Source of the DNA: Nitrospiraceae bacterium
Lineage (GTDB): Bacteria > Nitrospirota > Nitrospiria > Nitrospirales > Nitrospiraceae
Length of the DNA stretch: 64,000 nt
Assembly: GCA_919902505.1 (NCBI GenBank)
Contig: CAKKRE010000007.1
Span: 43,971-107,970, forward strand
Direction of reading: 5' to 3'
Both the position numbers and the translations under genes were made by a program. A model generated the notes under the pieces. That model ran no database searches, was not told the DNA's origin, and saw only the letters and a program-made list of their open reading frames with translations. Positions within the stretch are counted from its first letter, which is position 1, and the number at the start of each line of letters is the position of its first letter. Positions 1-64,000 of this stretch are shown in pieces.

Positions 1-389
1 ATGAGCTCTGGGGTCAATTGGTAGGGCGGATCGCAGAACACAATGTCGTAGGGGCCCGACCACTGGGTTGCCTGACGGAAAAACTGGCTGACCTGGCAGG
101 CGCAGACATTGGCGGATTGTTGGAGGCCGCATTGCTCAAGGTTCGAGTTGAGCAGGCGCAGGGCCTGACGATCTGCTTCCACAAAGGTCACATGTGCCGC
201 GCCGCGGCTCAGCGCTTCAATTCCGATCGAGCCGGTACCGGCATAGAGGTCGAGCACACGAGCTCCCGTGGTCCGTTCGCCAAGGATCGAAAAGAGGGCC
301 TCTTTCACTCGGTCGGACGTCGGTCGAATCGCCTGTCCTCTGGGACCAAGCAACCGTCGGCCCCGGTGAAGCCCTGCGATGACGCGCAT
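1..389 (-). CDS. rsmD: 16S rRNA (guanine(966)-N(2))-methyltransferase RsmD, partial (3' end beyond window)
   Basis: Minus-strand translation reads MRVIAGLHRGRRLLGPRGQAIRPTSDRVKEALFSILGERTTGARVLDLYAGTGSIGIEALSRGA...YDIVFCDPPYQLTPEL; SAM-binding and DPPY motifs. Not in the ORF track because it is open at the edge. Confidence 0.9.
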   Translation of the reverse strand, partial: MRVIAGLHRGRRLLGPRGQAIRPTSDRVKEALFSILGERTTGARVLDLYAGTGSIGIEALSRGAAHVTFVEADRQALRLLNSNLEQCGLQQSANVCACQVSQFFRQATQWSGPYDIVFCDPPYQLTPEL

Positions 390-699
390 GATCGTATTCG
401 GGTGAGAGCCATTCGTCTCTGGCTAAGAAGTGAGAGACTCTAACACAGCGTTTTTGAAGGGGTCAAGGTGACGAGGTGTCATGACGGAGATGGGAGCGCC
501 GAAAAGGTCTCCTCCCCGCCGAGGGGCGGGGAGCGCTGCAGACGTCGAGGAGGAGTGGGCGTGCTTTGACGCGTAGGAAGCGGCTCGCTATAATCGGGCG
601 ACATCAAGGCTCGGTTCACACGGGCTGAGGAGGTGGCCGAAATTCACAGGTCGTCACACCACCACATCACACAGAGAACAGAGCAGCGAACGCGCCGGA

Positions 700-957
700 C
701 TAGCGGGTCGCGACGGGCTGAGCTTCGCGAGCGGCGAGGCTCTTTCTTCGATTCGCCGAAATCGTCCGATCGATGATGGCTCCACAGTTAATGCACTTCC
801 AGGCGTAGAAAATGAGGAAGAAGTCTGAGAACCGTTCCAACATCATCATGCCTTTGCACTTCGGACATTCCATTTGCTCCTCCTGGGTGGTGACGTTTAC
901 AGCTGTGTCATCTCTCAAGCAAGAGCTGCACCAAAATGTCAAGTCTATGTTTTTCAA
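700..957 (-). CDS. Small zinc-ribbon protein (two CxxC pairs)
   Basis: 85 aa ORF with CSSC, CPKC and CINC motifs. Confidence 0.6.
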   Translation of the reverse strand: MKNIDLTFWCSSCLRDDTAVNVTTQEEQMECPKCKGMMMLERFSDFFLIFYAWKCINCGAIIDRTISANRRKSLAAREAQPVATR

Positions 958-1058
958 CTACTTCTGTATGTCAACCGCCATACATGAGATGCGCCAGGCG
1001 TCAAGTCTCCGGCACAAAAAGGTGCAAGCCGACATTTTTTTGTCGTAGGAAGTAGGCG

Positions 1059-1775
1059 ATGACACCCAAAAAAGAAGGGCGCGGGATTGGAAAGTGGCCT
1101 GAGACTGAACGTCCGCGCGAACGTTTGCTCCGTGAGGGTGCGGAAAGCCTCTCTGATGCGCAATTATTGGCCATTCTGCTGCGCGTGGGGCGGCAGGAAG
1201 CCTCCGCCGTCAAAGTCGGGATGGAAGTCCTCGATCGTGTCGGAGGCATCTTCGGCCTGCTGCATTGCAGTGCTGAAGAACTCTGTGCCATCCCCGGAGT
1301 AGGGCCTGCCAAGGCTGCGCAGATAAAGGCGGCGGTGGAAGTCGGGAAACGCGCGGTGTCTGCGCCGTTGACGACCGGGACGCGCATCAGCTCGAGCGCC
1401 GACCTGTTTAAGCATTATCACGCACGGTTGCGGGACTTGCGGCACGAGATTTTCGCTGTGGTGCTGCTGGATGCCAAGAACCAAGTCATCCGGGACGTGA
1501 CGATTTCCGAAGGCAGTCTGACCTTGAGCATCGTGCATCCGAGGGAAGTCTTTATTCCCGCCATGCGTGCGTCTGCCGCCGGGGTCATTTTTCTGCACAA
1601 TCATCCCAGCGGGGACCCCACCCCAAGCCAGGAAGATCGTGTGTTGACGGCCAGGCTGGTGTCTGCCGGTTCTCTCCTGGGAATCCAGGTCCTGGATCAC
1701 CTCATCGTGGGGGACGGCCGCTATGTCAGTTTTGCCGACCAGGGGTGGTTGAATGGGGAAGGCACCAGGGCATGA
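1059..1775 (+). CDS. radC: RadC family protein (JAB/MPN domain)
   Basis: HxHPSGDPTPSxED JAB motif (FLHNHPSGDPTPSQED) and N-terminal HhH region. Confidence 0.92.
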   Translation: MTPKKEGRGIGKWPETERPRERLLREGAESLSDAQLLAILLRVGRQEASAVKVGMEVLDRVGGIFGLLHCSAEELCAIPGVGPAKAAQIKAAVEVGKRAVSAPLTTGTRISSSADLFKHYHARLRDLRHEIFAVVLLDAKNQVIRDVTISEGSLTLSIVHPREVFIPAMRASAAGVIFLHNHPSGDPTPSQEDRVLTARLVSAGSLLGIQVLDHLIVGDGRYVSFADQGWLNGEGTRA

Positions 1776-1908
1776 ACTGCGGCGACCGATCGCGCTCGCT
1801 CCTTTCCCGGCAGAACTCGATCGAATGTTTTGAGAAAGGATGGCATCACCGGCACGTGTCTCTCTAACCAGGCCCACAGCGGCCGCCGACTCATCGGAGG
1901 AGGTCATC

Positions 1909-4014
1909 ATGAACGTTCCCCTCACCGAATCCATCAGGAATGTGGCTGTGGTATCGCATGCGGGATCGGGCAAAACCTCGTTAGTCGAAGCGCTGGCCTA
2001 CTGCGCTGGCAGTCTCTCCGCTCCCGGCTCCATCTTCGCCGGAACCACGGTGTCGGATTTTGAGCCGGAAGAAATCCATCGCCGAACCTCACTCAACACC
2101 TCCGTCCTTCGTTGCTCTTATCAGGATCGAGTGCTCACGCTTCTGGATACCCCGGGCTCGCCCAGCCTCCTCGGTGAGACCCGATCGGCATTGCGTGCGG
2201 CAGATGGTGTGGTATTGGTCGTGAGTGCGGCCTCGGGCGTGCGCAGCGCCCTCCAGAGGATCTGGTCGATGGTCCGTGACTCCGGGTTACCCTGTGTCGT
2301 GTTCGTCAATGATCTGGACAGGGACGGCACGGTATTCGACAACACGGTGGAAGATCTGATCAAGGAATTGGAGATGACTGCCGTTCCGCTGATCCTGCCG
2401 ATGGGCAGCGGTGCGCAATTGGGCGACATCGTGGATGTGTTGCAGAATCGTGTGGTGACGTCACAGCCGGACCGTCCGCAATCGCAGCAGGGGCCGGTGC
2501 CGCCTGAGTGGCGTGACCGGGTTGATCAAGCCAGGCGTCGCGTGATGGAACTCGTGGCAGAGGGAGACGAGGCGCTGCTCGAACGGTATTTGACCGACGG
2601 CGCATTGACGGAGGAGGCGTTGCTGGGGGGACTGCAGACCGGAGTTCAACGGGGGTCGCTGGTGCCCATCGTCGGAGGATCCGCTTTGCGACACATCGGT
2701 GTGCACTCGCTCCTGCACACTCTCGTCGATCTGTTGCCCTCACCAGTCAGTCGCGCCCGGGTCGTACCGCTGCACGGTACAGGGTCGATGGAAGGCGGGG
2801 GACCGGTAAACAGGCACCCGCTGCCGACCGATCCATTCTCCGCCGTCGTCTTCAAGACCCTCATCGATCCATTCATCGGTCGTCTTTCTTACGTGCGCGT
2901 CCATTCGGGAACGTTGGAAGCGGATACCGCCGTGTATAACTCCACGCGGCAGGTCAGGGAGCGAGGCGGGCATCTGTTCTCAATGTTCGGCAAAAAATAC
3001 ACGCCGATTACGCGTGCGACGGCCGGCGAGATCGTAGCCATCGGAAAGCTGAAGGATAGTCTGACGGGGGATACGCTCTGTGACGAGCATGCGCCGATCC
3101 GATATCCCGGGATTCCATTTCCCAGGCCGGTGGTGTCGTTTGCGATTGAGCCAAAATCGAAGACAGATATCGAGAAGGTGAGTCTGGGGCTGCATAAGTT
3201 GATCGAAGAAGATCCGAGCCTGGAGTTCGTGCGTCATATCGAGACGAAGGAGATGGTCCTGAGCGGCATGGGCCAATTACACATCGATGTCGCGTTGGAA
3301 AAACTGCATCGTAAATACGGCGCGGAAGTGATTGTGCACGCGCCGAAAATTCCTTATCGGGAAACGATTCGTAGTGTGGCCCAGGCACAGGGGAAGTATA
3401 AGAAGCAGACCGGCGGGCATGGTCAATATGGCGATTGCTGGTTGGAAGTCGGTCCGTTGCCGCGCGGCGAGGGATTCGAGTTCGAGAATAAAATCGTCGG
3501 CGGGGCGATTCCGCGTAATTTCGTGCCGGCGGTCGAAAAAGGTGTCGTGGAGGCGCTGCATGAAGGGCCGCTTGCCGGCTATCCCGCCGTCGATGTGCGG
3601 GTGACCGTCTACGATGGCTCCTACCATGTGGTGGATTCGTCCGAACTGGCTTTTAAAATCGCCGGGTCGATGGGAGTAAAAAAAGCGCTGGAAGCGGCCC
3701 ATCCGATTCTGCTCGAGCCGCTGATGACGGTTGAAGTCGAGGTGCCGGCAGAATGTGTGGGGACGGTCCTTGGCGATCTCAATGCGAGACGAGGCCGGAT
3801 CCTCATGGTCGAAGCGAACGGTCATATTGAAATCGTCAAGGCCCTGGTGCCACAGGCCGAGATGCTCAATTATGCGGCGTCATTAAATTCAATGACGGGA
3901 GGACAGGGAAGCTACGCAATGGAATACGCTCACTACGAGGAAGTGCCGCGTGAGTTGGCCGGCCGCATCATTGAGGAACACAAGATGGAGCGCCACGGGG
4001 CCGTGACGCATTGA
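1909..4014 (+). CDS. Elongation factor G-like translational GTPase (EF-G paralogue)
   Basis: P-loop HAGSGKTSL, EF-G domains II-V recognisable (GGHGQYGDCWLEVGPL, DVRVTVYDGSYHVVDSSELAFKIAGSMGVK); GGAGG Shine-Dalgarno before ATG at 1909 within the 1840-4014 ORF. Confidence 0.88.
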   Translation: MNVPLTESIRNVAVVSHAGSGKTSLVEALAYCAGSLSAPGSIFAGTTVSDFEPEEIHRRTSLNTSVLRCSYQDRVLTLLDTPGSPSLLGETRSALRAADGVVLVVSAASGVRSALQRIWSMVRDSGLPCVVFVNDLDRDGTVFDNTVEDLIKELEMTAVPLILPMGSGAQLGDIVDVLQNRVVTSQPDRPQSQQGPVPPEWRDRVDQARRRVMELVAEGDEALLERYLTDGALTEEALLGGLQTGVQRGSLVPIVGGSALRHIGVHSLLHTLVDLLPSPVSRARVVPLHGTGSMEGGGPVNRHPLPTDPFSAVVFKTLIDPFIGRLSYVRVHSGTLEADTAVYNSTRQVRERGGHLFSMFGKKYTPITRATAGEIVAIGKLKDSLTGDTLCDEHAPIRYPGIPFPRPVVSFAIEPKSKTDIEKVSLGLHKLIEEDPSLEFVRHIETKEMVLSGMGQLHIDVALEKLHRKYGAEVIVHAPKIPYRETIRSVAQAQGKYKKQTGGHGQYGDCWLEVGPLPRGEGFEFENKIVGGAIPRNFVPAVEKGVVEALHEGPLAGYPAVDVRVTVYDGSYHVVDSSELAFKIAGSMGVKKALEAAHPILLEPLMTVEVEVPAECVGTVLGDLNARRGRILMVEANGHIEIVKALVPQAEMLNYAASLNSMTGGQGSYAMEYAHYEEVPRELAGRIIEEHKMERHGAVTH

Positions 4015-4056
4015 GCGGCGGGATCCGCGGGAGAACTGATTGCGGGGCCATGTCGC

Positions 4057-5493
4057 TTACCGATCGGCGGGCTTCAGGACGACGTAAAATGCCCGCCCTT
4101 CGCGCAGGACGCGCAAGAGAATCGTCTCGCCGCGTTTGACCTTGGAGACGGCCACCGTGAATTCTCCGACCGTGCCTGTGTCGACGCGGTTGACTTCCTT
4201 GACCAGATCGCCTTCCCGCAATCCTTCGGCCTGGGCCAGACTTCCTGCTTCCACTTTCGAGATGAGCACGCCTCTGCTCTCGTTCAGTCGAAACTTCTCC
4301 GCCAGACCCGCAGTCAGGTCCTGCACGTCGATTCCCAGCTTCAAGTCCGTCCTGCTCTGAGGGAGAGAGGCCGTCACCACCGCGTCACGGCGCTCGCTGA
4401 GGGCCACGTTGAGCGTGAGGCGTTTGCCGTCCCGCACGACTTCAACATGCGTCGTGGAGCCGGGGTCTAACGCGGCGACCAGGCGGGACAGTTTGTTCGG
4501 GGTGTCGACGAGCGCGCCGTCGACTTTGGTGATGACATCGCCCGGCTTGATGCCGGCCAGAGCAGCCGGGTCCCGTTCGAATACTTCGTTCACCAGGACA
4601 CCTTCGTTCTCATCCACGCCGAATTTGTTGGCCAGGTCCGGCGTCAGCGGTTGCAGACCGACGCCCAGCCAGGCCCGCACGACCTTTCCCTTCGAGATGA
4701 GCTGGTTCATCACCTGCTTGGCCATGTTGGAGGGAATCGCAAATCCGATCCCCTGGGCAAAATTGATGATGGCCGTGTTGATGCCGATGACATCTCCCCG
4801 CAGATTGAAGAGCGGTCCGCCGGAGTTCCCTGGATTGATGGAGGCGTCGGTCTGGATGAAGTTTTCGTACCGCGAGAGATTGATGTTTTCCCGTCCGATG
4901 CCGCTGACCACGCCGAGCGTGACTGTTCGATCCAAACCGAAGGGGTTTCCAACGGCCAGCACCCACTGACCGACCTTCACTCCGGTGGAGTCACCGAACC
5001 GGGCGGCGGGGAGGGGGTGGTCGGTCGTGACCTTCAGCACAGCGAGGTCGGTATCCGGATCCTTGCCGACGACTTGCGCGAACAATTTCGTCTTGTCGGA
5101 CAGGCGGACCTCGACTTCCGTGGCATCACCGACCACATGGTTATTCGTAATGATGTGGCCGTTCGGATCGACGATGACGCCGGAGCCGGAGCCTGTCGAG
5201 TTCGGAACCCGCTCACCGGATCCGTCGCGCGACTTGCCCAGGGTCTGAATCGGGAAAATGCTCACGACCGAAGGTTTGGCCTCCTCGGCCAAGTCTGTGA
5301 TCACGGTTTGGAGTTCTTCGAGTATGCGTAACCCGGGCGATTCTTTCCGGGGGGGGGATGCAAGGTCGGTAGCGGCCAGGGTGATCGCTGAGGTGCCCGT
5401 CAGCCACCCGGAGAAACTGAGAGCGAGAACGAGTGCGGTCGCGAAGGAAGTCTGTGTTTTCATGCTAGGCAAGCTCCGGGGGCCGAATCTCAC
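4057..5493 (-). CDS. Do/DegQ (HtrA) family periplasmic serine protease with two PDZ domains
   Basis: Catalytic context GNSGGPLFN, NNHVV, DTDLAVLK; two PDZ-like C-terminal repeats. Confidence 0.93.
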   Translation of the reverse strand: MRFGPRSLPSMKTQTSFATALVLALSFSGWLTGTSAITLAATDLASPPRKESPGLRILEELQTVITDLAEEAKPSVVSIFPIQTLGKSRDGSGERVPNSTGSGSGVIVDPNGHIITNNHVVGDATEVEVRLSDKTKLFAQVVGKDPDTDLAVLKVTTDHPLPAARFGDSTGVKVGQWVLAVGNPFGLDRTVTLGVVSGIGRENINLSRYENFIQTDASINPGNSGGPLFNLRGDVIGINTAIINFAQGIGFAIPSNMAKQVMNQLISKGKVVRAWLGVGLQPLTPDLANKFGVDENEGVLVNEVFERDPAALAGIKPGDVITKVDGALVDTPNKLSRLVAALDPGSTTHVEVVRDGKRLTLNVALSERRDAVVTASLPQSRTDLKLGIDVQDLTAGLAEKFRLNESRGVLISKVEAGSLAQAEGLREGDLVKEVNRVDTGTVGEFTVAVSKVKRGETILLRVLREGRAFYVVLKPADR

Positions 5494-5550
5494 GAATCAG
5501 GATCAGCTTCAGAATAACAGATTCGTGAACGGCAGCGAAAGCGAGGAGGC

Positions 5551-6189
5551 TTAGGCGGATTTCGATGCCGCCGGTCGTTGGAAATGCGGAAGCCAGTGAG
5601 CCAGGTCGTGGCGAAGGCCGACCAGAATCACAATGTCGTCGGGCCGGAGCGTCATGGAATCGGAGAGCGGGAGCAGGAATGGGCCTCGAAAGACCGCCAC
5701 GATGTGGGTTGTCGACGGCAGGTCGAATTCACCGATCGGATGGCCGATGACCGGTGCGCCACGGGCGACGAGCACGCGTTCGATGGCCGCGTCACGCAGA
5801 CCCAGTTCGCGCTGCATGGTCAGCAGGTCCTCGTGGGCCAATTCGATCTTGAGGTCACGGATATGCCGCTCGATCTGTTGCAAGGCGGCCTGTTGCCCCT
5901 TGATGCGGTCGGAGGCTGTGCGGATGGTGTCTTCCAGGGTTGAGAGGGTGGCGGGAGCGGCCGACGGCATGGTGCCGGAGGGTTTGGTTCCCAGCTCTGC
6001 GATGCGGCGACCGATCTGTCGATGGATGGCGTGAATCTGGTTCAGAATCGTCGTGGCCTGACCATGGAGGCGCAGGACATGGACTTTGCGGTTGACGCGT
6101 TCCGCGATGGCGACAATCGTCTCGTAGAGTGCGCTGCCGGTGAGGAACAGTTCTTTGTGGACGCGAGCCAACAGCTCAAAAGACAGCAT
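5551..6189 (-). CDS. TrkA-C domain protein (RCK_C), putative transport-associated
   Basis: C-terminal GAPVIGHPIGEFDLPSTTHIVAVFRG...LRPDDIVILVGLRHDL resembles a TrkA-C domain. Confidence 0.6.
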   Translation of the reverse strand: MLSFELLARVHKELFLTGSALYETIVAIAERVNRKVHVLRLHGQATTILNQIHAIHRQIGRRIAELGTKPSGTMPSAAPATLSTLEDTIRTASDRIKGQQAALQQIERHIRDLKIELAHEDLLTMQRELGLRDAAIERVLVARGAPVIGHPIGEFDLPSTTHIVAVFRGPFLLPLSDSMTLRPDDIVILVGLRHDLAHWLPHFQRPAASKSA

Positions 6190-6218
6190 CGGATAAATGT
6201 CCGATAAGATATATTATG

Positions 6219-6824
6219 TCAACTTGCTTGTCCGATTCGAGATTCCGTCCCACTCCACAACCGAACCAGATTGTCTTTGTGTCTCACCCAAATCAAGAGG
6301 CTGACGACACAGGCAAACCCGATAAAAGTCCAAGACCGATGAAACAGCAACGCCACGACTGGAAACATGGCAAAGGCGAACAGTGCGCCGCCCGACGAAT
6401 ATTTCCACAGGAATACGGCGCCGACCCACAAACCCATTAGGGTGAGGCCGATCCACGGAGCGACGCCCAGGGCTGCGCCTAATGCGGTGGCCACGCCCTT
6501 TCCACCCTTGAATCCCAGAAACACCGAGTGCAAATGACCGATGACCGAGGCCAGCGCGACCCAGAGAATGGCCGACTCCTGATGCAACAACATCGTGCCG
6601 ACCCAGCCGGCCAGCCAGCCTTTTCCGATGTCGCCCAGCAGCGTCAGGATTCCGGCCTTTTTCCCACTCACGCGCAGGACATTGGTGAATCCCACGTTCC
6701 TGCTGCCGGCGGTGCGTGGATCCACAGCACCCAGGAGGCGTGATACCACGACTCCAAAAGGAATCGATCCAAGGAGATAGCTGGAAAGGATGAGGAACCC
6801 GATGAGCCAGGGACTGTCCATCAA
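6219..6824 (-). CDS. plsY: Glycerol-3-phosphate acyltransferase PlsY
   Basis: Motifs YLLGSIPFGVVVSRL, GSRNVGFTNVLRVSGKKAGILTLLGDIGKG, FKGGKGVATALG. Confidence 0.93.
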   Translation of the reverse strand: MMDSPWLIGFLILSSYLLGSIPFGVVVSRLLGAVDPRTAGSRNVGFTNVLRVSGKKAGILTLLGDIGKGWLAGWVGTMLLHQESAILWVALASVIGHLHSVFLGFKGGKGVATALGAALGVAPWIGLTLMGLWVGAVFLWKYSSGGALFAFAMFPVVALLFHRSWTFIGFACVVSLLIWVRHKDNLVRLWSGTESRIGQAS

Positions 6825-6869
6825 TCGTTGCCCGGATAGCCGGAGACGAGCGTCGGCCGAATCGTCCGG

Positions 6870-7484
6870 TTAGAGACCTTTCGCTCCGACCTGACGCCAG
6901 AAGCTCCAGACATATTGTGCGCCTGACACATAGCCCAGGATGAGCGACAGATACAAGGTCACGATGCCGGCCAGATGCAGATTGCCGATCGCTTCCACCA
7001 CGGTACCTTCGAGTACCAACAGGACGATGGCAATGACCTGCAGGGCCATTTTGTATTTTCCGGTGACTTCGGCGGACATGATCATACCCTCGGAAGCCGC
7101 GATGGCCCGGAGACCGGTGACCGCCACTTCACGCGCAATGATGAGAATCGCCACCAGCGCGCTGACCCGATCGACCTGCACCAGCAGGATCAACGCAGAC
7201 AACACGAGCAGTTTGTCGGCGATCGGGTCTAAGAGTCGTCCAAGTTTGGTGATCTGACCGGTCTTGCGCGCCACGTATCCATCCAGCAGGTCCGTCACGG
7301 CCGCAACGACGAACACGATGGCCGCAGCCAAGGCTCGATCCGGCGTCGGGTCGATGAGCAACGTGACGAAGACCGGGATCAAGAGAATCCGGACGAGCGT
7401 CAGCACGTTGGGCAGATTGATGTTGCTTTCCTGCCCTGCCGACCGCATCAGCACCAGCCCGGCTTGTTTCCAGTTTTCTGCCAT
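6870..7484 (-). CDS. pgsA: CDP-diacylglycerol--glycerol-3-phosphate 3-phosphatidyltransferase
   Basis: CDP-alcohol phosphatidyltransferase motif TDLLDGYVARKTGQITKLGRLLDPIADK. Confidence 0.93.
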   Translation of the reverse strand: MAENWKQAGLVLMRSAGQESNINLPNVLTLVRILLIPVFVTLLIDPTPDRALAAAIVFVVAAVTDLLDGYVARKTGQITKLGRLLDPIADKLLVLSALILLVQVDRVSALVAILIIAREVAVTGLRAIAASEGMIMSAEVTGKYKMALQVIAIVLLVLEGTVVEAIGNLHLAGIVTLYLSLILGYVSGAQYVWSFWRQVGAKGL

Positions 7485-7517
7485 GGTCCCTTCGACGCGC
7501 AGCGCGTGATGGCTCCC

Positions 7518-8555
7518 CTACACAATGCCGTGTTTTAACAAGTCATGCAAGTGAATGACACCTGCCAAACGATCCGGTCCCTCCAGGACCACCAGCGCCG
7601 TGATGGAAAACCGTTCCATCAGCGCGACGGCTGTCGTGGCCAGTTCGTCCGGTCCGATGGTTTTCGGTTGGCGACTGGCGAGATCCCCGGCGGTCACTTT
7701 GCTGAAGTCCCCGCCTGCTTGAATGAAGCGTCGCAAATCCCCATCGGTCACAATTCCGTACAGCGACCCCTTGGCGTTGACCACCGTCGTCATCCCGAGC
7801 TTCTTCGAGGTCATCTCCAGGATGGTATCCGCTCCGGACACAGTGTCGCGCACACGCGGCAGGTGATCGCCATGCTGCATGAGGTCACGCACTTTCACCA
7901 GTAGCCGTCGCCCTAAGGTGCCGCCGGGGTGAAACTGCGCGAAATCGTCCTGTTTGAAACCGCGCTTTTGAAGCAACGCGACTGCCAGGGCATCACCCAT
8001 GGCCAAGGTTGCGGTGGTACTGGCAGTCGGGGCCAATCCCAGTGGGCAGGCTTCCTCATCGACCGATACATCCAGCGTGACGTCACTGTTTTTCGCCAGC
8101 GTCGAGGCCATTTTCCCCGTCATTCCCACGACCGGAATGTTCATGCGTTTCACGAAGGGCAGCAATTGGAGGACTTCCTGTGTCTCGCCGCTATTGGAGA
8201 TGGCGATCAACACGTCCCGTCGAGCCAGCATGCCGAGGTCGCCATGGACGCCTTCCGCCGGATGTAGGAAGAAGGAGGGGGTGCCGGTGCTGGCCAATGT
8301 CGCCGCGATTTTTTGGCCGATCAGTCCGGACTTGCCCATACCGGAAATGACCACCTTGCCCTGGCATTCATAGAGAAAGTTGACGGCCGAGGCGAACCGG
8401 TCGTCGAGGCGAGCCATCAATTCCAGTACGGCTCGCGCTTCGATCTCCAAGACACGTCTCCCCTCCTGCACGCTGGCATCCTGTTGAGGGCGTCGAGCGG
8501 CGCGCTTGGGTGCGGGTGATGGGGCGGACCCGGTTATTTTGCGGCTGCGTCCCAT
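7518..8555 (-). CDS. kdsD: D-arabinose-5-phosphate isomerase (SIS + CBS domains)
   Basis: KpsF/GutQ-type SIS domain ([37 protein letters not shown]) plus CBS pair; next to kdsA. Confidence 0.92.
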
Positions 8556-9355
8556 ATACGTAGTACCCGTTCGAGAAGTGATTGGAGCGTATGCAGCGGG
8601 ACCATGTTCGGTCCGTCAGACAACGCGGAATCCGGATCGGGGTGCACTTCCATGAAGAACCCGTCGCAGCCGGCGCCTGCCGCCGCGCAGGCCAATGGTT
8701 CCACGAATTCGCGCTGACCGCTGGATTTCGTGCCGCCTCCGCCGGGGAGTTGCACGCTGTGGGTCGCGTCGAAGACCACCGGATAGCCGAACCGGCGCAT
8801 GATGGGAAAGGAGCGCATGTCCACGACCAGATTATTGTAGCCGAAGGAGGAGCCTCGTTCGGTCAACACGATGCGTCGGTTCCCGCTGTCTTCCACTTTC
8901 TTCACCGCGTTGCCCATTTCCGGCGGCGACAGAAACTGTCCCTTCTTGATATTGACGATCTTGCCGGTCTTGGCGGCGGCCATCAAGAGGTCGGTCTGGC
9001 GGCAGAGAAAGGCGGGAATCTGCAGGATATCCACGACGCGACCGGCCTCTGTGGCCTGCTCCTCCGAATGGACATCGGTCAGCACCGGCACCCCGATCTG
9101 TTGCTTGACCTTGGCGAGCACGGCCAGGCCCTTCTCCAACCCCGGTCCCCGAAAAGACGTGATGGAGGTGCGATTGGCCTTGTCGAAGGATGACTTAAAG
9201 ACGTAGGGCATCCCGATCGATTTGGTGATCTCGGCAATGCGTCCCGCGGTATCCATGACGAGCTGTTCATTCTCAATCACGCATGGTCCCGCGATCAAAA
9301 ACGGCCGATTCCCCGCCCCGATCTTAAACTGTCCCAAGTCTACTTCGTACGCCAT
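8534..9355 (-). CDS. kdsA: 3-deoxy-8-phosphooctulonate synthase
   Basis: [58 protein letters not shown]. Confidence 0.95.
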
Positions 9356-9364
9356 AGTCTCCTA

Positions 9365-9489
9365 GCAGGATGCGGAAAAAGCCCGCCAGCGGCGTTCTCG
9401 CATCGCTCAGCGGCTCACCGTACCGCACGGGTACGATTCGCCGCTTCGCTCGCTGCGGTCTTGCTGGACGGCCATTTTACGCATCCTGC
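9365..9489. repeat. About 125 bp palindromic-ended intergenic repeat, copy 1
   Basis: Ends GCAGGATGCGGAAAAAGCCCGCCAGC...GCTGGACGGCCATTTTACGCATCCTGC form an imperfect terminal inverted repeat; interior shares GGCGTTCTCG and CTGCGGTCTTGCTG with copy 2. Confidence 0.75.
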
Positions 9490-9583
9490 GCGTTATTTTG
9501 ATACCAGCCGGCCACCTGGGCCGTTCTCGCCGTATGGTGGTGAATCAAGCATTTCCCCAGCCTGCTGAGTGTCCGCTGTTCAC

Positions 9584-9703
9584 GGGATGCCCAAACTGAT
9601 CTTTCAGCAAGGCCGCAGACGAGGCAGAACCGGAGGCGTAGCGGAGCTACGTCGAGGATTGTGCCGAATCGAGAACGCCGTTGAAAGGCAGTTTCAGCAT
9701 CCC
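9584..9703. repeat. About 120 bp palindromic-ended intergenic repeat, copy 2 (inverted relative to copy 1)
   Basis: Reverse complement GGGATGCTGAAACTGCCTTTCAACGGCGTTCTCG...CTGCGGCCTTGCTGAAAG parallels copy 1; terminal inverted repeat GGGATGC..AAACTG. Confidence 0.7.
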
Positions 9704-9707
9704 TTAC

Positions 9708-11309
9708 TTAGTGGCCGCATTTGCGGCGTAGCGCCGCTCCCACAAACCCGCTGAATAACGGATGCGGGTGATGCGGGCGTGACTTGTATTCCGGGTGAAA
9801 CTGCGTGGCCAGGAACCAGGGGTGGTTCTGCAACTCGACGATTTCAACCAGGCGACCGTCAGGAGATAGGCCGCTCAAAATCAGTCCTTTGGCCGTCAAC
9901 TGCTCGCGATAGGCATTGTTGAATTCGTATCGATGACGATGCCGCTCGCGTACTTCACTGACCCCATACATCTTCTGCGCCAGCGTCCCCTCGCCCAGCT
10001 TGCAGGCATAGGCGCCGAGCCGCATGGTGCCGCCCTTGTCGTTGACCGACTGTTGGTCGGACATCAGGTGAATCACCGGATGCGGGGTCTTTTCATCGAA
10101 TTCCGCGCTGTTGGCACTGGTGAGGCCTGCGACGTTACGCGCAAATTCGATGGTGGCGCATTGCATGCCCAGGCAGAGGCCGAGGAAGGGAATCTGATGT
10201 TCTCGCGCATATTGGATCGTGACGATTTTGCCTTCGATCCCCCGTGCGCCGAAACCGCCAGGAATGAGAATCCCGTCGGCCTCGCGGAGAATACGCTCGG
10301 TCCCCTGCCGCTCCACCTCTTCGGATTCGATCCAGTTCACGTTCACACGGGTTTCATGATCGATGCCGCCGTGCACCAGGGCTTCGGCCAGACTTTTGTA
10401 GCACTCCTTCAAACCGGCATACTTCCCAACCAATGCGATCGACACCTCGTGTTTCGGGTGTTTGATCTTCTGCACCATCGCGTCCCATTCGCGAAGATTC
10501 GGGGGGCCGGTTTCCAGCTTGAGCAGGCGGACGATCAATTCGTCCAAACCTTCCTTGCGAAACACGATGGGCACTTCGTAGATGGTCTCGACATCCTTGG
10601 CCGTAATGACCGCATCTTTTTCCACGTTGCAGAACATGGCGATCTTGGCCTTGAGCTCCGGCGGTAGGTAGCGGTCGGTGCGGCACAATAGAATGTTCGG
10701 TTGAATACCGATTTCACGCAGCTTGTTGACGGAATGTTGCGTCGGTTTGGTTTTCAATTCGCCGGCCGCCCCGATGTAGGGCACCAGCGTGAGGTGCACG
10801 TAGAGCACGTTGTCGCGTCCCACGTCGTACGGGATTTGCCTGATGGCTTCCAGGAACGGCAAGCTTTCGATGTCACCGACAGTCCCGCCGATCTCGACAA
10901 TGGTGACGTCCATGCCTTGCGAGATACGCATGATGCATTGCTTGATCTCGTCCGTGACATGGGGCACGACTTGCACCGTCCCGCCCAGGTAATCGCCGCG
11001 CCGCTCCTTTGTGATGACTGCGTGATAAATGCGGCCGGTGGTGTAGTTGTTCTCGCGCGTCAGCGTCAAGGAGGTATACCGCTCATAGTGGCCAAGATCG
11101 AGGTCGGTTTCCGCCCCGTCCTCCGTGACGTAGACCTCTCCATGCTGGTACGGATTCATGGTGCCGGGATCGACGTTGATGTAGGGATCGAGCTTGAGGA
11201 ACGTGATCTTCAGCCCGCGGCTTTCAAGCAGATTGCCGATGGACGCGGAAGCCAGCCCCTTTCCGAGCGACGACACGACACCGCCGGTCACAAAGATCAG
11301 TTTGCTCAT
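9708..11309 (-). CDS. pyrG: CTP synthase
   Basis: [33 protein letters not shown]...; glutaminase GLCLGMQ; ATG at 11309 (ORF open to 11330). Confidence 0.97.
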
Positions 11310-11326
11310 CGTGGCACCTTCTCTCG

Positions 11327-12118
11327 TCATGGTTGAGTGATGCCGAGTCCGGTTGCACGGGTGCGAAGTTGTTCCAGCGCGCCGGGCACGTCCTCGGGGC
11401 TATCGATGCGTAATGAGCCATGGGCAGTTTCCCACACGCGGATACGTATCCCGTTCTCCAACGCGCGCAGTTGCTCGAGCTTTTCGGCGTCTTCCAGAGT
11501 GCCTGTCGGTAATGCGGTTAGGCGTTGCAATGTTTCTCGGGTATAGATGTACAGGCCCAGGTGGATGAAATGTAACCCCGGGACGGCAGCCCGTTTCGGA
11601 TCATCCCGCACCAGCGGAATCGGTGCGCGCGAAAAGTAGAGGGCATACCCCTCGCGGTCGGTGGTGACCTTGACCACGCCCGGGTTGTGGAAATCCTGGT
11701 CGGAGTCGATCCGTCGCTTCAATGTGCCCATCGTGGCGTCGCTGGCCAGAAACGGCTCGACCAGGTCCGTGATGAGATCGGGATGCAGCAGGATCTCGTC
11801 TCCCTGCAGATCTACGAAACAGTCGCCGGTGCGGTTGTCGGCGACGGCGGCGACGCGGTCGGTGCCGGTGCGATAGGGCTCCGTCATCATGAGGACCTGT
11901 CCTCCGAATCGTTCGACCGCCGACTTGATACGTTCGTCGTCCGTCGCGACCAGGACATCGTTGACGGCGCGACAAGCTTTCGCCTGCTCATAGACATGTT
12001 GGATCATCGGCTTGCCCAGCAACTGAACCAGCGGTTTGCCCGGGAACCGCGAGGACCCGTACCGGGCCGGAATCACCACCGTCACCGAGCGTTTCACGTC
12101 AGCCCTGTCCCAGTGCAT
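11327..12118 (-). CDS. kdsB: 3-deoxy-manno-octulosonate cytidylyltransferase
   Basis: [33 protein letters not shown]...[15 protein letters not shown]. Confidence 0.95.
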
Positions 12119-13199
12119 CCGTGAGTTGCGCGGCGGTGACCGTAGCGGTGCCGATCATGCCGACGACGACCCCGGCGGCTTGGTTGGCGAGCACCGCTGC
12201 GTCACGCATGCTGGCGCCAGTCGAGAGCGCCAGCGCGAGTGTTCCGACGACGGTATCACCGGCACCGGTGACATCATAGACCTGTCGGGCGCGCGTAGGG
12301 ATATGCCAATGATCGCCATGGGCCTGGTAGACACTCATCCCGCGTTCACCCCGCGTCACCAGAACGGTCTGGCATCCCAATCGCTGACGAAGAATCGTGC
12401 CGGCTTTTGTAATCGCCTTGTCGTCCTCCCCCTGCACGCCGGCAGCCTGGGTAGCTTCGAGGTGGTTGGGGGTAATGACCGTGACCCCTTTGTAATAGCT
12501 GAAATGTTCCACCTTGGGATCGACCACGATGGGAATTTTGCGCTGCCCGGCCAGACGAGTCAACTCCGTCATGAGCGACGCCGTGACGACTCCTTTGGCA
12601 TAGTCGGAGACGACCAGGCAGGAGAGTTCTTTCAAGCGTGATTCCACATAGCGGAGAATGCGGCGCTGGAGCAGGGCCGAGAGTTCCGTACGGCGCTCGA
12701 CGTCATATCGAACGATCTGCTGATTATGGGCGACCACCCGGGATTTTCTGGTCGTCGGCCGGCTCTGGTCGATGACGACACCGCCGCGGCCTTGTCTGCG
12801 CCCGCCCAGTTCTTTGAGGAGCAACCGTCCGCTTTCGTCGGCTCCGATCACGCCGCAGATATCTGCCTGCCCGCCGAGCGCGAGGATATTGTTGAAGACG
12901 TTCGCCGCTCCGCCGAGCTTGAGGGATTCCGATTCGACGTGGACGACCGGAACCGGCGCTTCGGGAGAGATCCGGCTCACCCGTCCCCAGACGTAATGGT
13001 CGAGGATCAAATCCCCGATCACCAGCACTTTGGCTTGGGAGAAACGTTGGACGTAGGCGCTGAGTGCGGCGTGATTCAGCGTTGACTCCTCACTCGGCTG
13101 TCCGCTCGACGCACCGGCCTGCCCGTCCCGTCCTACTGGATGGCTTTTCCTAACCTTTCCCATCGTACCCATTCCGTCCATGATCCTTGGCCGCTCCAC
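12099..13199 (-). CDS. rfaE1: D-glycero-beta-D-manno-heptose-7-phosphate kinase (RfaE1/HldA-type)
   Basis: PfkB-family motifs VIGDLILDHYVWGRVSRISPEAPVPVV and DVTGAGDTVVGTLALAL; LPS gene context. Confidence 0.9.
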   Translation of the reverse strand: MERPRIMDGMGTMGKVRKSHPVGRDGQAGASSGQPSEESTLNHAALSAYVQRFSQAKVLVIGDLILDHYVWGRVSRISPEAPVPVVHVESESLKLGGAANVFNNILALGGQADICGVIGADESGRLLLKELGGRRQGRGGVVIDQSRPTTRKSRVVAHNQQIVRYDVERRTELSALLQRRILRYVESRLKELSCLVVSDYAKGVVTASLMTELTRLAGQRKIPIVVDPKVEHFSYYKGVTVITPNHLEATQAAGVQGEDDKAITKAGTILRQRLGCQTVLVTRGERGMSVYQAHGDHWHIPTRARQVYDVTGAGDTVVGTLALALSTGASMRDAAVLANQAAGVVVGMIGTATVTAAQLTDALGQG

Positions 13200-13908
13200 G
13201 ACCAGTAAATGCGAAATGCTTTGCCGCGCACTTTCTCCGTGCGGACATAGCCCCAGAAGCGACTATCGAGGCTATGGTCCCGATTGTCTCCCATCACGAA
13301 ATACGCGTCTTCCGGCACTGTCACAGGGCCGAAATTGTCGCGCGGACTGATGCGCCCGTCATGCACGGGGGGATCAGTGTGTTGCGTGAAGGCATGGTCG
13401 TCGAACGGCGTTCCGTTGATGTGTACGACTTTATTTCGCACTTGAATAGTATCGCCGGGGAGGCCGATGACGCGTTTGATAAAGTCCTTGTCTTCATCTT
13501 CGGGAAACCGGAAGACGATGATATCGCCGCGCTGGATCGAACCGAAGGGAATGAGCGTTCGCGAGGAGTAGCAGGTGACCGGCGGAAAGCCCGGCTGAAT
13601 CTTGCAGTCGGTCGGCCATTGCAGGCCGTAGGACAGTTTGCTGACGAGAATGTGATCGCCCACCAGCAGCGTGGGAATCATCGAGCCGGAGGGAATCTTG
13701 AAGGCCTGCACCACGAAGACGCGGATGGCGAACGCGAGCAACATCGCGATGATGATCGCTTCGGCATATTCCCGCAGAATCGACTTGTGGGCCGGTTGAG
13801 CGACGGCAACGGCCGCGGGTGCATGTGTCGCTTGTTCCGAGGATACGGGGGGCGTTACCTGCCCCGTCGTTGAAGAGCTGTCGTCCGGGCGTGGATTGGG
13901 GTCGAGAC

Positions 13909-13912
<4 letters not shown>
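13133..13912 (-). CDS. lepB: Signal peptidase I
   Basis: [56 protein letters not shown] at 13912 overlaps lepA stop (ATGA). Confidence 0.94.
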
Positions 13913-15720
<1,808 letters not shown>

Positions 15721-15862
15721 GTTCCCCAAAATCGATTCATTATAGTGACCGCTCCTAAGGTTGTCAAAGAAATCGCCCGCCGTTATAATCCGCGCGCGGC
15801 GCGTGGTTCTGCGTCGTCGATGCGATCGTGCCGCACGACTTGTTCTGTACTCTCCTGTCATC

Positions 15863-17245
15863 ATGAATCGACCATCCAAGCGCCTTCCACTTGCCGCCTG
15901 GGACCATGCCTATCTGTGGCATCCGTTCACGCAGATGCAGGAATGGGAGCAGGAGGAGCCCCTGATCATCCACAAGGGCAAAGGCTCCTACCTCATCGAC
16001 ACGGAGGGCCGGAAGTATCTCGACGGCACCTCGTCCATCTGGGTCAATATTCACGGCCACCGGCATCCGCGATTGGATCGCGCCCTCACGACGCAGCTTG
16101 GGCAGATCGCGCACTCCACGTTTCTCGGCCTGTCTAATCCGCCGGCCATTCGTCTCGCGCGGGAACTGATCCGTCTCGCGCCCAAGGGACTTCGACGGGT
16201 GTTTTATTCGGACAACGGCTCCACGGCGGTGGAGGTGGCGCTGAAGATGGCGGTGCAATACTGGCAACAGCGGCAGCCGACCTTAGGACCTAAGAACTCC
16301 TTTCTCCATTTGAAACTGGCCTATCACGGCGACACGGTGGGCGCCGTGAGCGTGGGAAACATCGAACTGTTTCACGCGCGCTTCAAGTCGCTGTTGTTTC
16401 CCACCCTGGAAGTTGACCCGCCCTATTGTTATCGTTGTCCGCTGAGCCTGACCTATCCCGCTTGTCACATGGCCTGCATCGAGCCGCTGGAGTCGCTGTT
16501 GAAGGCCCGTCATCGCGAACTGGCCGGGGTCATTCTCGAACCGCTCGTGCAAGCGGCGGCGGGCATGCTGACCGCGCCGCCCGGATACCTCACCCGCGTG
16601 CGGGAGCTGTGCACGAAGTACAACGTCTTGTTGATTGCGGATGAAGTGGCGACCGGCTTCGGCCGCACAGGCAAAATGTTCGCCTGTCAGCATGAAGGTG
16701 TGACGCCGGATCTCATGGCGATCAGCAAGGGCATGACCGGGGGATACATGCCCTTGGCAGCCACCCTGGCGACGGAGGAGATTTATCGCGCCTTCTTGGG
16801 ACGGTATGACGAGTGGAAAACCTTCTTCCATGGGCATAGTTACACGGGCAATCCGCTGGGCTGCGCCCTGGCCCTCGCCAACCTCGACATCTTTCGTCGT
16901 GAGAAGACGCTCGCTCACGTTCGAAAGCAGACCAAACTGCTCGCGCGCCTGCTGCGTCCGATGACCTCGCTGAGTCATGTGGGCGAGATACGGCAATGTG
17001 GTTTGTTGGTCGGAATCGAATTGGTGCAGGATCGCACGACGCGCACGCCCTATCCGCTTGAAATGCGTATCGGCCATCGCGTGGCCCAGGCCTGCCGGAA
17101 AGGCCGGCTCCTGATGAGACCCCTCGGCAACGTCATCGCACTAGTCCCTCCCCTCTCCACCAGCGCTCAGGAATTGACCAAGATGGTGGCAATTTTGCAC
17201 AGGGCCATCGTTGACGTGACCGAAGGCAGCGCATCTTCGTCGTAG
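15863..17245 (+). CDS. bioA: Adenosylmethionine--8-amino-7-oxononanoate aminotransferase
   Basis: [51 protein letters not shown]. Confidence 0.94.
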
Positions 17246-17420
17246 AACGTCCCGTCATTGCGGCTAGATTCCTGTCTGCTGGAACGCGGCGTCACGCGTT
17301 CGCCGATGAACATTCCTCGACAGTTTTTGTGCACCCCCGCCGGCGCCCGGGCGGCTGAGAATCGAGTGCTACACTTGATTTCATGCTGCGCCACGATATC
17401 CTCTCGACGGATTTTTCGGC

Positions 17421-18647
17421 ATGACACGCCGTCTGATGTCGTGGGGCTGGCTCCTGCTTCTGGCCCTCCCGTTGACGGCTCAGGCGGAGGAGGTTCAGCA
17501 ACCGGATCTCCTCCTGCAACGGATTCAGTTCACGGATACCGCCCGCGAGTCCGGTTCATCGGCGATTCCCTTTTCGATTGCGTCTCCCGTGCTGCACGCC
17601 TCTTTTCACACCACCTCCTTTGCGCCGCCGACCGCGTCGACGCGTTTGAAAGACCTGGTTCCTGATTCAGAACGGCCGCAGACGAAAGGTGTGGTGGCGG
17701 CGTCGACATTCTTCAAGGGGCAGCTCGCGACGGAAGGCGAGGTGGCCAACAATGCGACGAACGATGCGGGTATTCCCTCTCGCATCGATCAGCGGGATGA
17801 CGGGACCAAACGTATGGTGCGCATGGCGCTGACGGGCACGAACGGCCAGTTTCGTTACGGCATCAACTATCGGTCGGCCGGCAAGGCGTTCTTCAATTCA
17901 CCCGATCAGACGGTGCGGGAAATGTGGGGTGACTGGGGGATGGGGATTACTAAGCTTCGAAGCTCGTCCGGTCAAACCTGGAATAATGTCGACCTGGATC
18001 CTACCCGGGCACGGATTCAACACACCTTCAATCGCATCGGTCTCGCAGTGGCCAAGCCGGCCTGGCCCGAACTCAGTCTGACCTATACACGAAGCGCCCT
18101 TGCGAGCAGTTTCGACCCCAGTGGCTCTATCCCGCAACGGAGTCAGAGCAACAGTATGGAAGCCGCGCTTTCCTATACGGGGCTCACGTGGAACGCGCGG
18201 CTCTCATCGAGCTATATCCTGACGAACGATGAGACGCGAGAGGGCTCCCAATCGACCGCCTTTGCCCAGACCCTGGTGGCGACCTATCGGCCCATGAATA
18301 CCCTGACCCTTGCTCCGACGCTGAGCTACCGGACAGAGACCCAGAGCCGGTCCGGCGCGACGATTCAGACGCCCATGGCATCCGTGTCGTTGCTGTACAA
18401 ACAGAGTCAGCGGCTTTTGGTCAGTGCGATGGGAGGATATACGAGCACAAGTTCGAGTGATGGACTGATCGATACGAACAGCCTCGTGGGCAAGGGGATG
18501 TTTGCGTTGCATCTCGACCCGATTTACGGCCATCCCACGACGATTTCTCTGGAAGCCGCCTATACCAACACGACCAATCGGACTGTGGCAGGGCTCGATA
18601 CCGAGGATCTCTCCGGGCTCGTGCGTATTCTGGTGGCCTCTCTGTAG
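17421..18647 (+). CDS. Predicted outer-membrane beta-barrel protein
   Basis: Signal peptide MTRRLMSWGWLLLLALPLTAQA followed by alternating aromatic/polar beta-strand pattern; no recognised family. Confidence 0.55.
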   Translation: MTRRLMSWGWLLLLALPLTAQAEEVQQPDLLLQRIQFTDTARESGSSAIPFSIASPVLHASFHTTSFAPPTASTRLKDLVPDSERPQTKGVVAASTFFKGQLATEGEVANNATNDAGIPSRIDQRDDGTKRMVRMALTGTNGQFRYGINYRSAGKAFFNSPDQTVREMWGDWGMGITKLRSSSGQTWNNVDLDPTRARIQHTFNRIGLAVAKPAWPELSLTYTRSALASSFDPSGSIPQRSQSNSMEAALSYTGLTWNARLSSSYILTNDETREGSQSTAFAQTLVATYRPMNTLTLAPTLSYRTETQSRSGATIQTPMASVSLLYKQSQRLLVSAMGGYTSTSSSDGLIDTNSLVGKGMFALHLDPIYGHPTTISLEAAYTNTTNRTVAGLDTEDLSGLVRILVASL

Positions 18648-18671
18648 CCCCCTCCCCCAAGCCCTGCTTCG

Positions 18672-19820
18672 TTACGCTCCATCGGCTGAGGTGTCACCAG
18701 CCGCGAGGTGGTCGGTGGCTGACGGCGTGAGCAGAATTCGTTCTCCGGTCGTCAGTCCCTCTCGAATCGTCACCTGATTATCGATCACGCTGTCGATATT
18801 GATGGCGCGTTCCTCAAGCCGGCCGGCGTCATGTTGCACCACCACCCACTGTTTGCCGGAATGTTCAAGGATCGCCTGTTTCGGGATGACAATCTTCGGG
18901 CGCATCGTGTGGCCTGCGATGGTCACTCGTGCAAACATTTCCGGTTTCAGGCGACGATCCACGTTCGACACGGACGCGCGAATTTTAATGGTGCGCGTGG
19001 CCGGATCGACCACGTCGCCGATCACGCTGATCGTGGCGGGAAACTCGATGCCCGGGTAGGCCTCGACGGTCATGGGCGCGACCGCTCCGACACGAATTCC
19101 CGAGAGGTCATGTTCATACACATCCGCGACGACCTGCAAACGGTCGAGATTGGCGACGGTAAACAACGGCGTGTCTGAGGCAGGGCCGACGATTTGGCCC
19201 GGCGTCACATTGCGTTCGACGACCGTTCCAGTCAACGGGCTCCGCAGTTCGAAGCGTGAGGTGATCTGTTGTTGCGCAAGGGGTTTGCTGAGTTCGGCGG
19301 CCGGCACACGCAGCGACAGGAGCCGTCCTTTTGCCTGCTTGAATTCAGCCCGTTCCCGGTTCAGATCGTTCTCTGCATGTTCCAGATCTTTCAGAGACAT
19401 GGCCTGGGCGTCGTACAGGTCCTTCGTCAATTCGTAATTGCGTTCAGCCAGTCCCAGCTCAGAAATCTCCTCGACGTAGGCGGCATAGGCGGTGGCGATG
19501 TCGGCCGCATCGATCACCATCAAGACCTCGCCCGCTTTGACAGCCTGCCCGAGTTTTACCCGCACATCCAGCACCGGTCCCTGGAGGGGCGATGAGATTC
19601 TGGAAAAGCCATCCTCGGCATAGGTCACTCTGGCCGACAGCGTCAAGGCTGGAAGAGAGGGCGAGGGTTCAATGAGCATCGTTTGAACCTCTGGCTGACG
19701 GCTGGCAACGACTGGGGGTTGAACGGTTTTCGACGACGGGGCGGGCGGATCAGGACGCGTACAGCCGGCCAACGTCAGGCCGACAAGAATGAGCGACAGT
19801 TGGCAGAGAAGTTGTTTCAT
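18672..19820 (-). CDS. RND/HlyD-type efflux periplasmic adaptor (lipoprotein)
   Basis: MKQLLCQLSLILVGLTLAGC lipobox; LQGPVLDVRVKLGQAVKAGEVLMVID and LRSPLTGTVVERNVTPGQIV lipoyl-like motifs; start 19820 within the 18672-19952 ORF. Confidence 0.85.
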   Translation of the reverse strand: MKQLLCQLSLILVGLTLAGCTRPDPPAPSSKTVQPPVVASRQPEVQTMLIEPSPSLPALTLSARVTYAEDGFSRISSPLQGPVLDVRVKLGQAVKAGEVLMVIDAADIATAYAAYVEEISELGLAERNYELTKDLYDAQAMSLKDLEHAENDLNRERAEFKQAKGRLLSLRVPAAELSKPLAQQQITSRFELRSPLTGTVVERNVTPGQIVGPASDTPLFTVANLDRLQVVADVYEHDLSGIRVGAVAPMTVEAYPGIEFPATISVIGDVVDPATRTIKIRASVSNVDRRLKPEMFARVTIAGHTMRPKIVIPKQAILEHSGKQWVVVQHDAGRLEERAINIDSVIDNQVTIREGLTTGERILLTPSATDHLAAGDTSADGA

Positions 19821-20180
19821 GGCACTCCGTTCTCTCTGGTCCCGTACCGGTCGTTCTGCCGCGGAAGCCAAGTGTGTGACAGCGGCAGACATCGGCTGGT
19901 CGGCTTGAGGGGGCCTGCTCCGTACAGATTCACTCATGATTCCTCGATGCATGTTGCTGAAAGGGCAGGAAGCAGCCGGCTAGGACGAAGGGGAACGTTG
20001 TGATCCGAACGGTCTGCGGGCAGATACGCAAGGAGATCAGCATGTTCCGGGAAGACCAACTCATTCGTCCCGGCCTACTCGCCAACTGTATCATTAAAAC
20101 ATCGACGTCTTTTGCCTGTCAATCGAGGCGACCGCATGTCTGGCGGGATGTGCTGTTCCGGTGACTGGCGAGTGATGGAC

Positions 20181-20981
20181 TCAGCAGAGTTCGATCCGCT
20201 GGCCGCGTTCGACCTTTAAGCGGTCGGCCGCGCGTCCTTCCTTCAGGAATACTTCCACATATCCGTTGCTGTTGATCAGGGCCTGAGGGGTATCGGGCGA
20301 ACCCTCTGCATAACTTCGCACCAACCCATCGATTGTGATCCCGCCGATGCGGATATAGGGCTCGGGGCGTTTGGTCAGACCACGCACTTCCTTGAGGTGG
20401 TAGGCCGTGAGATTGGAGATGAGATTGCCGAACCGATCGATGTAGAGAATGTGTCCCGCCATCACATGTTTGTCCCAGGCCGGTTCCGCAATCGGGAGGC
20501 GTTCGTAGTTCGGCACGAGTCGCCCGAATGAGCCGATCGGTTGGCCTTTGGTCAACCAGGCGGCTGCCGGCGCGAAGAGATCGCGCCCATCGAACGTCGC
20601 CCCGTCGGAGTCCAATCGATACTGACGGTTCTCGATCTGCCGCACTTCGACGCCCTGTTCTTCCTCATAGATATGGGTGAACAGGCCGTTGTCCGGCCCG
20701 ATAAAGACATAGCGCGACGACGACACGAGCAGCGGCCGCCTGGTGCCGCCGACGCCGGGATCCACGACGGCCACATGGATCGTTCCGTCCGGGAAATAGC
20801 GATAACAGGATTTGAGCAGGTACGCGGCATCCGCCACATCGTGCGGCGTCACGTGATGGGAGAGATCCACGATCCGGGCCTGCGGATTGATGTTGAGGAT
20901 GACGCCCTTCATGCTGGCGACAAAATAGTCGCGTTCGCCGAAGTCCGTCAGGAGCGTAATGAGCGGGATCGTTACCGGCAT
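20181..20981 (-). CDS. SAM hydrolase/SAM-dependent halogenase family protein (DUF62)
   Basis: ITLLTDFGERDYFVASMKGVI...VDLSHHVTPHDV...VDPGVGG...GPDNGLFT. Confidence 0.9.
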   Translation of the reverse strand: MPVTIPLITLLTDFGERDYFVASMKGVILNINPQARIVDLSHHVTPHDVADAAYLLKSCYRYFPDGTIHVAVVDPGVGGTRRPLLVSSSRYVFIGPDNGLFTHIYEEEQGVEVRQIENRQYRLDSDGATFDGRDLFAPAAAWLTKGQPIGSFGRLVPNYERLPIAEPAWDKHVMAGHILYIDRFGNLISNLTAYHLKEVRGLTKRPEPYIRIGGITIDGLVRSYAEGSPDTPQALINSNGYVEVFLKEGRAADRLKVERGQRIELC

Positions 20982-21061
20982 GGCGCAGACAAGACCTGGA
21001 TGCCGGAAGGCGGTTCAGCACGGGTGAGAGACTGTGAGTCGGTGTTCGTCGACATCGGCGC

Positions 21062-21538
21062 CTAGAGTTCCTCGAACCGAATCTCCATCACTTCGTACTC
21101 GACGACCTTCGCGGGCGTGGTCACTTCCACCACGTCCCCTACCCGCTTCCCGATGAGGGCGCGTCCGACCGGCGACTGGACGGAGATGCGGGAGAATTTC
21201 AAATCGGCCTCATCCTGTCCCACCAGGGTATATTGCTTCTTGGCTTGCGCCTCCTGCTCGATCAGTACCACGGTGGCGCCGAAAACGACCGTCTCGCTGA
21301 TCCGTCCCGCAATGTCGATAATCCGGCAGTCGGCCAGTTTGCCCTTCAGCTCGGCCAGTCGCGCTTCGATAAAGCCCTGGCGTTCCTTGGCCGCATCGTA
21401 TTCGGCGTTTTCGCTCAGATCGCCATGCGCACGCGCTTCCGCGATGGCCTCGATCACCCGCGGTCGCTCGACCTTGTGCAGCCGGTCCAATTCGGCTTTC
21501 AGCGCTTCGTATCCTTTTCTCGTAATCGGTGTCGGCAT
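21062..21538 (-). CDS. greA: Transcription elongation factor GreA
   Basis: MPTPITRKGYEALKAELDRLHKVERPRVIEAIAEARAHGDLSENAEYDAAKERQGF. Confidence 0.95.
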   Translation of the reverse strand: MPTPITRKGYEALKAELDRLHKVERPRVIEAIAEARAHGDLSENAEYDAAKERQGFIEARLAELKGKLADCRIIDIAGRISETVVFGATVVLIEQEAQAKKQYTLVGQDEADLKFSRISVQSPVGRALIGKRVGDVVEVTTPAKVVEYEVMEIRFEEL

Positions 21539-21682
21539 ATCTTCCCCCCGATGACCATTGAAACCGGTTTCTCGTATTGCGTGTCGGTGGTCTTTCCGGT
21601 CGCCCCGCATCCAGGAAGGTAGCTGACGTTCGACAGCCTTCCTGGAACCTGTTGTCAATTGCCTGTTTGCGTGAGCCCTCGC

Positions 21683-24600
21683 TCAATGCATCCGGTGATA
21701 CTCCTGCAACGCTCGAATGGCAAGCCCCTTTTTCAACAAGGCTTCGATCCCCATGACCGCAGCCAGGGCTCCGCGCATCGTGGTGTAGTACGGCACGCCC
21801 TTATGCAGAGCCTCGCGTCGAATGGACAGCGAGTCGGTCTGAGCCGACGCGGTGCGCACCGTATTGACGACCAATGCGACCTCTCCGTTTTTAATATGAT
21901 CGACGATGTGCGGCCGTCCTTCCTGGACCTTGTTCACGACGTCCACGCACAGGCCCTGCTCGCTCAGGTAGAGCGCGGTGCCTGAAGTCGCCGTGATACG
22001 GAAGCCCAGCGCCACGAGCCGCCGGGCGACATCGAAGGCCCCTGCCCGGTCTTCACTCTTCACGCTGATGAAGGCGGTGCCGGAGGTCGGCAGAATGGCG
22101 CCGGCACCGGCTTGGGATTTGACGAAGGCCCATCCGAAATCGCTGTCGATCCCCATGACCTCACCGGTGGATTTCATTTCGGGGCCCAGGAGCACATCCA
22201 CGCCCGCGAACTTCGTGAAAGGGAACACGGCTTCCTTCACCGAGAGATGTGTCGGCGTCGGGGCGGTGGTGAAATTCAGCTGTTGCAGCGACTTGCCGAC
22301 CATCACCTTCATCGCCAATTTGGCGAGCGGAACGCCGATGGCCTTGCTGACGAAGGGCACGGTCCGCGACCCGCGCGGATTGACCTCCAGGACATAAATC
22401 GTTTGGTCCTTCACGGCGAATTGCGCATTCATGAGACCGATGACACCGAGTTCCAATGCCAGGGCCGTCATTTGGCGCCGGATCTCCTCGATGATCGTCG
22501 CATCCAGCGTGTAGGGGGGCAGCGAGCAGGCCGAATCGCCCGAGTGGACTCCCGCTTCCTCGATGTGCTCCATGATACCGGCGACGACCACGGTCGTACC
22601 GTCGGAAATGGCGTCCGCGTCGATTTCGATGGCATCGCGCAAATACTTATCGATCAGCACCGGATGTTTTTTCGATGCCTTGACCGCCGTGTTCATGTAG
22701 TGGAGCAGGCCTGCTTCGTCATACACGATCTGCATCGAGCGTCCGCCGAGCACATACGACGGCCGCACCATTACGGGATAGGTGATCTCGGCGGCGATCG
22801 TCAACGCTTCTTCGACGGAATGGGCCATCCCGCTTTCGGCCTGACGCAACCCGAGTTTGTCGAGTAACTCGCGGAATCGGGCCCGATCCTCCGCGCGGTC
22901 GATCGCATCCGGACTGGTGCCGAGAATCCTGACACCGGCGCGGGACAGGGAGAGCGCCAGTTTCAAGGGCGTTTGTCCTCCGAATTGCAGCACCACACCC
23001 ATCGGTTGTTCCCGTTCCACGATGTTGAGCACGTCTTCTTCCGTCAACGGTTCGAAGTAGAGACGGTCGGAGGTGTCATAGTCTGTGCTGACCGTTTCCG
23101 GATTGCAGTTGACCATGATGGTTTCAATCTGCTCTTCCCGCAGCGCCATGGCGGCGTGCACACAACAGTAGTCGAACTCGATCCCCTGCCCGATCCGGTT
23201 CGGTCCGCCGCCGAGGATGACGACCTTCTTTTTGTCGGTCGGCCGGGCTTCGCATTCCCGTTCGTAGGTCGAGTAGAGATACGGCGTATGGGCTTCAAAT
23301 TCGGCCGCACAGGTATCGACCCGCTTGTAGGTCACGCCCCGCGGCCGGGCCGCTTGGCTCAATGCCAGCCGCCAGCCACGAACGGTCTGTTGTTCCACTC
23401 CCAGGAGTTGGGCCAGGCGTGGGTCGGAGAAGCCCAGTTCCTTCGCCTCGATCAGAAGATCCGCTTGCAGGCCTGTGGCGTCGAGGTTTGCCCGTTCCGC
23501 GACGAGTCGCGCTTCGAATTCGATCAGTTCACGAATCTGCTGCAGAAACCAGGGATCGATCTTGGTGAGCGCGAATAATTCTTGATTGGGCATGCCGAGT
23601 CGCATGCCGTCGGCCAGCCGCCAGAGTCGGTCGGGCAGCGGAGTGCGCACCGCCTTGCGGACCTGCTCCATGGCCACTTCCCGGTCGAGACCGGGGGGCA
23701 CCGCGAGATCCAGCCCCATCTTCGAGCTGAATCCGAACTGATCGACCTCCATGGACCGGATCGCTTTCTGCAGCGATTCCTTGAAGGTTCGTCCGATGGC
23801 CATCACTTCGCCCACCGACTTCATCTGGGTGGTCAGCGTGGGATCGGCTCCGGGGAATTTCTGAAAGGCAAAGCGCGGAATCTTGACGACGACGTAATCG
23901 ATAGTCGGTTCGAATGAGGCCTTCGTCACACCGGTGATGTCGTTCGTAATTTCGTCGAGGGTATACCCGACGGCCAGCTTGGCCGCGATTTTGGCGATGG
24001 GAAATCCCGTCGCTTTGGATGCCAGGGCCGAGCTTCTGGAGACGCGCGGATTCATCTCGATCACGACCATGTCGCCGTTGACCGGGTTCAGACCGAACTG
24101 GATGTTGGCGCCGCCGGTGTCGACGCCGATTTCACGAATGATGCGCACGGCCGCATCGCGCAGCATTTGATATTCTTTGTCGGTCAGGGTGAGGGCCGGG
24201 GCCACCGTAATACTGTCGCCGGTGTGCACGCCCATCGGGTCGAGATTCTCGATCGGGCAGATGATGACCACGTTGTCCTTCAGGTCACGCATCACTTCGA
24301 GTTCGAACTCTTTCCATCCGATGACGGACTGCTCGATGAGCACCTGGCGGACCGGGCTCATGGACAGGCCCCATTCCACCTGCGTCCGAAATTCTTCGAT
24401 GTTGTAGGCGATGTTGCCGCCGGTTCCGCCCATGGTGAACGAGGGGCGCACAATCGCCGGGAAGCGGATCCGTTCCAGTTCACGTTCGGCCTCGGCCAGG
24501 GAGGTCGCCACGCCGCTGTCCGGCACGCGCAGGCCGATTTTCCACATGGCCTGCCGGAAGGCATCGCGATCCTCGGCCTTATGGATGGCCGCAATCGACG

Positions 24601-24964
24601 CGCCGATCAGCTTGACACCGTATTTTTCCAGCACGCCGCGCTTGGCCAGGCCGATGGCGGTGTTCAGCGCTGTCTGTCCGCCCATGGTGGGCAGGAGCGC
24701 ATCGGGCCGTTCGCATTCGATGACCTTCTCCACCACGTCCAGGGTGATCGGTTCGATATACGTGCGGTGCGCAAAATCCGGGTCGGTCATGATCGTCGCC
24801 GGATTGCTGTTGATCAGGATCACGCGGTAACCCTCTTCCTTGAGGGCCTTGCAGGCCTGCGTGCCCGAATAGTCGAATTCGCACGCCTGCCCGATGACGA
24901 TGGGGCCGGAGCCGATCAGAAGGATGGAGCGGATGTCTGTCCGTCGTGGCACAATTGACCTCAA
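21683..24964 (-). CDS. carB: Carbamoyl-phosphate synthase large subunit
   Basis: 1093 aa; [36 protein letters not shown] and duplicated ATP-grasp halves. Confidence 0.97.
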
Positions 24965-24973
24965 CTCAAGAAG

Positions 24974-25972
24974 TTAGCCGGTCGGCAGAGGCGCCTCGGG
25001 CATGGGCCCCACCGGTGGCCGGTAGGGTTGGATCGGTCCGGACGGGATCGCCGGGGCCTTTCCTGCGGGATGATAGTGTTTCATGGCGTCCGGGATCCAG
25101 GCCTCGATCTGATTGATACGAGTCACATCGGACGGATGGGTCGAAAGAAATTCCGGAATGGCCTGTTGCGAGCGGAAACAGAGTTTATTGATCATGGCGC
25201 GCGGACAGCCGCTCATCCGTTCCCAGAAAGAAACCGCTTCGCGCGGGTCGTACCCGGCTTCGGCCATCAAGCGCAGGCCGATGAAATCCGCTTCCGATTC
25301 CTGCCGGCGGTCGAAGGGCAATGAAACTCCGACCCCGTAGACGGTCATGGCTGCCATGGCCGCATCCGGGCGACCCGCGGCCGCGCCGGCGCCCAAGGCC
25401 GCCAATTGTCCGATCTGTTCAAGCACGCTGCGACTCATCCGTTCCGCTCCGTGACGCTGCAGGGCATGCGCGACCTCATGGCCCATGACGGTCGCCAACC
25501 CGTCTTCAGTTTTCGTGACCTTCAAAATTCCGGTGAATACCGCCACCTTGCCGCCGGGAAGCGCGAAGGCGTTGATCGTGCGATCGTCCTGAATGACCGC
25601 GAACTCCCACTGATACTCGGGCTTATTGGCCGCCTTGGCGATGCGATTCCCGACCCGGTGCACCATTTCGTTGAGCTCCGGATTTTCGCTCAAGGGAGCC
25701 TGCCGGAGCACTTCTCGAAAGGCCGAGAGGCCCATCGCCATTTCTTTTTCTTCCGAAATATAGATGAACTGCTCTCGCGCGGTGCCGGGCGCCCGCTGGC
25801 AACCCGCAAGCGATTGCATCAGGCCTGCCGCCGCGCCGAGCCCCAACGTCGTCGAGAGGAGAGAGGCGGCGCGGACTCCCAGGCCCAAGGCCGCCCGTCT
25901 TCCCATCGGGGTGTTGAGTAGGGTGTCGATTGAATGTCGGCCTGATGGATGCAGCATGTCCACTCCATTCAA
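24974..25972 (-). CDS. M48 family metalloprotease
   Basis: HEVAH zinc motif (VMGHEVAHALQRHGAERMS), ESEADFIGLRLM; signal/lipobox-like N-terminus. Confidence 0.9.
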   Translation of the reverse strand: MNGVDMLHPSGRHSIDTLLNTPMGRRAALGLGVRAASLLSTTLGLGAAAGLMQSLAGCQRAPGTAREQFIYISEEKEMAMGLSAFREVLRQAPLSENPELNEMVHRVGNRIAKAANKPEYQWEFAVIQDDRTINAFALPGGKVAVFTGILKVTKTEDGLATVMGHEVAHALQRHGAERMSRSVLEQIGQLAALGAGAAAGRPDAAMAAMTVYGVGVSLPFDRRQESEADFIGLRLMAEAGYDPREAVSFWERMSGCPRAMINKLCFRSQQAIPEFLSTHPSDVTRINQIEAWIPDAMKHYHPAGKAPAIPSGPIQPYRPPVGPMPEAPLPTG

Positions 25973-26004
25973 TCAGCACCAGGCGCGGGATGCAACTCAC
26001 CGCC

Positions 26005-26973
26005 TCAGGGCATCCACAGATACATGAACTGGGGAGACCCGCCTCGCACGACCGAGAGCACATCGATGTTCGCCAGGCTGGCCAGGCTCGGCGTCGGCGC
26101 GACCAATTGCGAGTAGACATTGTTCTGGTATTCGCCCGGTCTGCGATAGGTCACCACTCGCGCTTCCGTCAGGCCGGCTTTCTTTTTCGCCAGCTCGATG
26201 GCGTCCTCGAGATACCCGATCTCATCGACCAGCCCCGAAGCTTTCGCCTGCTCGCCCGAATAAATCCGGCCGTCGGCGAGCTTCTTAATGGTCTCGCCGT
26301 TCATGTTCGGGCGACCGTCCTGCACGACCTGGAGAAACCGCTGGTAGAAGCCGTCGATGACGCCTTGGAATATCGCGCGTTCCTCCGGCAGCATCGCCCG
26401 GAAGGGCGAGCCCATATCTTTGCGCGGTCCGGAGGTGACGGCGTTGGTCTCCACGCCGACCTTTTCGAGCAGCCCTCTGGCATTGACGGTCAACATGATC
26501 ACGCCGATGCTGCCGGTGATGGTCGACGGATGAGCGAGCACGGTATCGGCTGCAGCCGCAATGTAGTACCCGCCGGAGGCGCCCACATCCATGATGGAGG
26601 CCACAATCGGAATCTTCCGGCTGGTCTTGAACGACTTGAGTTCGTGATAAATGATGTCGGACGCGGTGACGGTGCCGCCCGGACTGTTGATCCGGAGCAC
26701 GACGGCCTTGACGCGCTCGTCCTTCGTGGCCCGTTCCAACTCCTCTTTCACGGTGGCGAGCATGCCGGGCGAGGAATAAAACCCGTCCTTATTTTCGGAG
26801 CTGATCACGCCCGACACGTCCATCAGCAGGACTTTGTCTTTACCCGTCCCGCTGACTTTATGTTCTTCAAGCGCCCCCGGGCCAGGCGGTAAATTGATCG
26901 TGACACAGGCGGCCTGCATCAAGGCCAGGACCAGCACGGCAAAACCGGTACAAATGTGCCAAGGGCTATGCAT
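26005..26973 (-). CDS. sppA: Signal peptide peptidase SppA (S49)
   Basis: [20 protein letters not shown]...[32 protein letters not shown]. Confidence 0.92.
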
Positions 26974-28150
26974 GGTGTGTCTCCATCAATGCGACAAATT
27001 GTTCAAAGAGATAGGCCGAATCGTGCGGGCCCGGCGCCGCTTCAGGGTGATACTGGACGGAGAAGACCGGGTGGTCCAGGCACAGCATCCCTTCCACCGA
27101 TCCGTCGTTGAGACTGGTATGGGTCAACTGCACGCGCCCGAACGGCGTGTTCACAATCGGCATGTCCTCTCCTTGCGCCGGTGCCCCGATCGGGAAGCGC
27201 ACGGCGAAGTTATGGTTCTGCGAGGTGATCTCGACCTTCCGTGTCCGGAGATCGATGACTGGGTGATTGACGCCATGGTGGCCGAACTTCAATTTGTAGG
27301 TGGAGAAGCCAAGCGCCAGGCCGAGCAATTGGTGACCTAGGCAGATGCCGAAAATCGGGAGCCGGCCGATCAGTTCCCGAAGCGCGTCCATGGCATAGGG
27401 CACTCCCTCCGGGTCGCCGGGTCCGTTCGAGAGGAACAATCCTTGAGGATTGAGCGCCAACACGTCCTTCGCCGGGGTGGATGCGGGCACCACGGTGACC
27501 TCGCAGCCGACATCGACGAGCCGCCGGAGAATGTTCTGTTTGACGCCGAAATCATAGGCCACCACACGCCAGGTTTTTCGTGCTGCCTGCGCGGCGCCGG
27601 ACGCGGGCATCGTCAGCTTCGGCGCCCAGTCGCCGGTTCCGGCTGTCCAGGTGTAGCGTCGCTCGCAGGTCACGGTCGCGGCCAGATCCCGTCCGATGAT
27701 GCTCGGCGCCTTCCGGGCTTTGTCTGCGAGGCGACGCGGATCGAGATCGATGTGCGAAATCACGCCCGGCTGGGCGCCCTTCTCCCGCAGATGTGTGGTG
27801 AGGGCTCTGGTATCGATGCCCTCGATCGCCACGATATTCGCGGCCTGCAAATATTCCTGAAGCGTCGCCTTGCTGCGCCAGTTGCTCGCCAGCCGGCTGG
27901 ACTCCTTGACGACGAATCCTTCCGCCCAGATCCGGGTGGACTCGATGTCTTCCGGTGTCACGCCGTAGTTGCCGATATGCGGACAGGTCATGGTGACGAT
28001 CTGTCCCCGGTAGGAGGGATCGGTCAACACTTCCTGATAGCCGGTCATGGCCGTGTTGAACACGACTTCACCGCCGGTCTCTCCCTCTGCCCCGAGGGCT
28101 CGTCCTTCGAACCAGGTTCCGTCGGCCAGCGCCAGAATCGCTTTCTTCAC
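26966..28150 (-). CDS. carA: Carbamoyl-phosphate synthase small subunit
   Basis: [40 protein letters not shown] glutaminase. Confidence 0.97.
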
Positions 28151-28159
28151 GATGACTCC

Positions 28160-28663
28160 TTATCGGGGGACCCAGGATCGTACGCGCACGGCCAGCAGCG
28201 CGATTCCGAGTCCGACATTCACGATATACAACGCCCGTACCGGTTTGTGCAGTTGAAAGAATGCTTCGAACGCCGCTTTCCGCGCCGCATCTCCTTTGGA
28301 GGCAAAGGCCTGCGCCTGCAGGGCTGCCGCCTGGGGATGCAGCACAAACGTGATGATTCCCGCGGTGAGCAGCATGGCTCCGAGCAACAGCCATTCGGTT
28401 CTGGTGATCTCACTATCCGCCAGGCCGCGCTGGACCAGCCACGCCCGCCACAGGACTCCCGAGGTCAGGATCGCCGCCGAGCCGAGCACCAGACGATTGT
28501 AGCCGTCAAAGGCGCGGGTGAGAAAAAAGCCGCCGGTGTCCTGTCCGCCGAACGTATTGAACACGGCCGGGATGACGGCGGCAACGAGCACCAAGAGCCC
28601 ACCGATCCAGACCGCCAGGGCCAGCAACTCACAGGTGATACAGGCGATCAGTCCTTGGCGCAC
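28160..28663 (-). CDS. DUF4149-like integral membrane protein
   Basis: Four hydrophobic segments with the conserved pattern AVWIGGLLVLVAAVIPAVF. Confidence 0.65.
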   Translation of the reverse strand: MRQGLIACITCELLALAVWIGGLLVLVAAVIPAVFNTFGGQDTGGFFLTRAFDGYNRLVLGSAAILTSGVLWRAWLVQRGLADSEITRTEWLLLGAMLLTAGIITFVLHPQAAALQAQAFASKGDAARKAAFEAFFQLHKPVRALYIVNVGLGIALLAVRVRSWVPR

Positions 28664-28675
28664 CGTCTCGAATTC

Positions 28676-29968
28676 CTATGCCTGTCGCTCTGCGCGATCG
28701 AGTTCGAACACGACGCGACCGGAGACGATGGTGGTCGTCACCTGTCCCTTGACCTTCCAGCCGGCGAACGGTGTGTTGCGGCTCTTGGAACGAAACCGCG
28801 CAGGATCGACCTGCCACTCCCTGTTCGGATCGACGATGGCGACGTCAGCCGGCGCGCCGACCGCCAGGGTTCCGGCATTGAGACTGAACGCTTTGGCCGG
28901 CGCGGTCGTGAGTTTGTCTACCGCGGATTCGAGCGTGAGCACCCCTTCATCCACCAGGGCCAACGTCAGTGAGAGGGCGGTTTCCAGGCCCACGATGCCG
29001 AAGGGCGCTTCGGTGAACTCCTGCTGCTTCTCTTGGGTCGCATGCGGGGCATGGTCGGTCGCGATCACGTCGATGGTTCCGTCGCGGAGTCCTTCCTTGA
29101 TCGCCTGAACGTCCTGCATGGTCCTCAGCGGAGGATTCATCTTCGCGTGGGTGTTGTACCCGCGTGTCAGTTCTTCGGTCAGGGTGAAGTGATGCGGACA
29201 GGCTTCAGCGGTGACCTTGAGTCCGCGCGCCTTAGCTTCCCGCACCATACGCACCGAGCCGGCCGTGCTGATGTGTGCGAGATGGAGGCGGGCGCCGGTC
29301 AGTTCAGCCAAGGAGACATTGCGGGCCACCATGACATCTTCCGCCGCGGAGGGAATGCCCGGTAGGCCGAGTTCGGTCGAGACCAGCCCTTCGTTCATAC
29401 ACCCGCCTTCGGACAGGTGCAGATCTTCGCAGTGGTCCACGACCGGCACGTCGAAGGCGCGCGCGTATTCCATGGCGCGTCGCATGACGAGGCTGTTCAT
29501 CACCGGTTTTCCGTCGTCGGAGATGGCGACACACCCGGCGCGGCGCAGATCGCCGATTTCCGCCAATTCTTTGCCTTCCGATTTTTTTGTGATGGCGCCG
29601 ATTGGATAGAGGTGGGCGTTACCCGCTGCCTTCGCCCGCTCGAGCATGAATTCGGTGACGGCCTGATTGTCGTTGACGGGATTGGTGTTGGGCATCGCGC
29701 AGACGGTGGTGAATCCACCCGCGACGGCCGCAGCCGTTCCGGACTGGATCGTCTCTTTATACTCGAAACCCGGCTCGCGGAAATGCACGTGGAGATCCAC
29801 GAATCCCGGCAGCACTAATTGCCCCTTGGCTTGAATGACTGTCGCGCCAGCCGGCGCAGTCAGTGCCGGTCCGACTGCCGAGATTGTTCCGTTGTCGATC
29901 AGGACATCCGCCACGCCGTTCACGCGTCCGGGGTCGATCACATGCCCGCCTTGAATCAGTAGTGTCAT
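28676..29968 (-). CDS. pyrC: Dihydroorotase
   Basis: DLHVHFREPGFEYKETIQSGTAAAVAGGFT...CEDLHLSEGG...ATDHAPH. Confidence 0.95.
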   Translation of the reverse strand: MTLLIQGGHVIDPGRVNGVADVLIDNGTISAVGPALTAPAGATVIQAKGQLVLPGFVDLHVHFREPGFEYKETIQSGTAAAVAGGFTTVCAMPNTNPVNDNQAVTEFMLERAKAAGNAHLYPIGAITKKSEGKELAEIGDLRRAGCVAISDDGKPVMNSLVMRRAMEYARAFDVPVVDHCEDLHLSEGGCMNEGLVSTELGLPGIPSAAEDVMVARNVSLAELTGARLHLAHISTAGSVRMVREAKARGLKVTAEACPHHFTLTEELTRGYNTHAKMNPPLRTMQDVQAIKEGLRDGTIDVIATDHAPHATQEKQQEFTEAPFGIVGLETALSLTLALVDEGVLTLESAVDKLTTAPAKAFSLNAGTLAVGAPADVAIVDPNREWQVDPARFRSKSRNTPFAGWKVKGQVTTTIVSGRVVFELDRAERQA

Positions 29969-30022
29969 CGTTCACTCATAAAAGAAAAAGGTAAAAGAAT
30001 TCACTCAGTCGCTGCATCCCGC

Positions 30023-30943
30023 TCAGCCGGCTCCCGACATGAGGTACAAAATGCCCATGCGCACGGCCACGCCGTTCGCCACCTGATCGAGAATCACGGA
30101 CGAGAGACTGTCCGCCACGTCGGGCGCGATTTCCACCCCGCGATTGATGGGGCCCGGATGCATCACGATGGCGCCGGGCTCGGCCAGCTTCACGCGCTCG
30201 CCGGTCAATCCATAGTGTCGCGCATATTCCCGGATCGTCGGAAACAACGCGCGGCCCTGTCGCTCTAGTTGGAGCCGCAACATCATGATCACGTTGACGC
30301 CTCGCAGCGCTTCGTCCAAGTTGTGGTACACCTGCACTCCGAGCTGACCGATCTGCAGGGGGATCATGGTCGGCGGTCCGACGACCCGCACCTCCGCCCC
30401 GAGTTTCGTGAGGGCAAAAATGTTCGAGCGGGCGACGCGGCTGTGCGCCACATCGCCGACAATCGCGACGCGCAATCCGGCGAAGCCCATTCGCCGGCTG
30501 CGGATGGTGTACAGGTCGAGCAGCGCCTGTGTCGGATGTTCATGCCACCCGTCCCCGGCATTGATGACCGATGACTTGACGCCCCGCGCCAGGGTCTCTG
30601 CCGCGCCGGCCGAGGAATGTCGCAGGACGATGATATCGGCCTGCATGGCTTCGATGTTCCGGGCCGTATCCAGGAGCGTCTCCCCCTTCACTACGCTGCT
30701 GGAAGAGGGGGAAAAATTGATCACATCGGCGCTGAGCCGTTTTGCGGCCAATTCAAACGACGTTCTGGTTCTCGTGCTCGGCTCGAAGAAGAGGTTGACG
30801 ACCGTCTTGCCTCGTAACGCCGGCACCTTCTTGATCTCCCGGCCGGAAACTTCCTTGAAGGAATCGGCGGTTTCCAGGATCAGCGAGATGTCGTCCGCCG
30901 ACAGGTCGGTCAGGCTGAGCAGGTCTTTCCGTTTGAGCCCCAC
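30023..30943 (-). CDS. pyrB: Aspartate carbamoyltransferase catalytic subunit
   Basis: [41 protein letters not shown]. Confidence 0.97.
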
Positions 30944-30957
30944 GACAATGTCTCCGG

Positions 30958-31644
<687 letters not shown>

Positions 31645-31847
31645 CGTTAAAGGCGAGCCGATCTTAACGAGTTGCCCCTACCGTGTCAAGAATTCTGTGC
31701 GCCGAGTGGCCTGTGTTGCGCGACGACGCCTTCATTGACTCCCTGCATGCCATTTGTTAGCTTCGTGCCGTTGAGAGGCGGTCCGTCTCTCTCACTGATC
31801 ATCCAGTCACCCGGAATTTATCAGCTCCCATCCTGAAAGGATCGCGC

Positions 31848-33734
31848 ATGACTGCCTCTGCTGCCTCTACCGCCACGCCTGACCTTCTGACCGCTTTGGC
31901 CAATAAGGCCACGCATCTTCGCATGGACAGTGTGAAGGCGACGACTGAAGCCGGGAGCGGACATCCCTCCAGCTGTTGTTCGGCCGCAGACATCGTCGCG
32001 GTCTTGTTCTTTTCAGTGATGCGGTACGATCCGAAGAATCCGAAGTTGCCCAATAGCGATCGCTTCGTCCTGTCGAAAGGCCATGCCGCGCCCCTGCTCT
32101 ATGCGGCCTGGGCGGTAGCCGGTTTATTCCCCAAATCCGAATTGCTCAAATTACGCACCCTCGGGTCCGATCTCGAAGGCCATCCGACTCCCCGCCTCTC
32201 ATTCGTGGATATGGCCACCGGTTCATTGGGGCAGGGATTGCCGGCCGGAGTGGGTCTCGCATTCAATGCCAAATCGATCGACAAGACCGACTACCGGACC
32301 TATGTGCTGATGGGCGATGGCGAATCCGTCGAAGGCTCCGTCTGGGAAGCGGCGGAAGTGGCGCGGCACGCGGCGTTGGATAATTTGTGCGCGATTGTGG
32401 ATGTGAACCGGTTGGGGCAAAGCGACCCGACGATGCTGCAGCACGACATGGAAGCCTACCGTGCCCGATGGACCGGCTTCGGCTGGCATGCCATCGTGGT
32501 GGACGGTCACGATATCGGCGCCCTCGTGGCAGCGTTTGAGGAAGCGGCGCGGACCAAGGAGCGGCCGACGGTGTTGTTGGCGAAGACCTTCAAGGGGCGC
32601 GGCATCTCCTTCATGGAGAATCACCCGGACTGGCATGGGAAGCCCTTGAAGAAGGGCGAAGAAACGCAAAAGGCGCTGGATGAATTGACCCGGCAACTCA
32701 AGCCTAACTCGATTGAACCGCAGATCCCGAGGCCCACAGTCCCGAAGCCTTCCGCCCCCGTCAAGGGAACGATGGCGCCTCCGCCGTACAAACTCGGTGA
32801 CTCAGCGGCGACACGGGAAGCATTCGGAGCCGCCCTTCTGGCGCTCGGCGAGGCGAACTCGCAGGTGGTCGCGCTCGATGCGGATGTGAAAAACTCCACC
32901 TATAGCGACAAGTTCGGGAAACGGTTTCCGGACCGTTTTCTGGAGAACTTTATCGCGGAGCAGAACATGCTGGGCGCTGCGGCCGGTATCGCCGCCTGCG
33001 GAAAGATTCCCTTTGTGGCGACCTTCGCCGCGTTCTTCACGCGGGCCTACGACTTCATTCGCATGGCGGCGATCAGCCAGTCGAACATCAAACTGGTCGG
33101 GACGCACGTCGGTGTGAGTATCGGTGAAGACGGCCCCTCGCAGATGGGGCTCGAAGACCTGGCGATGATGTCGGCGCAGCCCGGTGTGACGGTGCTGTAC
33201 CCGTCCGACGCGCTCTCGATGTACAAACTGGTGGAAGCGGCGGCCGCTCATAAGGGCATGGTGTATCTCCGCGCCGGTCGCCCCAAGACGCCGGTGATTT
33301 ATGGTGTGGACGAGCAGTTCCGGATCGGAGGCTCCAAGGTGGTGAGGCAGAGTGCCGCCGATCAGCTGACGATCGTGGCGGCCGGTGTGACGTTGTTCGA
33401 GGCCTTAAAAGCCCATGACCAATTGAAGGCGGCCGGCATCACGACCCGCGTGGTCGACCTCTACAGCATCGTGCCGGTGGATCGGGCTACGTTGCTCGAT
33501 TGTGCGCGGGCGACCGGCGGACGATTCCTGACGGTCGAGGACCATTATGCACACGGAGGCATCGGCGATGCCGTGTTGAGCGCGCTCGCCTCAGAAGGGG
33601 TGCGGGTGCACAAATTGGCTGTTCGGGAAATTCCGCGCAGCGGGAAGCCGGATGAGCTCGTCGATCATTTTGGAATTGGAGTACGCTCGATTGTCGAAGC
33701 GGCCAAAGAAATCGCTAAAACAGCCTCCCGCTGA
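31848..33734 (+). CDS. tkt: Transketolase
   Basis: TTEAGSGHPSSCCSAADIVAVLFF, MGDGESVEGSVWEAAEVARHAALDNL, ThDP motifs; two-domain 628 aa protein. Confidence 0.94.
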   Translation: MTASAASTATPDLLTALANKATHLRMDSVKATTEAGSGHPSSCCSAADIVAVLFFSVMRYDPKNPKLPNSDRFVLSKGHAAPLLYAAWAVAGLFPKSELLKLRTLGSDLEGHPTPRLSFVDMATGSLGQGLPAGVGLAFNAKSIDKTDYRTYVLMGDGESVEGSVWEAAEVARHAALDNLCAIVDVNRLGQSDPTMLQHDMEAYRARWTGFGWHAIVVDGHDIGALVAAFEEAARTKERPTVLLAKTFKGRGISFMENHPDWHGKPLKKGEETQKALDELTRQLKPNSIEPQIPRPTVPKPSAPVKGTMAPPPYKLGDSAATREAFGAALLALGEANSQVVALDADVKNSTYSDKFGKRFPDRFLENFIAEQNMLGAAAGIAACGKIPFVATFAAFFTRAYDFIRMAAISQSNIKLVGTHVGVSIGEDGPSQMGLEDLAMMSAQPGVTVLYPSDALSMYKLVEAAAAHKGMVYLRAGRPKTPVIYGVDEQFRIGGSKVVRQSAADQLTIVAAGVTLFEALKAHDQLKAAGITTRVVDLYSIVPVDRATLLDCARATGGRFLTVEDHYAHGGIGDAVLSALASEGVRVHKLAVREIPRSGKPDELVDHFGIGVRSIVEAAKEIAKTASR

Positions 33735-34431
33735 ACAATCCGGTGAAGGAGTTCCTGCCGGGTTGGACCGGAACCCTCTCCTCCAGATCCTCAGCGCGCA
33801 TGATCGCCACAAGATCCTGCGCGAGCTGACCGAAACCCGTTACGGGAAGGGGCAGTACATCTTCCGCGAAGGGGATCCCACCGAATATTTCCACATCGTC
33901 AAGGAAGGCACGGTCAAATGCTTCAAATCCTCTCCCGGCGGGAAGGAATGCATGCTGAAAGTGCTCATGCCGGGTGACCTGTTTTGTTGCGATGCGGCGA
34001 CATTCGACGGAGCCTACCATCCGGGGACCGCTCAGCCCATGGGGGATGTCAGCGTGTTGCGGATGAGGAAAGAGGCCTACTTCGACATGCTCCGCCGCAA
34101 TCCGGATGCGGCCATGGAAGTGATCCGTCATCTAGGGCATCGGCTGAACGAAGCGCAGGAAAAGGCGAAGGTCCTCGCGCTGGACCGGGCCGATCAACGG
34201 CTGGCGTCGCTGCTGGCCAGTCTCGCCGAGCGAACCGGGTTGCGGGAGCCGCAGGGCATCCGTCTCTCCGTACGCCTGACCCGCCAGGATATGGCCGATA
34301 TGGTGGGGGTGACGACCGAAACCGTCATCCGTATCATGGCGCAATTCAAAAAACTGCGCCTCGTGTCGGGAACGGCCTCCCGTCTCGTCATTTGCGACCT
34401 GCCTCGGCTGAAGCTGCTCGGTTCCACGTAA
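33652..34431 (+). CDS. Crp/Fnr family transcriptional regulator
   Basis: Cyclic-nucleotide-binding-like domain (GQYIFREGDPTEYFHIVKEGTVKCFK) and C-terminal HTH (LTRQDMADMVGVTTETVIRIMAQFKKLRLV); true start may be downstream of the tkt stop. Confidence 0.9.
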   Translation: MSSSIILELEYARLSKRPKKSLKQPPAEQSGEGVPAGLDRNPLLQILSAHDRHKILRELTETRYGKGQYIFREGDPTEYFHIVKEGTVKCFKSSPGGKECMLKVLMPGDLFCCDAATFDGAYHPGTAQPMGDVSVLRMRKEAYFDMLRRNPDAAMEVIRHLGHRLNEAQEKAKVLALDRADQRLASLLASLAERTGLREPQGIRLSVRLTRQDMADMVGVTTETVIRIMAQFKKLRLVSGTASRLVICDLPRLKLLGST

Positions 34432-34461
34432 TTTTTTCTGCGACATCCCGATATTTTTCTC

Positions 34462-34485
34462 GAAACATGACAAATGTCATGTTTC
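34462..34485. promoter_or_regulatory. 24-bp palindrome, candidate operator of the adjacent Crp/Fnr regulator or nirK
   Basis: GAAACATGACA-AA-TGTCATGTTTC: perfect 11-bp inverted repeat with TGAC-N4-GTCA core, between the regulator and nirK. Confidence 0.6.
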
Positions 34486-34597
34486 ACTGGCGTGCTTTGC
34501 CGTATGGTGTAGGCTGATGAGCGTCATTCGAGCGCGGCGAATGACACAAGAGACAGCGGAACCGGAAAGCGCGAGGACCATTTCACAGGAGGCAGGC

Positions 34598-35569
34598 ATG
34601 CAAGAGCAGAAGGGTGCACAGAATCACGGGCGCAGTCGGTGCAAGACGGCGTCGTTGTTGGGCCTGACATTGGGGTTGGTTGTGGGCATGGGCCTCTCAG
34701 TAGAGGCGAAAACCCATGATGTCAAGATGACGGCGGTCGAGACGGACATCGTGATCGACGGAGGCGGCGAGAAGTATGCCGCCTGGACCTTCAACGGACA
34801 GTTCCCCGGTCCGGTGGTGCGGGTCACGGAAGGCGATATCGTCAACTTCACATTGACGAACCCGGCTACGAACAAGAATCCCCATGCAATGGATTTCCAC
34901 GCCGCGGAAGTCGATTTCCTGAAGAACTATCGGGCCGTCAATACCGGCGAGACGCACAGCTTCTCGTTCACGGCGAAGAAACCGGGGGTATTCTTCTACC
35001 ACTGCGGCGCTCCGCCCATGATTCAGCACGTCGCGCGGGGCATGTTCGGCGCGATCATCGTGGACCCCAAAGACGCCAAGGTCTGGCCGAAGGCGGACCG
35101 GGAGTACGTGTTGGTGCAGTCCGAATATTTCAAGAATCCGAACGACGTGCAGGCGATGTTCGACCGCAAGTACGACGGCGTGATGTTCAACGGCGGCATT
35201 TTCAAATATCATCCTTTCGTGACCGGCGGGGGAAAACTCGATGCCAAGCCGGGAGAGCGGGTGCGGATTTATTTCGTCAATGCGGGTCCGAACGAATTTT
35301 CTTCGTTTCACCCGATCGGCGAGATTTGGGACAACGTCTATGAAAGCGGCAATCCTGCAAACAATCTGAAGGGTGTGCAAACCTACGTGGTGGGACCGGG
35401 CAGCGCGGCCACCTTCGACGTGGTGGTGGAATCTGCCGGCGCCTACCCGCTGGTGACCCATTCACTCACGGGGGCGTTGCGAGGAGCCATTGCGGTGTTA
35501 CTGGCCGGACCGGATGCCAAGCCGGCGCCGTTGATGCCCATGGTGCCGTGGGAATTACCGGCGAAATAA
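34598..35569 (+). CDS. nirK: Copper-containing nitrite reductase (NirK-like multicopper oxidase)
   Basis: Signal peptide; NPHAMDFHAAEVDF, GVFFYHCGAPPMIQHVARGMFGAIIVDP, FSSFHPIGEIWDNVYESG align with NirK Cu-ligand regions; AGGAGG before ATG 34598 (ORF open to 34517). Confidence 0.85.
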   Translation: MQEQKGAQNHGRSRCKTASLLGLTLGLVVGMGLSVEAKTHDVKMTAVETDIVIDGGGEKYAAWTFNGQFPGPVVRVTEGDIVNFTLTNPATNKNPHAMDFHAAEVDFLKNYRAVNTGETHSFSFTAKKPGVFFYHCGAPPMIQHVARGMFGAIIVDPKDAKVWPKADREYVLVQSEYFKNPNDVQAMFDRKYDGVMFNGGIFKYHPFVTGGGKLDAKPGERVRIYFVNAGPNEFSSFHPIGEIWDNVYESGNPANNLKGVQTYVVGPGSAATFDVVVESAGAYPLVTHSLTGALRGAIAVLLAGPDAKPAPLMPMVPWELPAK

Positions 35570-35677
35570 CGCAAGTCGGTTCATCGATGTATCCGGCCGG
35601 CTCGAAGGGGTCGGCCGGATATCGCGAAAGAGACATCATGACCAATCAATTTGTCCAAGGCTTGTGGTTTTTAGGAG

Positions 35678-36031
35678 ATGCCGATGCCATTTCGTGGGAT
35701 GACGCGGTGCTGCTTGCTCCTGTCCGTCGGATGCCTAGCGAGCCCAGTCAATGCCGACACCTCACACGAGCGCGTGGCGCTCTTCTTGTCCGGCCAAGAC
35801 TGTCCCTCTTTCCGCCGGAGTCTCGCTGCGGAGTTGGCGCAGGTTCCCGGCGTCACGCGCGTGGAGCCGGAGAGCGTCCCTGATCATGTGCTGATCGATG
35901 TGGTCAGCGGCCAGGTCGCACCGGAAGACCTTCTGGCGGCCGCGCGCCGTCACGTACGCCCCGATACAGGTTGCCGGGTCGAGATCATGCAGTCCTGTAT
36001 TTCGGCCGGTCCCGTTTCGATGTCCAGGTAG
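35678..36031 (+). CDS. Small secreted protein, possibly HMA-like
   Basis: Signal peptide ending ...ASPVNA; ferredoxin-like pattern LSGQDCPSFRRSLAAELAQVPGVTRVEPESVPDHVLIDVVSGQVAPEDLLAAAR. Confidence 0.5.
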   Translation: MPMPFRGMTRCCLLLSVGCLASPVNADTSHERVALFLSGQDCPSFRRSLAAELAQVPGVTRVEPESVPDHVLIDVVSGQVAPEDLLAAARRHVRPDTGCRVEIMQSCISAGPVSMSR

Positions 36032-36110
36032 CCGGCGGTTGCGACGTTTGAACCGTTCGGCCAGACTAGGCTCCGCCTGTCCGACACCTTCTGCGAAGAG
36101 TACCGGCATC

Positions 36111-36722
36111 ATGCCCCACAAATGGATCGCCCTGTTGTGGAGCGCGATCGCAATCGGAGGCTGGTGTCTGGCATCGGCCGCGTCGCTGCGTGCCCAGGAG
36201 GCGATGCTCGAATTTCCCATCCGTCCCTTCAATGTCGATGTCATGCTTCGCCAGCAAACGTTCGCCCCGGACGACCGCGAGATCGGCGTGCAACTCGGGA
36301 TCACGGCGCTTCGCTACGGCAATGTGGAGGTCCGGACCATCTACCAATACTTCAGCATCCATTCCCAGGAATTCCGGACCGACCAACATTCGTTGTTTCT
36401 CAATCCTCGCTGGAACAACTTCATCGACATCCTGGATTTTCCCACACACAAACCGATCAGCCGCCTGCTCCGTCATATCCTGTTCGGTCCCTTGGAGGAT
36501 CGGGCGGTCCCGTACGTCGGGCTCCTGGCCGGAGGTGTGCTGCCTGGTCCGGGGAACCATGCGCCGGGCCATTTGATCGGAGGTCAGCTGGGCGTGCGAT
36601 TTCCTGTGGCACGTAGTCTGTCGGTCGATATCAGCGTGCAATATAGCCAGTACGGCGTGGATTTTCGCGGCGAGGCGGGGCAGGCGCAACAATGGGTCTT
36701 TCTCACAGGCGTTCGGTTTTGA
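36111..36722 (+). CDS. Predicted outer-membrane protein
   Basis: Signal peptide MPHKWIALLWSAIAIGGWCLASAASLRAQ; beta-barrel-like C-terminus ending in VFLTGVRF. Confidence 0.55.
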   Translation: MPHKWIALLWSAIAIGGWCLASAASLRAQEAMLEFPIRPFNVDVMLRQQTFAPDDREIGVQLGITALRYGNVEVRTIYQYFSIHSQEFRTDQHSLFLNPRWNNFIDILDFPTHKPISRLLRHILFGPLEDRAVPYVGLLAGGVLPGPGNHAPGHLIGGQLGVRFPVARSLSVDISVQYSQYGVDFRGEAGQAQQWVFLTGVRF

Positions 36723-37753
36723 TGGGGACGTCACGGGTTCGCTTGGGATGGATGGCGGTCCTCTGTCTGTGCCTTCCCGGGTGCGGGCTGTTGATCGACG
36801 CGGTCGAGCACGTCTGGCCCGTGTCAGGCAACAAGGTCGGTATCATCTGCGAACGTGAACGGGTGCAAGTCGGCCTCGCGATGGAGCCCTTTCGTCCGTT
36901 TGTGTTCCCGACGATCTGGACCGATGAAGGCGCTCGGGTCACCGGGCTCGACGTGGAACTGGTGCGGGCGATGACCGACGAATTGTCCCGACGGTGCGGA
37001 CGCGCGGTGACCCCTGTCTTGCACCTGGTGCGGTTCAGGGATTTGTTCCGGCTGCTGAATGAAGGGCATCTCGATTGGTTCATGTCTGCCGTGGCGATCA
37101 ACACACCAGCGCCGGCCCGGGCCGGTGTGGCCTATTCCCTGCCCTACTTTTACGGCGGTGGGATCAGCGGGATCACGACAAGTCCTGCGGTTCTTGAGCG
37201 AGTCCGCGCAAATGTTCTGGAGCAGGCGATTCATCCCAGTCCCGACCGGCTGGCTGCGACCAGCCATGCGCTGGACGGATTGACGATCGCGGTCCAGGAC
37301 GAAACCAGCGCCTATTATTATGCCGAGGCGAATCTGAGTCCCCGCCGGTTGATTCTCTGCGATTCGCTCCCGGCCGCGTTTGAGTATGCCGACTCTCAGG
37401 CAGAGCCACGCATCGACGTGATTCTCGGGGCGCAACCGGTGCTGGAGTATATGGTCAAACGGGTTCGTAAAGACTGGTCGCCGTTGATACGCGAAAACGG
37501 CCGACCGTTGTTTTTGACCAAGGCAGATTACGGCGTGGTCGTGGCCGAAGAGAGTTATCACCTACGCTGGTTGTTGAACGACCTGCTGTTGAAACTCGAT
37601 GAGTCGGGCCGGCTCCGTGAGATGCGAACCAGGTGGCTTGATGAGGAGTACGCCTTTCCTCGCCGGGCTTCTCTGGAGGGGTTGTCATTTGACGTGGAAC
37701 AGATGGCGACCCATTACGCGCAAGGGACCTGTCGCCTCAAGGTCGAGCCGTAA
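36722..37753 (+). CDS. Extracellular solute-binding protein, family 3 (lipoprotein)
   Basis: Lipobox LCLCLPGC; SBP_bac_3-like architecture (VTGLDVELVRAMTDELSRRCG...); start overlaps upstream stop. Confidence 0.7.
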   Translation: MGTSRVRLGWMAVLCLCLPGCGLLIDAVEHVWPVSGNKVGIICERERVQVGLAMEPFRPFVFPTIWTDEGARVTGLDVELVRAMTDELSRRCGRAVTPVLHLVRFRDLFRLLNEGHLDWFMSAVAINTPAPARAGVAYSLPYFYGGGISGITTSPAVLERVRANVLEQAIHPSPDRLAATSHALDGLTIAVQDETSAYYYAEANLSPRRLILCDSLPAAFEYADSQAEPRIDVILGAQPVLEYMVKRVRKDWSPLIRENGRPLFLTKADYGVVVAEESYHLRWLLNDLLLKLDESGRLREMRTRWLDEEYAFPRRASLEGLSFDVEQMATHYAQGTCRLKVEP

Positions 37754-37775
37754 CATCCCGGAGAGGAGAATAGTC

Positions 37776-38534
37776 ATGAAAACGTACCTGTTCTGCATCC
37801 TGGCGGCGGTCCTGTTGGTGCTCGCGCAACCGTCGATGGCCGGTGCGGTCGAACGGGCGGAGGCAGAAGAAACGGCGCGATTGTTGGCAAAGCTCCTGCA
37901 ATCCGGCCGCATGGTGATCGAACGGAATCAGGCGTTGATCGATGATCCCCACAAGGGTGAGAAAGGGTTCACGCCGGAACTGTTCGAGCAGCAACTCGTG
38001 CGGGAGTTTCTGGCCAAGACCGGGATCGATCTCACCGCGCTGCCCTCCGCGCCGGTGTCCATCCTCATCCCGCCGTTGGCGAAAGAACTCTTGCCTGCGC
38101 TCGTGCAGGCCAGCCGGGAAGTCGTGCGGGATGCTCAAGTCGTCATCAACCAGCGCGGCATCGGCTACAAGAATTTCATCCCGGCCACGTACGGGAGTCA
38201 GGCCTCGGCCCGCTTCTCCAAGTCGGCGCACGTGCGCCTGAAACAGACGGCCATCGAGCCCCGCAATCCGAAAAACGAGCCGGATGAATATGAGGCGTCG
38301 GTGCTGAAATGGCTCTCTGCCAGGCCACGCGCGGAAGCCTATGTCAGCGAGCTGACGGAAGAGGGGCGGACCTTACGGGTCGTCATGCCGATCTATTACG
38401 CCAAGGATTGCCTCGCCTGCCACGGCGAACCGAAGGGGGATCTCGATATTTCCGGCTATCCCAAAGAAGGGCACAAGGAAGGCGACCTTGCCGGGGCCAT
38501 CACCGTGACGGCCCCGCTGACGATCCGAAAATGA
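37776..38534 (+). CDS. DUF3365 (Tll0287-like) haem-binding protein
   Basis: Signal peptide; VVMPIYYAKDCLACHGEPKG c-type haem CxxCH; FIPATYGSQASARFSK typical of the family. Confidence 0.8.
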   Translation: MKTYLFCILAAVLLVLAQPSMAGAVERAEAEETARLLAKLLQSGRMVIERNQALIDDPHKGEKGFTPELFEQQLVREFLAKTGIDLTALPSAPVSILIPPLAKELLPALVQASREVVRDAQVVINQRGIGYKNFIPATYGSQASARFSKSAHVRLKQTAIEPRNPKNEPDEYEASVLKWLSARPRAEAYVSELTEEGRTLRVVMPIYYAKDCLACHGEPKGDLDISGYPKEGHKEGDLAGAITVTAPLTIRK

Positions 38535-38604
38535 GGCGGCATGCGTCGGTCGGGATTTTGAAAACAGGAACGAACACCGATTGCCGAACGGCGGTTGTCG
38601 ATTG

Positions 38605-38925
38605 TCAGGCCTGATTCGGCGCGACGAAGACCAGGACCTTTAGCCGTTGGGTCGTGTGATTCTTCACCCCATGCTCATCGCCTGCCGGGGCCATGGTGCC
38701 CTGGCCAGGTACCAGCACCTGCTTTTCTGAGCCGACCTGAAACGTCCCTTCCCCTTCCAGCACGATGTAGACCTTATCCTGCTCGCTGTGAATGTGGCCC
38801 TTCTGTTCCTGGCCCGGTTCAAAGCAATAGATGTCGCAAAAAAAACGCGGGGTCTGGAAGAGGTTATTCTTCTTCATCTTCTCGGAACTGAACTGCTGAA
38901 AATCTGAGAGCGTGAGTACCTTCAT
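38605..38925 (-). CDS. Cupin domain protein
   Basis: GQEQKGHIHSEQDKVYIVLEGEGTFQVGSEKQVLVPGQGTMAPAGDEHGVKN. Confidence 0.85.
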   Translation of the reverse strand: MKVLTLSDFQQFSSEKMKKNNLFQTPRFFCDIYCFEPGQEQKGHIHSEQDKVYIVLEGEGTFQVGSEKQVLVPGQGTMAPAGDEHGVKNHTTQRLKVLVFVAPNQA

Positions 38926-38942
38926 GTTGTGGGCTCCACGGG

Positions 38943-39845
38943 TCAGGATGAATGTGTGGTGTCCGGCGTGTGCAGGCGCGTGACGATACGGTCGACCGAG
39001 ATCAGGTGGCGCGAGAGCCCCAAGTCCTGCGCGGGGAGGCCCATCGCGAGGCCAAGCAGCTGCGGGAGATGCAGAATGGGAAGATTCAGCGCCGTCTTGA
39101 CGGCTTGCCCTGCCCGTTCCTGGTAAATGTCGAGGCTCATGTGGCAGAGCGGACAGGGGGTCACCATGAAGTCCGCGCCATGGTCCTTCGCGTCCTTCAT
39201 ATTGGTGCCGGCCATGGCCACCGCGATCGCTTCCTTCTCCAGAATGATAGGAAAGCCGCAGCACTTTGTCCGCCCTGCGTAGGCGACCGGTTCCCCGCCG
39301 ACGGCGCGAATAATTTTTTCGAGCGAGCTTGGATTCTCAGGATCGTCGAACCCCAGTTCCGAGGACGGCCGGAGCATGTAACATCCGTAGAAGGGGGCGA
39401 TACGAAAATTACGAAATGGAGATTGGACGGTGTCGGCCACGCGGGTGAGCCCGATATCCCGCACCGCGATCCAGAGCAGATGTTTCACCTGGACCCCGCC
39501 CCCGTAGCCGATGCCGTCTTGCGCGAGGATGGTATTCACCCGCTCCAGGGTGCCCGGTTCGTTCTTCAGGCGGCGGTTTGCCGCGCTCATCACCCCCTGG
39601 CAGGTGCCGCAGATGGTCATGATGTCCAGCCCAAGCCGCTCCGCCTGGGCGAAGGTTCTGGCGTTTAATGCAAGGGCCAGATCCGGATCGGCCTCCCCGA
39701 TCACGCCGGCGCCGCAACAGGAAGAGGCGGCGAGTTCGACGACCTCGATGCCTAAGCGGCCGACGATGGCCATCGTGGATTGATAGAGTTCGGGGGTGGC
39801 GCCTTTAGCTGCGCAACCGGGATAGAGGGCAAATTTCAGGGGCAT
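38943..39845 (-). CDS. CoB-CoM heterodisulfide reductase B-like / CCG-domain protein
   Basis: Two cysteine-rich CCG domains: PGCAAKG...ASSCCGAGV...CGTCQGV and YGCYML...KCCGFP...CPLCHMSLD. Confidence 0.88.
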   Translation of the reverse strand: MPLKFALYPGCAAKGATPELYQSTMAIVGRLGIEVVELAASSCCGAGVIGEADPDLALALNARTFAQAERLGLDIMTICGTCQGVMSAANRRLKNEPGTLERVNTILAQDGIGYGGGVQVKHLLWIAVRDIGLTRVADTVQSPFRNFRIAPFYGCYMLRPSSELGFDDPENPSSLEKIIRAVGGEPVAYAGRTKCCGFPIILEKEAIAVAMAGTNMKDAKDHGADFMVTPCPLCHMSLDIYQERAGQAVKTALNLPILHLPQLLGLAMGLPAQDLGLSRHLISVDRIVTRLHTPDTTHSS

Positions 39846-39954
39846 AGAGTGGGTCGCCTGTTCGTCCGGCCTGTCTTTCTCAACATAGCGTATTTCACCC
39901 CTCGATGAACAGACGGAATCGGGATTCTCTCGGGTGCGTGAGCCATAGGTAGGA

Positions 39955-40398
39955 TCAGGGAAGTTTTGAAACGGTCTCCTTATAGCTTTTCTTCAGGTCC
40001 TCGACGGCGGCGTTCATGTTGTCTTTCAGTTTGCTCCACGCCGAGCTGGTCGATTCATTCATCGCGTCGAGCTCTTTTCGCGCCTCGGCTTTTTTGTGTT
40101 CCAGCTCCTGAAGAGCCTTCTGCATTTCAGTGCGGGCTTCCGCGGAGGCGGCGTTGGTCTTCTTTTGGAGTTCCGCAATTTTGACCTGCATGTCGGTCAG
40201 TTCTGCCTGTACCGCCTTCTGGAAGGTCTCCTTTTGCTGAAGCGTATACTGTTTGGTCGCTTCGACGGCCTCCTTGGTATCCCGGATGACCCTGTCGGTT
40301 GTAGACGGTTGCGGCTGGTCTCCGGCGGTCGCCCGAGGGATGAGCGTGAGGGAGATGCCGATGATGCACAGAAACGCCAGCGTTCTAGCGACGGCCAT
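39955..40398 (-). CDS. Periplasmic coiled-coil protein
   Basis: Signal peptide MAVARTLAFLCIIGISLTLIPRATAG; remainder predicted helical, rich in K/E/A/Q. Confidence 0.55.
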   Translation of the reverse strand: MAVARTLAFLCIIGISLTLIPRATAGDQPQPSTTDRVIRDTKEAVEATKQYTLQQKETFQKAVQAELTDMQVKIAELQKKTNAASAEARTEMQKALQELEHKKAEARKELDAMNESTSSAWSKLKDNMNAAVEDLKKSYKETVSKLP

Positions 40399-40586
40399 GC
40401 GGTGACTCCTTGTTGTTTTCAGATGGGATGCAGCCATTCGGCCCAACGCGCTCACATTATACTGAATCTCCGATATGTTCTGTGCCCGTCGATCCCCTCC
40501 CGGACGGTTAAGGTTTTGGGAAGAATGAGCCGAAAAGGATCTACAAGGCAGACAATCCCGCAAGCTTGACGTGTGGTGTAAGCCCT

Positions 40587-41456
40587 ATGAGCGCTGAACT
40601 TCCCAAAGCGACGGACGTGGCCTCGACGGACGCGTTGGAACAGCATCTGATCGAGCGAATCCAGCAGGGCGCGATCGAACTCCCTCTCTTGCCTCAAGTG
40701 GCCTCCAGAATTTTGAGTATGGTCTACGATCCGGATGCGGAGGCGGCCAAGCTTGCCGCACTCATTCATCAGGACCAGGCCCTGGCAGCCCATGTCATCC
40801 GGATCGCCAACTCTCCGGCCTATATGACGCGCAATCCCGTCGTATCCTTGCAACATGCCGTCTCGATGCTGGGCATGAACCTGATGTCGGAACTGGCGTT
40901 CTCCGCTTCCATCAAAGGCAGTGCGTTCAAGGTGCCGGGGTGGGATGATGAAGTCAAGCGCCTCTGGCAGTATTCACTGGCAAGCGGCGCCTACGCCAAA
41001 GAAATTGCCCGCGTCCGCCGGTTCAACGTCGAAAGCGCCTATCTCTGCGGACTCCTGCACGGGATCGGCAAACCGGTGGTGTTGCAGACTCTGGTCGCGC
41101 TGGCCAAGGAGCAAAATCTCACCCTGACGCAGGAGGTGTTGCATCAACTCCTGCAAGGCTACTACATCCAGGTGGGCTTGCTCGTCGCCGAAGACTGGGG
41201 TCTCCCGCCGCCTGTCGTGGAATCGATCGGTTTTCACAGCGATTACCAGTATGCCAAGACGGCCAAGCAGGAGTGCATGACGACCTGTCTGGCCGGGCGA
41301 TTGGCCACCCATTTTCTTGATCCCGTGGGCTTCGATGAGGCGATGGTTCGCGAGCATGCAGTCTTTGCCGATCTGAACCTCTATCCTAAAGATATCGATG
41401 CGCTCTTGGCCCTGAAAGACAAGGTGCAAGCCGTCGTGGAGGCGATGCCGTTGTGA
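40587..41456 (+). CDS. HDOD domain signalling protein
   Basis: ELPLLPQVASRILSMVYDPDAEAAKLAALIHQDQALAAHVIRIANSPAYM...GLLHGIGKPV. Confidence 0.88.
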   Translation: MSAELPKATDVASTDALEQHLIERIQQGAIELPLLPQVASRILSMVYDPDAEAAKLAALIHQDQALAAHVIRIANSPAYMTRNPVVSLQHAVSMLGMNLMSELAFSASIKGSAFKVPGWDDEVKRLWQYSLASGAYAKEIARVRRFNVESAYLCGLLHGIGKPVVLQTLVALAKEQNLTLTQEVLHQLLQGYYIQVGLLVAEDWGLPPPVVESIGFHSDYQYAKTAKQECMTTCLAGRLATHFLDPVGFDEAMVREHAVFADLNLYPKDIDALLALKDKVQAVVEAMPL

Positions 41457-42874
41457 TGCCCCCCAATGCCTATGACATCGTGGTGGTGGGGAGCGGTCCG
41501 GCCGGCCAGAAGGCTGCCATTCAAGGCGCCAAGGCCGGCAAGAAAGTCGTCCTGATCGAACAGGAACAGGGCATCGGCGGCAACTGTGTGTACCGGGGCA
41601 CCATTCCGAGTAAGACGCTGCGCGAGACGGCATTGCAGTTCGAGCGTCTCAAGCGCTCGAGCGAAGTGTTCGAAGGACGGCTGCGGCTCGATGTGCCCAT
41701 GTCCGTGCTGCTGCACCGCCTGGATGAGGTGGTAAAGGCGCACGAGTGTTACATCGCCGACCAACTCACCCGCAACAGTGTGACCTATCGGCACGGACGT
41801 GCGCGATTCCTCTCGCCGCATGAAGTGGAATTGGAGACCATCGACGGCGCCTGCCAGGCCTTGCGGGCCGACACGATCGTGCTGGCGACGGGGTCCCGGC
41901 CGCGTTCGATTCCCGAAATTCCCGTCGATCATGAACATGTCCTGGACAGCGATTCGATCCTGTCGATGATCTACCTGCCTCGCTCGTTGACGGTCTTGGG
42001 CGGAGGGGTCATCGCCTGTGAATATGCCTCGACTTTTGCGCTGCTGGGAGTCGAAGTGACGCTCATCGACAGGGCCCAGCGTCCCCTGTCGTTCATGGAC
42101 GCGGAAATCGTCGAGGTGTTTCAGCGCAGCATCGAACGGCAAGGCGGACGGTTTTACGTGGGGCAGACCGTCAAGGAAGTGGCGTGGGACGGCGTGTCCT
42201 CCGTCGTCGTCAGGCTGGCGAACGGCATGGCGGTCAAGAGCGAAAAGATGCTGGTCGCGCTGGGGCGTCAACCGAACATTGAAGAATTGAATCTTGAGGC
42301 GGCCGGGCTCACGCTGGACGAGAAGGGCCGAATTCCCGTCAACGAATACGGGCAAACCCCCGTCCCGCATATTTTTGCCGCCGGCGACATGTTGGGTCGT
42401 CCTCCGGCCTTGGCCTCACAAGCGATGGAGGATGGTCGTCGGGCGGTCAGTCACGCCTTGGGCCTTCCAGTCGGCGACTCGCGCAATCAGGTGCCGATCG
42501 GGATCTATACCATTCCGGAAATCGCCTCCATCGGACTCGATGAGGAACAGGCCGCAGCCCGGTACCGTGGCCCGCTCGTGGGGCGCGCGCGGTTTACGGA
42601 AATCGCCAAGGGGCAGATCACGGGATCCTGCGACGGACTCCTGAAGCTGATTGCCGACCCGTCCGGTGAACGATTGCTCGGCGTGCAGATCGTCGGCGAG
42701 CATGCGACCGAATTGATTCACCTCGGCCAGATGGCCTTGCAGGACGGGGCGACCATCGACCGGTTCATCGATTCTATTTTCAGCTTTCCCACGTTTGCCG
42801 AAGGGTATCGCGTGGCCGCGCTCGATATTCTGGGCCAGCGCCGCAAGCGTCAGAGCACCACTCAAGCGGCCTAG
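41453..42874 (+). CDS. sthA: Si-specific NAD(P)+ transhydrogenase (soluble pyridine nucleotide transhydrogenase)
   Basis: YDIVVVGSGPAGQKAAIQGAKAGKKVVLIE...GGNCVYRGTIPSKTLRE (no CxxxxC redox disulphide). Confidence 0.9.
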   Translation: MMPPNAYDIVVVGSGPAGQKAAIQGAKAGKKVVLIEQEQGIGGNCVYRGTIPSKTLRETALQFERLKRSSEVFEGRLRLDVPMSVLLHRLDEVVKAHECYIADQLTRNSVTYRHGRARFLSPHEVELETIDGACQALRADTIVLATGSRPRSIPEIPVDHEHVLDSDSILSMIYLPRSLTVLGGGVIACEYASTFALLGVEVTLIDRAQRPLSFMDAEIVEVFQRSIERQGGRFYVGQTVKEVAWDGVSSVVVRLANGMAVKSEKMLVALGRQPNIEELNLEAAGLTLDEKGRIPVNEYGQTPVPHIFAAGDMLGRPPALASQAMEDGRRAVSHALGLPVGDSRNQVPIGIYTIPEIASIGLDEEQAAARYRGPLVGRARFTEIAKGQITGSCDGLLKLIADPSGERLLGVQIVGEHATELIHLGQMALQDGATIDRFIDSIFSFPTFAEGYRVAALDILGQRRKRQSTTQAA

Positions 42875-42969
42875 TCTCCCGCCCCCGCCGTCTTCCCCTC
42901 TTTGACCCCCAGGCCCTATGTGCGCTACTCTCCGGGGCGACCCGTAAGGTCACCGCTGGAGGGATCGTC

Positions 42970-44673
42970 GTGAATCGCAATGAGCGCCGCCGCGATGAAA
43001 AATTGTATGGGAAACAGGCCGGAGGGGCCGATGTCTCAGCGATGCTTCTGCGCGAGGCACAGCTGCATCATCAGGCCGGACGGCTGGATGAAGCGGAACG
43101 GGGCTACCGTTCCCTCCTGGAGCGGACACCGGCTCAACCGGACGCACTTCATGGCTTAGGCCTCCTCATCTACCGGCGCGGCGATCTGAAAGACGCGCTC
43201 GGTTGGCTGGCGAAGGCTTGTGCCGCCGGTCCTCGCAATCCGGTCTATTGGTTCAATCACGGCGTCGTGCTCCAGCGCGCCGGACGCACGACGGATGCGG
43301 TCGACGCCTATGGCCAGGCCATACACTGGAATCCCCGCTACATCGAGGCCCGCACCAATCTCGGGAACGCCTACAAAGAACTGGGACGCCTTTCAGACGC
43401 GCAAGCCGCCTATGAGCAGGTGTTGGCGCTCAATCCGGACCATGCCGAGGCGCACAACAATCTCGGCGTCGTGCTGAAAGAACAAGGGCGGTTGGATGAA
43501 GCCGCGGAGTCGTATCGGCGTGCCATCGCCTTGAAGCCGACCCATGCGGAGGCGCAGAACAATCTCGGCCTGGTGCTCCTGGAACAGGGTCGGTTGGACG
43601 ATGCCATTCGCTGCTTCGAACGCGGGCTTCAGATCGTCCCCGGTTATGGAACCGCGCTCTACAACCTCGGTATTGCCTGGATCTGGCGGGAGGATAGGCC
43701 GCGGGCGCTGCGTTGTTTTGCCGAAACCGCGCAAGCCAAACACGCGCACGGCCGCCCGGTGACAGAGACGACCGTCTTTCGTTCCCGGCTCAAGCACGAT
43801 GCCGAGCAGCTACAGTATCTTCGGGAAAACGGTCTGTTGGGCGCTGAATGGAACCCCTATCACGAGGCACTCACTCGCCTGTGCGAAACATTGGAACACT
43901 CAGCGACCGCTGCGACTGGATCGTCAAATCGCGTGCCGCTGTCCACTGCCGAGATTCAGCCCCTTGCGGCCTCGTATAACCGGCTGATTCATATCGCTCC
44001 TTGCGAGGCGATCGAGGGAGGGGCGCTGGCTGCGGATCTGGACAGCGCAGCCGTGGAGGTCCGGTATCTGGCGATGAATCCGGAGGTGACGTACGTCGAC
44101 GGGTTGTTGACGGACGAGGCGTTGCAACGGTTGAGACGGTTCTGCTGGGCGTCCACGATCTGGAAGAAGGACTACGAGAACGGCTATATCGGGGCTTTCC
44201 TCGGCGATGGATTCGCCTCTCCCCTGCTGCTTCAAATTGCCGAGGAGTTACGTCGCCGGTTACCCCGCATCTTCGGCACCCATCGCCTGACACAGGCCTG
44301 GGCATTTAAGCACGACAGCGCCAGGCGCGGCCTGAACATTCACGCCGATGCCGCGGCGGTCAACGTCAATTTCTGGATCACGCCGGATGAGGCGAACCTG
44401 AATCCTGACAGTGGTGGATTGGTGGTGTGGGATAAGGAAGCGCCCAGAGATTGGGATTTCAAGACGTACAATAGCGACAAGGCCCGGGGTAAGATTTACG
44501 AGTGGCTGAACGCGCAGGGAGCAAGGGAAATCAAGATCCCCTATCGGGCGAACCGGGCGGTGGTGTTCAACTCAGATCTGTTCCACGAAACCGATGACAT
44601 TGCGTTCAAGGAAGGGTTCACCAACCGCCGCATCAATATCACGCTGCTGTACGGACATCGGCATCGCCCCTGA
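42970..44673 (+). CDS. TPR-repeat protein with C-terminal 2OG-Fe(II) oxygenase-like domain
   Basis: Several consecutive TPRs (AHNNLGVVLKEQGRLDEAAESYRRAIALKPTHAEAQNNLG...); C-terminal HxD...H pattern (LNIHADAAAVNVNFWI...VVFNSDLFHETD); GTG start with GGAGGG. Confidence 0.75.
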   Translation: MNRNERRRDEKLYGKQAGGADVSAMLLREAQLHHQAGRLDEAERGYRSLLERTPAQPDALHGLGLLIYRRGDLKDALGWLAKACAAGPRNPVYWFNHGVVLQRAGRTTDAVDAYGQAIHWNPRYIEARTNLGNAYKELGRLSDAQAAYEQVLALNPDHAEAHNNLGVVLKEQGRLDEAAESYRRAIALKPTHAEAQNNLGLVLLEQGRLDDAIRCFERGLQIVPGYGTALYNLGIAWIWREDRPRALRCFAETAQAKHAHGRPVTETTVFRSRLKHDAEQLQYLRENGLLGAEWNPYHEALTRLCETLEHSATAATGSSNRVPLSTAEIQPLAASYNRLIHIAPCEAIEGGALAADLDSAAVEVRYLAMNPEVTYVDGLLTDEALQRLRRFCWASTIWKKDYENGYIGAFLGDGFASPLLLQIAEELRRRLPRIFGTHRLTQAWAFKHDSARRGLNIHADAAAVNVNFWITPDEANLNPDSGGLVVWDKEAPRDWDFKTYNSDKARGKIYEWLNAQGAREIKIPYRANRAVVFNSDLFHETDDIAFKEGFTNRRINITLLYGHRHRP

Positions 44674-46764
44674 GTAATTTCTCAAAATCCTCCGCGCAGA
44701 CGGGCCGGCTGAACAGGTAGCCTTGCACCTCGTCACATCCCTCTTCCCGTAACCGTGCCAACTGGCCTTCTGTTTCCACTCCTTCGGCTAAGACCGAGAG
44801 ATTCAGACTGTGCGCCATCGCGATGATCGCCCGGGTGATCTTCACGTTGTTTTCGTTGGTGAGCAGATCGCGGACAAACGATTGATCGATCTTCAATCGG
44901 CTCAGGGGAAAACGCTGGAGATAACTCAGCGACGAATAACCGGTGCCGAAGTCGTCGATGGAGAGACGGACGCCCATGGTGCGGAGGCCTTCCAGCATGG
45001 TGACCGATGCCTCGACGTCCCGCATGGCGATGGACTCAGTCAGTTCCAGCTCCAGTTGCGATGGATTCAGCCCGGAGTCCCGAAGCGCATCGGCCACCGT
45101 GGCGGGCAGCGTCCGTCCATGAAACAGGGAATTGGACACGTTGGCCGATACGGTGATGGGCGGCAGGCCGGCCGTTTCCCAGGCTTTCGCCTGGCGGCAG
45201 GCCTCGCGAAGCACCCATTCGTCCATCGGGCGGATGAGGCCCGTGTCGATGGCCGCATTCAAGAAGACTCCCGGCGGCACCAGGCCGCGTTTGGGATGTT
45301 TCCAACGGACGAGCGCTTCCGCGCCCAGTATCTTGCGTGAATGGATGTTTAGTTTCGGCTGATAGAAGACGACAAACTCTTCCCGTTCCAAGGCGCGGCG
45401 GAGTTCGTTCTCCAGGTCGAGGCGTTCGGCCGCGGCGGCGTTCAAGCCGGACGAATAGAACTGGCAGTTGTTCCGCCCCTGCTCTTTCGCGTGGTACATC
45501 GCGGTGTCGGCGTTCTTGAGCAATGCTTCCACGGTGGCGCCGTCCGAGGGAAAGATCGAAATGCCGATGCTCGCGGAAATAAAAATTTCATGCCCGTCGA
45601 TGCTGAGGGGGTGCGCCAATGCCTCCAGTATCCGCCGGGCCACCCGGCCTGCGTCTTCCGGGGTCGGCAAGGCCGTGAGCAAAATGGTGAACTCATCGCC
45701 GCCGAGCCGCGCGAGGGCATGGGTGGGTTCGTTCACGGCGTTCCGGCCGACCGAGTCGCTCTGACGGACCGACTCGCTTAACCGTTCGGCCACATGCGTC
45801 AGCAAGCGGTCTCCCACCGTGTGCCCCAGTGTATCGTTGATCACCTTGAACCGATCCAAGTCGATAAAGAGGGTGGCCAGATGCTGATGGTGGCGTTCAG
45901 CATAGGACAGGGCGTTGGAGAGGCGATCTTTGAACAGCACACGGTTGGCCAGGCCCGTCAGGCTGTCGTAGTACGCGAGTTGATGGATGGCCCGTTCAGC
46001 CTGTTTGCGTTCGGTGATGTCCTGGGCGGTCCCGATGACCGTCAGCTCGTCCGTCTCTTCTTCGCGCACGCCTTCGGCCTGAAGATGAATGATGAAGTCG
46101 GTTCCGTTCGGCAGCACGATGCGGTGGTCGATGTCGCAGGGGGTCTGCTGACCGACCAGTTTCTCCAGTGCGCCGTTCACGGTCGGCCGGTCGTCCGGGT
46201 GAACGAGACTGAGGAAGGCTTCAAAGGTGCCGGCAAAATCCTGCGGGCGCACGCCGACCAGGCGGCACAGTTCATTGGACATGGTGAAACGATTCGTCCG
46301 GGGATTCCAGTCCCAGTTGCCGATCCGGGCGATGCGCTGGGCCAATTCCAGCCGCGATTCGCTTCGGATGAGCGCGTGCAGCACGTTGTTGGTTCTGAGC
46401 ATGTACCGGACATGGTGGCAGAGAATCGTGGCGTTGACCGGTTTGGTGATGAAATCCGTGGCGCCGTGCTGATAGGCCTGCGCGATGGAATGCGCGTCAT
46501 CCAATCCTGTGAGGATCAAAATCGGAACGCGTTTGCCGCGAGGGAGTGTACGCAGCCGGGAACAGGTCAGATACCCGTCCATGTCCGGCATCATAATATC
46601 CAGGACGACCAGATCAGGCGTCAGGGCCTCGAATTTCACCAGCGCGTCCTGCCCTCCGGTGGCCTCGGCCACGGTCATGCCGGCCGGTTCCAATGCGTTC
46701 CGGACAAAGAGCCGTGACAGCGGATCGTCGTCGGCGATCAGGATCGTGGGACGGGTTTGAGTCA
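44639..46764 (-). CDS. Response regulator with PAS, GGDEF and EAL domains
   Basis: REC (ILIADDDPLSRLFVRNAL..VVLDIMMPDMDGY), GGDEF (LARLGGDEFTIL), EAL (AEALVRWKHP, SIDDFGTGYSSLSYL). Confidence 0.93.
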
Positions 46765-47007
46765 TCGTATGGTCTTCTGGCAAACGTGGTTATGGCGAGG
46801 GCGCACGTGGGTGACGTCCTTCCCGTTCAGGGCGAGAGCGTCCGGAGCTTCCGACAGGTCTGCCTGTTTGGCGCTCGTGTGAGAGTATCAAACTTCTGAA
46901 TAAGCGCTACATAATTAGCACTTGTTGAGCAGCGGAAAGGCCGCTCCCCTGCCTGGGTGAAAGCCTGAGTGCGAAAGGCTTACCGCGGGAATGTCCGTGC
47001 CGGTGAA

Positions 47008-47721
47008 TCAACCCCTGTCCGGTGTCTCGACAGCATTCCCGACCGGGACGAAGCGCTGTTCCCCGGCTTCCATGAGGATGCCGGCCAAGAGCGCGCGAAC
47101 CCGGCTCATGAGTCCTCGCATGGTCAGGGTCAAGAGGATGACCATCACGAGGAGCAGCGGTCCGATGACCAGGGCCACGTCCCGCCCCAGATCCTCCTCC
47201 GAACGAAGGACTGCGGCATCCGGCGGGGTTGCGACGACCAGTCTGATCCATCCTGCGATACGGTTGTCCTGGCGGAAGGGCTCGACCACGATCATGACCG
47301 GCCTTCCCTTGTCTACCCCGTGAGTGATGGAACTGCTCTGACTGTTGCGTGCAGTCGGCCATGCGGCATCCTGTATCGGAGTGCCGATGGCGGCCGCATT
47401 ACTGGCGGCCACGATCATGTTATCCGTGGTGATGACGGCGGCATCGAGCAGATTGGCCTGGCCGGCATGTTGTTCCAGAGTCTGCTGAACGGCCGCCAGT
47501 TGCTCGCCGCCCAGCGACTCACTGAACCAGGCCAGGGTTCGCGCCAAGGCGCGTGCGCTCTGCTCCGCCGCCATGAGCATCGCCGCATTGCGTTGCGTGA
47601 CGAGCGAACGGTCGTGCTGAGCCAGGAGCGCATAGAGCGCCGCCGCGCAGCAGGCGGAGACGATCACGCTGACGAACACCGCCGGAAGCCAGGTGCGAGG
47701 CAATCGGGACGCGTGAGCCAT
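47008..47721 (-). CDS. Membrane-anchored Cache-like sensor domain protein
   Basis: Two hydrophobic segments flanking an extracytoplasmic domain (IGTPIQDAAWPTARNSQSSSITHGVDKGRPVMIVVEPFRQDNRIAGWIRL). Confidence 0.5.
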   Translation of the reverse strand: MAHASRLPRTWLPAVFVSVIVSACCAAALYALLAQHDRSLVTQRNAAMLMAAEQSARALARTLAWFSESLGGEQLAAVQQTLEQHAGQANLLDAAVITTDNMIVAASNAAAIGTPIQDAAWPTARNSQSSSITHGVDKGRPVMIVVEPFRQDNRIAGWIRLVVATPPDAAVLRSEEDLGRDVALVIGPLLLVMVILLTLTMRGLMSRVRALLAGILMEAGEQRFVPVGNAVETPDRG

Positions 47722-47741
47722 GCTGTATCCTCCTCAACGGA

Positions 47742-48107
47742 TCAGGGTTGTGACGTGCCGGAACCGTCTTGCCGGTCGTTGGCCCGTTCATAGGGTTGGC
47801 GCGTGAGTTCTTTGACAATGCCTTGGAGGCGAGCCCATTTGTCCGGTTGCAGGGACACGAATTCGAGGCCGATGCGGCCGTCGCGGCACCAGCGTACTAC
47901 GGCTTGCTGAATGGTCAGCGGGGCGGCATCGCCGGCGGGCTGGATACGGAGTTCAAGGGTGGTGCCGGGATGCACGGCTGTCGCGCTCAGGATGCCGCAG
48001 CCCCGCAGGGACAGATCGACGACATGGCCGTCCCCGCCGACGCGGTTGACCGAACTGAAGGAACTTCGAAAGTGAACGGGAAAACGAGGATGATGGCGTT
48101 GGTCCAT
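47742..48107 (-). CDS. PilZ domain protein
   Basis: RHHPRFPVHFRSSFSS...GHVVDLSLRGCGIL. Confidence 0.85.
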   Translation of the reverse strand: MDQRHHPRFPVHFRSSFSSVNRVGGDGHVVDLSLRGCGILSATAVHPGTTLELRIQPAGDAAPLTIQQAVVRWCRDGRIGLEFVSLQPDKWARLQGIVKELTRQPYERANDRQDGSGTSQP

Positions 48108-48130
48108 GATCGGCTAGCGCTGGTATAAGG

Positions 48131-49582
48131 CTAGCCCTTTATATTGCCGATTGGTTTGAGTTCCGCTACTTTTTTTGTGATTCCCGCGTGGTCCACCGTC
48201 TCGACGACATCGGAAATGTTCTTGTACGCGAACCCGGCTTCTTCAGCCAGACCCGACATGGATACGGCTTTGACCAGAATGCCGTGCTGTTTCATGTCGC
48301 GCATGAGCTGCTCGCCGCGCACCGTGCGTTTCGCCTGCGCGCGCGACATGGTCCGGCCGGACCCGTGCATGGTCGAGCCGAACGTTTCCTGCATCGCCCG
48401 ATCGGTGCCGACCAGAAGATACGAGCCGGTCTCCATGGAGCCGCCGCAGATGACCGGCTGGCCGATCCCCCGATAACAGGCCGGGAGTTCGGGACTCCCG
48501 GGCCCGAACGCCCGCGTGGCGCCCTTCCGGTGCACGAGCCACTCCCCGTCCCGGTAGCGTTCGACCTTGGCGATGTTATGCGCCACATCGTAGATCAGCT
48601 GCATGCCCAGGCGCCGGGCGCTTTCGCCGAACACCGCTTCGAAGGCCTCGCGAATCTGATGCGTGATGACTTGCCGGTTGGCAAACGCGGTGTTGGCCGC
48701 GCAGTTCATCGCGCCGAAATAGTCCTGTCCTTCCGGTGAGCGAAACGGCGCGCAGGCGAGCTGCTGGTCTTTGACGAAAATTCCGTATCGGCGCATGGCT
48801 TTCTCGAACACCTTGAGGTAGTCGCTAGCCACCTGGTGGCCGAATCCGCGCGAACCGCAATGAACCATCACGACCACCTGATCGCGACCGGTCAACCCCA
48901 TGGCCGCGGCGGTCGCACGGTCGTAGATCCCCTTGTCGGAGAGCACCTGTATTTCCAGGTAGTGGTTGCCGGATCCCAGGGTGCCGAGTTGGTTGATGCC
49001 GCGTTCGATGGCGTAGTCCGTCACGTGGGTGGGGTCTGCGCCCTCCAGACAACCGCGCTCCTCGATGCGTACGAGGTCTTCTTCCCAGCCATATCCTTTG
49101 GCGATGCACCAGCCGGCGCCCTGCCGCATGACGTCGCGAAAGTCCCGCCTGGAGAGATTCACGAAGCCGCGCGATCCGACACCGGCCGGGACGCGACGGA
49201 AGAGTTCCGTCATCAGGAGTTCCAGTTTCGGTTGCACCTCCGAGAGCGACAAGTCGGTACGGATCAAACGCATCCCGCAGTTGATATCGTAGCCGACGCC
49301 GCCGGGAGAGATAACTCCATCCTCAGGGTTGAATGCCGCCACACCACCGATGGGAAAGCCGTACCCCCAATGTCCATCCGGCATGCAGAGGGCATACCGA
49401 TGGATACCGGGGAGACAGGCCACGTTGGTGACCTGATCGAAGACGCCCCGATCCATCGCACCGAGAATCGCCGCGCTGGCGTAGATGCGAGCCGGGACCA
49501 GCATGCCGGGTTTTTCAGAGGGCGGAATTTCCCAGAGGTAGTCGTTGATCTTGACGACCTGCATGTCGGTGTTCAGTTTCAT
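48131..49582 (-). CDS. rtcB: RNA-splicing ligase RtcB
   Basis: CMPDGHWGYGFPIGGVAAFNPEDGVISPGGVGYDINCGMRL; GSGNHYLEIQ; GSMHGSGRTMSR-type motif (GSTMHGSGRTMSRAQAKR). Confidence 0.97.
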   Translation of the reverse strand: MKLNTDMQVVKINDYLWEIPPSEKPGMLVPARIYASAAILGAMDRGVFDQVTNVACLPGIHRYALCMPDGHWGYGFPIGGVAAFNPEDGVISPGGVGYDINCGMRLIRTDLSLSEVQPKLELLMTELFRRVPAGVGSRGFVNLSRRDFRDVMRQGAGWCIAKGYGWEEDLVRIEERGCLEGADPTHVTDYAIERGINQLGTLGSGNHYLEIQVLSDKGIYDRATAAAMGLTGRDQVVVMVHCGSRGFGHQVASDYLKVFEKAMRRYGIFVKDQQLACAPFRSPEGQDYFGAMNCAANTAFANRQVITHQIREAFEAVFGESARRLGMQLIYDVAHNIAKVERYRDGEWLVHRKGATRAFGPGSPELPACYRGIGQPVICGGSMETGSYLLVGTDRAMQETFGSTMHGSGRTMSRAQAKRTVRGEQLMRDMKQHGILVKAVSMSGLAEEAGFAYKNISDVVETVDHAGITKKVAELKPIGNIKG

Positions 49583-50019
49583 ACGTCCAGCACCACCCTG
49601 GCCTTCCAGCTCGTCCCCTCTTGTGTGACCGCATACAGATGTTTCGTGACGCCTTTGACGTCCGAGCGCAGGTCCTGTGTCGCGGGATCGACCGGTGCAC
49701 CGGTCAGTTCGGCGTGGAGGTGCCAGGCTGCGCGGGCATCATTCTGATTCAGCGACAATGTCGCCCGATGGAAGACCACGCCCTGCGCATCTTTTAAATA
49801 GACGAGCCGTCCCAGCCATTCGAACAGGAGCGTCTCGATGTCCGCCTCTTCCATGTCCACGCTATGCTGCCAGGTTTCGGCGATGGTGACCGGATCGGCC
49901 AGGCTTTCGATGAGGGCTTGCGTCGCGGCCTCGAAGAGGGCCGGCAAGGACTCTCCCTCGGCGTCGAATGCCATATCGGCCAGCGCGATGTCGTCGAGGA
50001 ATCGGAAGGAGCCCGGCAT
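49579..50019 (-). CDS. Archease
   Basis: FRFLDDIALADMAFDAEGESLPALFEAATQAL; EEADIETLLFEWLGRLVYLKD; stop overlaps rtcB start. Confidence 0.92.
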   Translation of the reverse strand: MPGSFRFLDDIALADMAFDAEGESLPALFEAATQALIESLADPVTIAETWQHSVDMEEADIETLLFEWLGRLVYLKDAQGVVFHRATLSLNQNDARAAWHLHAELTGAPVDPATQDLRSDVKGVTKHLYAVTQEGTSWKARVVLDV

Positions 50020-50024
50020 GGGCG

Positions 50025-50999
50025 TCAGACGCGAGGAGCCCGACGGCGCGCGGCGGCAAAGATGGCCCGGACCTGTTCGATGCCCGGAATGGTGTGGCCG
50101 AACGGCAACGGTACCTTTCCTTTGAGCCACATGCGCAGGCCGAGCGGCATGACTTCGAGCACGCGTCGAAGATTGAACCCGAGGACTTTCAACGGCATCA
50201 ACGCTTCATTCAAACGTCCCTCGTGGCGGACCAGGTCGACGAAGCCGGTGATGTGACGGGCGCCTTCGGCCGAGGTCAATCCATGCCGGAGGGAGGAGCG
50301 GCGCAATCGAATGATCGCCTCCATCGGCTGCACATCTTTCGGGCAGACTTGCACGCACATGTTGCAGCGGGTGCAGTCCCAGATTCCATGGGCCTCCTGG
50401 AGCGCCGTGAGTCTGGCCTGTTTGGCCACGGCCGGTTCGCGCGGGTCCGCGACGAATCGCGCGGCTTTCGCGAGCGCCGCCGGGCCGAGAAAACCCCGTG
50501 AGACTTCATGCGACGTGCAGGCGGCCACACAGGCTCCGCACATGATGCAGGCATCCACGTTGTGAAACTGGTACGACTCGGGCCGCAGCCGAAGTTGTCC
50601 GGATGACCCGTATCGTTTGGTGGGATGGGTTTCGGGCGTCAGCCAGGGCGTGACGGCCCGGATTTTCTCCCAGAACGGCGCCATATCGACCACGAGGTCT
50701 TTGATGACCGGGAGGTTGGGCAAGGGCTCGATCGAGATTCTGCCGTGGCGTTCGAGTTCTTTGCGAATGGAGGTCCGGCAGGCCAATTTTTCCGTGCCGT
50801 TGATATGCATGGCGCAGGAGCCGCAAATGGCCGAGCGGCAGGAATACCGCAGCGCCAACCGGCCGTCGAGTTCGTTCTTGATGCGGATCAGGGCCTCGAG
50901 CACGGTCATGCCGCGTCCGATGTCGAGGCGATAGTCTTCCCGGTGAGGCTGTTGATCGGTTTCGGGATTGAAACGCTGGATGGTAAAGGTCAGGCGCAT
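50025..50999 (-). CDS. sdhB: Succinate dehydrogenase/fumarate reductase iron-sulfur subunit
   Basis: YSCRSAICGSCAMHINGTEKLACRT; CIMCGACVAACTSHEV; CTRCNMCVQVCPKDVQPMEAI. Confidence 0.93.
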   Translation of the reverse strand: MRLTFTIQRFNPETDQQPHREDYRLDIGRGMTVLEALIRIKNELDGRLALRYSCRSAICGSCAMHINGTEKLACRTSIRKELERHGRISIEPLPNLPVIKDLVVDMAPFWEKIRAVTPWLTPETHPTKRYGSSGQLRLRPESYQFHNVDACIMCGACVAACTSHEVSRGFLGPAALAKAARFVADPREPAVAKQARLTALQEAHGIWDCTRCNMCVQVCPKDVQPMEAIIRLRRSSLRHGLTSAEGARHITGFVDLVRHEGRLNEALMPLKVLGFNLRRVLEVMPLGLRMWLKGKVPLPFGHTIPGIEQVRAIFAAARRRAPRV

Positions 51000-51022
51000 G
51001 GACAGCCTTCAGTCTTCAGCAG

Positions 51023-51062
51023 TCAGCCATCAGCAAGCTGAAAGCCGATCGCTGATGGCTGA
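51023..51062. repeat. Hairpin-forming inverted repeat between sdhB and M24 peptidase
   Basis: TCAGCCATCAGC ... GCTGATGGCTGA, perfect 12-bp arms. Confidence 0.75.
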
Positions 51063-51071
51063 TCGCTCACG

Positions 51072-52229
51072 TTATCCCAGTTCGAAGACTTTCGGGTAAT
51101 TCGTCAAATTCCGGCAGCCGTCTTTCGTCACGAGGACCATGTCTTCGATACGCACCGCGCCGAGGCCCGGGTAGTAGAGTCCCGGCTCGACGGTCACGAC
51201 ATGTCCTTCCTGCAGCAGCGAACCGGTCCGGCTGATACGGGGCGCTTCGTGAATATCCAAGCCGACGCCATGGCCGGTGCCGTGAAAATACCCCTGCATG
51301 CGGCCGTTGACCAGACCGGTCTTGTAGCCCGCCTTCTCGAACCGATCGCAGATGCCCTGATGGATGGCAGCCCCGTCGGCGCCGTCGCGAATCTTGGTGA
51401 TGGCTTCTTCCTGCGCGTCTTTGACGGCGTGATAGAGGCGCGTCAATTCCGGCGAGGCTGTGCCGCGGACGACCGTGCGGGACATGTCGGCGAAATACCG
51501 TGAGCCGGCGGATCGCGGAAAGACATCGAAAATAATGCTGCGATGAGCCGGCAGCGGGCCGCTGCCCTCATCATGGGGATCGCAGGCCTGCTCCCCGCCC
51601 GCCACGATGGTATGTTGCGCGACGCAGTCACATTCCATCAGGGTGACGTTGATCAATTTTTTGACCCGCTCGGAGGTGAGGATCTCGCCGTCCAGCCAGA
51701 GGACGTTGTCGCGAATCTCGGCGCGTCGAAGGGTCTGGTGCGCGGCGGCCACGGCTGTTTCCGTCGCTCGCTGGGCAGCTTCGATGTGCCGGACCTCTTC
51801 GTCCGATTTCATCACCCGCTGTTCGTAGAACGGTTCGCGTTTGGTGCGCAACCGATAGCCGAGTTCCTGGAGGCGGCTCGCATGGAGAAAGGGAAACGTC
51901 GGAGGCACCAGGATGTCTTTCAGACCGGCATCCTGCAAGACCAGATGAATCACATCGATCGTACCTGGATCTGTGACGCCCTGCGATTTGGCGCGCCGCT
52001 CCAACTCGGAATAGGACAACACGCGATCGACCGTCGCCTGGTTACGCGCCCGGTCCACCTCCAGGTCGCTCATGACCATGAGCCGTTCACCCTTCACTTC
52101 AAGGTAGATGAAGGGATCCGGCGCGATGAAGCGGGTGGCGTAATAGAGATTGGAATCGGTTTCGCTGGCGGCGATGAAGAGCGTCGCGCTCTGCTCGGGA
52201 CGGGTATTGTGCTCGGTCGAATGGCTCAT
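51072..52229 (-). CDS. M24 family Xaa-Pro aminopeptidase
   Basis: SIIFDVFPRSAGSRYFADMSRTVVRG; YFHGTGHGVGLDIHEAPRI; VVTVEPGLYYPGLGAVRIED. Confidence 0.92.
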   Translation of the reverse strand: MSHSTEHNTRPEQSATLFIAASETDSNLYYATRFIAPDPFIYLEVKGERLMVMSDLEVDRARNQATVDRVLSYSELERRAKSQGVTDPGTIDVIHLVLQDAGLKDILVPPTFPFLHASRLQELGYRLRTKREPFYEQRVMKSDEEVRHIEAAQRATETAVAAAHQTLRRAEIRDNVLWLDGEILTSERVKKLINVTLMECDCVAQHTIVAGGEQACDPHDEGSGPLPAHRSIIFDVFPRSAGSRYFADMSRTVVRGTASPELTRLYHAVKDAQEEAITKIRDGADGAAIHQGICDRFEKAGYKTGLVNGRMQGYFHGTGHGVGLDIHEAPRISRTGSLLQEGHVVTVEPGLYYPGLGAVRIEDMVLVTKDGCRNLTNYPKVFELG

Positions 52230-52280
52230 GAGATGGATGCGTTCACGTCATGCGGATGCTATCACGCGGTCCGGAGGTGG

Positions 52281-55200
52281 TCAAGGCGTGGCCGGTGTCG
52301 GTGCCGTGGGTGTGGTCTCAATCGACGGCGCGGCGGCCGGCGGCGTTTGGATCTCCAGCGCCGGATCGAACACCGGATCCTTTTCTTCCTGCGGCGACAA
52401 AATGTCGATCGGGAGCATGACCGTATTTTTCAGCAGGTCGAATGCGAGCTGTGCGACTCCGGTGAGACCCGTGGTAAAGGATTTCATCGGGAGGTAGGTC
52501 ACGTCGGGATCGTCGATGGAACCCTTCACCTGGAACAGCGCCGTCGCCAGGCCCTTGCGATCCCCGGCCATCAGCCGCCCGAAGAGTGGAATCGATTTCA
52601 GAAATTGCGAGTAGGATCCGAAGGGACTCACCGCCCAGATCATGTCCAGCTGATCGGTGGGCATGTCATAACTGCCGGCGGCGGAAATCTTCAACACGGG
52701 ACTGTCCAGGACGATATTTTGCGTCTTCACCAATCCGTTTTGAATCGTCAGGGTCGTGCTCGCCCGGTTGTACTGCAAGCCCTCTTTCTCCAGATCCACC
52801 TTGCCCTGCAAGACCGCAGGCAGGTTCAGAATGGAGAGAATTTTCCAGATGGCGCGTTTCTCCGTCTTCAGGATGCGGCCATCCTGCATCACCAGTTCGA
52901 CTTTGCCGTTGAGGGTCGGCAGGACTCCGTGAGGGTTCCGTCCGTGCCCGCGGATGACACCGGTCAGTTTCATCTCACCGGTCACCGGCTGATCATGGGC
53001 TCCGAGCAACGACAACAGGGATTCGACCGGGATGCCCGTCATCCTGAGCGAGGTTTCGGTTTCGGCCGGTTGTCCCTTCGGCAGGCGGACGACCATGCGT
53101 CCGGCGGCGTGGCCGGTTCCTGATTGGGCGACGACGCGGTCGAGATCCAGCATGCCATCCTGGATGGTGAGTCGTCCGGACAGGCCGCCGAACCGCAGAT
53201 GTTTGTAGAGGCCCTTTTCAATCGTGGCGGTCGCGCTGACCTGGCTGGTCGAGGCCAGGGTTTCAAGAAATTCCCGGATCGGTGAGCGGTGCCCCTTGGG
53301 AATCAGCAGGTCGAGATCCATCTGGGACGATTCGATCTTCACGGCGATGACCGGTTTCGTCGTCCAATTCTTCAGCGCGCCGGAGAGACTGACATCGCTG
53401 TCTTTGATACGGAACGAGAGCTGTTTGATGTCGGCGATGTTCTTGGAGAATTTCAGCCGGAGGTAAATGTCCTCGACCGGGCCGTCGACACCCTTCACCG
53501 ACATCAGGCCGTTGGTGAGCGCCAGCCATCCCCCCGTGCGCCAGTTTCTCCATTCGGCATCCGTGCCCTTTACATCCATGGAGACTTCGAGATTGCCCGC
53601 CTCGAACCCGCTGCGGTAGATCCATTCGGGAAGGCTCGACAACGACACCGTGCCGGAGGCGAGTGAGGCATCGATCGAAAATTGATCGCCCAGGGTGATG
53701 TGTCCTTTTAACGGCAATCGTAGCGGCGGTACCACGAGTTCCATGCGAGAAATCACGAGGCCGACTCCCCGCGTGACATCGGCATCGAGCTCCAGGGAGG
53801 CCGGTGAGCCGAACGGCTTCTCCCCGACCATCGGCAAGACGAGTTTGGCGTCGTTCAGGCCGATTTCTCCACGCAGATGAGGTGCACCCGAGGCGCCGGA
53901 TAACTGGACCTTCGCGTTGACCATGCCATAGAGAAGATCGTCGGGGAAGGTTCCGGCGGAGACCATCTGGCGGAGCTGCGTGGCGCTGCCCTTCGCGCGG
54001 ATGACAAAATCCTGAAAGACGCTGGGCGTGCCGCCGCTGATCGTGCCGTTGAACTGCAGTTGCGCCTCGCCCACGTTGGCGGTCACTTGGTCGAACTGCG
54101 CGCCGCCGGTTTGGGAAAAGAGGATGCGCCCGTGCATGGCTGTGAGCCGTTGCGGCAGGGAGGGATTCACCAGGCTGACCTGCTCGGCCAGCACTTCCCC
54201 GCCTGCGAACGTGATGCCTTCCGGCTTATCCAGCGGACCGACGAGACGGAAGGTCGGATGGGTCTGTCCTTCGATCTCGCGCGATTGCGCAAGCAATGAC
54301 GTGAGCCGGTCCGCGCGGATCGTCTTGGTCAAAAACTTCACCAGATCCGCCGCCGTCATGTTGCCGCTGATGTCCAGCTCCATCCAGGGCCCTTCATCCA
54401 GGAACGACACCACGGCTTTGCCGTCGGTCATTTGGAGGGTCCCGTAACTCCCCGTCACCTTTCCGACGCGGATGCGACCCGGCTCCACGGAGATGATGGC
54501 GGACAGATCCTGCGTCGGCACACGGTCGTTTCCGATCAGCGCCGTGCCCTTCTCAACCCGGAAGTCACCCGTAAGCGACAATTGCGGGCTGGGTGCGGTG
54601 GCGCCGGTCAGCGTGGCCGAGACGATTTCGACCGTCCCGCCCAGCTGGCGCTGCTCGACGATGCCGGGCAATTGGGGATGAATCCATTGTGGCGGCATGC
54701 GGGCGAACAGCGTCTTGAGATCGATGGTGGGCGACGCAAAGGTGATGGAGAACGTGGGTTGCGAGGTCAGGAGTCCCGCCATGTTCGCCTTGCCGGTGAT
54801 CGCCAGTTCATCGACATTGGCGGCGATCTCCGTGAGCACCACGTCATACCCGGCCACGCCGGGCGCCACGCGGATGCGGCTCTGCAGATTGGCGCCCCCT
54901 TGCAGTTGAGCCGGTACGGGGCGCGGTCCGAAGAAATCGGCCGCTTCACGCAGGCGCAGGTTGGTGGTCTCGATCTCGCCGTCGAACTGAAACGCGGGAT
55001 GGACGGAATAGGGCTCTTCCGCCGCCAGCGACGAAGAGGATTCGCTCAAGCCGATGGTGCCGGTCAGGGAAAACGACGAAGGGGCCGCTTCTGCCGGCAA
55101 CGAGGCGGAAATGTGCAGGTCGCCCTGGGCCTTGCCCGGATAGACCTTCAACGCCATCTCGACCGATTCCAGCTTGGTGGTGCGGACGCCGTCCGGACGG

Positions 55201-55757
55201 GCCTCGTCCGTGATCGTGATGTGTCCCTGCTGAATCGTGGCTTCACGGATTTGCAGGAGGCGGCTGAACATCTGATAGGCCGATTCGTCTTTGGCCGCGG
55301 AAGGGAGCCCGGCCAGCACATTCCAATGGCCGGAACGATTGCGGATCAGCGTCACGGTCGGTTCATTGAGAAAGATCCGTTTGGCCACGACCTGCTTCTT
55401 CAGCAGCGGCAAGAGGCGCAAGACGATATCGATTTCTTTGGCCTGGAAGACGACGTGGGTCGGATCGTCGTGCCCATACACGCCCACATTGGAGAGTTCG
55501 AGCCGGATGCTGGGGAGCACGACCAGCTTGATCCGATCGACCTCGATCTTGCGCCGCAGACTGGCTTCGAGTTGCTGGAGGAAGAAATTCTTGATGACGT
55601 CGACGCCGAACAACTCGCGCGAATAGAGGAGAAGGAGCGCACCCACGACCACCAGGCCGAGCAGCGATAACACGACAACGCGCGGACGAACCCTCACTCC
55701 ACCTCCACCAGGTAGGTCAAACTCTAAGTGTACTGGATGCATGAGAGGGAAATCCAT
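52281..55757 (-). CDS. AsmA-like / DUF3971-type large membrane-anchored protein
   Basis: 1158 aa, N-terminal TM, LKNFFLQQLEASLRRKIEVDRIKL; C-terminal AsmA-like LKISAAGSYDMPTDQLDMIWAVSPFGSY. Confidence 0.8.
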   Translation of the reverse strand: MDFPLMHPVHLEFDLPGGGGVRVRPRVVVLSLLGLVVVGALLLLYSRELFGVDVIKNFFLQQLEASLRRKIEVDRIKLVVLPSIRLELSNVGVYGHDDPTHVVFQAKEIDIVLRLLPLLKKQVVAKRIFLNEPTVTLIRNRSGHWNVLAGLPSAAKDESAYQMFSRLLQIREATIQQGHITITDEARPDGVRTTKLESVEMALKVYPGKAQGDLHISASLPAEAAPSSFSLTGTIGLSESSSSLAAEEPYSVHPAFQFDGEIETTNLRLREAADFFGPRPVPAQLQGGANLQSRIRVAPGVAGYDVVLTEIAANVDELAITGKANMAGLLTSQPTFSITFASPTIDLKTLFARMPPQWIHPQLPGIVEQRQLGGTVEIVSATLTGATAPSPQLSLTGDFRVEKGTALIGNDRVPTQDLSAIISVEPGRIRVGKVTGSYGTLQMTDGKAVVSFLDEGPWMELDISGNMTAADLVKFLTKTIRADRLTSLLAQSREIEGQTHPTFRLVGPLDKPEGITFAGGEVLAEQVSLVNPSLPQRLTAMHGRILFSQTGGAQFDQVTANVGEAQLQFNGTISGGTPSVFQDFVIRAKGSATQLRQMVSAGTFPDDLLYGMVNAKVQLSGASGAPHLRGEIGLNDAKLVLPMVGEKPFGSPASLELDADVTRGVGLVISRMELVVPPLRLPLKGHITLGDQFSIDASLASGTVSLSSLPEWIYRSGFEAGNLEVSMDVKGTDAEWRNWRTGGWLALTNGLMSVKGVDGPVEDIYLRLKFSKNIADIKQLSFRIKDSDVSLSGALKNWTTKPVIAVKIESSQMDLDLLIPKGHRSPIREFLETLASTSQVSATATIEKGLYKHLRFGGLSGRLTIQDGMLDLDRVVAQSGTGHAAGRMVVRLPKGQPAETETSLRMTGIPVESLLSLLGAHDQPVTGEMKLTGVIRGHGRNPHGVLPTLNGKVELVMQDGRILKTEKRAIWKILSILNLPAVLQGKVDLEKEGLQYNRASTTLTIQNGLVKTQNIVLDSPVLKISAAGSYDMPTDQLDMIWAVSPFGSYSQFLKSIPLFGRLMAGDRKGLATALFQVKGSIDDPDVTYLPMKSFTTGLTGVAQLAFDLLKNTVMLPIDILSPQEEKDPVFDPALEIQTPPAAAPSIETTPTAPTPATP

Positions 55758-55778
55758 ACGGCAGAGAGACGCGAGGGG

Positions 55779-56035
55779 GCGTGAAACGTCAGACGTAAGA
55801 CGTGAAAGGTGAAACGTGAGGCGTCAAACGTGAGAAGGAAAGCGGTCGGATGAGACGCGTATCTGTAGCGGACCGTATCTCGTTTGGGATCTGAGCTGAT
55901 GGCTCATGGCGGGAAAGAAGAGCATATGGCACCGAATGAAGGCGGAGCGCCACGGTTGCTTCGTTCTCAACCATAGGCCATAAGCAATAGGCTATTTGCT
56001 CCCGCTTTGCACCGGACGACGAGAGACGAGATACG
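55779..56035. repeat. Intergenic stretch of degenerate short repeats
   Basis: ACGTCAGACGTAAGACGTGAAAGGTGAAACGTGAGGCGTCAAACGTGAG followed by ATAGGCCATAAGCAATAGGCTAT and GACGACGAGAGACGAGATACGAGGCATGAG. Confidence 0.6.
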
Positions 56036-56151
56036 AGGCATGAGAGCCGAACGACGATTGTGAGGCCGCTGCAAATAACTTTCGTCGGCTGGCGCGTGCC
56101 GGTCTATAATGCCTCGCTTTTGAGCCTGACGAAGGGAAATCGGAGGACTAA

Positions 56152-57396
56152 GTGGCAGTCGGTAAATCGGCGACCGCACCGCGATGGGGCATTCTCGGCC
56201 TCCTGTTCGCGATCAGCGCCGTGACCTACATGGATCGGGTCAACATCTCCGTGACGGCGCGACAGATGATGCCCGCCTATGGCCTGACCGATCAGGACAT
56301 GGGCTACATCTTTTCCGCCTTCGTGTTCGGCTACGCGCTCTGCCAGATTCCAGGCGGCTGGCTGGGCGATCGCTGGGGCGCTCGTATCGTGTTGGCCGGT
56401 GCGCTGGTGTGGTGGTCGTTCTTCACGGCCTTGACGGCGGTGGCCGCAACGCTGCCGTTGGCCGCCATGGTTGGGACGGTCGGTGCCCTGATCGTCGTGC
56501 GTTTTCTCCTCGGTGTCGGAGAAGCGGTGGCCCTGCCGAACTTCAATCGGGCCGTCGCCGATTGGATTCCGCCTGCGCAACGTGGACTCGGCATCGGCAT
56601 TGCCATCGGCGGTATCGGCATCGGCGCCGCGATCACCCCTCCCCTCGCCTCCTGGGTCATGGTCAACTATCACTGGCAGACGGTGTTCTACCTCTCCGCG
56701 TTGATCGGTCTGGTGGTGGCCCTGTTGTGGGTGCTCTGCTCCCGCGAGCAGAAGGCGGCAGATGGCGCGGCGTCGATACAAGCGCGCGTGGTGGTTCCCT
56801 GGCGGCAGTTCGCGGCTTCCTCATCCCTGCGCTGGCTGGTGTTGAGTTACGCCTGCCTCGGGTACGTCGCCTACATTTATATGTCCTGGTTTTATCTCTA
56901 CCTGGTAAATGTGCGCGGCATCGATCTGTTGCGTGGCGGCTGGCTCGCGGCTGCGCCCTTTGTCGCGATCCTCGTGTTCTGTCCGCTCGGCGGCTGGACT
57001 ACGGATCGTCTGGTCTCGACCCTCGGTCTGAGGGAGGCCCGTATGATCGTCGGCATGATCGGCATGGGGCTGGCCGGTGGGCTGATTGCCGTCGGCGCCT
57101 GGGCCGACTCACAGACCGTAGCCATCGCCAGCCTTTCACTCGGCGCCGGCTGGCTCTATTTCACCGTCGGCGCCTACTGGAGCGTGACCACCGATCTCTC
57201 CAAGACGCATGCGGGCACGCTGTCGGGCGTGATGAACATGGGCGCCAATGTGGGCGGGGTTATTTCACCCAGCCTCACACCCTGGCTCGCCGATCACTGG
57301 GGCTGGACGGCCTCGTTACTGATGGCGGCGCTCATCGCCCTCTGCGGCGGCATCATGTGGATGAAGATCGATGCGAGCGAGGGGTTGGGCAGGTAG
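56152..57396 (+). CDS. MFS transporter (anion:cation symporter-like)
   Basis: GILGLLFAISAVTYMDRVNISVTARQMMPAYGLTDQDMGYIFSAFVFGYALCQIPGGWLGDRWGAR; 12-TM-like hydrophobicity; GTG start. Confidence 0.9.
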   Translation: MAVGKSATAPRWGILGLLFAISAVTYMDRVNISVTARQMMPAYGLTDQDMGYIFSAFVFGYALCQIPGGWLGDRWGARIVLAGALVWWSFFTALTAVAATLPLAAMVGTVGALIVVRFLLGVGEAVALPNFNRAVADWIPPAQRGLGIGIAIGGIGIGAAITPPLASWVMVNYHWQTVFYLSALIGLVVALLWVLCSREQKAADGAASIQARVVVPWRQFAASSSLRWLVLSYACLGYVAYIYMSWFYLYLVNVRGIDLLRGGWLAAAPFVAILVFCPLGGWTTDRLVSTLGLREARMIVGMIGMGLAGGLIAVGAWADSQTVAIASLSLGAGWLYFTVGAYWSVTTDLSKTHAGTLSGVMNMGANVGGVISPSLTPWLADHWGWTASLLMAALIALCGGIMWMKIDASEGLGR

Positions 57397-57506
57397 CAGA
57401 ACTAGTTGGTTTTGGTAAAGAGGCTTTAGTAGAACCTCAGGTTACGGAGCTTTGCCGCGGGTGCATGCCTTAGTTTGCCGTGGTGGAATGAACCGATGTC
57501 ACGCTG

Positions 57507-57875
57507 TCATGAAGGTTCAGGATGGGAAGGTGCGGGACGAACACGGATGCGGCCAGGCTCAATCGTGACAATGGCTCCGGCCTGTAGTTCGAGCCCGTAC
57601 CGTGCGAGAACCATTAAGCAGAATCTTGCCTGCTGGACGGCAGGTAAGATCGCGAGTCGAATAATTCCTGCATGCGCCTGCCCGCGTACCACAGCGAGTT
57701 CACCAAAATCTTTGTCCAGCGTGATGAGAATTCGACCTTCGTGATGAGCTAAGGCCATGATCTCGTCATCGCCGGGATCCGTTGGCCAGTCCCCGGCCCA
57801 GACGACATCGTGCCCTGCGGATTGTAGTGGGCCGACGGCGCCACCCCAAATGCAGGTATCGAGAAGAAGTTTCAC
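57507..57875 (-). CDS. DUF5615 PIN-like protein (putative toxin)
   Basis: MKLLLDTCIWGGAV...DDEIMALAHHEGRILITLDKDFGELAVVRGQAHAGIIRL. Confidence 0.88.
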   Translation of the reverse strand: MKLLLDTCIWGGAVGPLQSAGHDVVWAGDWPTDPGDDEIMALAHHEGRILITLDKDFGELAVVRGQAHAGIIRLAILPAVQQARFCLMVLARYGLELQAGAIVTIEPGRIRVRPAPSHPEPS

Positions 57876-58123
57876 GAAGCCGATTCGAGAGGCAGTGGCT
57901 CGATCCGCTCATGGCCCACGAGTCGATGAGCATAGGCAAGGCAGGCTTGGATATCTGCCGGCTCCAGCCACGGATAGCCATGAAGAATGGTTTCTGGCGT
58001 GTCACCGGCGGCCAGCATCCCCAGCACGTGTTCGACGGCCAGCCGCCGACCTCGAACGATAGGCTTGCCGGAAAAAATCTTCGGATTCACCGTGATACGT
58101 TTGAGGAGCAGTTGTTCATCCAT
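57872..58123 (-). CDS. DUF433 protein (putative antitoxin)
   Basis: ITVNPKIFSGKPIVRGRRLAVEHVLGMLAAGDTPETILHGYPWLEPADIQACLAYA; stop/start overlap with DUF5615 gene. Confidence 0.9.
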   Translation of the reverse strand: MDEQLLLKRITVNPKIFSGKPIVRGRRLAVEHVLGMLAAGDTPETILHGYPWLEPADIQACLAYAHRLVGHERIEPLPLESAS

Positions 58124-58319
58124 GGCAGACCTCGTTTGTCCGCATGATAGCGTACTTGGATAGAGAAGAAAACAGATGCTTCCGTGATAAGGCCGACTCG
58201 CGGTGGAGCAAGATTCGGAACCCCTTTCATTGTAGTATCCTGTCCTGACTACGCGGAGGTATATGGTTCGTTCCTAATGCAGTGCGGGAAAGTTTGTTCA
58301 TGGAGCAGAGGAGGTTGGA

Positions 58320-58483
58320 ATGAAGGCACGTCTCGTACAAATCGGAAATCCTCAGCACCGGCCATCGGTCCATTCGCTCGGCATCCAAACCGCGCGCCGG
58401 ATGGGGTCAAGCGTGTAGGAACGATCACTAACGTGACACGCGCACAGGTCCTTACTCTGCTTGCCGAACTCTTTGCCCCGTAA
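58320..58483 (+). pseudogene. Degenerate MazE/MazF remnant (antitoxin N-terminus joined to toxin C-terminus)
   Basis: AGGAGG then MKARLVQIGN... (MazE/AbrB-type N-terminus) truncated at TAG; another frame gives GVKRVGTITNVTRAQVLTLLAELFAP*, resembling a MazF C-terminus. Confidence 0.55.
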
Positions 58484-58496
58484 TCCTTCGACGGTC

Positions 58497-58633
58497 TCAT
58501 TTCCCTCAGCCTCACACCCTGGCTCGCCGATCATTGGGGCTGGACGGCCTCGTTACTGGTGGCGGCGCTCATCGCCCTCTGCGGCGGGGTGATGTGGGTA
58601 AAGATCGATGCGAGCGAGGGGTTGAGGGAATGA
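58497..58633 (+). pseudogene. MFS transporter 3'-end fragment, copy B
   Basis: Near-identical to 57260-57396: CAGCCTCACACCCTGGCTCGCCGATCATTGGGGCTGGACGGCCTCGTTACTGGTGGCGGCGCTCATCGCCCTCTGCGGCGGG...GAGGGGTTGAGGGAATGA. Confidence 0.92.
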
Positions 58634-58756
58634 GGCCGACGGCGAGGGATGGGCGTGGCCCATAGCGAACGCGGATACGGTACAGTTTGCCCTCGCCGCT
58701 CATCCTCTGCTATAGTATGAATCGATATCACAATTGGATGGTAACTGGAGATATCT

Positions 58757-58993
58757 ATGAGTACCATTACAGTGACATTGCCGGACGAATTGCTCAAGCG
58801 CTGCACACGCTACGCCGAATCACTCCACGTATCGAGGGCGGCGTATATCCGACAATCCTTGGAACGCATGAACCGCGAAACCGAGCGACAGCTTCGTGCC
58901 GATCGTCTCATCCAGGCCTCGCACAAGGTGCGCGGTGAAAGTATGCGCATCAACGCGGAGTTTGATGCCATTGAGGCAGACCTTCATGCGTAA
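58757..58993 (+). CDS. Ribbon-helix-helix (CopG-type) antitoxin
   Basis: MSTITVTLPDELLKRCTRYAESLHVSRAAYIRQSLERMNRE; overlaps the toxin start by 8 nt. Confidence 0.85.
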   Translation: MSTITVTLPDELLKRCTRYAESLHVSRAAYIRQSLERMNRETERQLRADRLIQASHKVRGESMRINAEFDAIEADLHA

Positions 58994-59330
58994 GCGCGGC
59001 GAGATTTGGCTTGCCGACTTGAGTCCTCGCCGTGGGACGGAACCGGGAAAGACCAGACCCGTGCTCATCGTCCAAGCTCAAGCGTTGCTCGATGCCGGAC
59101 ATCCCTCCACCCTGATCATTCCCCTCACCACCCAGCTCATCGACGACGCGGAACCGCTCCGTCTCAGAATTACGGCCCAGGGCAAACTTCGGAAAGACTC
59201 CGATCTGCTCTTGGATCAACTCCGCGCGATCGATAACCAACGATTGATCGAAGGTCCGTTAACCCGCCTCACCACGATCCAACTCAGGACCGTAACCCAC
59301 GCCCTCAAAGAGGTGATGGATCTCGGTTAG
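58986..59330 (+). CDS. MazF/PemK family toxin
   Basis: MRKRGEIWLADLSPRRGTEPGKTRPVLIVQAQALLDAGHPSTLIIPLTTQL...LLLDQLRAIDNQRL. Confidence 0.92.
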   Translation: MRKRGEIWLADLSPRRGTEPGKTRPVLIVQAQALLDAGHPSTLIIPLTTQLIDDAEPLRLRITAQGKLRKDSDLLLDQLRAIDNQRLIEGPLTRLTTIQLRTVTHALKEVMDLG

Positions 59331-59375
59331 TTCCAGAAAAGACTCCAAGTACCTGTTCTATTCCCCGCCTGCTTG

Positions 59376-59565
59376 TATATTACAGTCGGCGCCTACTGGA
59401 GCGTGACGACCGATCTCTTTGGGCGGGGTTATTTCACCCAGCCTCACACCCTGGCTCGCCGATCACTGGGGCTGGACGGCCTCGTTACTGATGGCGGCGC
59501 TCATCGCCCTCTGCGGCGGCATGATGTGGATGAAGGTCGATGCGAGGGAGGGGTTGAAGGAGTGA
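59376..59565 (+). pseudogene. MFS transporter 3'-end fragment, copy C (internal deletion)
   Basis: GTCGGCGCCTACTGGAGCGTGACGACCGATCTCT joined directly to TGGGCGGGGTTATTTCACCCAGCCTCACACC...; net loss of about 50 nt relative to the intact gene, giving a frameshift. Confidence 0.93.
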
Positions 59566-59694
59566 GGAAGGTTGGAAAGAATTACTTTTGGAAACACTGT
59601 GCTCGATGAATCCCTGTTACAGCCTGCAGCATCAGAACTTCCTGCCGATCCCGCATGTTCAAACCCTGCATTTCAAATGCCCTTCCCTGTTTTC

Positions 59695-59985
59695 CTACGA
59701 AGCCTTGGCGGTCTTGAGATGCAGCTCCGCCTGTACTCGCTCGAGTATAAAAAGTTTGAGCAGCGTCTGATAAGGAACGTCACGTTTGTTAGCCAGCGTC
59801 TTAAGTTGCTCCAGCAGAGATTTTGGTAGCCTGAGTGAAATCGTCTCCGTCGATGGTTTGAGCCGTGGAAAAACCACTCTGCGGCTTTTCGAGTAATCGA
59901 TATATTCCGTTGAGTCGTACGACGCCCAGAAGGCGGCTTCCTGCGCTTCAGTCTTGAACGTCGGCTTCTGCTTTAACTTGCTCAT
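59695..59985 (-). CDS. BrnA/CopG-type antitoxin
   Basis: TEAQEAAFWASYDSTEYIDYSKSRRVVFPRLKPSTETISLRLPKSLLEQLKTLANKRDVPYQTLLKLFI. Confidence 0.82.
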   Translation of the reverse strand: MSKLKQKPTFKTEAQEAAFWASYDSTEYIDYSKSRRVVFPRLKPSTETISLRLPKSLLEQLKTLANKRDVPYQTLLKLFILERVQAELHLKTAKAS

Positions 59986-60130
59986 GATACTGTCTCCGTT
60001 CTTTCGTGCTCATATCCCGCGCCGAAATGATGCGAATCCTTCGCTTGCGAATGGTGAACACGAGAAAGAGCTTTCGCGATGCGTCGGTGTGCCCCAGAAC
60101 GCAGCAATATTGTGGGCAGGAGTCCCCATA
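59965..60130 (-). pseudogene. Truncated BrnT (DUF497) toxin remnant
   Basis: Minus-strand GHTDASRKLFLVFTIRKRRIRIISARDMSTKERRQYHEQ matches the BrnT C-terminus; the usual N-terminus is missing; overlaps BrnA start. Upstream limit approximate. Confidence 0.6.
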
Positions 60131-60251
60131 TATCCCGGTGCGTTGCTGAATCGTACTTCCAGCAGATTGGTTTCAGGGTCGGGCCACTTTCTGGGCCATG
60201 AACCGACCCAGGAGGATTCGGAGGGCTAGGTAGGAAAGGTCGGGTTACGCG

Positions 60252-60491
60252 TCATCCGGTTTTCGGTAGATGAAACTCCGCAGTCACCGGCAATTGGAAG
60301 GTCTCCCCTTTGGCAACTCGGGAAGAGAAAAAGAGGATTTCCAGATTCTCAAGATCGCGTGTTTCCGGATTGAGTCGAGCCACGACCCCATAGCCCAATT
60401 CCTCGGAGTCCTGTTCTGGATAGGGCTTGGTCTTTCCTAGATAGAGAATGTCACCGGTCTTGTCGTATTCAACTGTCAGGGACGTTTCCAT
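60252..60491 (-). CDS. DUF2283 protein (putative antitoxin)
   Basis: TVEYDKTGDILYLGKTKPYPEQDSEELGYGVVARLNPETRDLENLEILFFSSR. Confidence 0.82.
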   Translation of the reverse strand: METSLTVEYDKTGDILYLGKTKPYPEQDSEELGYGVVARLNPETRDLENLEILFFSSRVAKGETFQLPVTAEFHLPKTG

Positions 60492-60799
60492 GTCACAATT
60501 CCTCCTGAGAGTTGCCGTGCCACATACGCGGTCACTACCCAGTAGCGATCGGGGGGAGAGGGATCGGCAACAACGACTACCACGACGAATTTACCTCCTT
60601 TGAGGTCAGGAAACCAGTGGGAAAACAGCAGGCTGTTTGTGAATCGCGGGTCCCTTCGTACTTCCTCAGGATTACGAACAGTTTGCGACAAATAGTCATG
60701 ATGAGCGGGCAAGAGATCCGGATGCTTATCCCGAATATGCGCTTCGCGCTCTTCGGTCAGTTCAACGTGAGTGTTCAGGTAAGGACAATCCAAATTCAT
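60476..60799 (-). CDS. Small protein, putative nuclease-like toxin partner of DUF2283
   Basis: VELTEEREAHIRDKHPDLLPAHHDYLSQTVRNPEEVRRDPRFTNSLLFSHWF...KFVVVVVVADPSPPDRYWVVTAYVARQ; 16-nt overlap with the DUF2283 gene. Confidence 0.55.
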   Translation of the reverse strand: MNLDCPYLNTHVELTEEREAHIRDKHPDLLPAHHDYLSQTVRNPEEVRRDPRFTNSLLFSHWFPDLKGGKFVVVVVVADPSPPDRYWVVTAYVARQLSGGIVTWKRP

Positions 60800-61047
60800 G
60801 AAGATGATTCCTGGAAGATGTGGCTGAAAACAAAAACACTATGAATGTTTTCCCTCAAGCATCCGTGGCAGGATACATCGACAGGGATGGTTTGGGAAGT
60901 GTCGGTTTGCGTGGTCGTGTGAGGTAGAAATGGCATTGAAGTGGTAATGTGGCAGCCGGAGAACAGCCATTTGGTCAAAGGGTATGTAGCTCTGATAAAT
61001 CATGCTGCAGAGACAAAAAGAAGGGCTTAGCAGCAGCTTCCTCGCTT

Positions 61048-61163
61048 CCTGGCTCGCCGATCACTGGGGCTGGACGGCCTCGTTACTGTTGGCGGCGCTC
61101 ATCGCCCTCTGCGGCGGCATCATGTGGATGAAGGTCGATGCGAGCGTGGGGTTGAAGGAGTGA
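61048..61163 (+). pseudogene. MFS transporter 3'-end fragment, copy D
   Basis: CCTGGCTCGCCGATCACTGGGGCTGGACGGCCTCGTTACTGTTGGCGGCGCTCATCGCCCTCTGCGGCGGCATCATGTGGATGAAGGTCGATGCGAGCGTGGGGTTGAAGGAGTGA. Confidence 0.93.
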
Positions 61164-61215
61164 GGCCGTAGTGTGAATTCTTGACCGAGCGCAATTACAC
61201 AAGCGTTCGGCGCGG

Positions 61216-61695
61216 TCATTGAAATTCCTCTCGAACCCTCGCGGCCATCGACGCGACGCGTGCGACGTCAACACTCATGACGATGTCGACTGAGTCCAAG
61301 GTCTCGATCGGAAACCACTCCGCCTCCAACGCATCACCGGCCGCCTGTGGGACGCCTGAAATCCACTCGCATAATACGGCGATCAACACATAATGGGTCA
61401 CCAACTGTCCATTCGCGTTCCGATGGAAGGCGTCGACCGCCGTGAACACGTGCAGCGGACGCACGACGAGACCGGTTTCTTCCGCCACCTCCCGTGCCGC
61501 GGCAGCCTGGATCGGTTCTCCCGGCTCGATCTTGCCACCGGGAAAGCCCCACTTCCCCGCGTCCGGCTGATTCGCGCGGCGGACGAGTAGAACCTCGCCG
61601 CCTCGGAGCACCACGCCGATCGCCGCGCAAACCGGCGTGACGGTCATGGCCGGCAGCGAGCCTTTTTGTGCCTTCGTCTTGCCATGGTGACTCAT
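61216..61695 (-). CDS. NUDIX hydrolase (MutT-like)
   Basis: NUDIX box GGKIEPGEPIQAAAAREVAEETGL; start 61695 within the ORF open to 61914. Confidence 0.92.
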   Translation of the reverse strand: MSHHGKTKAQKGSLPAMTVTPVCAAIGVVLRGGEVLLVRRANQPDAGKWGFPGGKIEPGEPIQAAAAREVAEETGLVVRPLHVFTAVDAFHRNANGQLVTHYVLIAVLCEWISGVPQAAGDALEAEWFPIETLDSVDIVMSVDVARVASMAARVREEFQ

Positions 61696-62082
61696 GTGAT
61701 GATTCCTCCAATCCGACCTGTGCTGGGCCGCGTCCGTGTCGCATCCTTGTCGGGCATGCAGTAGATAAAGGATGGGGCCGGGTCGTTTTCGAAAACTCTT
61801 CAGACCTTCCACCCTCCATAAATCCCCCGGGACACCGGACTGAAATACGGCGCCGGGACCATCGACGTCTCCCTTACTCCGGTGGGAAGCGAAGTTGGCA
61901 GCCGGAAAGTGCAAGGGGCAGCACCCAGGCTAGGCAGTCTACCTCACACTGTCAAGCAGGCCCACATGGGATGCTCACCGACCGGCGCCGGTCTTCGAAG
62001 CGGCGGCGATGGCGTGAGTGACCAAAAGTACGTTGAGCGGTTGACCGGCCTCACGAAGAGCCATGCGATCAGGTTGTCGTGC

Positions 62083-62120
62083 GTGATGTGGGTGAAGATC
62101 GATGCGAGGGTGAGGGGTTG
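62083..62120 (+). pseudogene. MFS transporter 3'-end remnant, copy E
   Basis: GTGATGTGGGTGAAGATCGATGCGAGGGTGAGGGGTTG versus copy B GTGATGTGGGTAAAGATCGATGCGAGCGAGGGGTTG. Confidence 0.7.
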
Positions 62121-62128
62121 CGCCATCT

Positions 62129-64000
62129 TCACCCCGGTCCAGGATACAAACTTGCTCCGCGATCCCCATAGGTTTCGTAGACGTGCTCAAACACTGCGGA
62201 GCATTTCTGTTGATACAAGTCAGGGGTGTACGCACGCGGAAGGCCCTGGTCTAGAAGATCCTCGATAGTGAGTTTGATCTGCGAGCGGGCCGAGGCCTTC
62301 TGACGCCAATTCAGCACCAGAAGTTGCTTTAATTTCTGCAGCATGTCCCGGGCGACCTTCTTTACATCAGTCCGTTCCTCTGCAGACAGATCCGGTGCCG
62401 GGCGCGTCAGAATATCGAAGACCACGAGTTCCTCTTCGGAGAGGCGCTCTCTGACGTGCCGTTCCTGTTCGTCGTTTAAACTACGACTAAGCGCGAGGAG
62501 TTCCTTGAACAGTTCGTCGATGTTCCGGCTACCCGCGTTATAGGATTCAATCAGCTCTTCAAACTTGGTGAGATAGTCAGTTCTGGTCCGGTTCAGACGG
62601 ACGAGTTTGTCCAGGTGAGCACGGATTGCCGCCTTAAGTTGCTCCAGATCGATATTCTTGGTCTTGGACTTCCCAAAGCGCTTGGCCAAAGCCTCGAAGT
62701 CGATCTTCGTCAGATCGATCACGCTATGACCAGATTTTCCTTGTGGGATGTGAAACCCATCCGCGGCCACAGATGCATCCAGAATCTGATTCAGGTCGGC
62801 CATCACGACTGAGATGTCTGCCGGTCCCTCGCCCGTTCGTTCACGGATGGTCTCGGCTATGGTCGTCAGGCAGGCGACGCGCGAGGCAAACTCCAGCACG
62901 GAGGGGTCCGGCTTCACAGCTTGGAAGAGGGTCCGCACCAAACTTTCCTGCCCGAGAAAGTCCTTGCGAAGGGGGTCCGGAGAAATCAGGCATTCGACCG
63001 CTTCAGCAATCTTCGTCAGCCGGTCGAGAGTTCCTGCAGGTGTCTGTTCAATCTCCAGTAAACCAACTCCATGCGCACGGCAGAAGGCTTCTGCCCCCGC
63101 GATCGCTTGGCGAAGACCTTCCACGAGCTTCTGCTTGTCCCGGATGGGCTGCTCCCCACCACGGCCTTTGGCATAGATCGCCAGAGCCTTCTCCAACGAG
63201 GCAAAGACGTTCGCGTAGTCCACGATGAGGCCGCTATGCTTGCCGGGGAATACGCGGTTGGCTCGCGCGATGGTCTGCATCAGCGTGTGGTTCCGCATGG
63301 GCTTATCCAGATAAATCGTTGAGCAGCTTGGCGCATCGAAACCGGTCAGCCACATAGCGCAGACGAAAACGAGGCGCAGCGGGTCGTTCGCCTCCTTGAA
63401 CTTCTCGTCCAGCGCCTCATCATTCATCCGCTTCCGGTGGGGCGCGATGTCGAGACCCTGCTTCTTCATCTGCTCGATCTCATTTTGAGCAGGCGAGACG
63501 ATCAGCGCCATATCGGTCGTCCGAATCACATCCAGCCGTGCCTTGAGTTCCCGGATGCGATCAGGATAGCCGGCCTTCGCCCCGTAGGTCATGAGCCTGG
63601 CCAATTCCTGCTCGACACGTTGCTCTTCGACCTTCCAGTGCACCCGTACCTTGTCGTGCATCCGCAAGGCTGTGGCCTTATCGATGGAAATAACCATTGC
63701 CTTACCCTGGAAGCCACGCCCGAGGAAATGTTGCACGATATCCTTGGCAATGGTCTCAAGCCGTTCATCGCGGGTCAGTAGTTGATATTGCCGCCCCAGC
63801 TCACGTTCCAATCGTTTCTCTTGGTCATCATCCAAGCCGGCGGCTTCGATCAAGTTGTAGATATCGTCGTTGAGATTCGGATTCTCCAATCGGAGTTCCG
63901 GCGTCCGGTTTTCATAGAAGAGCGGGACCGTCGCGCCGTCTTCAACCGACTGCTGGAAGTCATAGATGGAGACATAGTCGCCGAACACCTCGCGGGTCCG
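62129..64000 (-). CDS. hsdR: Type I restriction enzyme R subunit, partial (5' end beyond window)
   Basis: [52 protein letters not shown] helicase motifs; HsdR C-terminal region; ORF open at right edge. Confidence 0.92.

Follow-up and report, generated by a model that had tools for sequence, protein, structure and literature searches.

Introduction

It has been reported that restriction-modification genes can insert with a long target duplication, in the passages cited as single insertions (Nobusato 2000; Furuta 2010; via PMC3874152 and PMC1643837). Minimal mobile elements, as the cited passages define them, are differing gene cassettes between two conserved genes, placed there via homologous recombination (PMC3082526; Saunders and Snyder 2002; Snyder 2007). 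Orphan cdiA-CT/cdiI arrays lie behind CDI loci, their tails encode toxins, and transposase or integrase genes occur within the arrays, which are thought to be products of serial insertion (PMC4927057). In Microcystis, a single toxin-antitoxin module behind the MaOC1 gene is fenced by 152-bp direct repeats that begin 14 bp after the stop codon and are not described as a gene tail (PMC7935541). The route by which toxin-antitoxin modules enter chromosomes when no mobile element is visible has long been an open question.

The locus described here lies in the window, by which we mean the whole 64,000-nt stretch from Nitrospiraceae bacterium that was analysed (GCA_919902505.1, a draft of 84 contigs; contig CAKKRE010000007.1, 43,971–107,970 of the forward strand). 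Like the insertions with long target duplication, as far as the passages cited describe them, it shows a transposase-free module, a variable direct target duplication of ~100 bp and single-copy relatives; unlike them, it carries mostly toxin-antitoxin and other cassettes, in series, across species and with mosaic tails. As in minimal mobile elements, varied cassettes lie between conserved genes and the sequences point to homologous recombination, but here several cassettes follow one another, and the pieces of the flanking gene repeated between them provide points of homology inside the array. The same-orientation displaced 3' ends interleaved with cargo recall the orphan cdiA-CT/cdiI arrays; however, the Nitrospira tails are short transporter remnants encoding the MFS C-terminus, with separate cargo between them, and not the toxin tips of an orphan CDI/Rhs array. 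The Microcystis module, just past a stop codon, likewise has two direct repeats on either side of a toxin-antitoxin pair, but forms no array. Tandem accretion of CIMEs and IMEs at gene 3' ends also builds serially behind an intact gene, whereas the Nitrospira tails have no common att core. Integron arrays share the small, repeat-separated and often toxin-antitoxin cassettes, but attC and an integron integrase are absent from the Nitrospira locus.

Tail Copies and Cassettes at the MFS Locus

The features of the locus are as follows (positions of the window).

56152–57396, + strand: intact MFS transporter gene, ORF of 414 aa (PF07690, E 2.5e-61); its 3' end is the insertion point
57251–57396, + strand: tail A, native 3' end of the MFS gene, reference copy (repeat family D1)
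57507–57875, − strand: DUF5615 protein, toxin-like, family alpha (PF18480, E 1.9e-16)
57872–58123, − strand: DUF433 protein, antitoxin-like, family alpha (PF04255, E 8.8e-23)
58352–58496, + strand: deleted mazEF remnant, family beta, a mazE piece fused to the mazF 3' end (95% / 86% DNA match to the intact beta cassette of genome G024)
58498–58634, + strand: tail copy B, beginning ~15 nt past the stop of the mazF remnant and finishing at an MFS-type stop codon
58757–58993, + strand: ribbon-helix-helix (RHH) antitoxin, family gamma (PF01402, E 4e-4)
58986–59330, + strand: MazF/PemK toxin, family gamma (PF02452, E 2.8e-23)
59366–59567, + strand: tail copy C, with a 51-nt internal deletion
59695–59985, − strand: BrnA/CopG antitoxin (PF12441, E 1.8e-27; BrnA model under its cut-off)
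60252–60491, − strand: DUF2283-like protein, family delta (PF10049, E 7e-4, under cut-off)
60476–60799, − strand: conserved small protein, family delta (no Pfam match)
61041–61165, + strand: tail copy D, a repeat match starting near 61041
61216–61914, − strand: NUDIX hydrolase, family epsilon (PF00293, E 2.7e-24)
62082–62121, + strand: tail copy E, a 40-nt remnant
62129–64000, − strand: C-terminal part of HsdR, convergent with the MFS gene and cut by the contig end (PF11867, E 7.9e-39; PADLOC REase_I, E 1.3e-79)

Self-comparison on the + strand matched the 137-nt MFS tail at 57251–57387 to 58488–58624 (90%), 59420–59556 (98%) and 61018–61154 (85%), and placed a 35-nt tail block at 62081–62115. 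In a BLAST search of the whole genome, the tail matched five places, all inside the array, with E values from 1e-112 to 3.5e-5, which excludes chance as the source of the repeats. The first-pass annotation had thus rightly seen an MFS tail recurring on the same strand with cassettes in between, and its five copies stand, although copy C begins at 59366 and contains the 51-nt deletion (its segment 59366–59419 matches 57146–57199 at 85%), and copy D begins near 61041. Folding of the tails as a structured site gave no consistent signal; only copy B, on the + strand, reached a z of −3.7 against mononucleotide shuffles.

The interval between A and B combines the DUF5615/DUF433 cassette with a deleted mazEF cassette, of which mazE and mazF pieces remain at about 58352–58496. 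These modules, together with the RHH/MazF pair and the NUDIX gene, had been named from the letters alone; the DUF2283 call is weak, and the protein at 60476–60799 that had been termed nuclease-like carries no Pfam domain. The putative toxin-antitoxin roles of the cassette genes rest on domain matches, and the modules are not all toxin-antitoxin.

Distribution of the Array in Nitrospira

Extra tail copies follow the MFS gene in 14 of the 27 Nitrospira genomes having it, three of them closed (G001, G016 and G021), while none was found at the MFS locus in 146 other genomes of the family. One tail copy in G014, 100% identical and at a contig end, was left out. Single-tail alleles occur in G004, G022 (closed) and about 11 others, where other DNA still lies 3' of the MFS gene, so that relatives show single-tail, one-cassette and multi-cassette alleles, and nearly every cassette in the 14 genomes, closed ones included, is flanked by tail copies. 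The earlier proposal of serial insertion at one gene 3' end agrees with this tie between tail copies and cassette boundaries, and the MFS 3' end appears to be a genus-wide landing site. Assembly error, or a single tandem duplication of the tail, had been named as a possible source of the copies, and the draft state of the source genome would suit it; this reading is rejected because closed genomes carry arrays. Cassette combinations also differ among these and their tail starts are unequal, leaving it a negligible chance.

The intervals contain discrete cassette families (MazEF, RHH/MazF, DUF433/DUF5615, NUDIX, UPF0149, FMN oxidoreductase and others) that are common to several species in differing combinations and orders, for instance beta-eta-zeta in G005 versus gamma-zeta-beta-epsilon in G024. 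The slot behind the MFS gene also holds FMN oxidoreductase, signal peptidase, UPF0149, DUF3313 and type I restriction genes; the label of a toxin-antitoxin/defence array is too narrow.

Meanwhile, no tyrosine recombinase (PF00589) was found near the MFS locus in 10 genomes, and no RYYYAAC/GTTRRRY pairs indicative of attC were found in six arrays; the first-pass annotation had likewise seen no integrase or attC-like site. One true IntI was found in G000, on contig C65, and none above the cut-off in the other seven genomes. An integron was ruled out, there being neither attC pairs between cassettes nor IntI at the locus. Phage origin was likewise rejected, with no phage match and no MazF relative in viral contigs, as was plasmid origin, for which the sole match was a 171-nt DUF433 stretch on Leptospira plasmids.

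Tail Boundaries and Mosaic Structure

The insert flanks are long direct target duplications of variable length, and relatives with a single target copy exist. All tails end within ~10 nt of the MFS stop codon, while their starts are family-specific, at about 70, 113, 148, 185 and 200 in a 320-nt tail. Site-specific integrative elements (IME/CIME-like) classically accumulate in series at a gene 3' end and restore the gene; here they would have used an att site near the end of the MFS gene, each bringing a substitute tail, with integrases lost or acting in trans. The constant 3' limit and the many tyrosine recombinases encoded elsewhere in these genomes agree with this. However, a tail start that varies by family over ~130 nt leaves no fixed core or shared boundary, no tyrosine recombinase lies nearby in the genomes searched, and a sister array is built on a gene head. 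In addition, the proximal part of the tail follows the cassette and the distal part the host, with breakpoints at several positions. The att-site mechanism suggested earlier is therefore improbable.

The tail copies are mosaics that start cassette-type and become host-type toward the stop codon. Grouping of the distal part follows host clade (permutation p 0.002) rather than cassette family (p 0.25). A MaxChi-type test placed breakpoints inside the epsilon tails of G020, G002 and G019 (p 0.0002–0.001) and the beta tails of G021, G028 and G005 (p 0.013–0.046), and gave no significant breakpoint in some gamma and beta tail copies. The recombinant nature of the tails, part cassette type and part host type, points to homologous recombination. 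The duplicated tail is often closest to the MFS tail of its own host (94% in G008, 91% in G017, 93% in G016), as would be expected if each genome had received independent insertions of elements that duplicate any target entered, with homology playing no role; the pattern also fits the descriptions of restriction-modification genes (PMC3874152; PMC1643837). Against this, the same beta cassette/tail junction recurs across clades at about q185 and the tail starts are cassette-type, not host-type, which makes independent insertion very unlikely.

Cassette identity between distant species exceeds that of the adjacent MFS gene by up to 13 points. The beta cassette is ~89–92% identical in distant hosts versus 76–81% for the MFS body (11–13 points higher); zeta lies 7–13 points above the MFS body across clades, epsilon ~10 points above it in G018, and delta, which is 89–90% identical in G017 and G021, 6–9 points above it in comparison with G000. 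Recombinant tails and cross-clade cassettes together suggest that cassettes were incorporated by homologous recombination. The sequence comparisons demonstrate the cassette families with the junctions specific to each, their horizontal transfer and the recombinant tails.

The conserved flanks, MFS on one side and MBL-fold/PPIase on the other, enclose variable cassettes; in several genomes the PPIase and its adjacent gene lie 1–19 kb downstream of the MFS gene, with varying content between. Plain allelic exchange of whole islands between these flanks, as in a minimal mobile element or hotspot, with the tails as passive scars homogenised by gene conversion, draws on this layout and on ComEC, found in the four genomes tested. 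But order conflicts and single cassettes common to distant hosts need exchange units below island size, and the breakpoints fall inside tails; exchange of this plain kind is an unlikely explanation.

Proposed Mechanism

We consider it probable, at roughly two chances in three, that tail-bounded cassettes arose through rare insertions with long target duplication and later spread by homologous recombination in the tails. The presence of ComEC in the four genomes tested is in keeping with this reading. In the founding step, a small gene module would enter next to the MFS stop codon and duplicate the last ~50–250 nt of the gene; the upstream copy would keep the MFS gene intact, while the downstream copy, truncated at its 5' end, would mark the far border of the module. 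Since each founding insertion would make its own duplication, each cassette family would have its own fixed cassette/tail junction. An established cassette would carry MFS homology on its far side and, in the donor, on its near side too, so that one crossover to its left, within the MFS body or tail, and another to its right, within a tail copy, could add or remove a cassette in the array of another species without an integrase. Repeated rounds would build up a row of cassettes with mosaic tails in between. How the first cassettes were founded, how the DNA is taken up and in which direction the array grows are points that we infer. On a derivation of both copies from the host target at insertion, the tails give a mixed picture, the distal part being host-like and the proximal part cassette-type. 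Host-like identity drops away from the MFS gene in some arrays, not all, and MFS-proximal growth is therefore not established. If a tail copy and the host MFS gene underwent gene conversion at a later time, mosaics could arise with no role in insertion, and a swap of the whole MFS-to-PPIase island via homology of its flanks could account for some of the transfer.

With its alleles ranging from a single tail through one cassette to several, its fixed junctions and its recombinant tails, the locus displays intermediate steps genus-wide, and gene-end duplication followed by homologous recombination offers a concrete, testable route for module entry. Tentatively, host gene-end fragments might act as reusable recombination tags in an integrase-free counterpart of the integron, in which a displaced tail or head replaces attC and several gene ends serve as sites where toxin-antitoxin/defence cassettes accumulate and are exchanged among species. 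The tail-bounded layout is also a simple search signature for like arrays elsewhere.

Related Gene-End Arrays

A relative has a second array built with hsdM-head fragments and also an hsdR-tail/mazF unit; the same pattern recurs at the hsdM head and the hsdR tail, in favour of the proposed mechanism. In a 1.1-Mb scan of the closed genome G001, most of the remaining close direct repeats proved to be gene paralogues or internal repeats, which makes the MFS array exceptional in that stretch. A gene head may also be duplicated around a RelE-like gene at 1043840–1046025 of G001.

Copies of the MFS gene end

Self-comparison of the window revealed that the MFS transporter gene (56152–57396, tail copy A) is followed by four further copies of its 3' end, all on the strand of the MFS gene:

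58498–58634, same strand, tail copy B
59366–59567, same strand, tail copy C, internal deletion of 51 nt
61041–61165, same strand, tail copy D
62082–62121, same strand, tail copy E

The whole-genome search with the MFS tail returned these five places and none other (E 7e-112 to 3.5e-5), so the fourfold recurrence proposed in the first-pass annotation stands. The window stops at 64000, where contig C7 breaks off within hsdR, so the draft assembly does not show the remainder of the island.

The genus, which includes Candidatus Nitrospira defluvii (FP929003.1) and Nitrospira sp. UBC2 (G016, CP092081.1), was represented by 29 genomes, that of the window (G000) among them. The tail is present in 27 of them, and 14 of these 27 carry at least one extra copy directly behind the MFS gene (G000, G001, G002, G005, G008, G012, G016, G017, G019, G020, G021, G024, G026 and G028), only as a remnant in G026; G014 was removed from the count owing to contig-end overlap. 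Closed genomes occur both with extra copies (G001, G016, G021) and with a single tail (G004, G022), and across relatives the locus exists as single-tail, one-cassette and multi-cassette alleles, the last in G024 and G005, for example. Among 175 family genomes, additional copies behind the MFS gene were found in this genus only; one draft from another genus has two distant tail matches, on separate contigs.

Cassette families and their boundaries

The stretches between tails belong to families common to several species, with DNA identity of 78–97%.

Cassette families, with tail start counted within the last 320 nt of the MFS gene
alpha: DUF433/DUF5615
beta: MazE/MazF; ~185
gamma: RHH/MazF; ~70
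delta: DUF2283-like gene and gene of unknown family; ~200
epsilon: NUDIX; ~113
zeta: UPF0149/SEC-C
eta: FMN oxidoreductase; ~148
theta: signal peptidase
iota: DUF3313

Cassette bodies end shortly ahead of the tail start, which in beta lies at most ~15 nt from the mazF stop codon. The first tail base is family-specific, with some copies eroded, and the 3' end of every tail is the MFS stop codon or lies within ~10 nt of it; tail copies and cassette boundaries are related, as the serial-insertion reading had supposed. In G000, MFS and hsdR are convergent, and the last tail ends only a few nucleotides from the hsdR stop. Little space is therefore left for a harmless insertion, and this alone could explain the constant right edge.

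Cassette combinations and order differ among genomes.

Order of cassettes behind the MFS gene
G000: alpha/beta-remnant, gamma, BrnA+delta, epsilon
G001: gamma, beta
G024: gamma, zeta, beta, epsilon
G005: beta, eta, zeta
G021: beta, delta

Because the order of beta and zeta in G005 conflicts with that in G024, these arrays cannot be explained as the products of mere cassette loss from a single ancestor. Where gamma, beta or delta are present in the genus, they lie nearly always at the MFS locus. As exceptions, G003 and G005 hold gamma-like copies elsewhere, and G021 and G017 alpha-like ones. The gamma-like copies are diverged RHH/MazF homologues (80–81%; G003:C18, L124, and G005:C24, L125) and adjoin long CRISPR-like arrays of direct repeats (61–72 nt overall, with repeats of 61 nt and 71 nt at these two loci). 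In the window, the start of the NUDIX cassette (61166–61200, GTGTGAATTCTTGAC...) resembles the upstream region of the mazEF cassette, which suggests that a mazEF cassette, later deleted, was the base on which the NUDIX cassette formed.

Transfer between species and recombinant tails

Between hosts, cassettes are more alike than the MFS bodies beside them: ~89–92% versus only 76–81% for beta, 91.6% versus 79.2% for zeta (G024–G011), 88% versus 78% for epsilon (G000–G018) and 89–90% versus 80–84% for delta, while in close relatives the two identities are alike. This excess shows that cassettes have passed from species to species and settled at one and the same site, and unequal constraint on cassettes and MFS could contribute part of the gap.

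The stop-codon-proximal part of the tail copies groups by host clade (permutation p 0.002) and not by preceding cassette (p 0.25); the cassette-adjacent part shows the reverse, following the cassette family. For instance, epsilon tails at positions 113–185 are 92–97% identical among themselves and only 66–79% to their own MFS, and in G020 the last 67 nt of tail match that genome's MFS at 100% and 89%. A maximum chi-square scan located family-to-host switches inside epsilon tails (G020 and G002, p 0.0002 each; G019, p 0.001). In beta tails the signal was weaker (G021, p 0.013; G028, p 0.014; G005, p 0.046), and no switch was located in gamma tails or, for G000 and G012, in the alpha/beta tails; p-values are per test, uncorrected for 14 tests, and the epsilon results survive correction. 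Homologous recombination has thus been at work inside the tails, at insertion or afterwards.

Mechanism and known systems

The best-supported sequence of events has two steps: judged from array structure, an illegitimate event would first insert a module and duplicate the gene end; the tail-bounded cassette would then spread by homologous recombination through MFS homology on either side. Interspecies transfer and the recombinant tails support the second step, and whole-island exchange fits less of the data.

Integrase-driven accretion likewise fits less. The systematic enzyme search covered tyrosine recombinases and integron integrase. No tyrosine recombinase was found near the MFS locus in any of ten genomes, all of which have matches elsewhere, and no attC-type motif pairs in six arrays, which agrees with the initial remark that no integrase or attC-like site was seen. 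G000 has one true integron integrase on a contig other than the array's (G000:C65:12832–13764, 462 bits, cut-off 265) and fragments on C28 and C62; none exceeded the cut-off in seven relatives. ComEC was found in the four genomes tested, which is compatible with DNA uptake without proving it.

Insertion with long target duplication (PMC3874152, PMC1643837) matches the proposed founding step. In function the array is comparable to a minimal mobile element (PMC3082526), but with internal homology points, and resembles the orphan CDI array (PMC4927057) in alternating displaced gene tails with cargo. In Microcystis, a toxin–antitoxin pair lies between direct repeats behind a gene (PMC7935541). A partial literature search gave no earlier account of several cassettes arrayed in series with copies of a host gene tail between them.

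Island context and other loci

Genes for an MBL-fold protein and a peptidyl-prolyl isomerase form the right core boundary of the island. In G016 they lie ~1 kb from the array; in G021, G001 and G024 the distance is ~10–19 kb and is taken up by type I restriction genes or by other sequence. A larger variable island therefore has its left border at the MFS end as well. In closed G021, a restriction-modification cluster (L126, G021:C1:847000–860000, at 2842–11579) holds gene-end fragments among small cassettes:

2842–4359, minus strand, intact hsdM, named from its characteristic N-terminal sequence
~4990–5075, 5795–5870, 6035–6120 and 6605–6720, hsdM 5'-end fragments

These four fragments precede intact hsdM and alternate with small genes, among them a DUF433/DUF5615 stretch of alpha type; a shorter form of this arrangement is present in G017. 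The G021 cluster also repeats 106 nt of the hsdR 3' end (11474–11579) at 10777–10882, across a mazF-like gene. The process affects more than one gene, yet is uncommon: in 1.1 Mb of G001 scanned, the MFS array is the only clear case. The L126 cluster adjoins a macro-domain protein and its neighbour, DarTG-like in appearance. At G001:C1:1043840–1046025, a 217-nt piece from the start of a small gene recurs (87%) beyond two genes, one HNH and one RelE-like, possibly a further gene-end duplication around a toxin gene.
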